Origin: Okeania sp. SIO2B3
GTDB lineage: Bacteria; Cyanobacteriota; Cyanobacteriia; Cyanobacteriales; Microcoleaceae
NCBI RefSeq assembly: GCF_010672525.1
Contig: NZ_JAAHGH010000063.1
Location: 1-42,825, forward strand
Direction: 5' to 3'
DNA length: 42,825 nucleotides
Shown: piece by piece, positions 1 through 42,825 of the stretch
How the letters are laid out: each line of letters opens with the position of its first letter
How positions within the stretch are numbered: position 1 is the first letter of the stretch
Notes under the pieces: generated by a model
What the model saw: only the letters and a program-made list of their open reading frames with translations
Told to the model about the DNA's origin: nothing
The model's database searches: none
Program-made: the position numbers and the translations under genes

Positions 1-325
1 ATTGTGGGATTGGGATGACTCAAGCATCCAGAACCTGGATTGATTTTGGCCACTCGTGTCGGCCAACACACTGACCAGTTGATTACAGAATTAATTGCCA
101 ACGCCAGGAAGGGAAAACCAACTGACTAGCAGTGGCATACTGATGATTGGGGTGGGTTAGAGCGAATTCTCCCAGAAGAAGTAAACACATTATTGGCAAA
201 GACCAGACACAGCAGTTAGAGCTTTGCTAGATTGTCAGACAGCAGATAGGTAGGTGGCATCGCACCCCAGAATAAATTTGGTAAGGTCTGGGCACAGACA
301 GAGAGCACAGTGAGGTTAGCGTTCG
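1..325 (+). pseudogene. IS1-like transposase relic (3' part)
   Basis: Reading the plus strand with frame changes gives pieces such as TDDWGGLERILPEEV and, later, QNKFGKVWAQTESTVRL. These resemble the C-terminal half of cyanobacterial IS1-type transposases (TDDWGGY..LP, then RQNKFGKVWEQT..TRL). In-frame stops and frame changes mean it is dead. It is cut by the window edge on the left and by a small dispersed repeat (agcgttcgctccgcg, around 318-345) on the right. Family assignment rests on recall of motif order, so it is moderate. Confidence 0.5.
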
Positions 326-514
326 CTCCGCGTGGCGTTACTCTGTATCGCTCCTTGGAGTTGGAAGGACCTAATTACTTATCCCACACTTTGCGCTATG
401 CACTACCGAGTATTTTTCAACCTTTTTCTCTTATAGTTTCCCTCTACCTCTTGATTCGTGACTCCTGGCAAAATACTCCTGGCAAAAAAAACTGAATCAC
501 CGACAAAGATATGA

Positions 515-1060
515 TCGGGAGTTCTATATGTATTCTTTGGGGATATGCTGTTTTTGGGTTGAATAAAAAGTCATGTGCAGGGGCGAGTAGATCCCAATGA
601 TTACATACTATCACGATTTTTTTGAGGATGCAAGAGGAAATACCTTGCCGTTTTTTTTGGAGCTTCACAGGATGATAATTTGATTTGGTTGTGAATATAG
701 CGATCGCTTCTATGATGAGTAAATATTATGGATGTGTTGATGGGGTGAAAATTTTTCCTGTAACCACTTCTTTTTGGAGTGCTGCACAGGATGATAAATT
801 TTCTCTGCTTTGATGGTGTGAGTATCCGTTCTATTATGTATTCTGTGGCGATATACTGTTTTTTGGTTGAATAAAAAGTCATGCTTAGGGGCGAGTAGAT
901 ACCAATGATTACATACTATCACGATTTTTTTGAGGATGCAAGAGGAAATACCTTGCCGTTTTTTTTGGAGCTTCACAGGATGATAATTTGATTTGGTTGT
1001 GAATAATAGCGTTGGCAGAGCAAGTGCGGTAGCTACATCGCTTCTACATGAGTAAATATA
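515..1060. repeat. Imperfect tandem duplication, period about 305 bp
   Basis: The block at about 540-710 recurs at about 845-1050, nearly identical over about 165 bp (both contain gattacatactatcacgatt). A diverged third portion lies around 765-845. The second copy carries an extra segment of about 26 bases inside the position that is an intact HIP1 site (agcgatcgctt) in the first copy. Open frames across it are repeated in step with the duplication and do not look like genes. Confidence 0.8.
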
Positions 1061-1061
1061 T

Positions 1062-1175
1062 GGCGTTGCATAGAGTGCGGGATGAATTTTAGGCTCTCGA
1101 ACACAGGAAGTATAAAAAACACGCCCATGGGATTTACCTTCTGCCAAAAGTTTCATCCCTTAATTGAGCAACGCC
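1062..1175. mobile_element. MITE-like element, ggcgttgc ends
   Basis: Terminal inverted repeats ggcgttgc (1062-1069) and gcaacgcc (1168-1175) enclose an inner inverted pair gggatgaa/ttcatccc. About 114 bp, with no coding capacity. It sits at the edge of the duplicated block. Confidence 0.5.
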
Positions 1176-1235
1176 TAAAATTCAGGCAACTCAAAATTTT
1201 CCGTTCTTCAATCTTCCTTTGATTGTCAAATTATC

Positions 1236-1327
1236 AGAACTTACGCATAAGGTAGGAAAAATTAGGATTTGAGATGGCTTTCCTGTGGATCGCTTCGGAC
1301 AGAAATATTTTGTAATGCGTAAGTTCT
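1236..1327. mobile_element. MITE-like element, agaacttacgcat ends
   Basis: Perfect 13-base inverted ends agaacttacgcat (1236-1248) and atgcgtaagttct (1315-1327) bound a 92-bp non-coding element. The ends are related to the caggacttacgca ends of the elements at 7287 and 14950, so it probably belongs to the same superfamily. Confidence 0.6.
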
Positions 1328-1464
1328 ATCCCTCTTTCTTCTTACTTTTGACTTCTGCTACATGATATTATTAGAAATCCTGATATTTAGCCCAAAATAT
1401 TTCTTTTGAGTATCAAAACAAGATATAATAATTTATACTATCAAAACTTTGCTTATAAGTACCT

Positions 1465-3471
1465 ATGATCGAGCTACATTTTCAATCCCAACTGCAAAAA
1501 AGAAAAAATCCATTTGGAAGTAGTCGAGTCGATCATCCTTTTCAGACACATAGCGATGCAGATAATGTTTTTAGCCAAGAATTTCATAGAATACAATCTA
1601 CTCTCAAAGATATTAAACAAGATATTAATCATCAAAGTAAAGGGGTTGTTGTAGTAGGAGAACCAGGGTTTGGCAAAACTCACCTGATGATGCGGCTAGC
1701 AAATAGCAGATTAAAAACTAACCGACTCTTATTTATCCGTCAACCTAATAATCCTGATGCTATTATTTATCATATTTATAGTCGTATACTTGAATCGCTC
1801 ATTAGATGTATACCAAAAATCAACTATACTCAACTAGAATATTTGATTGCTAATAGTTGTGCCAAAATTTTTCAAGAAATTATTATAGACAATCCAGATT
1901 TGTACCCAAAAAAAGAAAGTAAAAAAGACCAGGCAATTATAGAGTTAGTCAAAAATGGAAATCTGAAATTACTCTCTTTTTTATCATCAGATACTCAAGC
2001 AAAACGAGAGTTTTGGGAACATATAGAAAATCGAGCTTATATGTGGTGGAGTACAAATTATTCAACGGCAGGATACGCACCAGAAATATTCAAAGGAATT
2101 ATCAAGTTTTGTGGATATAGAGCTATAGATTATCGTCGCATCATTCGAGAATGGTTGGCAATGAATGATGTACCTCAAAAATTATTAGATAAAGTTAAAA
2201 TAGCATCTTGGAATAAAAGTATAGATCGAGAAGAAGTATCTCTAGAAGTGTTAAAAGTATTAGGTTATTTATCACTTTTAGATGAACCTTTAATTATTGT
2301 CTTTGACCAGTTAGAAGGTTTAGGCAGGGAATACAATCAGAATCTTTTACACAGTTTTGGAGAAGCAATTAAAGAAATTTTTACTCATATTCCTAATAGC
2401 TTGATTATCCTAAATTTATTCCCCGACCGATGGGAGCAGTTTCAAAAAGAGTTTGATGATTCTATTGTAGATAGAATTTCTCAGTGTCAAGTATTCTTAC
2501 ATAAACCATCTGAAGAACAACTAATAGCAATTCTAAATGAAAAATCTAAGTCTATTAATCTATCGATAGAACAAATTTTTACGCCACAAGAAATTCAGAG
2601 GATATTAAGTAAAAATTCTATCCGCTCAATTATTAATTCTGCTGCAGATTTCTATAATTATAAAATTCATAATATTCCCCTGCCCGATTATCTAAAAATT
2701 GATACCAATAGTCAAATAACACTACAGAATAATTCCAATTTACCAAATTTAGCCTCAGATATTAAACAAATTAAAGAACTTGTTCTGAAGATAGCTGAAA
2801 AACTGAATATTGAATCGAATCTAGAAGTAAAAATTGAGCAAAATAGTGAAACATATATTTATCAGGAGACTCAAGCGGATGTCAATAAAATTATCGGAGA
2901 TTACCTGAATCAAAAATATCAGCAAATAGAAGAAGAATATAGTGAGTCTCAAATTATTACAAGTAGTGATGACCGGGGAAAATTGGAAAAAATTTTTGAA
3001 TCGTTGAAAATAATTCAATCATCTCTCAAGTTAGACTTTCTCACATTAGATAGACCGAAAAAAATTCCAGATCACCTGGTGATTCAAACAGAAACTCAAG
3101 GTTACGTTATCGGTTTTTTATATGATGGAGGTAACGCCTTTTTTTCTAGGATGACTAACTGGAATCAATTAGCAGCAAAAAATTCTCACCTCAAGTTTTA
3201 TCTATATAGAGATGCTAGAGGATATCAAGTTAGTGGTGAAAAAAGTATGGCAGAATTAGATAAATTTAAAAATTCAGATAATGGCGAATATATTGTTTTA
3301 ATCAAAGATGAACGGATTACTTTTGAACTTCTCTATCAAATAATTGTAGATATTCAAAATCTTGATTTTGAAGCTAAGTTGGATGAAGCGTTATCAATTA
3401 TTTTAAAAAAATACTCCCATCATTCATTATTAAAAATAGCAATAGAAGCGATCGGAAATTTTGAAGTCTAG
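1465..3471 (+). CDS. AAA/ORC-like ATPase with uncharacterised C-terminal domain
   Basis: 668 residues. The N-terminal half is a P-loop ATPase: Walker A GEPGFGKTH at residues 65-73 after a leader containing NPFGSS, and Walker B IIVFDQLEGLG near residue 280. A region containing LILNLFPDRWEQF near 315 follows, then a predicted helical lid. The 420-500 region is charged and coiled-coil-like. The last about 170 residues (DRPKKIPDHLVIQTETQ onward) form a separate alpha/beta domain that I do not recognise. The arrangement resembles ORC/Cdc6- or STAND-like ATPases of bacterial defence loci, but no effector motif is visible, so the role is open. The gene stands alone apart from the broken ORF directly downstream. 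ATG start at 1465 without an evident Shine-Dalgarno. AT-rich like the rest of the window. Confidence 0.8.
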   Translation: MIELHFQSQLQKRKNPFGSSRVDHPFQTHSDADNVFSQEFHRIQSTLKDIKQDINHQSKGVVVVGEPGFGKTHLMMRLANSRLKTNRLLFIRQPNNPDAIIYHIYSRILESLIRCIPKINYTQLEYLIANSCAKIFQEIIIDNPDLYPKKESKKDQAIIELVKNGNLKLLSFLSSDTQAKREFWEHIENRAYMWWSTNYSTAGYAPEIFKGIIKFCGYRAIDYRRIIREWLAMNDVPQKLLDKVKIASWNKSIDREEVSLEVLKVLGYLSLLDEPLIIVFDQLEGLGREYNQNLLHSFGEAIKEIFTHIPNSLIILNLFPDRWEQFQKEFDDSIVDRISQCQVFLHKPSEEQLIAILNEKSKSINLSIEQIFTPQEIQRILSKNSIRSIINSAADFYNYKIHNIPLPDYLKIDTNSQITLQNNSNLPNLASDIKQIKELVLKIAEKLNIESNLEVKIEQNSETYIYQETQADVNKIIGDYLNQKYQQIEEEYSESQIITSSDDRGKLEKIFESLKIIQSSLKLDFLTLDRPKKIPDHLVIQTETQGYVIGFLYDGGNAFFSRMTNWNQLAAKNSHLKFYLYRDARGYQVSGEKSMAELDKFKNSDNGEYIVLIKDERITFELLYQIIVDIQNLDFEAKLDEALSIILKKYSHHSLLKIAIEAIGNFEV

Positions 3472-3472
3472 C

Positions 3473-3667
3473 TTGATTAAAGAAGGTTTTAGATACCCTG
3501 AACAAATTGGTAAGTTTTTAATAATTAAACAATCAGAATAATTTCAAATAAATTCTCAACTCCACAAACTTAAACAGCAATCAAGTTTACTGCTAGATTC
3601 AGAATTTATTAAAAAAATCTTTGCTTTTCTTGAAAATAAAAAATATGATGATAGTATTCAGATTTGA
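3473..3667 (+). pseudogene. Broken small ORF behind the AAA ATPase
   Basis: One frame stays open from the end of the ATPase gene to 3667 except for a single in-frame TAA (about 3539-3541). It reads LIKEGFRYPEQIGKFLIIKQ before the stop and later LLLDSEFIKKIFAFLENKKY. Composition is protein-like (Lys, Ile, Phe rich). The frame begins in the +1 frame over the end of the ATPase gene, which would fit a translationally coupled second gene now interrupted, or a frameshifted extension. Family not recognised. Confidence 0.35.
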
Positions 3668-3690
3668 AACTATTAATTGACTAAATAAGT

Positions 3691-4395
3691 ATGTTGCTTC
3701 AAAATACACAAATGACTGCACAAAATTTCCTTGCACAACTTGATGAGATTATTGAAAAACAACATTTACTTAAGCACTCTTTCTACCAAATGTGGAATGA
3801 AGGAAAACTTTCTCTAGAAATGTTGCAAGAGTATGCTCAAGAATATTATCTACAAGTCCATTATTTTCCCACTTATGTTAGTGCTACTCATGCAGCTTGT
3901 GATGATTTAGAAACTCGTAAAATGCTCTTAGAAAATCTCATGGAAGAGGAAATGGGAGCAGCAAATCATCCCGAATTATGGTTACGTTTTGCGGAAGGTT
4001 TGGGTGTAAAACGAGAAGCAGTTAAAAATAGGCAACATTTAGGAAAAACCAAGGAATCTGTCAGTATTCTCAAAGAGTTATCCCGCAGTAAAAATCCGGC
4101 CAAAGGTTTAGCAGCTCTTTATGCTTATGAGTCTCAAATTCCCGAAGTTGCTACTACTAAAATTGCTGGTTTGAAAGAATTTTATGGCATTAATTCTGAA
4201 GCAGCTTTGGCATTTTTTCAAGTACATGAAAAAGCTGATGAAATTCACAGCCAAGTTACACGAGAAGCTTTAGTAAAGATGTGTGAAACTGATGTTCAAA
4301 AACAGGAAGCATTATCAGCAGCAGCTAAGGCAGTAGATGCTTTAAATTTATTGCTTGATGGTGTTTATGAAGAATATTGTCAAGCTGTGAATTAA
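3691..4395 (+). CDS. CADD/TenA-like metal-dependent oxygenase, putative folate (pABA) role
   Basis: 234 residues, all-helical, matching the TenA/PqqC-like heme-oxygenase-fold family called CADD. The metal-ligand pattern is visible: EYYLQVHYF near 50, MEEEMG..NH near 90-100, YAYESQIPE near 145, and FQVHEKADEIH near 180. Chlamydial CADD makes para-aminobenzoate for folate, using its own tyrosine and a di-metal site. By family this protein is a candidate for the same step, replacing PabABC. There are two possible starts: ATG at 3691 (MLLQNTQM) and ATG at 3712 (MTAQNFLAQL). The second starts at the usual family beginning and may be the real one. No Shine-Dalgarno decides it. Monocistronic. Confidence 0.8.
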   Translation: MLLQNTQMTAQNFLAQLDEIIEKQHLLKHSFYQMWNEGKLSLEMLQEYAQEYYLQVHYFPTYVSATHAACDDLETRKMLLENLMEEEMGAANHPELWLRFAEGLGVKREAVKNRQHLGKTKESVSILKELSRSKNPAKGLAALYAYESQIPEVATTKIAGLKEFYGINSEAALAFFQVHEKADEIHSQVTREALVKMCETDVQKQEALSAAAKAVDALNLLLDGVYEEYCQAVN

Positions 4396-5042
4396 TTATT
4401 AGTTAACATCTTGAATGATTAGTTGAATTAAGTAGGGACTAGGGGTTTTGTATATCTTCTAGTCTCTAGAAGAAGGAAGAAGGAAGAAGGAAAAACGGTG
4501 TTGGTGAATCAAGTAGGAAGAGGTATATCACCGAACTGGAGATAATGAATTAAAAGTCTGAGAGAATGCTTGAGCATATCTTAGAAATTTGGAGTAGCAT
4601 AAAGTTCGACGATGGAGTCTTGCATACTTCAACAATTAATAATTAATAATTAATAATTAATAATTACCTCTCCTAGAAAACGGATAGGATTGACTAATCA
4701 TGAAAATTTTTATTTATTATCCCCTTAAAAGGGGAGGCTTTAAACCACAATTTTTCGATAATACCTTACAGCGGTTTTCATTTCGGTAGACCACAGTAGT
4801 AGCTCGTCATGACTAAAATTGTGGGTAAACACAGACCGATAATATTGAATTTACTGCCTTCTTAGCAATTGCTTTACCCACATTCTAAAGCTAGAAACGC
4901 TAGTAGGGACGTTCCATGGAACGTCCCTACTGTGTTTTAATTGGACGTGAGGTCATTAATATGAAAAGCGCTGTAATTACTCTAAAATTACGACTGTATT
5001 TTTCTGCTTTCTATTTACTAACACCATTTTTTTTGTTTGAGC
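4396..5042. repeat. Repeat-filled spacer
   Basis: No gene seen. It holds a ggaagaa-type tandem repeat (4469-4493), an aattaat heptamer array (4634-4666), a dispersed repeat that starts cctctcc.aga and ends with ccccttaaaaggggagg (about 4667-4790, related to 10990-11225 and 38790-38880), an inverted pair gtgggtaaa/tttaccca (about 4821/4873), and a perfect 30-bp palindrome (4902-4931). Confidence 0.7.
4902..4931. repeat. Perfect 30-bp palindrome
   Basis: agtagggacgttcc followed by its exact reverse complement, centred on ccatgg. It has no T-run, so it is not an obvious terminator. It resembles the gtaggg..cccta palindromes dispersed in cyanobacterial genomes; a split relative lies at about 7311-7362. 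Confidence 0.85.
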
Positions 5043-5846
5043 ATGGCAAATTTAATCTTACTATTTCTGTTAAGTATTACTCAGGTTTTAGGAGATATTT
5101 GGTTAAGTAAAGCCATGAAACAATTTGGGAAAGTTAATGTAGTTAATCCCGAAAATTGGATACCGTTAATAGGTTATTTACTGACAAATTTTTGGATTTG
5201 GTTAGGGGTAATTTTTCTGATGATTTCTCTGGGATTGTACCTGACTGTTATTTCTAAATTTGACCTGAGTTATGTACTCTCAATGCACTCTTCAACTTAT
5301 TTGTTAAATGCTTTATTTGCTTGGTTGATTTTAGGCGAAACAATTTCAAATCTGCGGTGGATAGGAACTTTGATTATAACTATTGGTGTATTGATTGTGG
5401 GTTTAAGTAAACCTCTTTATGAAGATAGACAAAACCATAATTTTCACATCCTATTAATGGCATTATCTTTTAGTTTTTATCGGTCTAACACTTGGTTAGC
5501 GATCGCGATAATTGCTTTGGCAGATTCAACAGGAGATTTATGTCTTGCCAGAGGAATGAAGGAAATTGGAGAAGTGAATTTACAATCAATGAAAAATATC
5601 GTTAAACAAGTAGGTAAAATCATCATAAATCCTTTAATTATTGGTGGAGTTTTTTGTCAAACAATTGCTTTTTTATCATTAATTTCAGTCTTAAGTTGGG
5701 CAGATGTTAGTTTTGTCCGACCTGCCACAGCCTTGACTTATGTTTGTAGTATTTTAGGAGCGAAAATTTGGCTAAAAGAAAAGGTTTCTCAAGGTAGATT
5801 TATCGGCATTATTTTTATTGTTATTGGTCTGATAGTTAATAGATAA
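5043..5846 (+). CDS. DMT-superfamily transporter (duplicated SMR/EamA-like)
   Basis: About 267 residues of mostly hydrophobic helices, 8-10 predicted transmembrane segments. It has two SMR-like halves of about 130 residues: QVLGDIWLSKAMKQFGKVN in half one aligns with ADSTGDLCLARGMKEIGEVN in half two, a clear internal duplication typical of EamA-like permeases. The second half ends with the usual GxIxIxxGLIV-like helix. Substrate cannot be read from sequence (small metabolites, amines or drugs are known for the superfamily). The ATG at 5043 is preferred to the TTG at 5037. It is followed at once by ggaagaa and aattaat tandem repeats. No operon partner. Confidence 0.8.
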   Translation: MANLILLFLLSITQVLGDIWLSKAMKQFGKVNVVNPENWIPLIGYLLTNFWIWLGVIFLMISLGLYLTVISKFDLSYVLSMHSSTYLLNALFAWLILGETISNLRWIGTLIITIGVLIVGLSKPLYEDRQNHNFHILLMALSFSFYRSNTWLAIAIIALADSTGDLCLARGMKEIGEVNLQSMKNIVKQVGKIIINPLIIGGVFCQTIAFLSLISVLSWADVSFVRPATALTYVCSILGAKIWLKEKVSQGRFIGIIFIVIGLIVNR

Positions 5847-6030
5847 GGAAGAAGGAAGAAGGAAGAAATTATATTACCTAAAATTAATAATTAATAATTA
5901 ATAATTAAATAATTCGCACCTTGAAGCCTCCCCTTGATCGGGAAAAAAAGCGGTCGAGGGATGGCGTTCGCGTAGCGTCCCGGAGGGAACGGTCCCCTCG
6001 CCATATCCAATCGACCAAGACAGCGGTCGA
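5845..6030. repeat. Tandem heptamers plus dispersed repeat block
   Basis: ggaagaa array (5845-5869) and aattaat array (5882-5912), then a block of about 105 bp (5926-6030) containing gcctccccttgatcgggaaa, gcgttcgcgtagcgtcccgg and ccatatccaatcgaccaaga. An inverted copy of the block, with extra inserted segments, occupies about 11049-11187. The block cuts the 5' end off the beta-propeller gene that follows. Confidence 0.75.
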
Positions 6031-6801
6031 TCTTCTCCTGCTATCTCTAGTGATGGTAGGTTTGTCGCATTTTCTTCTGTTGCTGATAATTTGGTGTCAG
6101 GAGATACCAATGGAGCGTGGGATGTATTCGTCCATGACCGACAAACAGGTGTCACTAGCTTGGTTTCTGTCAACTCCGCAGGAGAACTGGGAAATGATTC
6201 CTCCGATGACCCCTCTATTTCTGCAGATGGACGCTTCATCGCCTTTTCTTCTACTGCCGATAATTTGGTGTCAGGAGATACGAACGAGGTACAGGATATA
6301 TTTGTATACGATCAACAAACAGGTGTCACTAGCTTGGTTTTTGTCAATTCCTCAGGAGAACAGGGAAACAGAGATTCTCAAATTCCTATAATTTCTGCTG
6401 ATGGAAGTGAAATTTTGTTTAACTCTTTTGCCGACAACCTAGTGCCAGGAGATACTAATGAAAAGCAAAATATTTTTATACGGGAGCTAGAAACAGGTAT
6501 TACCACCCAATTTAATCCAGACTCTTCAGGAAATCAGGTTAATAGGAACTCCAGGATTTACTCTATGTCTAGCAATGGAAGATTTATCACTTTTTCCTCT
6601 TCTGTTGTAGATAACCTAGTACCTGGGGAGGAAAACTGTCAGATGTATATTCACGATCGCGAAACTGGAACCAACTCTTGCATTACAGCAGAATCACACC
6701 ATGGAAATTATATTGGTCGTAATACAATTTCCAACGATGGACGTTTTATAGCTTTTGAATCTGTTTCCATTCCTATTGAACACATCACATTTTCTCCCTA
6801 A
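6018..6801 (+). pseudogene. 5'-truncated TolB/PD40-type beta-propeller protein
   Basis: About 260 residues open to a TAA at 6799-6801. It is built from about five repeats of roughly 46 residues with the signature SADGRFIAFSSTADNLVSGD, then DIFVYDQQTGVTSLV. This is the PD40/TolB-like propeller repeat common in large secreted cyanobacterial proteins. No signal peptide or proper start exists: the frame runs upstream into the dispersed repeat block at 5926-6030. A GTG at 6091 lies inside a repeat. I read it as the 3' remnant of a larger gene. The Asp/Asn-rich turns (GDTN) could bind calcium, but that is conjecture. Confidence 0.65.
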
Positions 6802-6915
6802 ATCATTAACTTATGATACTTTGAAACAGCACTGACCAGGAGGGGAGGGGTTAGGGGTGGGTTAACTCCTAAGAAATATCCTAGCTATTTGTAGCAAAAA
6901 TTTATCAATTTGGTA

Positions 6916-7149
6916 TTAATTATTAATTGTTGAAGGGGCAGGGACACAATCGACTTGTGGCGACCTATCCGCAGTTCGAGTCATAACCTTTAAGTTGTCA
7001 GTGGGGTATTCTATTTTCCCTGATATATTGACTCTTTCTTCCTTAATAAAATCCTTACATTCTGCAATATTTCCACTACAGTAGAAGTTACTTTCGCTTA
7101 ATTTATCAAGACATATTGCTTTTGCCTCTAAAACTTCTTTTTTTGAGAT
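6916..7149 (-). pseudogene. C-terminal coding relic, family unknown
   Basis: An uninterrupted minus-strand frame of 77 codons reads ISKKEVLEAKAICLDKLSES, then FYCSGNIAECKDFIKEE, and ends CVPAPSTINN. The stop and last residues come from an aattaat-type repeat. Its 5' side stops exactly at an IS end (tttaatcagcaagccc at 7149-7165), so the rest of the gene was lost. The four cysteines suggest an exported or metal-binding protein, but I do not recognise it. Confidence 0.4.
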
Positions 7150-7171
7150 TTAATCAGCAAGCCCTAATTAG
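7149..7171. repeat. Isolated IS end (gcaagccctaatta)
   Basis: Same terminal sequence as the elements at 9886-10139, 14021-14918 and 34705-34979. No partner end in the right orientation nearby. Probably a remnant left after deletion. Confidence 0.5.
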
Positions 7172-7286
7172 TGATAAAAAAATTTTTGTTTGTAGTTTTG
7201 CTCTAGCCCATGAAATATCTATCTTCTTGCTCAAGCCCAACTACGAGAGCTTCTAACTTATAACTATTCAACCGGACATGATACAA

Positions 7287-7524
7287 CAGGACTTACGCAC
7301 AGAACCTACCTGTAGGGGCAATTCATGTTTGCGGAGCATTCCTGAGGAAATTGCGCCTACAAAAAACATTTATAGATGCTTTGCGTAATATCATGTCCGG
7401 TTGAATAATTAGACTTTGGTGGAAGGAAGGCAGGAGGCAGGAGGCAGGAGGCAGGAGGTTTTCTCAAGAGTGTCACCTTAATTTTATACACGCTCCGATG
7501 CTACCGGACATGATATAAGTCCCG
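7287..7524. mobile_element. MITE with caggacttacgca ends, split by a second MITE
   Basis: Left end caggacttacgca (7287-7299). The right end is interrupted: gcgtaa at 7383-7388, then the 127-bp element 7389-7515, then taagtcccg. Removing the inner element and one TAA restores tgcgtaagtcc(c)g, the expected inverted end. The interior carries a dispersed repeat tttgcggagcattcc inside a split gtaggggcaatt palindrome. Confidence 0.7.
7389..7515 (+). mobile_element. MITE, TATCATGTCCGG ends, 127 bp
   Basis: Inverted ends tatcatgtccgg and ccggacatgata, flanked on both sides by TAA (7386-7388 and 7516-7518), a 3-bp target duplication. The interior has four tandem ggaggca-like units. The copy at 10361-10487 has the same length in reverse orientation. 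Confidence 0.85.
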
Positions 7525-7544
7525 ATTACCCCGTTTCCTACTAA

Positions 7545-8705
7545 TTAAAACCGCATAATCCAAGGCAACTCTTCCATCACTGCCCGCAAAGAATCAACAT
7601 TACCTTTCCTTGTTAAAGCTTTTGCCGTATTTAACAACTTACCTTTCTTGATTGACTGATAAGCATCCTGCATCGACACTGCAATATTTTGCATTAGACT
7701 CGAATCTCGATAACAATTAATCATACATTTCGTACAACCATCCCTTACCAACTTTGAACTATCAAACTCATAAATAGAACACATTGGTTCATGCCAAAAA
7801 TGACAACGCCATAAGTTTAAATCCCAGTCCAGAAAAAAGAAGCGATAACCCGCCAGACAAGGATAATGCTGTTCCTCATCCTGTACAAATCTCTGCATTT
7901 CCTCCAGAGAAAGGGTGGGGTTAACTACACGAAATTTCTTTTTCAGTTGCTTCACCTTTTCGTAAGCTTGCCAGAGACTTTCATTGGTGTGAGTTACCAG
8001 ACCAGCATCAGAAAATCCCAGAAAATTAGAATCAAGCTTAGTTAATGGGTAAGAAAAAACCACTGACTCAAACCCAAGAGATGTCAGAAAATCAGGTAGT
8101 GCATCATAATCAACTAAATGACTCATCGTCACAGAAGCAGTCGAATACATCCCAATATATTTCAGGACTTGGTTAGCTTCTTTGATTTTATTGCATACAC
8201 CAGGCAACCCACGATTTTTCTCGTGAATTTCTTCAGTGGCAGCATCAACTGATATAATTAAACTAGACAAACCTGCATCAGCCAATTCGTGAATTTTGCT
8301 CGGCGTTAACAACCCACCGTTTGTCACCACCATCGGTTTTATTCCTAATCCTGCGGCATGGTCAACAAATGTGATGAGATTAGGATTAAGAGTAGGCTCC
8401 CCACCTGTAAAAACTAGATATCTAATACCTTCTCGAAACAGGATATTAATGGAGTCTAATCCCTCATCAAGGCCGACAAACTGTGTTTGTTCTTTAGGAA
8501 AAGTATCCCGTGCAAAGTTGCAGAAACCACAATTAGCGTTACAAACATTGTTAATAGCAAATTGACAAAATCCTGGCCCCCCTGCCTGAAAAACTAGCTG
8601 TAAGGTATCTAGGATGCTAGTTGTAGTTGACATACCGCGATTTTTTTGTTTGGTGGTGAGTTTTGTACTGCTGTTCTCAGATGTTTTGTGGATGTTTGTT
8701 TTCAT
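7545..8705 (-). CDS. Radical SAM protein with C-terminal cysteine cluster
   Basis: 386 residues. The CxxxCxxC cluster is C55, C59, C62 (CNANCGFC), and the SAM-binding TGGEP motif is at 100-104, as in the radical SAM superfamily. The C-terminal part has cysteines in PCLAGY, RCHFW, MCS and a closing GCTKCMINC, like the auxiliary cluster region of SPASM/twitch proteins. It could modify a peptide or another small substrate; no precursor peptide is visible next to it. The start may be M25 (MSTTTSILDT), as the first 24 residues are polar and low in conservation signals. It stands alone among decayed genes; the 40 bp downstream belong to a MITE. Confidence 0.8.
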   Translation of the reverse strand: MKTNIHKTSENSSTKLTTKQKNRGMSTTTSILDTLQLVFQAGGPGFCQFAINNVCNANCGFCNFARDTFPKEQTQFVGLDEGLDSINILFREGIRYLVFTGGEPTLNPNLITFVDHAAGLGIKPMVVTNGGLLTPSKIHELADAGLSSLIISVDAATEEIHEKNRGLPGVCNKIKEANQVLKYIGMYSTASVTMSHLVDYDALPDFLTSLGFESVVFSYPLTKLDSNFLGFSDAGLVTHTNESLWQAYEKVKQLKKKFRVVNPTLSLEEMQRFVQDEEQHYPCLAGYRFFFLDWDLNLWRCHFWHEPMCSIYEFDSSKLVRDGCTKCMINCYRDSSLMQNIAVSMQDAYQSIKKGKLLNTAKALTRKGNVDSLRAVMEELPWIMRF

Positions 8706-9030
8706 AGTTATTAGTAGTTACTTTACTTTTTAAGGGTGGGAAAATGGGTAGAGGTTTAGTAACCAAGATCCTACAGGAGTCATACTAACTTAAAAATGGC
8801 TGGATTTGCACCATGAGCGATCATCCTGTAAACTCAACTAGGAATTTACTATTATTTTCAAGTTGAGCTGGAAATAAATCTATGACCAAAGAATAAGAAC
8901 GCGATCGCCTATTAATGTCTTGGAACGATACTCATCCAGAATAAGTGTATCCATCAGTTATTTGAAGAACAAGCAGAAAAGAGTTGTTGGGAAATAACTT
9001 AGGTTAGTGAAAAATGAAAACTCAAACTGA
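8706..9030. other. Spacer with NRPS relic
   Basis: Besides the NRPS relic listed below, I see one HIP1 site (cgcgatcgcc near 8900) and no promoter or terminator I can support. Confidence 0.5.
8882..8998 (+). pseudogene. NRPS condensation-adenylation linker relic
   Basis: The plus strand reads MTKE*ERDRLLMSWNDTHPE and, after a +1 change, NKCIHQLFEEQAEK. This is the junction found in nonribosomal peptide synthetases, where the end of a condensation domain (L(T)EEER..LL..WNDT) leads into the adenylation-domain start (KCIHQLFE.QVE.TP). One in-frame stop and one frameshift are present and nothing more of the synthetase survives. The motif match is specific, but the stretch is short. Confidence 0.6.
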
Positions 9031-9474
9031 TCAATTTTGGTTAGTGGTCTTATTATTTATGCTGCCATCAGGTACAAGTTCCAGCCATCCAGTCGCTGTT
9101 AACATTAATTTGTCATCAAAATCATCCTTGTGATTACGGTAAATATGATTGACAGCTCCATAGCATTTGACTCCCGCGAAGGCGTTTTCACATAACACCC
9201 TAGATTGACTCAATGTCCGATTTTCGGTCTTTTGCTGTTGATTTAATTGTCTCCCCTTTGGTTTTTTATGGGGTATGCGGATATTTTTATACTGGTGTTG
9301 AATACCTTGAAAGCCACTATCTACTTCAATTGGTATCTTCACGGGTATACTTCCTATCAACTTTTCTTCGTCATGGAATTTCTTGTCATGTAACTTTCCT
9401 TCTCTTGCCAGGCTCAAGAATGGCAATCTACAACAAGTACCCATCGGCGAACCAGGAGAATTGCACATTTCCAA
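9031..9474 (-). pseudogene. IS5-like (DDE_Tnp_4 type) transposase, C-terminal relic
   Basis: The minus strand encodes REGKLHDKKFHDEEKL, then PIEVDSGFQGIQHQY, IRIPHKKPKGRQL, and SRVLCENAFAGVK..GAVNHIYRN. This is the conserved C-terminal half of IS5/HARBI1-like DDE transposases, with the catalytic D in DSGFQG and the E in CENAFAGVK. The N-terminal domain and first catalytic Asp are missing and the open frame starts in unrelated sequence. Intact C-terminal codons suggest recent death. IS5-type elements make short TNA target duplications, so this could be a relative of the enzyme that moved the TAA-flanked MITEs here. Confidence 0.7.
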
Positions 9475-9572
9475 TTGCCCTTATGTTGAGCAAAGTTTTC
9501 TAGGATTGCAGATTTCTCTGCTGGAGTAAAAGCTACACCTCTAGCTTTTTTCTGGTAATTAGGGTTTGCTGA

Positions 9573-10321
9573 TTAAATATAAAAGCATTGACATATAAAG
9601 ATTTTAGCAGTCGCCTTTTCTAACTATCGCCTGACAGTAGTCTCTAAATAGACTTGAGTACTTTCTTTCCACTTAGGTAGTCCATAGTCATAGAATTTGT
9701 CCCATAACTCTAGTAAAGAAATCTGAGATTTGGCCTCTTCAATCTTTTGATAACGTAGCTCCTCCACAGGAAGCATTTGTAGCAGTTTCTTTTGCTGTGG
9801 CCTGTAACGCTCTAACGTAAAGTCAAATTGGCCTCAAGCAATATCAGTATTGATAGCCTCAACCTTAACTTCAGTGATCGCCCTATATTTAGGGTTTGCG
9901 CTCAAAAGTATGAGTGGTAAGAGTAGGAGTCAGGAGCCAGAATCGGTGAATCCAGGAGGAATGGGAATTTATAGAAGAGGTAGTTGGAAGAATCGTCCCA
10001 AAATTGTTCTGCCATCATCTACCCAAAGTACCCTCATTTTTGAACCGGAACTACCTAAAAGCTAGAACTTTTTGATACCTAAAAATCTTCAAACCTTTAT
10101 GTGTAAGGACTTTGAGATTTAATCAGCAAGCCCTATTTAGGTAAGTCAGGTAGTCCTAAATAAAGGGTCTTGTCTTTACCAAACAATTTTCTGGGAAAAC
10201 GCACAGGTAAACGGCCTTCACAAGAATCTAGTCGGGCAATACCCCTAGGAAGAAAATGGGCCTTATTTAGACTCATAAAATACCTCAACTCTTCCATAAA
10301 AGCTAAGGCAGAAGTGTACAA
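9573..10321 (-). pseudogene. Tyrosine integrase, N-terminal relic split by a MITE
   Basis: Read on the minus strand, the first part (10321 to 10136) contains CEGRLPVRFPRKLFGKDK and LYLGLPDLPK. A 254-bp element (9886-10139) follows, and after it the frame resumes with EVKVEAINTDIA, stop, GQFDFTLERYRPQQ, then LELWDKFYDYGLPKWKESTQ and VYLETTVRR. This is the arm-type DNA-binding region plus SAM-like region of cyanobacterial phage/island integrases (GRLR.R.P..., SLGLPDT..N, A..IE.DI..G.FD.TL..Y). The catalytic domain is gone, with another IS end at 9556. It lies beside a tRNA-Gly 3' fragment, the usual place for such an integrase. Confidence 0.65.
9886..10139 (-). mobile_element. Non-autonomous element with tatttagggtttgc ends
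   Basis: Ends tatttagggtttgc (9886-9899) and gcaagccctattta (10126-10139) are inverted and match the IS4-like relic at 14021-14918 and the element at 34705-34979. No transposase frame inside. It interrupts the integrase relic. The TIR supplies a stop codon just after LPDLPK. Confidence 0.75.
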
Positions 10322-10360
10322 AAAATTGTACTAAAGTACATCAGTTTAAGAAAGCTTTAA

Positions 10361-10487
10361 TATCATGTCCGGTAGCATCGTTTGTGTATAAAATTAAGGT
10401 GACAATGGGAGAAAACCTCCTGCCTTCTGCCTCCAGCTCCCGCTGCCTTCCTTCCACCAAAGTCTAATTATTCAACCGGACATGATA
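10361..10487 (-). mobile_element. MITE, TATCATGTCCGG ends, 127 bp (inverted copy)
   Basis: Same family and same length as 7389-7515, opposite orientation, flanked by TAA at 10358-10360 and 10488-10490. Confidence 0.85.
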
Positions 10488-10536
10488 TAACTACTGGAAA
10501 CACCAAATAGCAATAAAGTCAGCAAGTTAGGGTAGA

Positions 10537-10579
10537 GCCTTCCAAGCTAATCATGGGGGTTCGATTTTCCCTACCCGCT
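10537..10579 (+). other. tRNA-Gly(UCC) 3' fragment, likely attachment site remnant
   Basis: The sequence has the anticodon loop cttccaa with half of its stem, a T-arm ggggg-ttcgatt-ttccc (with G-U pairs) and a 3' acceptor strand tacccgc plus T. This is the 3' part of a bacterial tRNA-Gly(UCC). No matching 5' acceptor (gcgggt) lies upstream, so it is not a tRNA gene. Integrative elements leave such 3' fragments next to their integrase gene, and the integrase relic ends about 200 bp away on the 5' side. Confidence 0.5.
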
Positions 10580-10989
10580 TATCGGGTAAAACAACGAATT
10601 ATCCACTTTTTAGACTGATCTTAAACAGCAAATGGATAACAAATGGACAAAAAACTATACAAAAGTGAGTACGAAATGAGTATGAAGCTGGACAATCAAA
10701 AACTGTCGATAATTTAGCCACAAGAAAACTCTTGAATTCTCTCAAATATTCAAGTTTGTCCAAATATTTAAGTAGAAAATATCAGCGTTCCCAGATTAAT
10801 GAGTACTTTTCCCCTAAATATTGCTTGAGTCTACATATTTCCGAGAGTGAAAACTCAATTATGTCTTTTGTGCCCCAAATACCCTTCAATTTCTCCTTGG
10901 AAATAGCAACTATTTTGATGAAAATCTTGCCACAATCTAGGTCAACAAAGTCTCCCTTCAACAATTAATAATTAATAATTAATAATTAA

Positions 10990-11225
10990 TAATTACCTCT
11001 CCTTGAAAAGAAGAGGATTGACTAATCATGAAAAATTTTTTCTTCTCTTGGTCGATTGGATATGGCGAGGAGACCGTTCCCTCCGGGACGCTACGCGTTA
11101 ACGTAGTTGTGCGTTAGCAAACGCCATCCCATCCTAACTGACTGCTCCGCAAACGACCGCTTTTTTCCCCTTACAAGGGGAGGCGCATACCCACAATTTA
11201 TCGGTAAAATCCTTTTCCATTTCGG
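10990..11225. repeat. Composite dispersed repeat, inverted relative to 5926-6030
   Basis: It begins cctctccttgaaaag and ends in the ccccttacaaggggaggc palindrome and a ccatttcgg tail, as in the repeat at 4667-4790. Inside lies the reverse complement of the 5926-6030 block, extended by extra small repeats (cgcgttaacgtagttgtgcg and gctccgcaaac). Confidence 0.7.
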
Positions 11226-11286
11226 CATGTCTGGATGAGTTTGTAGCCAATTTTCTCAAGTATCCGATTGATATATTGGACATTTT

Positions 11287-11412
11287 CTATTCGGCCTCTT
11301 TAGTTAGTTTCAATGCATTTTTATTGAAGATGTTATCACTGCCACAAACAAACTCAACATCTCTGCTAACAGGAATGTAATTATTCTTGTTACACTCAGT
11401 CCAAGGGAAGAA
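11287..11412 (-). pseudogene. Kazal-like domain relic
   Basis: The minus strand reads WTECNKNNYIPVSRDVEFV, then CGSDNIFNKNALKLTKEAE and a stop. The VCGSDNxFxNxxxL string is the core of Kazal-type protease inhibitor domains (PVCGSDGxTYxNxCxL), with some cysteines missing. Too short and degenerate to be a functional domain as it stands. Confidence 0.3.
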
Positions 11413-11455
11413 TTAATATAGAGATAGTTGCCGAATCTTTTTAATACTTAATAAT

Positions 11456-13441
11456 ATGAGCTACTGTTTAAATCCTCAATGCCCAAATCCACAAAATCCT
11501 GAAGAAACATTATATTGTCTAGCTTGTGGGTCAAAGTTGTTGCTCAGAGAAAGGTATCGCCCAATTAAACCTATTGGTAGGGGTGGCTTTGGTAGAACTT
11601 TTTATGCTGTAGATGAGGATAAACCTTCTCACCCTCCTTGTGTAATTAAACAATTTTTACCTCAAAATACTGGTGACCCAAAAAAAGCTGCCGAGTTATT
11701 TCAACAAGAAGCAGTTAGATTAGATGAACTTGGTCAACATCCACAAATTCCAGAATTATTAGCTCACTTTGAACAGGATAATTATCAATATTTAGTACAG
11801 GAATTTATTGATGGTTCTAATCTTGCTCAAGAGTTAACAAAAACAGGTCCATTTAAGGATAATCAAATTAAGCAAATATTGAATGAATTATTACCAGTTT
11901 TACAGTTTATTCACGAACATAAAGTAATTCATCGGGACATTAAACCAGAAAATATTATTCGTCGTAATTTTCCACCACAAACTACAGGATGGATGACTAA
12001 TACAAATCGATTAGTATTAGTTGATTTTGGTGCGGCTAAAGTTATTACTGGAACTTCTTTAATGCAACCTGGAACAATTATTGGCAGTCCGGAATATGTG
12101 GCTCCAGAACAAGTAAGAGGTCATGCCATTTTTGCTAGTGATATCTATAGTTTGGGAGTTACTTGTATTCATTTATTAACTCAAGTATCTCCTTTCGATC
12201 TATTTGATGTAATGAAAGATAAATGGGTGTGGCGAGATTATTTGAATCAGTCTATTAATAGTATGTTAGGGAGAATTCTTGATAAAATGCTGGCAACTAA
12301 CCCCAAAATGCGTTATCAGTCTGCTGCTGAGGTCATGAAAGAATTAAACCCAGAGCAGAAGTTCCCTACTCTCCCTAATATTTCTCCACCTACACCATCC
12401 CCAACTAGAAGACCAATACCATCTCCTACTCCCACTAGAGCGCCAATACCTACATACACACCAATTCGACAAACAACTAATTCCATAACTGCACCGCCTC
12501 ATGTTATCCAACCAACAATTATTCCTCAACCGCAAAAGTCAACTTGGAAATGTTTATCGACCCTGACCGGACATTTTGACTCGGTAAATTCAGTAGCATT
12601 TAGTCCGAATGAAGAAATTTTAGCTAGTGGGAGTCGGGATAAGACTATTGAAATTTGGGATATGAATAAAGGCAGACGTTGGTATACTCTTACTGGTCAT
12701 GGCGACTCAGTACAAACTGTGGCATTTAGTGAGAATGGAGAAATGTTAGCGAGTGGAAGTCGGGATAAAACTATTGAAATTTGGGATATGAATAAAGGAA
12801 AACGCTGGTTTACTCTCATCGGTCATTCTGACTGGGTGGATGTAGTGGCATTTAGTCCAGATGGTCAGGCATTGGCAAGTGGCGGTAGGGATAAGGCAAT
12901 TGAAATTTGGAATTTGCAGAAGGCAAAGCGGTGGTTTACTTTGGTTGGTCATGAAGACCGGGTTTATAGTGTTGCTTTCAATAGAGATGGTCGGATATTG
13001 GCAAGCGGGAGTCGCGATCGAACAATTAAAATGTGGGACTTTGAGAATGCGAAAGAACTATTTACAATTAAGGGTCATTCTGACTGGGTGCGATCGCTTG
13101 TTTTCAGTCCAGATGGTGGCACATTAGCGAGTGGTAGTAGGGATGGTACGATTAAGTTATGGCAGGTTTATGGAGGGGAACTTATTTCGACACCTATACA
13201 CAATTTGAAATATGGTATGAGTGATGTTTTGTCTGTTGCGTTTAGTCCAAATGGAAAAATTGTTGCGGGTGGGTATCGCAATGGGATTATTAATTTATGG
13301 GATGTTGTCACCGGAGAATTGTTGGAAACTCTTGAGGGTCATTCAAGTGATGTATTTTCGGTGATGTTTAGTCGGAATGGTAGGAGTTTAGCTAGTGGGA
13401 GTAATGATAAGACGATTAAAATATGGCAGGTTCCTGGGTAA
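11456..13441 (+). CDS. Ser/Thr protein kinase with zinc ribbon and seven WD40 repeats
   Basis: 661 residues. Residues 1-30 form a four-cysteine zinc ribbon (C4, C9, C21, C24). The kinase domain (about 34-300) has the glycine loop GRGGFGRTF (41-49), ATP-binding K65 (VIKQF), the catalytic loop HRDIKPEN (159-166) and DFGAA (190-194), so it should be active. A Pro/Thr-rich linker (about 305-355) leads to seven WD40 repeats (GHxxxVxSVAFSPxGxxLASGSxDKTIKxW), enough for one propeller. Such kinases are a cyanobacterial speciality in stress or partner sensing; the ligand is unknown. The stop TAA is also the left TAA of a MITE insertion, so the gene's end has been fixed by that event. No partner gene in the same operon. 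Confidence 0.9.
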   Translation: MSYCLNPQCPNPQNPEETLYCLACGSKLLLRERYRPIKPIGRGGFGRTFYAVDEDKPSHPPCVIKQFLPQNTGDPKKAAELFQQEAVRLDELGQHPQIPELLAHFEQDNYQYLVQEFIDGSNLAQELTKTGPFKDNQIKQILNELLPVLQFIHEHKVIHRDIKPENIIRRNFPPQTTGWMTNTNRLVLVDFGAAKVITGTSLMQPGTIIGSPEYVAPEQVRGHAIFASDIYSLGVTCIHLLTQVSPFDLFDVMKDKWVWRDYLNQSINSMLGRILDKMLATNPKMRYQSAAEVMKELNPEQKFPTLPNISPPTPSPTRRPIPSPTPTRAPIPTYTPIRQTTNSITAPPHVIQPTIIPQPQKSTWKCLSTLTGHFDSVNSVAFSPNEEILASGSRDKTIEIWDMNKGRRWYTLTGHGDSVQTVAFSENGEMLASGSRDKTIEIWDMNKGKRWFTLIGHSDWVDVVAFSPDGQALASGGRDKAIEIWNLQKAKRWFTLVGHEDRVYSVAFNRDGRILASGSRDRTIKMWDFENAKELFTIKGHSDWVRSLVFSPDGGTLASGSRDGTIKLWQVYGGELISTPIHNLKYGMSDVLSVAFSPNGKIVAGGYRNGIINLWDVVTGELLETLEGHSSDVFSVMFSRNGRSLASGSNDKTIKIWQVPG

Positions 13442-13588
13442 TATCATGTCCGGTTGAACAGTTATAAATAAATAACGACGGACTCCTGATGACTCCGTCC
13501 TCAGGAGTCAGGAGGAAAGAGGGAAGGAAGAAGAAGAACTGGAGTTGAAGGAGAAAGTTTTTGATCACGCTATTATCCGGACATGATA
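13442..13588 (+). mobile_element. MITE, TATCATGTCCGG ends, 147 bp
   Basis: tatcatgtccgg...ccggacatgata flanked by TAA at 13439-13441 (the stop codon of the kinase gene) and at 13589-13591. The interior starts ttgaacagttataaataaat, shared with the copy at 28871-29009. Confidence 0.85.
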
Positions 13589-13697
13589 TAATATCAAATC
13601 TGGTTGCATTGGTGTAATTAGATTCATCGGGTGGGGAGTGTGGGGAGATATAGAAAGATGTGGCAATGGCGCTTATGATGGAACTATACTAAACCCA

Positions 13698-13886
13698 ATG
13701 GGCTTAGAAAGTACAGGCAAAAAATCAAAGAAGATTCGGATTTACCTCAGCCGTGAACAAAGGCAATTACTCAGGCAATGGATAGGTGTGGCTAGGTCTA
13801 CCTACAACCGCACCGTTGAATATCTTCAGCAACCTGAGACCAAAGCTAATTGGAAAGCAGTCAAAGGTGGAATTTTGAATAATACC
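13698..13886 (+). pseudogene. TnpB-like transposon nuclease, N-terminal fragment
   Basis: Codes for KKSKKIRIYLSREQRQLLRQ, then WIGVARSTYNRTVEYLQQPE and KANWKAVKGGILNN. This is the N-terminal helix-turn-helix region of the TnpB/OrfB family of IS605/IS607-type elements (W....R..YN..V). It is cut at about 13886, where a 37-bp repeat that recurs at 36801-36838 begins. The RuvC domain is absent. Confidence 0.65.
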
Positions 13887-13922
13887 ATTTCTCAAAAACT
13901 TTTCTACATTTTCTTGAGTGGG
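13884..13922. repeat. 37-bp repeat shared with 36801-36838
   Basis: ataccatttctcaaaaactt continuing to tttcttgag, followed by a g-rich gtgggag array. The second copy near 36801-36838 is also followed by gggagtgggag. It is a junction marker at both sites and may be an element end. Confidence 0.7.
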
Positions 13923-14020
13923 GGAGTGTGGGAGTGGGGGAGTGGGGGAGTTTTAAGCATAAGAATAATTAACATTAACTGAGCTACTAATTAGCAAAAA
14001 TTGATTTTTTCTGTATTAAA

Positions 14021-14918
14021 TATTTAGGGTTTGCGCTTCACTAGTCTTTTAGTAGGGGTAGGAGACAGGAGACAGGGGAAATGTGTCGGGAGCGAGGAGG
14101 TAGGAGTAACAATTGTCCCTCAATTTTTCTGTCCGAAGGTTTGCCTTTTACTCACATCTTGCACCTGACAAGACAAAGTTCCAAACCCTGTTCATAAAAC
14201 CAAGGATTTAGTAACTTTAATTTTTTGATCAGGCAAAGGAGTAAAATCTGAGTTCTGAGCAAAACTAAGGCAATTTCTGCTCAATCATACCAATCTAAAT
14301 CATCATGGCCAACCATGATGTAAATAAATCCAATCAGCTAATAAATAAGAAACGAAAGAAAGAATTAACCAACGATCAACACCTAATCAAGTTTTTTGTC
14401 CAAAACGATGAAGACTAAATTGATGTTTGGCCGTTTTCCAGAAACCTTCAATCTGCCATCGACGTTTTCCCCAACGGACGATAGTTTTTCCCTTCATAGG
14501 TTTAGTTGAAATCACAAATCGCTTGACTCTTTTTCCCGGAACGTTTTAGCCAAACCCATGATCAAAATACAGGAAAATCTCAGCCCTATTCGATCAACTT
14601 GTTGTCTGTAAGTTTTTAGTTGAGATACCTTACCTCCATCAGTTAATTTTCTGTTATTAGAGATGCCAAGAATTCCATGATGATTAAAGGAATCGTCACG
14701 GAGTTTTTCACTCTCATTTAATTGTCCCAAAAGCTGTATCTCCTAAAACATCAATTTGGAAAGATTTGGTCAAAATAGAAGGCAATGTATTCAGTAATTT
14801 TAAAGCCAACACAGAAGGTGATGGAGTATCTTTGCCTAAACGCACTTTTGGGGAATATAAGAATGCTCAAACCTTTACTTGTCAATGGTTTGATAATTAA
14901 TAAGCAAGCCCTATTTAA
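14021..14918 (-). mobile_element. IS4-like insertion sequence, decayed
   Basis: Inverted ends tatttagggtttgc (14021-14034) and gcaagccctattta (14904-14917) enclose about 0.9 kb with a broken transposase on the minus strand. The full family is normally longer, so internal deletion is likely. The ends are those of the short elements at 9886-10139 and 34705-34979, which makes this copy the best candidate for their parent family. Confidence 0.7.
14290..14880 (-). pseudogene. IS4-family transposase, frameshifted
   Basis: On the minus strand, SEKLRDDSFNHHGILGISN and RKLTDGGKVSQLKTY are followed in other frames by LIMGLAKTFREKESS, DGRLKVSGKRPNINLVFIVL and a terminal region resembling W..LHHGW..LDWYD. 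In cyanobacterial IS4-type transposases the corresponding order is EKLRDD..NHHGI, W.KREDGKRELRFV, RWQIEGFWKTAKH.FSLHRFG. Several frameshifts and stops. Confidence 0.6.
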
Positions 14919-14949
14919 TAACTGAAGTGTTACTTAAGTATAGCATTAA

Positions 14950-15251
14950 CAGGACTTACGCAAAGACACTATATATAGTATATGCTAAATATAGCGTCCG
15001 CTTAAAAATACAGAGCGTACGCCTCAAGACAAGTACCATTGTTAAAACCAGGGTAAAAAATTACCTAATTTATTGACAATTAGCAACATCTACAATGGGT
15101 GAAAATAAACTATATTAGCCTGTCTTTATATGAGTTATGATGATTTTGTTATTCAGGCGATCGCTCTGTATTTTTAAGCGTTAGCGGAGCTTTGCGTCAG
15201 CAATCGCTATATTTGCCAGACACTATATATAGTGTCTTTGTGTAAGTCCTG
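14950..15251. mobile_element. 302-bp MITE with long inverted ends
   Basis: caggacttacgcaaagacac at the left is matched by gtgtctttgtgtaagtcctg at the right. The pairing continues inward for about 70 bp (aaatatagcg, cttaaaaatacagagcg), broken on the right by an inserted dispersed repeat (ttagcggagctttgcgtcag). A solo end of the same family is at 15522-15545. Confidence 0.8.
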
Positions 15252-15550
15252 ATTTCTTCTACATGGTCTATTTTGCTCTTTTTATCACTTTCTGGGTTAT
15301 AGATACGATAATTTATTATCCAAAATCTAACTAGATTGAGGATTAAAATATAAGCAGTTAACTATCCCTATTCCACGCACTACTCTATGTTCATTACCGT
15401 TATACTGACACCGGACAAGTTCAATATGCATGGGAATATTTTTTATTAATAATTGTGTCATCAAAAATTCAATAACCATCTTCAGCAGTCACAATTTCTT
15501 CCCTGACATTTTGCCATAAAATTAGTGTCTTTGCGTAAGTCCTGAATCAT

Positions 15551-15811
15551 TCATTCGTCCTCATCTTGATCGCTACCAGCATACTTAGAAGGAGGGCGAT
15601 CGCTACTCCAGGCCCACCAACTACAGCCACACTCACAATGATAAAATTCTTGCCACTTGCGACGACTATTTTCTCCATAGACAGGGGAACGTCGATTAAT
15701 CCAAACTGCCTGTGCGTCTATTGTACCTGCCCCACACTTAGGACAGCAGAACTGAAACACATGAATTGAGGATTCTGTCCATTGAGGAGGAGTTGGGCTA
15801 AATGCTTCCAT
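15551..15811 (-). CDS. Small zinc-ribbon protein
   Basis: 86 residues. Paired cysteines FCCPKCGAGT (about 22-31) and FYHCECGCSWW (about 56-66) form a likely zinc ribbon, followed by an acidic tail ending DQDEDE. The codon pattern and the two clean CxxC-type knuckles support a real gene. No catalytic motif; a nucleic-acid- or protein-binding role is possible. Its stop lies 6 bp from the solo MITE end at 15522-15545. Confidence 0.7.
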   Translation of the reverse strand: MEAFSPTPPQWTESSIHVFQFCCPKCGAGTIDAQAVWINRRSPVYGENSRRKWQEFYHCECGCSWWAWSSDRPPSKYAGSDQDEDE

Positions 15812-15930
15812 GATTTATGATTAATATCATATAAATTTACTTATGTCAATATTATAACTGTAAAGTTAAAAGGCGTTTCCTGACGGAATGCTCCGCAAAC
15901 AGAAATTTAGCACTCAGCATTGCTGGTTAG

Positions 15931-16122
15931 ATTTATACTGAAACCGAAAGAAAAGCAATTTATAAGGATATTTTAACCCCTCTTAAATTATCTGGCGTAC
16001 AAGCCGAGTATTTCAGCCCAAGCTAATCACTAAAAGCTGTTAGCCCAGAGTTAGTTAAACTGAAAAGAAAAACTTATTTAGGATATAGCATTGACATTAA
16101 ATTAAACATTAGCAAAGAATAG
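15931..16122 (+). pseudogene. Coding relic with one in-frame stop, family unknown
   Basis: Frame reads IYTETERKAIYKDILTPLKL, SGVQAEYFSPS, stop, SLKAVSPELVKLKRKTYLGY, to a TAG at 16120. The composition is protein-like across the stop. No start codon in a good place. Not recognised. Confidence 0.3.
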
Positions 16123-16297
16123 GAAAAAATACAGTATATTCCTCCCATAATAAGTACAGAGATTAACAATTAAATGTTTCCAGTTCGGGGATATTGCACA
16201 CCAGAGGTGTACCTTACTAAAGTAGAATATTCTGTAATTAAGAGATTTTTTTGTAGTCAAAAAATTACAATCTAGTTTCACATTTTAAAACAGTTTT

Positions 16298-16440
16298 TAT
16301 CAAAATAATTGGGTCGCGCAACCCCGCCGGGAAGTGGCGAAATGTTTTTGGGGGGTTGCTCAAAATCCCCGACTTCCCCTCCACTGTCGGGGTCCGCGGG
16401 TGGGTTAACTTCTGACTTCTGACTTCTAACTTCGTTAAAA
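16298..16440. repeat. Dispersed repeat, atcaaaataattgggtcgcg type
   Basis: Shares atcaaaataattgggtcgcg, the gggg..atgtttttgg core and aacttctgacttcgttaa-type end with 29465-29560, where it abuts the stop of the glycosyltransferase gene. Confidence 0.75.
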
Positions 16441-16527
16441 TTGGTTGTGGTTTGATTCCCAATCCACTTTTTCCTTTTTCTTCCTTCTTCCTTCTTCCTT
16501 CTTACTTCTTACTTCAACCCTAATCAA

Positions 16528-17940
16528 ATGAATCTGTTATTAAACTTTATATCTTTAATTGGAATTGTAATTCTGTGCTTTATTGCATGGTTAGGTTCAG
16601 AAAATCGCCTAATTATTCCTTGGAAAGTTATATTTTGGGGAATAGGATTACAACTATTTATTGGTTTGCTCATATTTGTATTACCAACCCGCGACCTCAT
16701 TGCACAAATCAATAATCTCTTAAATACAGTACTAGATGCTTCTGAAGCAGGGGCCAGATTTTTATTTGGTGGCTCTGATTCGGCAATTGTCCCAGACCCT
16801 AATCGCATTGTGGGACCAGGCCCCGCAGCCAGATGGATAGTTAGAACCGTCGGTACTCCTTATGTAGAAATTCCAGGCGATCGCCTCACTCCGGATAATC
16901 TTAATTTGGGCTTTATTTTTGCCTTTCGTTCTCTCCCACAAATTATCTTTTTTTCTGGGTTAATTAGTCTATTATATCGACTAAATATTATTCAGCCTAT
17001 CGTTAAATTGTTTGCTAAAATTTTCCAAAAAACAATGAACATTAGTGGAGCAGAATCTTTATCTGGAGCTGCCAATATCTTCGTAGGAATAGAATCAGCA
17101 ATTGCCGTCAAGCCATATCTAAAGGATATGACACGCAGCGAACTTTGTACTATTTTATCTTGTTGTTTCGGTTCGATCGCCTCTTCAATATTAGGCATAT
17201 ATGCAATTATTCTCAGACCAACATTTCCTGGTATTACTGGGCATTTAGTCTCAGCATCAATAATGACTATTCCTGCTTGTTTTGTACTATCGAAAATCTT
17301 GATACCAGAAACCGAGAAACCGAAAACTTTAGGTCATATTCCATCTGAGAAAAAAAAAGAAAATGACCAATTACCAAACCCAATGGATAGTTTAATGAAT
17401 GGAGGGATAGATGGAGTAAAAATGGCAGTAGGAATTGTGGCAGTAATTATTGTAATTTTAGGATTACTTGCATTAGTTAATGCCATATTTAATGGTTTAG
17501 CAAATCTACCAAGTCCTCTAGGAAATATCTTCCAAATAATTACTGTACAAAATATCTTAGGAGCGATATTTTTACCCCTAACTTTTCTCACTGGAGTATC
17601 TCTAGAATGGAACGAACTTTGGCAAGTTTCAATATTAATTGGACGTAGATTATTTGAAACAAGTATCCCTCCTTATTTTACTTTGGCACAACTAAAAGCG
17701 GCCGGAGAAATTAGCGGTCGTGGCTTACTAATAGTTAGTTATGTTCTTTGTGGTTTTACCCACATAGCATCCTATGGAATTTTTGTCGGTGGAATATCAA
17801 ATCTCATACCATCGAGGCGATCAGAACTTTCTGCTCTTGGTTGGAAAGCTCTATGGGTTGGTACTCTTGCTACTTTAATGACAGGTTGTGTCGCCGGATT
17901 ATTTGATTTCGGAGACCCTACTATTTTAGGTCTTAGCTAG
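16528..17940 (+). CDS. nupC: Concentrative nucleoside transporter (CNT, NupC type)
   Basis: 470 residues, polytopic inner-membrane protein. The family core is clear: FRSLPQIIFFSGLISLLY (the Ile/Phe-rich hairpin region) and GAESLSGAANIFVGIESAIA near 190-208, which carries the conserved GAES/N.F.G..E nucleoside-binding sequence. The C-terminal TGVSLEW, LCGFTHIASYGIFVGG and final gate helices follow. CNT proteins import nucleosides with Na+ or H+. An insertion of about 50 residues after the second helix (DASEAGARFLFGG to the TVGTPYVEIPGDRL region) is longer than in E. coli NupC. Alone in its transcription unit. Confidence 0.9.
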   Translation: MNLLLNFISLIGIVILCFIAWLGSENRLIIPWKVIFWGIGLQLFIGLLIFVLPTRDLIAQINNLLNTVLDASEAGARFLFGGSDSAIVPDPNRIVGPGPAARWIVRTVGTPYVEIPGDRLTPDNLNLGFIFAFRSLPQIIFFSGLISLLYRLNIIQPIVKLFAKIFQKTMNISGAESLSGAANIFVGIESAIAVKPYLKDMTRSELCTILSCCFGSIASSILGIYAIILRPTFPGITGHLVSASIMTIPACFVLSKILIPETEKPKTLGHIPSEKKKENDQLPNPMDSLMNGGIDGVKMAVGIVAVIIVILGLLALVNAIFNGLANLPSPLGNIFQIITVQNILGAIFLPLTFLTGVSLEWNELWQVSILIGRRLFETSIPPYFTLAQLKAAGEISGRGLLIVSYVLCGFTHIASYGIFVGGISNLIPSRRSELSALGWKALWVGTLATLMTGCVAGLFDFGDPTILGLS

Positions 17941-18369
17941 TAGGTTTTAGGTTGTAGGTTAGTAGTTAAATATTCTGAGGAATTTAACTAATAATTTACA
18001 GAAAAAAATTAATTTGGAAGTTTAAAATAGTCATTCCAAATCATTTGTCAAAAATCTAAGGATATATAAAAAATATGAAACTTTTACTCCTGTTCCTTAA
18101 ATTCAAAGGTAAGTATTTCCTGCGGAATGCGGAGCTAACAGCCGTCAGCTATTAGCTATCAGCTATTAATTTTGGGAGAGGTAAAAGCAACCTTTGAAAT
18201 TGAAAAAGAATAAAAAGTTACTGCAAAAGTCTCTAGACAAAATCTTATAAGTAATTATTCATTACTAATTGCTGTTTGCGTAGCATTCCGTAGGAATAGC
18301 TGACTGCTGATAGCTGAATGCTTACATTCAAAGATATTTTTACAACTGATAACTGATAACTGAAATAGG
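17941..18369. other. Spacer with inverted dispersed repeats
   Basis: Contains cagctattagctatcagcta (about 18147) and ctgactgctgatagctgaat (about 18299), plus two small dispersed repeats (ctgcggaatgcggagc and gctgtttgcgtagcattccg). No gene, no clear terminator. Confidence 0.5.
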
Positions 18370-18381
18370 ATGGCTATATAT

Positions 18382-18975
18382 ATGAAAAAACGGCGCTTAA
18401 TTAGCATAGGATTATTAACAGCTCTAACTTTATTGATTTTCAACTATATTATCGGAAATTGGCATCAAATATCCTTATTTAAACCTGCCCAAGCTGAAGA
18501 TATTACCAATTCATTAATCACTTTGAGTTCTAGCTCATATAAAGATAGTCAATTTGAGATTGGAATTATAGAAGGTTATCAACAAAAAATCATTGCTGGC
18601 GTACCAGTATTTGAATCCCCAGAAGGAAATTTAGCTTATACTGTGGTAGTCAAACCTCAAGTTAATTTACAACAATTAGATAATCAAACTTTAGCGATAA
18701 TTGCCATAAATGAATTTGCTAGAGGCGAAAGTTTTCAACCACAAGAATTTCAAATAATTAAACCAGGAGAAATTACTTTACCTTGGAGTGCTAGTTTAAC
18801 AATAAATAATAAGACACAACCGATAAATGGAATAATTTTAGCCCGTCAGATCGATAGAAATGTATTTTTATTATTAATTAGTGCCACAGAAGCAAAAGCA
18901 GAAAAAATCACACAAGTTTTGCAAGTTTTATCCAATAGTTTAAAAGCAGTAGGGACGGGTTCCGCATTAAATTAA
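18382..18975 (+). CDS. Exported hypothetical protein
   Basis: About 197 residues from the ATG at 18382 (MKKRRLISIG); an ATG 12 bp upstream at 18370 (MAIY) is the alternative. A positively charged start, a hydrophobic stretch (LLTALTLLIFNYII) and an AQAED site near residue 36 look like a signal peptide or anchor. The mature part is a single alpha/beta domain with alternating strands (AYTVVVKPQVN, FQIIKPGEITLPW) and no cysteine or catalytic motif. I recognise it only as the kind of secreted hypothetical found in cyanobacteria. Confidence 0.75.
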   Translation: MKKRRLISIGLLTALTLLIFNYIIGNWHQISLFKPAQAEDITNSLITLSSSSYKDSQFEIGIIEGYQQKIIAGVPVFESPEGNLAYTVVVKPQVNLQQLDNQTLAIIAINEFARGESFQPQEFQIIKPGEITLPWSASLTINNKTQPINGIILARQIDRNVFLLLISATEAKAEKITQVLQVLSNSLKAVGTGSALN

Positions 18976-19190
18976 TTACTCAACATTAAATTGAGATAAA
19001 CTCGCCCCAGTCTCTAAAAGTAATTTAATCCCAATTAAAAAAAATAATGCTACAACTCAAGAAAACTAGAAAATTCTGCTTAAAAGTAAATTATCCAATC
19101 CTGTAGAATACAGATTTTTATTATTTTTTTCCCTTTTTTATTTACTCCTTCTTATTTCTTACCTCCTTCTTTTTGCTTAATTTAAAAATT

Positions 19191-19802
19191 ATGAATCCAG
19201 AACTTTCCGAAACTACCCGCTTATTAGATATTATGCCTGCTTCTGGGCGAATGATGACAAAAATAGTTGGTAAAAATCAACAACCTACCATTATTGAAAC
19301 AACCTTTCCTTTACCTTGGAAAAACGACCGGGTAATATATCTAAATTTTGACTTATGGATGAATTTACCCAAAGGACAACGGGATTTAATAATGTTACGA
19401 ACTGTCAATTGGTTATGTGAAATTCAATGGTTTAAGCCTAATTTGAATCAAGGTATTTTTGCAGTTGGTTTAATAGGAGTAATTTCCCAATTGAGCGAAG
19501 CAGATGTAGTGGGAATATTAGTTGCTGGTGGTTTAAGTACAATTGGTTTAATCAAAATTTGGCAAAATAATCATAGTACACAAACAGAATTAGCAGCAGA
19601 TGAAATGGCAATTAGAGTGGCAACCAGACGGGGTTATCAACAAGCTGAAGCAGCAAATTATTTATTACAAGGAATTGAAAATGTAGCCAAAATTGAAGGG
19701 CGTAATAATTTCAACTTTACCGAGTTAGTTAGGTGTCAAAATTTAAGAGCGATCGCTGGTTTATCTCCTGTAGCAGTTCCAGAAAAAGTGAAGAAAGAAT
19801 AA
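19191..19802 (+). CDS. DUF3318 family protein
   Basis: About 203 residues from ATG 19191 (MNPELSETTRLLDIMPASGR), which matches the usual family start; an upstream in-frame start at 19173 would add only six residues. Conserved family strings are visible: LLDIMPASGRMMTKIV, FPLPW, YLNFDLW, QRDLIMLRTVNWL, a hydrophobic hairpin GLIGVISQLSEADVVGILVAGG, and FTELVRCQNLRAIAGLS near the end. It occurs throughout cyanobacteria; function unknown. The QSELEADE-like segment (TELAADEMAIRVA) is a conserved helix. A hairpin gggagcatcttgctccc follows at about 19811-19827 without a T-run. Confidence 0.85.
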   Translation: MNPELSETTRLLDIMPASGRMMTKIVGKNQQPTIIETTFPLPWKNDRVIYLNFDLWMNLPKGQRDLIMLRTVNWLCEIQWFKPNLNQGIFAVGLIGVISQLSEADVVGILVAGGLSTIGLIKIWQNNHSTQTELAADEMAIRVATRRGYQQAEAANYLLQGIENVAKIEGRNNFNFTELVRCQNLRAIAGLSPVAVPEKVKKE

Positions 19803-19911
19803 TTGTAGTGGGAGCATCTTGCTCCCAGGGGAATAGAGCATTGACTTAATCAAAGAATAACGATATAATAAGTTAAAAAGCATACTATTAGGCAGGCCAT
19901 GCTCAATCTCT

Positions 19912-20997
19912 ATGAAATCCATCAGAACCAAACTCAAATTAAATAATAAGCAAAAAACTTTAATGGCTCAACACGCTGGCTATTCGAGGTGGTGTTATAA
20001 CTGGGGTTTAAGTTTATGGAATGTTGCTGCTCGAGATGGTTTAAGGCCAAACTCCCGTAAGCTAAGAGAGGTTTTTACTAATCATACCAAACCACTTTAT
20101 CCTTGGATGAAAAAACTTTCATCTAGAGTTTACCAATATGCTTTTATTAACTTAGGTGAAGCATTTAAGAGGTTCTTCCAAGGATTGGGTAAACGCCCAC
20201 GGTTTAAGAAGAAAGGTAAATCTGATTCGTTCACAATAGATAATTGTGGAAAACCCATAGAATTAAATGGATGGAATCATAAAATACCTTTTATTGGTTG
20301 GGTTAAGACTTATGAGCCAATTGAAGCAACTACTCAAAAAATAACCATTAGTAGACAAGCGGGGGATTGGTACTTAAGTTTGAGCTATGAATTTAGTACA
20401 ACTCCCACACCAAAAACTATTGATGTTGTAGGTGTTGATTTAGGTGTGAAAACGCTAGCAACACTAAGTACTGGTCAAGTTTTCCCAAGCATTAAACCTT
20501 ACCGTACAGCTCAAGATCAACTAGCAAAATTGCAACGGCAACTGAGCAGGAAAGTAAAACATTCAAATAATTGGCACAAAGCTGTAATCAAGCTAGCGAT
20601 CGCAGCACAGACGAGTAGCTAACATCCGCAAAGATGCACTTGATAAATTGACAACATACGCAAGCCTTGAACCACGGCACTGTTGTCGTTGAAGATTTGA
20701 ACGTTAGCGTATGGGTAGCCAACCACAAGCTAGCTAAATCAATTAGCAGATAGTGATTTTATGAGTTTCGTAGACAGCTAGAATATAAAACTCAGTGGTA
20801 CGGTTGTGAGCTGGTAGTAGTTGACAGATTTTTCCCATCTTCTAAGACTTGCAGTAGGTGCGGTCATGTTCAAGATATGCCATTGCATCTGAGAACTTAT
20901 GATTGCAAGAAGTGTGGGATATCTATAGACCGGGATCTGAATGCCAGTATAAATTTGAGAAATGCGGTCGGCTTGACCGTGAATGCCTGTGGATGAG
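19912..20997 (+). pseudogene. tnpB: TnpB (IS200/IS605-IS1341 type), several frameshifts
   Basis: 236 residues are intact from ATG 19912: MKSIRTKLKLNNKQ, YSRWCYNWGLSLW (N-terminal HTH), and RuvC-I GVDLGVKTLATLS with its catalytic Asp near 180. After about 20610 the frame breaks more than once, but pieces remain: VANIRKDALDKL, a VVEDLNV RuvC-II equivalent, the zinc finger CSRCGH...CKKCG, and RuvC-III DRDLNASINLRNAVGLTVNACG up to the TGA. TnpB is the RNA-guided nuclease of these transposons. No TnpA is present, as in IS1341-like elements. Degenerate codons cluster in the 20605-20790 part. Confidence 0.85.
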
Positions 20998-21085
20998 TAG
21001 CCGCCGACGGTCTCACAAGAAGCAGGAAGTAAACATTAAAATGTCACGCTATGTGACGTTTTATATCAGTTTTATGAAGCAGTTG
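20998..21085 (+). other. Right end of the TnpB element / guide-RNA scaffold region
   Basis: Follows the tnpB stop: tctcacaagaagcaggaagt, then the hairpin gtcacgctatgtgacg and ttttatgaagcagt. The same string follows another TnpB tail at 37138-37250, so the shared part marks the element's right end. In TnpB systems the guide (omega) RNA is read from this region; I infer that, and transcription is not shown. Confidence 0.6.
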
Positions 21086-21431
21086 GTTTAGTTTTGCCTG
21101 GATACCGCATTTATACTATAGCCCTAGATCGACAAGATGGTATTCTTTAGCTTTATCTCGCCATTCTCAAAACTGCTGTATTATTGGTTTTGTCAACAAG
21201 AGAGTTTGCTGAAAAAGTATGAGTGGTTAGGGTAGGAGGTAGGAGGAATAATTGTCCCCTAATCTTTCTATGGTTGTCTGCCCAAAATCATAACTTTTTG
21301 GCCACTCAAAAAGAGAGAACAGGGAATAAGGGAGAGTATTAATAATTTAGGCGTTGCTGAATACTGGGATGATTGAGGCCGACACGGGGACAGGGGGACA
21401 AGACACGGCGATTATAGTTGATCCTCTGTGA
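21086..21431. other. Spacer after TnpB element
   Basis: A frame with one stop reads LPGYRIYTIALDRQDGIL, then LYLAILKTAVLLVLST (about 21092-21200), perhaps a relic. It runs into a diverged IS4-like end (gagtttgctgaaaaagtatg, about 21199) with a taggaggtaggagg interior resembling 34860-34890. No intact gene. Confidence 0.4.
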
Positions 21432-21665
21432 TCAAATCATCCCGTAATAACGAATGACTCTACCAAAATAGTCTTTGAGAATACCATCTCCAGAAATACC
21501 TATATCTGTTTTCACAGCTTTGATAACTCGGAAAGCTAATGTTAAATATCCCACTTTAGAGTTAATAATTCTCCGGTAGTATATAGTACCCTTGTCAGTT
21601 ATTTTTTTAGTTCTTTCTTCTTCTGTTGCGTTAGCAAGTATGAGCGTATAATTCTCTTCGCACAT
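21432..21665 (-). CDS. Hypothetical protein, possibly 5'-frameshifted
   Basis: 77 residues (MCEENYTLILANATEEERTK to FGRVIRYYGMI). The minus-strand frame stays open upstream of the Met (AIRNQEIDYLVVVAPDF), and another frame offers MFGVFEPLEIK just before it. One lost base would join them into a protein of about 98 residues, so the gene may be broken. It lies 154 bp behind the last gene of the Ubl operon in the same direction and could be its final member. No family recognised; the C-terminal D.FGR.IR..G pattern recurs, to my recollection, in cyanobacterial conflict-system proteins, but I would not assign it. Confidence 0.4.
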   Translation of the reverse strand: MCEENYTLILANATEEERTKKITDKGTIYYRRIINSKVGYLTLAFRVIKAVKTDIGISGDGILKDYFGRVIRYYGMI

Positions 21666-21819
21666 AAAATCAGGAGCTACAACTACTAAATAGTCAATCT
21701 CTTGATTTCTAATGGCTCAAAAACACCAAACATCTTGATTTATAATAGAAATATCCAAAAGTCACAAAAACATTAATTTAAACCATTGTGGTAGGGCGAT
21801 CGCTGTTGTTCTGATTAAT

Positions 21820-22386
21820 TCACTCTACCCAATTAATGTTTCCTAGCTCTTCTACTGCTTGAACTTCTTCCCATTGAACTTGTGATAGTGGATCTAGTTT
21901 GGCCTCAATACCTACCAACATTTCTGGTTTTAACCAGGAAGTACCAGTAGTCATAAACTCTTCTGTATTTGTAACATCTATATTTAAAACACGACATTTA
22001 TTAACTATTTCCGATTCCGAAGATAAGGGTAAGAATATTGTCGGACATTCTAGGATTTCGGCTATATTTATTAAACCAAGTACATAGCGGTCTATGGGAT
22101 TTCTAACATCCAAGTCGCCAATTGGTTTAATGTTAATTTCTTCGTTATGGAAATATATGGTTCCTTCAGAAATTGTCTTAAATATTAGTAGATTTGGTAT
22201 TTCTTGCCTTTCTAAAGAGTTGAGAATTTTTTCAGCAGCTTGTGTCGCCTGGGTAAAATCTCTTTCTGTTAGATAGATTAGCTGATTGTAAAAATACTTA
22301 GGTAAAATTACGTCTTTACTACTCCATACAAGGAGATCAGGGTTGCTAATACATAAATCTGGTTCTATGCCGTACAATGCTTTCAT
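21820..22386 (-). CDS. PIN-like protein of unknown role, end of Ubl operon
   Basis: 188 residues. It begins MKALYGIEPDLCISNPDLLV and has the sequence rhythm of a PIN domain: a first strand, then VILPKYFYNQLIYL, a helix DFTQATQAAEKILNSLE, later NPIDRYVLGLINIAEILECP, then TIFLPLSSESEIVNKCRVLN and IDVTNTEEF. The last part matches the 'vLvTnD..l..KA..lgI.V' end of PIN proteins, but the TND is PLSSES and no clear acidic tetrad remains. If it is a PIN fold, it is probably inactive. A Trp/Glu-rich tail (VQWEEVQAVEELGNINWVE) could bind a partner. It sits 79 bp behind the second RING-like gene, same strand. Confidence 0.65.
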   Translation of the reverse strand: MKALYGIEPDLCISNPDLLVWSSKDVILPKYFYNQLIYLTERDFTQATQAAEKILNSLERQEIPNLLIFKTISEGTIYFHNEEINIKPIGDLDVRNPIDRYVLGLINIAEILECPTIFLPLSSESEIVNKCRVLNIDVTNTEEFMTTGTSWLKPEMLVGIEAKLDPLSQVQWEEVQAVEELGNINWVE

Positions 22387-22465
22387 GTTTTCTACCTCTT
22401 TGTGCGCAATTTAGTAAATTTAACAGAGACTCTAATTTGTTAAAATATATTTCTCTTGTAGATTT

Positions 22466-23005
22466 TTATTGCTCTATCCGATTTCTGATAATGTTATTCC
22501 ACTGAAGAGCGAACGGCAAAGTATGTTGTCTAGTATGGGCATCACTCCCACAATCTCTACATTTACAATCCATTTCTCTCCAGCTATCTTCATGGTACGC
22601 TAGTCGGCAGCGACGACAAAAATAAACGGTTTCTCCTGGACTGAAAACTTCCTGACTATAAGGATCATTAGATCCTATTACAGTTGTTAATATGTTATTT
22701 AGATCGTCAGGAACATTTTGATTGAAAAAGTTTTCATCTGTAACAGTTTCAGGTTCATTAACATTACTATTACTAGAAGTGTTAACATCAACTTCCACCC
22801 ATCCAATTTGATTTGTTTGTTCAGGATGATTGACATCTGTCCATTGAATTCCGCTTGCCTCCCTTTGGTAAGAGTGCCTATTTGAATATGAAGTTGATGT
22901 TTGGGAGTTTCTGTTTGGTGGTGATGGAGGAAGTCTAGACCTACGGTAAAAAAATGCCCCGATAGAAGCAATTACTCCTAACCCTATTAAAATTAACCAT
23001 TCCAT
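22466..23005 (-). CDS. Membrane-anchored RING-like protein 2 (candidate E3)
   Basis: 179 residues. An N-terminal hydrophobic anchor (residues 2-20, ending in RRSR) is followed by a polar Ser/Asn-rich linker (25-95), a helix (DDLNNILTTVIG) and a treble-clef/RING-like domain at about 114-155: DPYSQEVFSPGETVYF, ligands C130, C133, H138 (LAYHEDSWREM), C147, C149, C152. The order F..G..V..C..C...H..SW....C.C..C follows the prokaryotic RING pattern (F..G..V..C..C..HH..CW......C...C), but the first knuckle (CxxC) is replaced by DPYS. It shares about half its domain residues with the neighbouring 23061-23474 protein. Placement between JAB and PIN-like genes of the Ubl operon suggests E3 or substrate-adaptor function; this is inference. 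Confidence 0.75.
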   Translation of the reverse strand: MEWLILIGLGVIASIGAFFYRRSRLPPSPPNRNSQTSTSYSNRHSYQREASGIQWTDVNHPEQTNQIGWVEVDVNTSSNSNVNEPETVTDENFFNQNVPDDLNNILTTVIGSNDPYSQEVFSPGETVYFCRRCRLAYHEDSWREMDCKCRDCGSDAHTRQHTLPFALQWNNIIRNRIEQ

Positions 23006-23060
23006 ATTAAGTCTTGCTTGATTTTCAGCTATCTACATACTTGTTATAATCTATATTTCA

Positions 23061-23474
23061 TCATTTCAGGTCATCCCATTGAATTAAATCATTTGTCTTG
23101 TTTCTTGTTATTTGTATTGGAGTTGGCAATATGTAATCTCGAGTGTTTCTATTATGTCCGCACACCATACATCTACACCCCATTTCCTGCCAACTATCTT
23201 CGTGGTATGCGAGTCGGTGGGTGTGACAGAGATAGACTTTTTGTCCTGACCTAAATGTTTCTTGAGTTACAGGATCTTTAATTTCTCCTTGACTCAGAGA
23301 TTGAAGGATGTTATCTAGATCGTCAGGTACTATCTCAGGGTTCTTGGAAACAGTCTGGGAGGAAGAGGAAGGTTTAGAAGCTCTACCAATAAACAGAAAT
23401 AAAACAGCTAATACCCAAAACCCCCAATTTGCAAATCCGAGAAGAAAAAAAATAAAAGATAAAAAACATCCCAT
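23061..23474 (-). CDS. Membrane-anchored RING-like protein 1 (candidate E3)
   Basis: 137 residues. Residues 3-30 are strongly hydrophobic (one long or two short helices: FLSFIFFLLGF and WVLAVLFLFIG). A Ser-rich linker and helix DDLDNILQSLS follow. The RING-like domain spans 67-107: DPVTQETFRSGQKVY, then C83, H86, H91 in LAYHEDSWQEM, C100, C102, C105. The ligand set thus varies from its paralogue only by H86 for C133. A C-terminal segment ending IQWDDLK follows. Starts 26 bp after the JAB stop with an agagga Shine-Dalgarno-like sequence. The absence of the first CxxC knuckle means at most one complete zinc site plus part of a second. Confidence 0.75.
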   Translation of the reverse strand: MGCFLSFIFFLLGFANWGFWVLAVLFLFIGRASKPSSSSQTVSKNPEIVPDDLDNILQSLSQGEIKDPVTQETFRSGQKVYLCHTHRLAYHEDSWQEMGCRCMVCGHNRNTRDYILPTPIQITRNKTNDLIQWDDLK

Positions 23475-23500
23475 GATAGAAATTCAATCCTCTAATGTTT

Positions 23501-24904
23501 TTATTTAAGTATTTTCCTAACTTTTATTCTATTTTCATTACCTTCACTATCCTCGTAGATAAGACGACGTGGAATATTAACTACGTTGCGTACTACTCTT
23601 TGAGAAGAAGCATTTTTAGATGAATAACTAGAGGAAATACGAACTAATACTGCTTTGCCATTACTTAGATATCCCAAATTTTCTGTTATTGGTTCGAGTG
23701 TTTTAGAAATCATCCTATCTGGAATCTTGTCTGGAATTTTAACAGAATCAATTAGTTGAATTTCCTTATCCTTGAGAATGATTCTATCAATCTCTAAGGT
23801 AACATTTTTAGCTATAGAGTTACCCTCTTGCCCAATAACTAACAAAATTATTTCGTCCCCACCACCAATACCAGTTTGTGGCTCTATAATTGGAGAATGT
23901 AAAACATTCTGATTAGCTTCTAACGTTCTGTAGGCGACAATAGGTATTTTTATATACTTAGCATTAAACTCATAATTATCTTTAGTAAAAGTGTTAGAAT
24001 TGCTCAAGTTTCCAACTGCTTCTGGTTGACTAACTGAGGAGTCAGAACCATTTTGATTAGATTGACTGATAGGATTATTCAATGGAATTTGTAACAATAA
24101 TTTTAAAATAATTCCTACCATCAAAATTAGTAGAGTTACCAAGACTAAAGGTGTAAAATTATTGCGATTTCTTCCACTTCCGATCGTTTGATTTTTCGGC
24201 TCAATCTCCTGATTTGTTTCATCCTTACTGGTTTCCTCTTCTTGTGAATACTTAATCCTTGAATCTAGAGCTTTATCTGCTGGATCGGAGAGAATTTTGT
24301 GTGTATGTCCACCGCCAAATTCAACTACATTAACGTGTTCTGCTTTTGCACCCAGGAAGTAAGCAATTTCACGGCGTACAGGATCGCAAACAATTGAGAC
24401 ACACCAAGGGTGGTGAAAAAATGCTCTTTGTGTATTCATATCTGTACCTGACATGAAAACTCCAAGATTTGGATGAGAGTGATACCAACCTACGATGTTC
24501 TCTTGGGGGTGGGTAGTTTTAGCATAATCCATAATTCCTTGCCAAGAAGCAGATGTGAACTCTAGATGTGCCCCTGTTCCAATAGTTGATGGAGCTGCCA
24601 CTGCCGATCTAATTTCTACATATATCCCATACTGGGGGTCTTCATAAGCATTACCAAAAAGAATGCCACCTTGTTCTACTGTTGTGTTTGAACCCAAATG
24701 CGCTTTGAGATGTTTGAGAGCAATTTTTGTGATATATACTTTTTCTTTTTTAGTATTGCTAATATCTCGTTCAGATTTAAAATCTTCGATTGATTTTGGT
24801 ATGGGTTTGTAAACATCTTCACTCTCAACCCATACAATTTTGTTTTGTTCTGAATTTTGATTGAGTGATGAATTATCGCGATCAACAGGAGGTAAATCTG
24901 GCAT
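23501..24904 (-). CDS. JAMM/JAB peptidase with membrane anchor (deubiquitinase-like)
   Basis: 467 residues. The JAB/MPN domain (about 55-200) has the complete JAMM site: E77 in EQGGILFG, H142 and H144 in the HSHP motif, S152 and D155 in MSGTD. It should therefore be an active zinc isopeptidase. A charged linker is followed by one transmembrane helix at about 251-271 (LVLVTLLILMVGIILKLLL) and about 195 further residues without catalytic motifs, rich in beta strands and presumably outside the cytoplasm. In Bil/CBASS-type systems the JAB protein removes the Ubl from targets or trims it. Here the Ubl already ends in Gly, so deconjugation is the likelier task. Good Shine-Dalgarno (ttgagga) before ATG 24904. 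130 bp separate it from the E2 gene. Confidence 0.9.
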   Translation of the reverse strand: MPDLPPVDRDNSSLNQNSEQNKIVWVESEDVYKPIPKSIEDFKSERDISNTKKEKVYITKIALKHLKAHLGSNTTVEQGGILFGNAYEDPQYGIYVEIRSAVAAPSTIGTGAHLEFTSASWQGIMDYAKTTHPQENIVGWYHSHPNLGVFMSGTDMNTQRAFFHHPWCVSIVCDPVRREIAYFLGAKAEHVNVVEFGGGHTHKILSDPADKALDSRIKYSQEEETSKDETNQEIEPKNQTIGSGRNRNNFTPLVLVTLLILMVGIILKLLLQIPLNNPISQSNQNGSDSSVSQPEAVGNLSNSNTFTKDNYEFNAKYIKIPIVAYRTLEANQNVLHSPIIEPQTGIGGGDEIILLVIGQEGNSIAKNVTLEIDRIILKDKEIQLIDSVKIPDKIPDRMISKTLEPITENLGYLSNGKAVLVRISSSYSSKNASSQRVVRNVVNIPRRLIYEDSEGNENRIKVRKILK

Positions 24905-25034
24905 GGCTATTTCCTCAATAGATTTGGTGTATAAACGAAATGCTGAGTTGATGGGAAATCCTTACTTTCCTATTAGTGATAGCTATCAAGTATAGGATTT
25001 CCTGAGTCAAATCAGCTATAGACGGAGTTAGTTA

Positions 25035-25529
25035 TTACTTAATGTCACCCCAGATAATCTGAGACTTAAAGGTTTGAGAGTCAACAGGAAAGAGTGACAT
25101 ATTTTTTGCCGCCCAACTTTCTGCCTTAGAATTAGCTGGACTGTTTAAATTAAGTACATCTTTTGAATACTGAATGATCTTGCCAATTCTGATAACCAGT
25201 TGAGGTACTGTTTCTGCCATTGTCCAGTAACTACCCAAACAAACATCTTTGTTTGAGTAAACATTAGGGTGGAAAATAGGAGTCAAAAATTTAACACTAG
25301 GTTGTTCTCTTGGATATTGATTGCTAAGGGAAATTTCAACGCGATGGTTACTGCGGAACACAGGTTTTTTTTCCTTTAATTTTTCTATGCCTCGACAACG
25401 ATAGTCAATCACATATTGATAGGGGGGATTTCCAGTAGCTGAAGTAATTATTATAGAACCGCCAGCATTACCAACAAGCTCTAATAATGCTTGATGCTCA
25501 TTTCGCAATCGTTTTTCTCTTACACTCAT
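25035..25529 (-). CDS. E2-like ubiquitin-conjugating enzyme
   Basis: 164 residues, the length of a bare UBC fold. Eukaryote-like landmarks are in order: a first helix with RLRNEHQALLEL, YPREQPSVKFLTPIFHPNV with the HPN motif at 87-89, catalytic Cys97 in KDVCLGSYW, and LNLNSPANSKAESWA, equivalent to the LL..PN...PLN..A segment of eukaryotic E2s. All residues expected for thioester transfer are present. The ATG lies 2 bp behind the Ubl stop, and its ggagg ribosome-binding sequence is part of the Ubl's last codons, so the two are translationally coupled. Acts between the E1 (25812-26972) and the candidate RING-like E3s. Confidence 0.92.
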   Translation of the reverse strand: MSVREKRLRNEHQALLELVGNAGGSIIITSATGNPPYQYVIDYRCRGIEKLKEKKPVFRSNHRVEISLSNQYPREQPSVKFLTPIFHPNVYSNKDVCLGSYWTMAETVPQLVIRIGKIIQYSKDVLNLNSPANSKAESWAAKNMSLFPVDSQTFKSQIIWGDIK

Positions 25530-25531
25530 TT

Positions 25532-25786
25532 TTAACCTGCCTCCAGAATAGGATAAACTTCTACTACATCATCTGGCTCTATTCCCACTGAGCTTAAAGT
25601 TGCAGAACTATCTAATTGTTCACCTGTACGTTCCAAGCGTGCTGCATAATCAGCATTTGAAGGTAAATTCCACCTTTGTTGTGCGCTTTGCAAAACCTGT
25701 CCCACTGTTAGAGTAGGGGGCAAGCTAATAGCTGCTTTTCGAGTACCGTCGGCCATACGGACAACGAGAGATACAGAATCACTCAT
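25532..25786 (-). CDS. Ubiquitin-like modifier (beta-grasp)
   Basis: 84 residues with one beta-grasp domain of the YukD/ubiquitin type: strand VSLVVRMADGTRKAAISL, helix TVGQVLQSAQQRWNL, a middle region YAARLERTGEQL, and the last strand DDVVEVYPILEAG. The chain ends in Ala-Gly with no residues after the Gly, so it seems ready for adenylation by E1 without processing. A single domain distinguishes it from the two-domain ISG15-like modifiers of Bil operons. A strong taggaggaaat Shine-Dalgarno precedes ATG 25786, consistent with high expression. It follows the E1 gene by 25 bp. Confidence 0.9.
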   Translation of the reverse strand: MSDSVSLVVRMADGTRKAAISLPPTLTVGQVLQSAQQRWNLPSNADYAARLERTGEQLDSSATLSSVGIEPDDVVEVYPILEAG

Positions 25787-25811
25787 ATTATTTCCTCCTA
25801 TGTTTAGTTGT

Positions 25812-26972
25812 TTAGCAAAATTGAATGGCTATTTTACCTTTGCTAGTATCACACTGTAGAATTTCGTTCTGTGTTAAACACAAATCTGCTAATAAAGTTT
25901 GGGCAGATTTGTCCTGAAGAGTAAAATTTCTAATCACTTCAAAATCCCTTTCCTCATTTTCACACTTGGGGCAAGGAAGTTTCGATTCTGGGTATTGTCG
26001 CAGAAGTTGATTCACCTGTTCCTCATATCCACAATCATTACATTTCATCTTGCCAATAATTTCATTGCGCAGCCACAAAACTGGTTCAGAAAACCCTGAT
26101 TTTTCTAGATGTTTCAGAATTTCTACAACTGGTTTATTTGCCTCGTACTTAATACTAATAGTTGGTTCTATCGGCAAATCGTGAGCTGGACAATATTCCT
26201 GACGCTGAATTTGAACTTTAAAGGATGTCCAAGGATTTAAACTCAGAAAAATTTTTTCACCAGGATTAAGCATTCCTGCTTTGCCATGTAAATACAACAG
26301 TGCTTGGTGAACTTCCATCGCTGCTACAATAGAAGCAATAGGAGCTGTTGTCGGCATTGCCCTATCTGGAATATTGCGTTTCACACCCTGACAGGAATAT
26401 CGCTGATTACGCCTTTCCCACATTTTGTCACTGATACTACAGTCATAGCAAGCTGCTTCGCTTTTCGGATCGAAAAAACTTACTTCTCCTTGAGCAACAC
26501 CTATACCACCATTAACCCAGGGAATCCCTGCATAGTAAGCTGCTTGATTAATTGCCCACCGTGCATTAACACTATCAAGGCAACCAATAATAATGTCATG
26601 TTCTCTAACATTCCCAATCCCCAGGTCAAATTCTAGGTCTCCCTGAATTGCCTCAATAGAAATATCTGGATTAATTTCCAGCAGTTGCTGACGAGCTGCT
26701 TCTACTTTTGGTAAGTCTACATCTGACTCTCGAAATAAGACTGAGCGAGTTAGGTTAGTAATTGACACTGTGTCAAAATCAATGACAGTGATTTTACCAA
26801 CCCCAACAAGTGCTAAATTTTTAAGAACTTCGTTACCTAAAGCACCACATCCTGCTACCAATACTCTGGCATCTCTGAGTTTTTCCTGATTCCACCAGTC
26901 AATTAAGTGGTGACGAGCGTAACGAGTTTCTGGCTCTTCGCTAATATCAAAAAAATCTATAGATTCAAGCAT
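25812..26972 (-). CDS. E1-like ThiF/UBA activating enzyme with C-terminal zinc ribbon
   Basis: 386 residues. The ThiF-type adenylation domain has the nucleotide loop AGCGALGNE (40-48), acidic VIDFDTVSITNLTRS (63-77), K89 in LPKVEAA and D133 in GCLDSVNAR. Cysteines C175 and C178 (CYDC) pair with a later cluster as in zinc-binding E1-like proteins. C194 (RYSCQGVKR), followed by a Met/Pro/Thr-rich crossover (RAMPTTAPIASI), is the likely catalytic Cys that carries the Ubl thioester. The C-terminal 80 residues carry a second zinc ribbon (CNDCGY and CPKCEN, around 305-340), which is unusual and may recruit the E2. First gene of the operon, with a gggagaaa Shine-Dalgarno before ATG 26972. Confidence 0.9.
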   Translation of the reverse strand: MLESIDFFDISEEPETRYARHHLIDWWNQEKLRDARVLVAGCGALGNEVLKNLALVGVGKITVIDFDTVSITNLTRSVLFRESDVDLPKVEAARQQLLEINPDISIEAIQGDLEFDLGIGNVREHDIIIGCLDSVNARWAINQAAYYAGIPWVNGGIGVAQGEVSFFDPKSEAACYDCSISDKMWERRNQRYSCQGVKRNIPDRAMPTTAPIASIVAAMEVHQALLYLHGKAGMLNPGEKIFLSLNPWTSFKVQIQRQEYCPAHDLPIEPTISIKYEANKPVVEILKHLEKSGFSEPVLWLRNEIIGKMKCNDCGYEEQVNQLLRQYPESKLPCPKCENEERDFEVIRNFTLQDKSAQTLLADLCLTQNEILQCDTSKGKIAIQFC

Positions 26973-27519
26973 TTAGCATTTTCTCCCTACCCTATAATAT
27001 GATTGCTACAACCTAGAGTTTTTCTTAAAATAAAAGGTACTGATTAAGCGAACAGGGTGACAGTTGTCTCTCCAATCAACTTTCTGCACTTTCAACTTTC
27101 ACAAAAAAGCCGAGTTTCCCCTGTGTAGATAACTTTTTGTGCATAATTGCTAAAAACACAGTTTTCCCAGATCCACTTGGCCTAAGTATAATAACTGAGT
27201 AACTATTCATAAGTTCCGAATTAGTCTATTTGTTAACGTCCTAATGTAGCTTTTCTCATAAGTATGAGGTACATCTACTGATCCCCGACTATCCCTCTCA
27301 AAAAGCTATGCTTTTTGTTGGCTTCCTTTTTAAGGGGGCGGGGGGAATCTAAAACTCTACCTCGTAGATTAAAGAACTGCTATAATCCATCTTTCCTCAT
27401 AAATTCTGGCTTTGTCAGTAGGAATTGTTGGAAATTTTTCCTTAATTTGTTTGTAGGATTTGTAGGAAATGTACGATTTGTTTGCTATAATTCCTCAAAA
27501 CCCTAACATTTCCGAATAT
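26973..27519. other. Divergent control region between Ubl operon and NB-ARC gene
   Basis: It must hold the promoters of both divergent units; I cannot place them with confidence. It contains a relic of a P-loop GTPase gene (27076-27210) and a near-repeat ttgtaggatttgtaggaaat just upstream of the NB-ARC start. Confidence 0.5.
27076..27210 (-). pseudogene. N-terminal relic of a P-loop (double-GTPase-like) protein
   Basis: A 44-codon minus-strand frame with ATG at 27210 reads MNSYSVIILRPSGSGKTVFL, then AIMHKKLSTQGKLGFFVKVE, and a stop. The start MxxYSVIVLGPSGSGKTVFLASMYKKLS is what I recall for cyanobacterial DO-GTPase2-type proteins of conflict systems. The Walker A is intact apart from Gly to Arg just before PSGSGKT. 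The rest of the gene is gone. It lies 104 bp upstream of the E1 gene in the same direction, so it may once have been the first gene of the operon. Confidence 0.5.
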
Positions 27520-28870
27520 ATGGATATTCAAGAAGTTTTGAGGTTAGCTGAAGAGCTAATTTATGACCATACTGGAGAAAATTTAGACTATCTGCAAAAA
27601 ACTATATTGCAACGTACTTTAGAAAATCAGACTTACAAAAAAATTGCTGAGGAAACTTACGCTAGCGAAACTCATGTTAGGTATATCGGTGCTAAATTAT
27701 GGAAAATTTTATCGGAAATACTGGGTGAAAATATTACTAAAGCAAATTTTAGAACAATATTAGAAAATGCAAATATTTACAATTTTGCACCTGTTTTTTG
27801 TAGAGATAACGTAACAAGTAATATTAATATCTGTCCGTCAAACCCTCGCGCTTCCCCAACAACAACCAACCCTCCACAAACACCAACTCAAAATATTATC
27901 GACCTAGACAAAGCACCAGAAATTATCAACTTTTATGGTCGGATAGACGAACTTTCTACCTTATCAAAATGGATAATGAGCGATCGCCTTCGTGTAATCT
28001 CACTTTTAGGAATAAGTGGTATTGGCAAAACGACTCTTTCTCTACAATTAATCAAGCAAATCAAAACTAATTTTAATTACATCATTTATCGCACCCTCCG
28101 CTTTTCTCCCACCCTCACCACAACTCTCACTAACCTCCTGGAAATTTTCGCACCAGAAACAGAAACTTCAGACAATATCGAAACTCTTATATCGCAACTA
28201 CAAAAATACCTAGAAAAATATCGTTGCTGCATCATATTTGATGACGTACAAAAATTATTTGCTCCAGGAAAACTTGCAGGTCAATACAAATCTGGTTATG
28301 AAGATTATCGAGATTTTTTTCAACTACTTGTCACAGTCTCCCATCAGAGTTGTTTGCTATTAATAAGTAGAGAAAAAATTCCAGAAATTACCAAATTAGA
28401 AACAGAAAATTATCCAGTACGAACCTTAATTTTAGGAAGTTTAGGAGCTGCTGCAAATGAAATATGCCAAAAACGCCAATTAGTAGATCGAGAATCTTGG
28501 GAAAAATTGATCAATAATTATCAAGGAAATCCCCGATGGTTAGATATAGTAGCAACAACAATTCAAGAATTATTTGGCGGTCAAGTAGCAGAATTTCTGG
28601 AATATCAAACCCTAATTTTACCAGAAGCATTACAAGCAGAATTAGAACAACAATTGCAGCATTTATCTCCTGTGGAAATCAGAATTATGGAGCAAATTGC
28701 CAATCAAAGCCAACCTATTTCAATAGGAGAAATAATTAGAAAGTCAGAACTATCTATTCAGGAATCTGTAAACGTAATTCAATCCCTGAAAAAACGGTTA
28801 TTATTAGATGGGCAGTCAGAGAATAATTTGACCGTATTTACTCTTAATCTTGTTTGGAAGCAATATTTAA

Positions 28871-28896
<26 letters not shown>
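27520..28896 (+). CDS. NB-ARC (STAND) ATPase with N-terminal HTH, C-terminus replaced by MITE
   Basis: 458 residues from ATG 27520 (MDIQEVLRLAEELIYDHTGE), the usual family start; an ATG at 27469 would add 17 atypical residues. Residues 1-85 are the helical HTH-like module found at the front of cyanobacterial STAND proteins (YKKIAEETYASETHVRYIGA). The NB-ARC domain follows: FYGRIDEL (138-145), Walker A LGISGIGKTT (163-172), Walker B CIIFDD (237-242), an arginine-sensor region LLISREK, and a winged-helix part to about 450. Relatives usually continue here into WD40 or other sensor repeats. In this gene the frame enters a MITE at 28871, which encodes the last residues SSLVEQL and the stop. It is therefore probably a truncated sensor, oriented away from the Ubl operon. 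Confidence 0.8.
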
Positions 28897-29009
<113 letters not shown>

Positions 29010-29147
29010 TAAAAAATAAATTTGAAAAATTTGAAAGTATCAAGGAATTGTAGGAGCGATTAGATAAAGCAGATGAAGAAGTTTCAACTTGAAATATCAT
29101 GTTTTTTTCTTAACTCTGTTAATGCAACACGAGCAGGTTTTCCATGA

Positions 29148-29300
29148 CGCGGTTTTATATTTGTTAAATTAGTTAATGGAGAACCACCACAATATGCTCT
29201 TTCAAAAATGTTTATTACTATTAATCCTGGTAATGAACTTTATGATGTGCTTAGAATTCTCAAACGCTTAACTCAAATTGCGTTAGAAGGAATTGATTGA
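29148..29300 (+). pseudogene. Coding relic, strand uncertain
   Basis: The plus strand is open for 50 codons: RGFIFVKLVNGEPPQYALSK, then MFITINPGNELYDVLRILKR, and LTQIALEGID before TGA at 29298. The minus strand over 29085-29245 is open too (ERAYCGGSPLTNLTNIKPR, HGKPARVALTELRKKHDISS). Only one can be real. The plus reading has a more protein-like helix pattern. Not recognised. Confidence 0.3.
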
Positions 29301-29464
29301 AAAAGGCAGAAGGCAGAAGGCAAAAAGGAAAATTCCTTATGGATAAGTCTTCAACACGCCACAGGGTATTCAACCCGTAAAAGAAAAGATAAAGTAAATA
29401 AAGCAGGAGTTAGGAGACAAAATTAATTAGTGATGGATTGATAGATTAATAATCTAATCTATAT

Positions 29465-29560
29465 TTATCAAAATAATTGGGTCGCGCCACTCCGCCTTTT
29501 AAGGGGAAATATTTTTGGAGAGTTGCTCACTCATCCCCGTTACAAAAATAACTTCTGACT
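29465..29560. repeat. Dispersed repeat, second copy of 16298-16440 type
   Basis: atcaaaataattgggtcgcg at its start and aacttctgacttcgttaac at its end match 16298-16440. It abuts the stop codon of the glycosyltransferase gene. Confidence 0.75.
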
Positions 29561-29563
29561 TCG

Positions 29564-32500
29564 TTAACCACCTGAAAAATAGCAATGATAAAGCTGATAT
29601 TTATACCCATCTATTAATGGAAATTCACCTTTGTCAACCAGGCATTTTTCTACTGCTATATTAAAATCACTCGCAAAATTTACTAACCATAAATCAAAAG
29701 GATATTCCAGTCTATTGATAATTTTGTGAAGTGAATTTACAGTATTTTCTCTATCGGTTTTTTGCTCTACTAAAATAAATTTGATAGGCTCTAAATGTTT
29801 TTCCTGACAAATACTCTCTTTTCTACATTTTTGCTGAAATTTTTTTCTCATATTCCAAGCTATTCCCATGAATTCTCCAGTTTCAACATGGGTATAATAA
29901 GTCGTAGCAATAACTATTGGTTTGTCAGATTTTTTTTCTATGAGAGAAACAAATAAATCTGGTCGATAATATTTTTGATAGCCTAAATTTGAAACAACAG
30001 TTAAGCCACTTAATAAAGCCATTAACCAAATTAAAATTACGGCTTTTTTGCCCGTAGTTGTGCAAATATAAACATTCAAAAATTTACTTTTAACAAACTG
30101 CTGATTAAAAATTTGTGCGAGTATTGCTGCTACTAAAATAATTACTGCTGGAAAATAAATAAAGCTGTAACGCGCACCTCTAGTTAGGTCAATACCGAAA
30201 ATATAAGTAAAACTAAAAAATAATAATGTACTAGCTAATATGACTCCGGCAAAAGTAATGAAAGAAATACTAATATCGGAATTTTTTAAACAATTAATAG
30301 TGCCACTAATAAATAGAGGAAATAGCCAGATTAAAAATAAAATCATCACCACAACAGAAATAATTGCTATGGGAAAAATCGGAGATTCTATCGGCAATAA
30401 AAATAACATAGTAATCCCTGTAGCCAGGAATTGAAAAATCGGACTGAGCAAACTTTTTAAGTTATCATCGCTAATCGAAATCCATTTTGTTAATTCACTG
30501 CTATAACCATTTTTCCAAAAAGGCAGCCAAACTAAACCACCAGCTAAAGTTCCCAAAATTACTATGTAGAAATTAGCAAGTGATTTGATGAGAGTATGGA
30601 GAGAAAATTTACTTGATTTTTTTACTTTTAAGCTAGAAAAGTTATCTTTTTCTTTTGAGTTTAATACCCCACCGTATACAGGGTTTTGAAAATTGGTAGA
30701 AGTTTGAGTCCCCATCAACTTTTTCCTTCTTTCTTCTTCCTTTTTCTCTCTTCCTTCTTTGGTAAAAGTTTGAGTCTCCATTAATTTTTTTCTTCTTACT
30801 TCTCCCCTATTTTCTCTTTCTGATTCAACTTTTTCTTTTGAATTTAATACCCCGCCATCTATAGGGTATTTAAAATTGGTAGAAGTTTGAGTATCCATCA
30901 AATTTTTCCTTTTTTCTTCTTCCTGATTCCCTCTTCCTTCTTCTGAGTTTAATACCCCGCCGTCTACACTATTCCCTCTTCCTTCTTCTGGGTTTAATAC
31001 CCCGCAGTTTACAGGGTTTTGAAAATTGCTAGAAGTTTGAGTATCCATTAAATTTTTCCTTATTCCTTCTTCCTTATTCCCTCTTCCTTCTTTGCTAGAA
31101 TTTTGAGTATCCATCAAATTTTTCCTTCTTTCTTTTTCCTGACTCCCTCTTCCTTCTTTGCTAGAAGTTTGAGTATCCATCAAATTTTTCCTTCTTTCTT
31201 TTTCCTGACTCCCTCTTCCTTCTTTGGTAAAAGTTTGATTTCCCATCAATTTCTTCCTTTCTCCTTCTTCCTTATTCCCTCTTCCTTCTTTGCTAGAAGT
31301 TTGAGTATCCATTAAATTTTTCCTTCTTTCTTTTTCCTTATTCCCTTTTCCTTCTTTGGTAAAAGTTTGATTTCCCATCAATTTCTTCCTTTCTCCTTCT
31401 TCCTGATTCCCTCTTCCTTCTTTGCTAGAAGTTTGAGTATCCATTAAATTTTTCCTTCTTTCTTTTTCCTTATTCCCTCTTCCTTCTTTGGTAAAAGTTT
31501 GAGTATCCATCAAATTTTTCCTTCTTTCTTTTTCCTTATTCCCTCTTCCTTCTTTGGTAAAAGTTTGAGTATCCATCAAATTTTTCCTTCTTTCTTCTTC
31601 CTGATTCCCTCTTCCTTCTTTGGTAAAAGTTTGATTCCCCATCAATTTCTTCCTTTCTCCTTCTTCCTGATTCCTTCTTCCTTCTTTGGTAAAAGTTTGA
31701 TTCCCCATCAATTTCTTCCTTTCTCCTTCTTCCTGATTCCCTCTTCCTTCTTTGCTAGAATTTTGAGTATCCATCAATTTCTTCCTTTTTCCTTCTTGCT
31801 TCTTGCTTCTTCCTTCTTCAAAAAAAAATAGAGAAATTAATACCATTGCTTCAGCGCAGAGAGTCAAAATAAAAAAATAGTGGGTGGCAATACCTAAACT
31901 ATTAACTACAACCCAAATAAATGCTGTGAAAATTGGCAAAGATTGACCTTCCTGAAAATGGCGAATACTAATAATTAAACAACAAAAAGAAGCAATAACA
32001 AATAAAATAGCTAAAGTATAATGACGAGCCTCTTGAGCAAGATAAATACCATAAGGAGAAACAGCCATTATTGCAGCAGCAAATTGTCCTACTAACCGAG
32101 AATGAAAAGCCAACCTAGCCAAACCATAAATAGCAGGAATAGAAACAACACCAAAAATAACACTCAAAGACCGCGCACCCCATAGAGAAACGAACTCCCC
32201 TTCAGCAGAAAAAAACTGCATCCACCAATGAGTCAAGATAAAATAGACAGGTGGGTGGTTACTATAAGTTAATAAATTATCAACTACATTATTAATATCA
32301 GTATTGACATTAAACTGTAGGGGTTGGAGTAACATCTCCGGAGCGATCGCTCGATCTAGCGGTACATCCTGGAAACTATTACCCAAACTAAAAACCAAAG
32401 TAGAAAATTCATCCGTCCAAGGTGGTTTACCATCTAAATTAGTCAGACGTAAACAAGTAGCTATAGCTATCCAAACTAGCAAAAGTAACCATTGACTGTG

Positions 32501-32593
32501 TAAACTCCTGCGCCAAAAGTTGACTATTTTCTGAATATCTTGATTAAACTTTCTCACTCTTACTTTTAACCTAATAAATATGACCGCTTTCAA
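29564..32593 (-). CDS. GT-C membrane glycosyltransferase (PMT/ArnT-like) with 22-residue repeat insertion
   Basis: 1009 residues as read, with many transmembrane helices. The first loop carries the GT-C acidic motif [13 protein letters not shown] and later [14 protein letters not shown], as in dolichyl/polyprenyl-phosphate-sugar transferases of the GT39/GT83 type (Pfam PMT_2-like). Such enzymes transfer a lipid-linked sugar to an acceptor on the outer face of the membrane; donor and acceptor are unknown. Between the helix ending [13 protein letters not shown] (about residue 255) and the next one ([20 protein letters not shown]) lies a hydrophilic insertion of about 380 residues, built of 22-residue repeats. 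Without it the protein would be about 630 residues, the family norm. The start overlaps cofH by 14 bp on the other strand; an in-frame GTG at residue 12 (VRKFNQDIQ) may be the true start. Confidence 0.8.
30637..31774 (-). repeat. In-frame 66-bp coding repeat array
   Basis: About 15 units. The first 11 are exactly 22 residues ([20 protein letters not shown] plus KL or NL). Two main flavours alternate, MDTQ and MGNQ starts with FTKEG or SSKEG. The last four are variants containing [13 protein letters not shown]. The DNA is made of ggaagaagg and ggaagaggg motifs, like the intergenic tandem repeats of this window. All units keep the frame. Confidence 0.95.
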
Positions 32594-33755
32594 CTTGACA
32601 AACCAAAACCTAGAGACAATTTTAAATCGCGCTTTAGAAGGTTATGACCTATCTACAGCAGAAACACTATTATTGTTATCCCCAACTTCTCAAGCAAATT
32701 TCGGAAAACTTCCCTTAACTCAACTTCCCACAGAAATAACCACTATCCAGAAAACGGCAGACAAACTCCGACAACAACAAGTAGGAGATACTGTTACTTA
32801 CGTTATCAACCGGAATATAAATTTCACCAATATCTGCGAACAACATTGTAGTTTTTGTGCTTTTCGTCGAGATGAGGGAGACGCGGGTGCTTTTTGGTTA
32901 GATATTGGTCAAATTCTGGAAAAAGCTAATGATGCGGTGCAACGAGGAGCAACAGAAATTTGTATGCAGGGAGGATTAAATCTTCAAGCTAAAGTTGCAG
33001 GTAAATCTTTATCTTATTATTTGCAAATAGTAAAAGGTATTAAAGATGAGTTTCCTCAATTACATTTACACGCTTTTTCTCCCCAAGAAGTACAGTTTAT
33101 TGCCAGAGAAGATGGCGTGAGTTATGAATATGTAATTGCTGCTTTGCGGGATGAGGGGGTCGGGTCGATGCCAGGTACTGCTGCGGAAGTTTTGGATGAT
33201 GCAGTCAGAAGAGTTATTTGCCCAGAAAAAATTGATACAGCGACTTGGTTAGAAATAGTCAGCACAGCACATCGCTTGGGAATGCCAACCACAAGCACAA
33301 TGTTGTGCGGTCATATTGAAACCCCTCAACAACAAATTTTACATTTGGAGAAATTACGATCGCTCCAACAAACTGCCATTGAAAAAAATTATCCGGCGAG
33401 AATAACAGAATTTATTTTATTACCCTTTGTCGGTCAAGAAGCACCTGCACCTTTGCGTCGGAGAGTGGGACGTGACCAACCTGTTTTGCTGAATGTTTTG
33501 TTATTAACAGCAGTATCGAGAATATTTTTAGGAAATTGGATTATTAATCATCAACCAAGTTGGGTAAAAATTGGTTTGGATGGAGCAAAAGAGGCGTTGA
33601 AGTGGGGGTGTAATGATATTGGCGGTACGTTAATGGAGGAACATATTACAACAATGGCAGGTGCTGTTGGGGGTACTTGTATGGAAGTCGAAAATTTGCA
33701 AGAAACTATTAGGAGTTTAGGAAGAAGCGATCGGCAAAGGGATACGGTTTATTGA
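32580..33755 (+). CDS. cofH: FO synthase subunit 2 (CofH, radical SAM)
   Basis: 391 residues. CxxxCxxC cluster C86, C90, C93 (CEQHCSFC). Family strings [33 protein letters not shown] and [13 protein letters not shown] are present, and further on [10 protein letters not shown] and EFILLPFVG. With CofG it makes the deazaflavin FO from tyrosine and the ribityl-diaminouracil intermediate. In cyanobacteria FO serves as a photolyase antenna or F420 precursor. CofG is not in this window. Length and motif order are normal for CofH. ATG 32580 lies inside the first codons of the divergent glycosyltransferase frame, so the two promoters must overlap the neighbouring coding regions or one of the starts is annotated too long. 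Confidence 0.93.
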
Positions 33756-33968
33756 AGTCATAAGTCAGAAGTTTGAAGTTTGAAGTATTTGTAGCTTGGG
33801 TTGAGGTGACGTTCGCTCCGCTTATCCGCAGGATAAACCCAACACATTTGTAAAAGCTATGTATAGGTTTTGTTGGGTTAAGCTATAGCGCAACCCAACC
33901 TACAACTCCGCGTTAAAATCCGCGAATTGTTATTTAATCTGCCTGTAAAACATTTAGGCGAAAAGTCA

Positions 33969-34100
33969 TTACCTTTGCCGTACTACACTTCCTTGTGCGT
34001 CGGAAACGTAGGGAACTGAAGCTAGATAGTATGTGTTCTCTTGCTTTCCAATAATGTTACGCTCTTGAAGTGCCGAATGTGGGTTAAAAGCGTACCTCAC
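33969..34100 (-). CDS. Possible small protein or C-terminal relic, 43 residues
   Basis: Minus-strand frame with a GTG start reads VRYAFNPHSALQERNIIGKQ, then ENTYYLASVPYVSDAQGSVV and RQR. It is open further upstream to about 34165. Amino-acid use is strikingly protein-like. The NTYYLASVPY string faintly recalls phycobilisome linker domains (NTYFTKLVPY), but that alone does not establish identity. Confidence 0.35.
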   Translation of the reverse strand: MRYAFNPHSALQERNIIGKQENTYYLASVPYVSDAQGSVVRQR

Positions 34101-34158
34101 TATCCTAAAAAGTGCTGTAATATACAAAGCCTTATCAGCACAGCAATATTTTATAAAA

Positions 34159-34534
34159 ATGGAAAAATATTACAACTGGTTGGCTTTGTTGCATGAAAGT
34201 AGCGTTCTTAACATCCATTCCGCAGCTATATCGCTCTCTTTCTATAGATTGATGTTCTATTCATCTATTGGACAATAGTTATTGAACTACCTATAAAACC
34301 TCAAAGCCTTTACAGGTAAAAGTTTCAGCCTTTTTCTGTCAAAAATTGATGTTCTATTCATTTATTGTCCAATAGTTACAGCAGTTTCCACAGATTATGA
34401 AGTACATATGCGGAGCAAGTGCGGCAGCTATATACTTTCATGCAACAAAGCCTAACTGGTTTATTGCTGTTGACGCAGATAGTGAAGAGTATTCAATCGA
34501 CTTATCCCTAGAAGGTTTAGTTCAGAAAATCTGA
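34159..34534 (+). pseudogene. Small ORF split by a MITE insertion
   Basis: Removing 34182-34461 (the element plus one copy of the aactggtt duplication) joins atggaaaaatattacaactg to gtttattgctgttgac and restores a 31-codon frame, MEKYYNWFIAVDADSEEYSI, DLSLEGLVQKI, stop at 34534. The frame is open further upstream too. Family unknown. Confidence 0.45.
34182..34453. mobile_element. MITE with ggctttgttgcatgaaagta ends
   Basis: Perfect 20-base inverted ends ggctttgttgcatgaaagta (34182-34201) and tactttcatgcaacaaagcc (34433-34452), flanked by 8-bp direct repeats aactggtt (34174-34181 and 34454-34461). The interior has two copies of ttgatgttctattcat and a dispersed repeat gcggagcaagtgcggcagct. Confidence 0.9.
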
Positions 34535-34704
34535 TGTCGCTTTTATCTGAAAAAGACTTTTGCAAGAGGTATAAAATAAGGAAACGGGAAAGGTGAACAT
34601 AATCTCAATTCATCGATCTCGTTTTAGGCAAAATTAATATAAAGCTTTAGTACAGTGTGGCGGAGCAGATACCATAAACCATACAGTCTTCTGCCTTCTA
34701 ATAC

Positions 34705-34979
34705 TAAATAGGGTTTGCTGATTAAATCTAAAAGCATTGACATATAAAGACAAGTGCCTTTTTGGGGCCTTTAAAAAGTGCGCCTGTTTCAGTCTAAAAC
34801 GCTCAAAAAGGAGGATATTTTAGGCCCATAGTTGGGCAGAAAAATCATTCTTACAATTCTTACTCCTACCTCCTCGCTCATTCCCTTTTCTCCCCTCCTG
34901 GGAGGGGCCTGTGGGTGGGTTGTCTCCTGTCTCCTGTCTCCTGTCTCCTACCCCTACTAAAGAGCGCAAACCCTAAATA
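34705..34979 (+). mobile_element. Non-autonomous element with taaatagggtttgc ends
   Basis: Ends taaatagggtttgc (34705-34718) and gcaaaccctaaata (34966-34979). Same family as 9886-10139 and the IS4-like relic at 14021-14918. The interior contains gtctcctgtctcctgtctcc tandem repeats. It lies 12 bp from the groEL stop and so occupies its terminator position. Confidence 0.8.
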
Positions 34980-34990
34980 GACAGGCGAAA

Positions 34991-36673
<1,683 letters not shown>

Positions 36674-36710
36674 TAGTTTTTCTCATATTACTTCACTTCC
36701 AAATAAAAAT

Positions 36711-36737
36711 TTAGCACTCGGCGAGGTAGAGTGCTAG
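36711..36737 (-). promoter_or_regulatory. CIRCE operator (HrcA site)
   Basis: ttagcactc, nine bases, gagtgctag: the CIRCE inverted repeat with one mismatch in the last position, upstream of the groEL ATG at 36673. HrcA binding here represses the heat-shock gene at normal temperature in other bacteria; regulation is inferred from the match. Confidence 0.93.
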
Positions 36738-37377
36738 TTCGTGGAAACCGTACATAGTTGAGAAAATTTAAGAATTATGGCCATGTAGGTGCTATGTGTT
36801 ATACCATTTCTCAAAAACTTTTCTACATTTTCTTGAGCAGGGGAGTGGGAGTTTCGACTTAGTTAACAATTTGCGCAATTTATCGACATAATACGATAGT
36901 TCTCACAGGCAAGTAGTAACGAGGGTGAAATTTGTATCTTCTGCACTAATCCCTGCTATTCGCATTTCTGGCAGTCTATCTATATAGACGTAGACCTATC
37001 CTGAAATCCCGCTTCCTACGCTAAAACGGCGTAGTAAGGGTTTGAGGACTTTTTTAGTTATGTTAATTGACAAAGACTTAAATGTAAGTATACAGTGTAG
37101 AGATGCGGTTGGCTTGACCGTTAATGCCTGTGGATGAGTAACCGCCCCCCGGCCTCACAAGAAGCAGGAAGTAAACAGCCTCCTATCGGAGGAGCTACGC
37201 TATCAATTTGTCACGTTATGTGACGCTTTGTATCAGTTTTATGAAGCAGTGCGGACATGATATTAGTAATTATTTTTGTCACGGTACAGTCAGTGGGAGC
37301 AAAATGCTCCCGTACCAAGAATTTTTTTGTTCCTACCTGTCATTAAACGAGCAGTACCAAACCTTCTTCAAAAGTTA
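36738..37377. other. Spacer with TnpB element end and MITE end
   Basis: Holds the second copy of the 37-bp repeat (36801-36838), a TnpB C-terminal relic with its right end (37072-37250), a lone MITE end ggacatgata (37254-37263), and a hairpin gggagcaaaatgctccc (37292-37308). The stretch 36850-37070 holds a small hairpin (acgctaaaacggcgt) and nothing else I can name. Confidence 0.6.
37072..37250 (+). pseudogene. TnpB C-terminal tail and right-end remnant
   Basis: Frame reads KDLNVSIQCRDAVGLTVNAC, then G and TGA at 37135-37137, matching the RuvC-III tail of the TnpB at 19912-20997. It is followed by the same ctcacaagaagcaggaagta sequence, a foreign 34-base dispersed repeat (cctcctatcggaggagctac), and tcacgttatgtgacg...tatgaagcagt. 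It is a solo right end of the element, with the hairpin retained. Confidence 0.75.
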
Positions 37378-37602
37378 CTAAGGTGTCTTCTGTAATTCTG
37401 GTCTTTCTTCGGCTACAATTGCTCCTTCTACAGGACAAACACTTAGGCAAATTCCGCAGTCAATACAGGTATCAAAATCTATCCAATACCAATCAGTTCC
37501 CTTAGTATTTTTACTTGGTCCTTCGTGAATACAAGCAACGGGACAAGCTCCAACACATTTAGCAACACCTTCGCAAATATCAGTAACAATTGTATGTGGC
37601 AT
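37378..37602 (-). CDS. Bacterial-type ferredoxin with two 4Fe-4S sites
   Basis: 74 residues. Cysteines C10, C16, C20, C24 (ICEGVAKCVGACPVACI) and C46, C49, C52, C56 (CIDCGICLSVCP) provide eight ligands for two [4Fe-4S] clusters. The first set has wider spacing than the second, as in the common cyanobacterial 4Fe-4S ferredoxin (ICEGVADCV.ACPVACI). It carries low-potential electrons between soluble enzymes; the partner is not evident here. Complete and monocistronic. The upstream region is not separated from the hisG gene by more than about 120 bp but has no shared transcript evidence. Confidence 0.93.
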   Translation of the reverse strand: MPHTIVTDICEGVAKCVGACPVACIHEGPSKNTKGTDWYWIDFDTCIDCGICLSVCPVEGAIVAEERPELQKTP

Positions 37603-37720
37603 TTTAATTATGTTATCAATTCAAAACTAAAAATTTGTAGGGGATATTTCCCTGTTGTCAGAGGAGAGTTAAGTCGATATTTTTTTCTAAAAAATATACA
37701 CTTTCTCCACCAATAACAGG

Positions 37721-38770
37721 TTAATTTAACTTTTCCAAAAATGCTTCATAAGTTTGAGATTTGGAGCCAAAAATATAATTAGGAGAAGAAACTGTAATAT
37801 CTGTACCACCTACTTTTCTGAGATGATTAATTGCTGATAATAACATTTCTTGTTTCACTACAATTGTCACGGCATACCAGTCATTTTTTCCCCCAGAATA
37901 TACTTTAGCAATAGTCGGTCCTTGTAAACCGGTAATGCCACTTAATCCACTTTTATTCATTAACAAATCACCTATTTCATCGGCCGACTTTCCATGCACA
38001 TTTGCAGTTATCGACACATATTTTTTTGACTCCATCTGAGCTTCAATTAACTCTAAAAAGACTTTAGTTGTTTCCAACTTAGCTTCACTTTCTTGTAACA
38101 AACGTTTATTACCAATTAAACAAGCTTGAGACTTAAGAAGTGTGCCTCCTTCAATTCGTTTTAAACGATTTTCTCTCAGAGTTGTGCCAGTGCTGGTTAC
38201 ATCAGCAATCATATCAGCATATCCCATACTTGGTGCTGCTTCCATTGCACCTTGTACTGCTACTAAGGAAAAATGTACAATTAACTTTTCATACAACCAT
38301 TTTCGAGTCAGGTTATTATACTTTGTAGCAATTCTGAGATTTTTGCCTTTCTCTTTAAATAATAGAGTTAGTTCTGCTAAATCTTCTATGGAAGAAACAT
38401 CTACCCAACTCTCAGGAACAGCTAAAACAACTTCACATTTACCATAACCTAATTTATCCCAAATAACTATTACATCATCATCGGATTGACTGTCTTCAGA
38501 AACTACGTCATAACCTGTAATTCCTAAGTCAACACTTCCTTCTTCTACTTTTGTAAAGATATCTGCTGCTCTTTGAAATAATACTTTTACTTGTGGCAAG
38601 GCAGGAATAGAGCCGAAATATTGTCTTTCACTAGGTCTAGATACAGTTAGACCACAAGCTGATAATAAGTTCATGGCTCCTTTTTCTAATGCACCTTTAC
38701 TCGGTAAGGCTATTTTTAAAATTTGCTCAGTGGTCATTTGATTTAAGGGTATTAATTTTTCATTCAGCAA
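37721..38770 (-). CDS. hisG: ATP phosphoribosyltransferase, long form (HisGL)
   Basis: 349 residues as read, or 338 from the internal ATG (MTTEQILKIALPSKG). Phosphate-binding IADVTSTGTTLREN near 190-203 (the PRPP loop), LPSKGALEKGA at the start, and GVDLGITGYDVV-like SVDLGITGYDVV near 82. The last about 90 residues (KYVSITANVHGKSADEIGDL to DITVSSPNYIF) are the ACT-like regulatory domain of the long form, which binds histidine. HisG catalyses the first step of histidine synthesis and the long form needs no HisZ. As I recall it, most cyanobacteria use short HisG plus HisZ, so this form is worth checking. Confidence 0.88.
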   Translation of the reverse strand: MLNEKLIPLNQMTTEQILKIALPSKGALEKGAMNLLSACGLTVSRPSERQYFGSIPALPQVKVLFQRAADIFTKVEEGSVDLGITGYDVVSEDSQSDDDVIVIWDKLGYGKCEVVLAVPESWVDVSSIEDLAELTLLFKEKGKNLRIATKYNNLTRKWLYEKLIVHFSLVAVQGAMEAAPSMGYADMIADVTSTGTTLRENRLKRIEGGTLLKSQACLIGNKRLLQESEAKLETTKVFLELIEAQMESKKYVSITANVHGKSADEIGDLLMNKSGLSGITGLQGPTIAKVYSGGKNDWYAVTIVVKQEMLLSAINHLRKVGGTDITVSSPNYIFGSKSQTYEAFLEKLN

Positions 38771-39089
38771 TTAACAATTAATAATTAATAATTATCTCTT
38801 CCTTTTAGGGAGAGAATTGATGCTTAAGGAAAAAAATTTCTTTTTTTCCCTTGAAAGGAGAGGCTTTAAGAAAGTATCTGTCAAATAAATCTTATCTTAA
38901 GAGATGCTCAAAAGTATACGTTTTACTGGGTTACGATGAATCACAAAGCTAACTATTAACTTGAACCATGTAATCTGCGCAACCCACCCTACACGCTTGA
39001 TTTAATATTTTATTTACAGATACCCTTTAAACCTAAATTATTTATTTAATTATTAATTATTAATTATTAATTATTAATTATTTGGTAAT
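38764..39089. repeat. Tandem heptamers and dispersed repeat between hisG and hisS
   Basis: aattaat array at 38769-38792, then a palindrome-rich repeat ending ttcccttgaaaggagaggct (about 38794-38880), related to 4667-4790. A second heptamer array lies at about 39047-39082. No gene. Confidence 0.7.
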
Positions 39090-40622
39090 TCAACTATTTC
39101 TAACTTTTTTTACTACTTCATTTAATTCCAAATTTTGCTTTTCGCCAGATTCCAGGTTCTGCAAAAGCACTTTACTATCTTGTGGTTCTACAGAGTTTAA
39201 AATAATTAAAAATGGAATATTATGCTGAATTGCATACTCAATATTATTTTCAATATTTCTCCCAATAATATCAGTTTCTATTCGCAAACCTAGCTTTCTT
39301 AATTTTTCGGCAATTGTGACAGTATAAACATAATCATCTGAACTCATACCAACTACCAAAGCTTCGACAAATTGATAATTATTAATATTTAAATGAGATT
39401 TTTCAGCTAATACTTGTCTGAGTTCTTCCATTACATAAGAAAAACCAGTTGCAGGAGTTTCTTGTTGACCTCCTAAACTAACAATTAAATCATCATATCT
39501 ACCACCACCACATAATTTTCTTTCTCCTAAGTTGCTGTCAGAAATTTCAAAGACCATACCTGTATAGTATTGAAGACCCCGACTAATTCCGAGGTCAATA
39601 TTAATATGATTTTTGTCTACATTAAAAGCATCCAAACTTTTAAGAATATCTTGTAATTGTGTTAAGCCATAATCATCAATACTGTAAGCTGAAAGTAATT
39701 TTTCTGTTTCTTTTAAAATAGCATTCGGCTCTCCTTTTAGTTGACTCAATTCCGTCATAAAATCTAACGCTTGATTGAGCTGTTTAGTTTGGTTTTGATG
39801 TTTAATCTTCACTAACAAACGGTCAACTATTTCTTCAGGTTCGCGAGTACTTGAAAGTTCGATATTCATACTTTCGAGAAACTCAAAAATGGCTGCCCTA
39901 GCCTCCTCTTCTTCTAAATCTTGTAGGAGGTCTGTAATTTTTTTTGTCGTAATATTTTTACCTGGTTGTTGTTGAGCAGAAGTATTTTTTTGAAACGCTG
40001 GATAAATTTCAGAGAGTAAATTTTCTACTGTTTGTTTACCTTCTTTTCTCAGGGTTTCCATCTGAGTAAGTAGAAAACTACGAAGACGAGTATCTAACTC
40101 AAGATGGTCGAGGAATTTGTTGATAACTCCAACATGACCAATAAACATTTGATATTCAGTTAAACCTAAGCCGTCTAAACCTCGACAAGCCATAGAAATA
40201 ATTTCCGCATCAGCGATCGCCCCTTTTGCCCCAATTAACTCTATTCCCATCTGGGTAAATTGACGATATCTCTCTTTCTGAGGCTTTTCATAGCGAAATA
40301 CTGGCCCTGTATAATACAGTCTTACTGGCAGAGGTATTTCTTGGAAATTGTCCAGATAAGCGCGGACCACTGAAGCAGTAAATTCTGGTCTGAGACAAAG
40401 GCGACGGTTACGATAAATAAAATCGTAGAGGCGAGAAACTATCTCCTCACCAGATTTTTTCAGATAGAGTTCTGTGTATTCTATCAGTGGTACATCTATG
40501 GGTCGATAGCCATAAGATTCAAAACTATCACTTAGTGCATTTTTGATTTGTTTATCAATATGATAGGTGTTTGGCAGAATGTCCCTGACACCTCTGACTC
40601 GTTCTACTTTTGTGGTTTGCAT
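39090..40622 (-). CDS. hisS: Histidyl-tRNA synthetase-like protein, 510 residues
   Basis: Class II core: VRGVRDILP near 10, LRPEFTASVVRAYL near 77, motif 2 with VFRYEKPQKERYRQFTQMG near 107, ISRGLQYYTGMVFEI near 343 (catalytic Arg kept, Asp of RGLDYY replaced by Gln), GGGRYDDLI near 372. A complete anticodon-binding domain (about 415-505) ends in VVKKVRNS. The anticodon domain and catalytic Arg favour a true HisRS over HisZ. It is longer than typical bacterial HisRS (about 420-450) owing to an extended insertion at about 200-320 rich in Lys, Gln and Glu. The substitution of Gly by Phe in LRPEGTA and of Asp by Gln are departures from standard bacterial HisRS. It lies 320 bp upstream of hisG, same strand. 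Confidence 0.85.
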   Translation of the reverse strand: MQTTKVERVRGVRDILPNTYHIDKQIKNALSDSFESYGYRPIDVPLIEYTELYLKKSGEEIVSRLYDFIYRNRRLCLRPEFTASVVRAYLDNFQEIPLPVRLYYTGPVFRYEKPQKERYRQFTQMGIELIGAKGAIADAEIISMACRGLDGLGLTEYQMFIGHVGVINKFLDHLELDTRLRSFLLTQMETLRKEGKQTVENLLSEIYPAFQKNTSAQQQPGKNITTKKITDLLQDLEEEEARAAIFEFLESMNIELSSTREPEEIVDRLLVKIKHQNQTKQLNQALDFMTELSQLKGEPNAILKETEKLLSAYSIDDYGLTQLQDILKSLDAFNVDKNHINIDLGISRGLQYYTGMVFEISDSNLGERKLCGGGRYDDLIVSLGGQQETPATGFSYVMEELRQVLAEKSHLNINNYQFVEALVVGMSSDDYVYTVTIAEKLRKLGLRIETDIIGRNIENNIEYAIQHNIPFLIILNSVEPQDSKVLLQNLESGEKQNLELNEVVKKVRNS

Positions 40623-41716
40623 AAAAGAACTTGAGAAGGTTATTCTGAGTTTTTATCCCTAATAGGAGTTTATACGCAGTCGTTCCTTGGGCATTGGTAT
40701 TCTACTACATTTAACAAACCCTGGCAGAAACCTTAAAGTTATTATTAGTTCCTCTGTAAGTAGACTTGGGAGATAATTATTAGACATCTCTAGAAAAGGG
40801 GAAATAGGGAGTGGGGGGTAGAGGGAAAGAATTGATGAATAAGAGTACGATAATTGATTTTATTTTTGATTATTGGTGGCACTTAGGAGTTAGGAGCCAG
40901 AATTTTAAAGGTTTTCATTTCAAATTAACTATTATAAAAAATGTCACAACCAATGCGGGGATTGCTATATTTATAGGAAACATTTATCAGTTTGGTATAA
41001 CTAAAATGTCTATAGGTTATTCAATCTTAAAAAATAGACTTCTCCGGAAAAGAGGGAGCAGGAACTAGGGAGTAGGCATTAGGGGTAAATAATTGATGAT
41101 TTATGAACGATAATTAATTTTATTTTTGATTATCGAATATATCTAATAGACTTAAATATTCTGAAAATGATGGAAATATAACTTATCATTTTCACCTGAT
41201 AATTCTTAATTACCAAATTTTTATTCAAGTGCTTAATAAATTTTGTTGAAGTCAGAATTGTTCTAATTCAGAATATTTAGAGCTTGCTGATTAACCCCAA
41301 AATATTGACAGATATAAAGCTAAAGCCTTTTTTCAAAGAAAAAATTGAGAGACCATTCTAACTCTCGACCCCTACTCTCACCAAAATATATTTTCAGTAA
41401 TTAATGAATAATATCATCTCCGGATAAGAGCGCGATAGAACTCCCTTCCGCTTACGCGTTAACAAAGTTTTGCGCCAGCAATCAAAAAACTTTCTCCTTT
41501 TCCTCCTTTCTTCCCTCCTGACTTCCCCTCCCAGGAGGGGAGGGGTTAGGGGTGGGTTGAATCTTCCGTCGTTTATTTATAAGTATTCAACCAAACATGA
41601 TATGATTCATATTTTGTCAATCAACTTTTATATTTTTTAATCTTTATCCTTGGCAAGCGATCGCTATCCTAATACACTAATAGCTGATTTTTGTCTACCT
41701 TTAACAACAAATAATT
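40623..41716. other. Spacer with duplicated AT-rich block and MITE
   Basis: acgataattgattttatttt (about 40850) recurs at about 41106 with agggag-type flanks, a 260-bp spaced duplication that makes a spurious 85-codon frame (40811-41068). At 41276-41300 an IS4-like left end (agcttgctgattaac) occurs without a partner. A TATCAT-type MITE at 41412-41602 follows. No gene seen. Confidence 0.6.
41412..41602 (-). mobile_element. MITE, diverged TATCATGTCCGG ends, 191 bp
   Basis: Ends tatcatctccgg and (cc)aaacatgata, with TAA before it (41409-41411) and TGA after, so the duplication is diverged. Larger than its relatives because it contains a small dispersed repeat cgcttacgcgttaacaaagt and ggaggggttaggggtgggtt. 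The inner ttataagtattcaacc matches the other copies. Confidence 0.7.
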
Positions 41717-42676
41717 ATGTATTCAAGCCTGCCCAATAGTTGGTTTCGCGTTGCTAGAAGTGAAGATTTATCTGCCAAAGGAGTCATGCCACTCCATTAC
41801 TTCGGAAAAGACTTTGTACTATTTCGTACAGAAGATGGCAAACCTCATATTTTTGATGCTCACTGTCCTCACTTAGGCGCTCATCTTGCTCATGGAGGTA
41901 GAATACAAGGCCAAAGTCTGAGATGTCCTTACCACGGTTGGCTCTGGGATACAAATGGACAATGTGCTGCTATTCCTTATCCAGATAAACCCAAACCCAA
42001 AGCAAAAATACAGAGCTGGCCTGTACTTGAGCTTAATGGTCTCATAATGATGTACCATCACTATCAAGGAAAACTGCCAGACTGGGAAATACCTCAAATA
42101 CCAGAACTAAATTCGGTCGAATGGACTCCCCTACGTTTAGTCCGTCAGTGGAAAGTACGTACTACCCTTCAAGATTATATGGATAACAGTGTAGATGTCT
42201 CTCACTTATATAATCTGCACAGCCGTACTTTTAAAAGCGCTCATAGTCATGGCGTAGAAATTGACGGACCAATTTTAACCCATAGAATGTCTCAGAAATA
42301 TAATTTATCTTCTCTAGCAGCAGGAAAATTAGTATTAGAAGATGGCTCAGTTACTACTATTTATTACGGACCTGCTTATGATGTGAGTTTTTACTGGACA
42401 GAAGGAAAATTAAAGCTAGGTTTGTTGACTATTTTTACAGGAACACCAATAGATAATGAGCATCTTGATATTGCCATATTTTACAGTGTGAAAAAAGTTC
42501 TACCTTTTCCTTTAAGTTTGATTTTAAATAAGATGTTAAAACAGGATGTTTTAGAAACTTTTGAACAAGATGTGAGTATTTTAGAGAATAAAAAAGATAT
42601 TCATAATCCACCTTTATATCAAGATGATGGTCCTGTGCGTCAGTCTCGAAGTTGGGCGAGTCAATTCTACTCTTGA
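41717..42676 (+). CDS. Rieske non-heme iron oxygenase (oxygenase subunit)
   Basis: 319 residues. Rieske centre C50-x-H52 (CPHLGAHLAHGG) and C70-xx-H73 (CPYHGWLWD). The catalytic iron site NSVDVSHLYNLH gives N157, D160, H163, H168. It is thus a complete single-component oxygenase subunit that takes electrons from a ferredoxin-type reductase. It most resembles KshA/Neverland-type Rieske oxygenases acting on steroids or similar hydrophobic molecules, but the substrate cannot be read. The family average is somewhat longer (about 340-380). ATG 41717 has no clear Shine-Dalgarno. It is followed by a terminator. No reductase nearby; the ferredoxin at 37378-37602 is 4Fe-4S and probably not its partner. 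Confidence 0.88.
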   Translation: MYSSLPNSWFRVARSEDLSAKGVMPLHYFGKDFVLFRTEDGKPHIFDAHCPHLGAHLAHGGRIQGQSLRCPYHGWLWDTNGQCAAIPYPDKPKPKAKIQSWPVLELNGLIMMYHHYQGKLPDWEIPQIPELNSVEWTPLRLVRQWKVRTTLQDYMDNSVDVSHLYNLHSRTFKSAHSHGVEIDGPILTHRMSQKYNLSSLAAGKLVLEDGSVTTIYYGPAYDVSFYWTEGKLKLGLLTIFTGTPIDNEHLDIAIFYSVKKVLPFPLSLILNKMLKQDVLETFEQDVSILENKKDIHNPPLYQDDGPVRQSRSWASQFYS

Positions 42677-42721
42677 AGAAGGAAGAAGGAAAAGGGAATT
42701 ACCGAAAAATTGGGTTTAAAG

Positions 42722-42752
42722 CCTCGCCCTTGTAGGGCGACTTTTTATTTTT
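42722..42752 (+). terminator. Rho-independent terminator of the Rieske gene
   Basis: Stem tcgccc (42724-42729) and gggcga (42735-42740) with a five-base loop, followed by ctttttatttttat. A ggaagaagga tandem repeat lies between the stop and the hairpin. Confidence 0.8.
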
Positions 42753-42825
42753 ATGTTAAGTCAATTGAATATATGCTATAGTGTTATTAGTTGCCGGGGG
42801 GCACGCCTCCTCCGGAGGAGCTACG
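42753..42825. other. Window end with small dispersed repeat
   Basis: gcctcctccggaggagctac at 42805-42824 is the palindrome-containing repeat also found in the right-end remnant near 37180-37203. Nothing else seen. Confidence 0.6.

Follow-up and report, generated by a model that had tools for sequence, protein, structure and literature searches.

Gene content and conservation of the operon

The window, the whole 42,825-nt stretch of Okeania sp. SIO2B3 DNA analyzed here, carries seven minus-strand ORFs with the coordinates and order given in a preliminary description of this DNA, and a divergent gene on the other strand:

25812..26972, minus strand: E1, a single ThiF-type adenylating enzyme (Pfam ThiF 1.3e-56, above cut-off)
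25532..25786, minus strand: Ubl, 84 aa, terminal Gly84, without the IxWx[DE] motif defined below (Pfam below cut-off; profile alignment with ubiquitin)
25035..25529, minus strand: E2 with HPN at 87-89 and Cys97 (Pfam UQ_con 7.5e-12, above cut-off)
23501..24904, minus strand: JAB deconjugase domain followed by a hydrophobic segment and a further C-terminal part (Pfam JAB 4.2e-11, above cut-off)
23061..23474, minus strand: RINGa, hydrophobic N-terminal helical hairpin and a treble-clef domain of RING-like type in which one metal site is degenerate (alignments, AlphaFold2)
22466..23005, minus strand: RINGb, hydrophobic N-terminal stretch, linker with two motifs, and RING-like domain (zf-UBR 0.011, below cut-off)
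21820..22386, minus strand: conserved 188-aa 'PIN-like' protein, with an alpha/beta core and a disordered tail in the prediction (orthologues occupy the equivalent position; AlphaFold2)
27469..28896, plus strand: candidate regulator or sensor, a divergent NB-ARC/STAND ATPase (Pfam AAA_22 and NB-ARC)

A tree of 29 E1 sequences splits the related loci into types A, B, and C (the last with C') at support 1.0. The preliminary description had staked its proposal on gene order being conserved in relatives, and the order E1-Ubl-E2-JAB-RING-'PIN-like' is indeed complete in 11/16 type A loci. The catalytic residues that it had named in E1, E2, and JAB are all conserved in relatives and intact in the window copies, with a Ubl in the same operon. 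In E1, C194 is invariant in 10/10 relatives, as are G41, G43, and G46; H87, P88, N89, and C97 of E2 are invariant in 12/12, and E77, H142, H144, S152, and D155 of JAB in 16/16, which, with the profile matches listed above, bears out the three assignments. Judged from these sequence features, an operon with E1, Ubl, E2, JAB, and intact catalytic residues is real. It is also richer than a four-gene core, as had been proposed, since RING-like and conserved 188-aa genes extend it beyond the Bil-type set.

Searched against PDB, the E1 profile ranks MoeB (2.2e-37), UBA7 (9.8e-37), and UBA1 over UBA5 (7.4e-22). By eye, Cys194 occupies a crossover-loop position, and a C-terminal Cys-pair, zinc-ribbon-like stretch and a UFD-like end follow. 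The Ubl is one domain whose Pfam matches, Rad60-SLD (8.5e-5) and ubiquitin (7.5e-4), are both below cut-off; its profile retrieves ubiquitin from the PDB set. The earlier report of a terminal Gly is confirmed, the C terminus reading ...EAG and Gly84 aligning with ubiquitin Gly76. Among known E2s, the HPN-type E2 comes nearest to those for ubiquitin. In JAB, the hydrophobic segment looks transmembrane-like by eye, and the C-terminal part is missing in the shorter JABs of Planktothrix and of one further locus (L013).

The E2 family is patchy, occurring in 13/386 genomes of the phylum and 30/388 of the order, and its operon is absent from 2/5 genomes of the window's genus. In one genome (G003), the left flank of the operon differs. 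Sister types have nuclease-like or ATPase partners and a plasmid location, and the related cyanobacterial operons form one family between whose members accessory genes are exchanged.

RING-like and accessory proteins

Two RING-like genes stand where the preliminary description placed them and encode hydrophobic N termini, but the RING label itself is weak: neither window protein matches Prok-RING_1 at E<=1 in Pfam, RINGa has no relevant Pfam match, and such a match is found in only 5/19 type A RING-like sequences, weakly (best 7.9e-4). In some type C members, zinc ribbons score better than Prok-RING_1. One set of metal ligands is degenerate, with D-P-x-T for C-x2-C and Ser for a Cys. The AlphaFold2 model of the RINGa domain is a beta-hairpin and a helix, predicted with high confidence (block means 84-97 over residues 51-120), and hhalign relates the RING-like domains of types A and C to each other with a probability of 70.7%. 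Planktothrix members extend into TPR-like repeats (by eye), and in one type C' protein (L081) a Pilin_GH domain follows.

The two proteins may act as E3s, with the hydrophobic stretches seen by eye as possible membrane anchors. They could instead be membrane scaffolds or adaptors beside an E2 that transfers directly, a possibility to which we give somewhat less than even odds: the lost metal-ligand set, the weak Prok-RING_1 matches that miss the window copies, and the TPR-like and Pilin_GH extensions all suit a scaffold. Nevertheless, the genes keep their place beside E1, E2, and JAB, the model is treble-clef-like, the hhalign link joins two types, and bacterial RINGs without two pairs of Zn ligands are already known, according to excerpts of a review (PMC11354881).

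The 188-aa protein is conserved at the place described earlier, whereas its PIN label is unproven. Its predicted order of secondary-structure elements is PIN-compatible in a model of limited quality (AlphaFold2 with 7 sequences, mean pLDDT 62.7, pTM 0.61, tail 147-188 below 50); Pfam finds no PIN family in 12 family members, only three chance-level matches, and hhalign against three sequences judged by eye to be PIN proteins, one a fragment, gives a probability of 0.1%.

The preliminary description missed the divergent HTH/NB-ARC gene, the shared tail motif, and the family of operons with swapped accessories. In 15/33 loci, the divergent upstream gene belongs to this NB-ARC family or to a second HTH-like family, and the NB-ARC family is multicopy, with 15 matches in the window's genome. 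The N-terminal region of the NB-ARC protein looks helix-turn-helix-like by eye.

A tryptophan-acid motif shared by the operon proteins

We defined the pattern [ILVM]-x-W-x-[DE], written IxWx[DE] and strict in allowing W only, after seeing the data, and used loci fetched later as a held-out set. The window has seven copies in five of the seven proteins:

25044..25058, minus strand: IIWGD, E2 C-terminal tail, residues 158-162 (motif in 15/16 type A E2s)
24824..24838, minus strand: IVWVE, ahead of the JAB domain, residues 23-27 (motif in 14/14 type A JABs)
23070..23084, minus strand: IQWDD, RINGa C terminus, residues 131-135 (pattern scan)
22793..22849, minus strand: tandem motifs 14 residues apart in the RINGb linker, IQWTD 53-57 and IGWVE 67-71 (pattern scan)
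21823..21879, minus strand: tandem motifs 14 residues apart at the 'PIN-like' end, VQWEE 170-174 and INWVE 184-188 (11/12 type A members)

In type A, E2, JAB, RING-like, 'PIN-like', and kinase proteins carry the motif in tails or linkers; the strict form is missing from 1/16 E2s, 1/12 'PIN-like', and 7/23 RING-like proteins. A spacing of 13-16 residues recurs in the 'PIN-like' tails, and the motif-bearing tail is predicted disordered. Type C shows an LxWRD form in tails or linkers of JAB, ATPase, and partner proteins, while 0/8 of its E2s have the motif. Deep-branching loci carry it in E2 (2/2) and JAB (3/3). The four type B loci have it in 2/4 JABs, with none in 4 E2s and 3 RING-like proteins, and a held-out type B locus contains no copy. 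In the three type C' loci, one JAB copy is retained (L080), and ATPase matches fall at residue 1 or within the core. No Ubl has the motif (0/33 in total, 0/15 in type A). E1 has no tail copy; its matches cluster around a single N-terminal ThiF position in type A and are mostly inside the core in type C.

It is very improbable that the motif arises by chance or as a by-product of acidic low-complexity tails. Such an origin would fit a pattern picked post hoc that occurs at least once in 31/290 background ORFs, and a looser W/F/Y pattern is enriched over shuffles in E1 as strongly as in tails (27 vs 8.35), so that specificity is limited to the W form. Against it, within-protein shuffles of the seven operon proteins average 0.87 copies and none of 5000 reaches the observed seven. 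Among held-out type A loci, E1 and Ubl left out, the motif is found in 19/25 operon proteins against 10/109 background ORFs (Fisher 3.7e-11), at a density of 4.92 against 0.39 per 1000 aa; in held-out type C loci, with E2 left out, it is found in 14/20 proteins (2.3e-8). Both p-values ignore relatedness, and related loci are not independent. None of 2000 within-protein shuffles reaches the observed count in either held-out type. The recurrent spacing in 'PIN-like' tails also argues against chance, as does the paired 14-residue form, whose two matches in the 10-Mb genome both lie inside the operon; the reversed pattern gives none in 8 genomes.

Proposed mechanism and receptor of the motif

We propose a complete Ubl conjugation and deconjugation pathway equipped with a docking tag, leaving its receptor aside, and give this reading, made from sequence and models, a probability of about 0.66. 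Of its parts, a working conjugation pathway is very likely, and the role of the motif as a docking tag is likely too, though less firmly; the pathway is probably membrane-associated. Ubl Gly84 would be adenylated by E1, carried on Cys194, and passed to Cys97 of E2. The RING-like proteins, as E3s or platforms, would hold the charged E2 at the membrane, and JAB would trim or remove Ubl. The divergent HTH/NB-ARC protein may control expression or sense a trigger, and the downstream effector would be the 'PIN-like' protein or, in relatives, a kinase or ATPase. The IxWx[DE] motifs would be docking tags for one common partner, most likely Ubl, with precedents in sAIM/UFIM motifs that bind UFM1 and SIMs that bind SUMO. 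Tagged modules could then collect at sites of Ubl attachment, and an accessory module would become exchangeable by bearing the tag.

Because most parts have the same tail motif, a single docking rule is suggested to gather the machinery, perhaps through contact with Ubl, the protein tag. By analogy, Ubl is the receptor we consider first, at slightly less than even odds. The tails fit an sAIM-type pattern but are looser than the sAIM consensus of C53, IDWG/D, which binds UFM1 and ATG8 (excerpts of PMC10183829). Strand 2 of Ubl opens with two neighboring basic residues in 14/15 type A and 7/9 type C sequences, in step with the motif, and in 0/4 of type B; both deep-branching Ubls of motif-bearing loci lack this pair. 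These exceptions to the charge correlation favor a receptor other than Ubl, which we regard as the less probable option: E1, through its zinc-ribbon-like or UFD-like end, a RING-like domain, or a protein of the host that the operon does not encode. E1, like Ubl, has no tail copy, and the docking of E1 with E2 in eukaryotes is mediated by the UFD. Nevertheless, the best precedent is that of short hydrophobic-acidic motifs binding Ubls (SIM, LIR, sAIM/UFIM), and the type C pattern, with motifs in ATPases and JABs and none in E2s, is easier to reconcile with a Ubl reader than with docking between E1 and E2.

Returning to Ubl as receptor, we tentatively suggest a non-covalent reader code, in which E2, the deconjugase, membrane RINGs, and exchangeable effectors (the 'PIN-like' protein, the kinase, the VirD4-like ATPase and its partner) carry the same Ubl-binding motif, often in tandem, and conjugated Ubl recruits whichever tagged modules are present. 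If true, such a code would parallel, in bacteria, the SIM or sAIM/UFIM logic of eukaryotes, and its conservation would extend from deep-branching members of the phylum to Okeania, in a lineage with HPN-type E2 and RING-like proteins. Bacterial Ubl pathways are familiar chiefly for covalent modification and, to our knowledge, much less for the way in which components meet or conjugates are recognized. A tag that E2, the protease, RING-like proteins, and effectors have in common, and that persists through effector swaps, offers a direct, mutable handle on both points, with one Trp to change per motif.

A defence or stress role is somewhat favored. A general stress or proteostasis pathway, as opposed to anti-phage defence, has perhaps one chance in three in our view: E2 relatives were found in no phage record or viral contig, and, according to excerpts of PMC13373217, no Bub-type operon has been shown to stop phage. 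The patchy distribution, down to the genus, the differing flank, the STAND/HTH-like neighbors, the nuclease-like and ATPase partners with a plasmid location, and a kinase in one locus (L067) that matches PADLOC PD-T4-6 models (best 4.2e-130) point the other way; as indirect genomic hints, they together look like a conflict system.

Comparison with known systems

CBASS type II Cap2-Cap3 shares E1/E2 chemistry and a JAB, and the PADLOC E1-E2 (6.7e-20) and JAB (1.2e-8) models match here. Cap2 fuses E1 and E2 and has a CD-NTase as its target, whereas the Okeania E1 and E2 are separate ORFs and no CD-NTase is present among the 9 proteins scanned with Pfam. Bil (BilABCD), an anti-phage system, is likewise a bacterial four-part set of E1, E2, Ubl, and JAB. 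Excerpts of PMC11354881 describe a tandem pair of Ubl domains in BilA, one active and one inactive adenylation domain in BilD, and a CEHH motif in BilB. The single 84-aa Ubl (PADLOC BilA only E=0.042), the single ThiF domain, and the HPN E2, in which E and H are not found at the positions set by the CEHH spacing, set the operon apart from Bil. Bub, which we take to be row 6d of Iyer 2006, also has E1, E2, Ubl, and JAB in one operon. Bub operons are often preceded by regulator genes (excerpts of PMC13373217). In row 6d, a helical partner protein accompanies an E2 without the classical conserved His (excerpts of PMC1779556); H87 of the Okeania HPN is invariant, which does not fit row 6d.

FtsH/vWA-MoxR ternary systems, as described in excerpts of PMC7159879, have a Ubl-E2 fusion, EAD1, and MoxR/vWA genes, whereas in Okeania Ubl and E2 are separate and the 9 scanned proteins include no MoxR or vWA. 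One fetched locus (L041) resembles the MoxR-linked type by eye. In the Caldiarchaeum Ub-E1-E2-srfp-Rpn11 operon, we know of neither membrane anchors nor tags, and of no PIN-like gene or neighbor of the STAND class. That operon, archaeal where ours is bacterial, likewise combines ubiquitin, E1, E2, a small RING, and a JAMM protease, and its cascade was rebuilt in vitro and works (excerpts of PMC5654768). UFMylation (UBA5, UFM1, C53) likewise has an E1 of one domain whose Cys lies in the crossover loop (a likeness judged by eye), as well as repeated tryptophan-acid motifs in disordered tails (sAIM IDWG/D in the excerpted source). It is an analogy only, given the E1 ranking, the HPN-type E2 with its affinity to ubiquitin E2s, and the RING-like proteins in the operon.

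Bacterial E1-E2-RING-JAB-Ubl systems were reportedly predicted by Burroughs in 2011. Excerpts of PMC7159879 describe such predicted operons with the same components, including a RING-type E3 candidate, mostly in multicellular bacteria, so this kind of operon is not new. The earlier claim of a full pathway stands as to component set, residues, and order, but its impression of an undescribed combination was overstated as far as the kind of operon goes. Compared with these predicted systems, the Okeania operon has small RING-like proteins with hydrophobic N termini, and it and its relatives add 'PIN-like', kinase, or ATPase accessory genes and shared IxWx[DE] tags.

Core enzymes, operon types and distribution

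The host genome comprises 10.0 Mb in 249 contigs. Of its named relatives, Okeania sp. SIO1I7 and SIO2C9 are the closest, and Trichodesmium and Planktothrix are more distant. The preliminary description, made from the sequence alone, proposed a full ubiquitin-like conjugation operon of seven minus-strand ORFs, whose positions match ours exactly. E1 matches Pfam ThiF (1.3e-56), E2 matches UQ_con (7.5e-12) and the JAB protein matches JAB (4.2e-11). The ubiquitin-like protein (Ubl) falls below the Pfam cut-offs for Rad60-SLD and ubiquitin; a profile built from 14 Ubls retrieves ubiquitin itself, with Gly84 aligned opposite Gly76. The catalytic residues proposed at the outset are kept in relatives, namely C194 of E1 (10/10), H87-P88-N89-C97 of E2 (12/12), and E77, H142, H144, S152 and D155 of JAB, which are invariant in all 16 relatives. 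In three related loci (L019, L067 and L068), the Ubl extends two residues past the glycine, and these residues would need trimming, plausibly by JAB.

A single-protein search found E2 in 10 of 59 genomes. The E2 profile identified 13 of 386 genomes across the phylum and 30 of 388 across the order, and the PIN-like profile 4 of 386 across the phylum, the window's own genome being counted each time. The operon is missing from two of the five genomes of the window's genus; in another genome, G003, the 21.3-28.9 kb block is retained with a different left flank, the M48-like neighbour lying on a separate contig. No E2 relatives were found in viral contigs and phage records, and one was found on a plasmid, Crinalium pCRI9333.03.

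We annotated 35 loci and distinguished several operon types. Type A includes 16 loci, the window among them, of which 11 have the full order E1-Ubl-E2-JAB-RING(s)-PIN-like, which bears out the proposed gene order. Among these 11, L013 has a shortened JAB and L019 an extra ORF separating E1 and Ubl; as for the other five, L069 is truncated by its contig, L020 has no PIN-like gene, and L015, L071 and L074 are decayed. In L015, from a Trichodesmium MAG, E1 and Ubl are gone between the NB-ARC gene and E2, JAB is split and the PIN-like gene is shortened. By eye, the Planktothrix RING-like domain continues into TPR-like repeats, and a kinase-like domain is fused to the PIN-like protein of L019; L067 has a separate kinase gene (Pkinase 1.6e-39) after the PIN-like gene.

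The RING-like protein of type B (4 loci) includes a region that is coiled-coil-like by eye. Type C (L042, L076, L077, L078, L079, L038 and L023), with one of its seven loci on a Crinalium plasmid, adds a VirD4/TraG-like ATPase (T4SS-DNA_transf 7.2e-19 in L077) and a conserved partner without a Pfam match, a 'WYKF..SGD' protein present in most loci, alongside small RING-like proteins, several bearing LxWRD tails. Two Ubl genes occur in L042 and L079, and two E2 genes in L079. Type C operons are possibly an undescribed conflict system. In type C' (3 loci), a gene that is nuclease-like by eye, with no significant Pfam match, replaces the partner. A tree of 29 E1 sequences separates A, B and C-with-C' at support 1.0, with C' nested within C and not forming a clade.

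Three further loci show other arrangements. L047 (genome G115) carries, at 9001-10514, a TPR-like gene and a PIN-like gene that has both tandem motifs, and its 19.5 kb contain no E1, E2 or JAB; two ThiF matches at other sites of the genome share just 27-30% identity with the window E1. L041 (genome G137) has E1, E2/Ubl-like and JAB-like genes whose surroundings are MoxR/vWA-like by eye, resembling published ternary systems. In L081, one ORF (4140-5750, minus strand) adjoining E1/E2/JAB genes contains both a RING-like domain (Prok-RING_1 0.049) and a type IV pilin-like domain (Pilin_GH 2.1e-24).

Accessory proteins and neighbouring genes

RINGa and RINGb begin with stretches that are hydrophobic by eye, and the AlphaFold2 model of RINGa places helices at residues 3-15 and 17-29. 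Their domains follow the pattern K/NDP-x-[TS]-x-E ... C-x2-[CH]-x-LAYHEDSW ... C-x-C or similar, and that of RINGa is modelled confidently (10-residue block means of 84-97 across residues 51-120) with a treble-clef hairpin-plus-helix. Prok-RING_1 is matched by 5 of 19 type A sequences (best 7.9e-4) and 3 of 14 type C sequences (best 9.8e-5); at E<=1 it matches neither window copy. Some type C members score higher against zinc-ribbon families (best 9.4e-7), and hhalign relates the type A and type C sets with a probability of 70.7%. A PDB sequence search with the RING-like profile gave nothing useful. On the basis of the weak family matches, the model and the hhalign link, we therefore keep the name 'RING-like' from the preliminary description: the modelled treble-clef-type fold and the type A matches speak for it, the matchless window copies and one degenerate metal site against it.

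The 188-aa protein, described earlier as PIN-like, has no relevant Pfam family in 12 of 12 members. Its model, built from seven input sequences, has a mean pLDDT of 62.7 (five models span 35-63), with a PIN-compatible beta-alpha order and a tail disordered from residue 147. A profile comparison between this family and three sequences chosen by eye as PIN proteins failed, and a PDB sequence search with the PIN-like profile returned nothing useful. Five window proteins and a PIN-like relative, scanned against PHROGs, reached a best E of 0.0077, to a family of unknown function. 'PIN-like' remains a label for this protein.

A divergent upstream HTH-like gene occurs in 15 of 33 loci, spread over types A, B and C, belonging to the NB-ARC family in 8 and to a small-protein family in 7; it is sometimes non-adjacent, and broken or partly similar in L015, L069, L077, L079 and L080. 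The NB-ARC family is multicopy (15 matches in the window's genome), so a specific partnership of this neighbour with the operon is only suggestive. The window has three other neighbouring features:

21432-21665, minus strand, 77-aa ORF 3' of the PIN-like gene, kept in the two other Okeania loci, no Pfam match
19912-20622, plus strand, short ORF, TnpB-like by eye, near the downstream side of the operon; homologous fragments adjoin the operon in L014
29564-32593, minus strand, ORF resembling a membrane glycosyltransferase by eye, with a 66-bp repeat array at 30693-31818

Twelve copies of the 66-bp repeat lie in 31026-31818. The L013 homologue of this ORF has 856 aa vs 1009 aa in the window, so the array seems variable.

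A shared tail motif

The motif [ILVM]-x-W-x-[DE] sits in the tails or linkers of E2, JAB, RINGa, RINGb and the PIN-like protein, with seven copies in five of the seven window proteins. Within-protein shuffles give a mean of 0.87 copies, and none of 5000 reaches 7; the background is 14 copies in 32,483 aa (88 ORFs adjoining such operons at 9 loci). The counts that follow exclude L017 and L075, duplicates of L082 and L042, respectively; L036 and L041 stand outside them, and L047 was kept apart. In type A, the motif is found in E2 (15/16), JAB (14/14), RING-like proteins (16/23), PIN-like proteins (11/12) and the separate kinase (1/1), and in none of 15 Ubls. The pattern also turns up in seven of 16 type A E1 ORFs, and E1 was rejected as a carrier: these matches (I[DEQ]WWD or, in a broken copy, the similar ISWFD) lie close to one N-terminal ThiF position, not in a tail.

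Type C proteins mostly have the LxWRD form, present in JAB (7/7), RING-like proteins (3/8), labelled ATPases (5/5) and labelled partners (5/5), the last two counts being 5 and not 7 as the proteins of L023 and L042 are unlabelled; E2 (0/8) and Ubl (0/9) have none. The labelled ATPases carry two to four copies per C-terminal tail. Some other matches in ATPases (MTWQD close to residue 1, VFWID inside the core) are not tail tags, yet fall within the type C counts. Deep-branching loci have the motif in E2 (2/2, C-terminal) and JAB (3/3), type B in JAB (2/4) and not in E2 (0/4) or RING-like proteins (0/3), and type C' retains a single JAB copy, in L080.

Loci L067-L082 were collected once the motif had been defined, and the p-values from these held-out loci are optimistic, the loci being related. 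Of 25 operon proteins (E1 and Ubl excluded) in the seven held-out type A loci, 19 carry the motif vs 10 of 109 background ORFs from all 14 held-out loci (Fisher 3.7e-11), the density being 4.92 vs 0.39 per 1000 aa. In four held-out type C loci, with E2 excluded as motif-free, the motif is found in 14 of 20 proteins (2.3e-8), a count that includes some non-tail ATPase matches. The one held-out type B locus has no motif, and in the two held-out type C' loci there is a single copy in JAB alongside non-tail ATPase matches. A looser pattern, with F or Y for W, was dropped and the analysis restricted to the W form, because E1 was also enriched in it (27 vs a shuffle mean of 8.35).

The paired form, two motifs 14 residues apart, was searched as DNA across eight whole genomes. 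Both matches in the window's genome lie inside the operon (PIN-like and RINGb), as do 2 of 4 in G003, 2 of 3 in G004, 1 of 2 in G015 and 1 of 2 in G020. G058, whose operon has a different spacing, has none, and the operon-less G001 and G002 have 2 and 1 elsewhere. The reversed pattern is absent from all eight genomes.

Proposed mechanism and role

Alongside the observed genes, catalytic residues, conservation and motif, we infer a pathway in which Ubl would pass from E1 to E2 to a substrate, the RING-like proteins would act as membrane E3s or platforms, and JAB would process and remove. The motif is probably a docking tag. Its partner would most simply be E1 or Ubl, since these two are core components in all of the types and both lack a tail copy. 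We prefer Ubl as the putative receptor, because the binding of Ubls by hydrophobic-acidic stretches is an established theme; the nearest match to the motif is the IDWG/D consensus of the C53 sAIM, a binder of both UFM1 and ATG8 (PMC10183829). Ubl strand 2 begins with an adjacent basic pair in type A (14/15), type C (7/9) and type C' (1/4), and not in type B (0/4); the pair is offset by one alignment column between A and C. The sole type C' Ubl with the pair is that of L080, whose JAB retains LQWRD; the pair is absent from both deep-branching Ubls despite the motif in their operons. As a feature of the alignment, the pair agrees with a Ubl receptor and may be taken as a weak hint.

As to biological role, we favour a conflict or stress system, because of the patchy distribution, the plasmid location, the company of STAND, nuclease-like and ATPase genes, and the match of the L067 kinase to PADLOC PD-T4-6 (4.2e-130).

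Comparison with known systems

Membership in Bil, Bub, CBASS and vWA-MoxR was ruled out on the features tested. Burroughs 2011 reportedly predicted bacterial operons with E1, E2, RING, JAB and Ubl. In the literature sections consulted, bacterial operons with these five components are already predicted (PMC7159879), related systems also contain Ubl-conjugation genes (PMC8195603), Iyer 2006 lists cyanobacterial E1/E2/JAB operons of other types (PMC1779556), Bil and Bub are treated (PMC11354881, PMC12687455, PMC13373217), and an archaeal E1/E2/RING cascade is reconstituted in vitro (PMC5654768). The open-licence literature, mostly searched without the motif letters, yielded no description of such an operon type with a shared tail motif. 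Set against Bil, Bub, the operons of Iyer 2006 and the predicted bacterial and archaeal operons, the window operon has a separate HPN E2 and a single Ubl, and is further distinguished by exchangeable accessory genes, the shared tag and small RING-like proteins whose N termini are hydrophobic.
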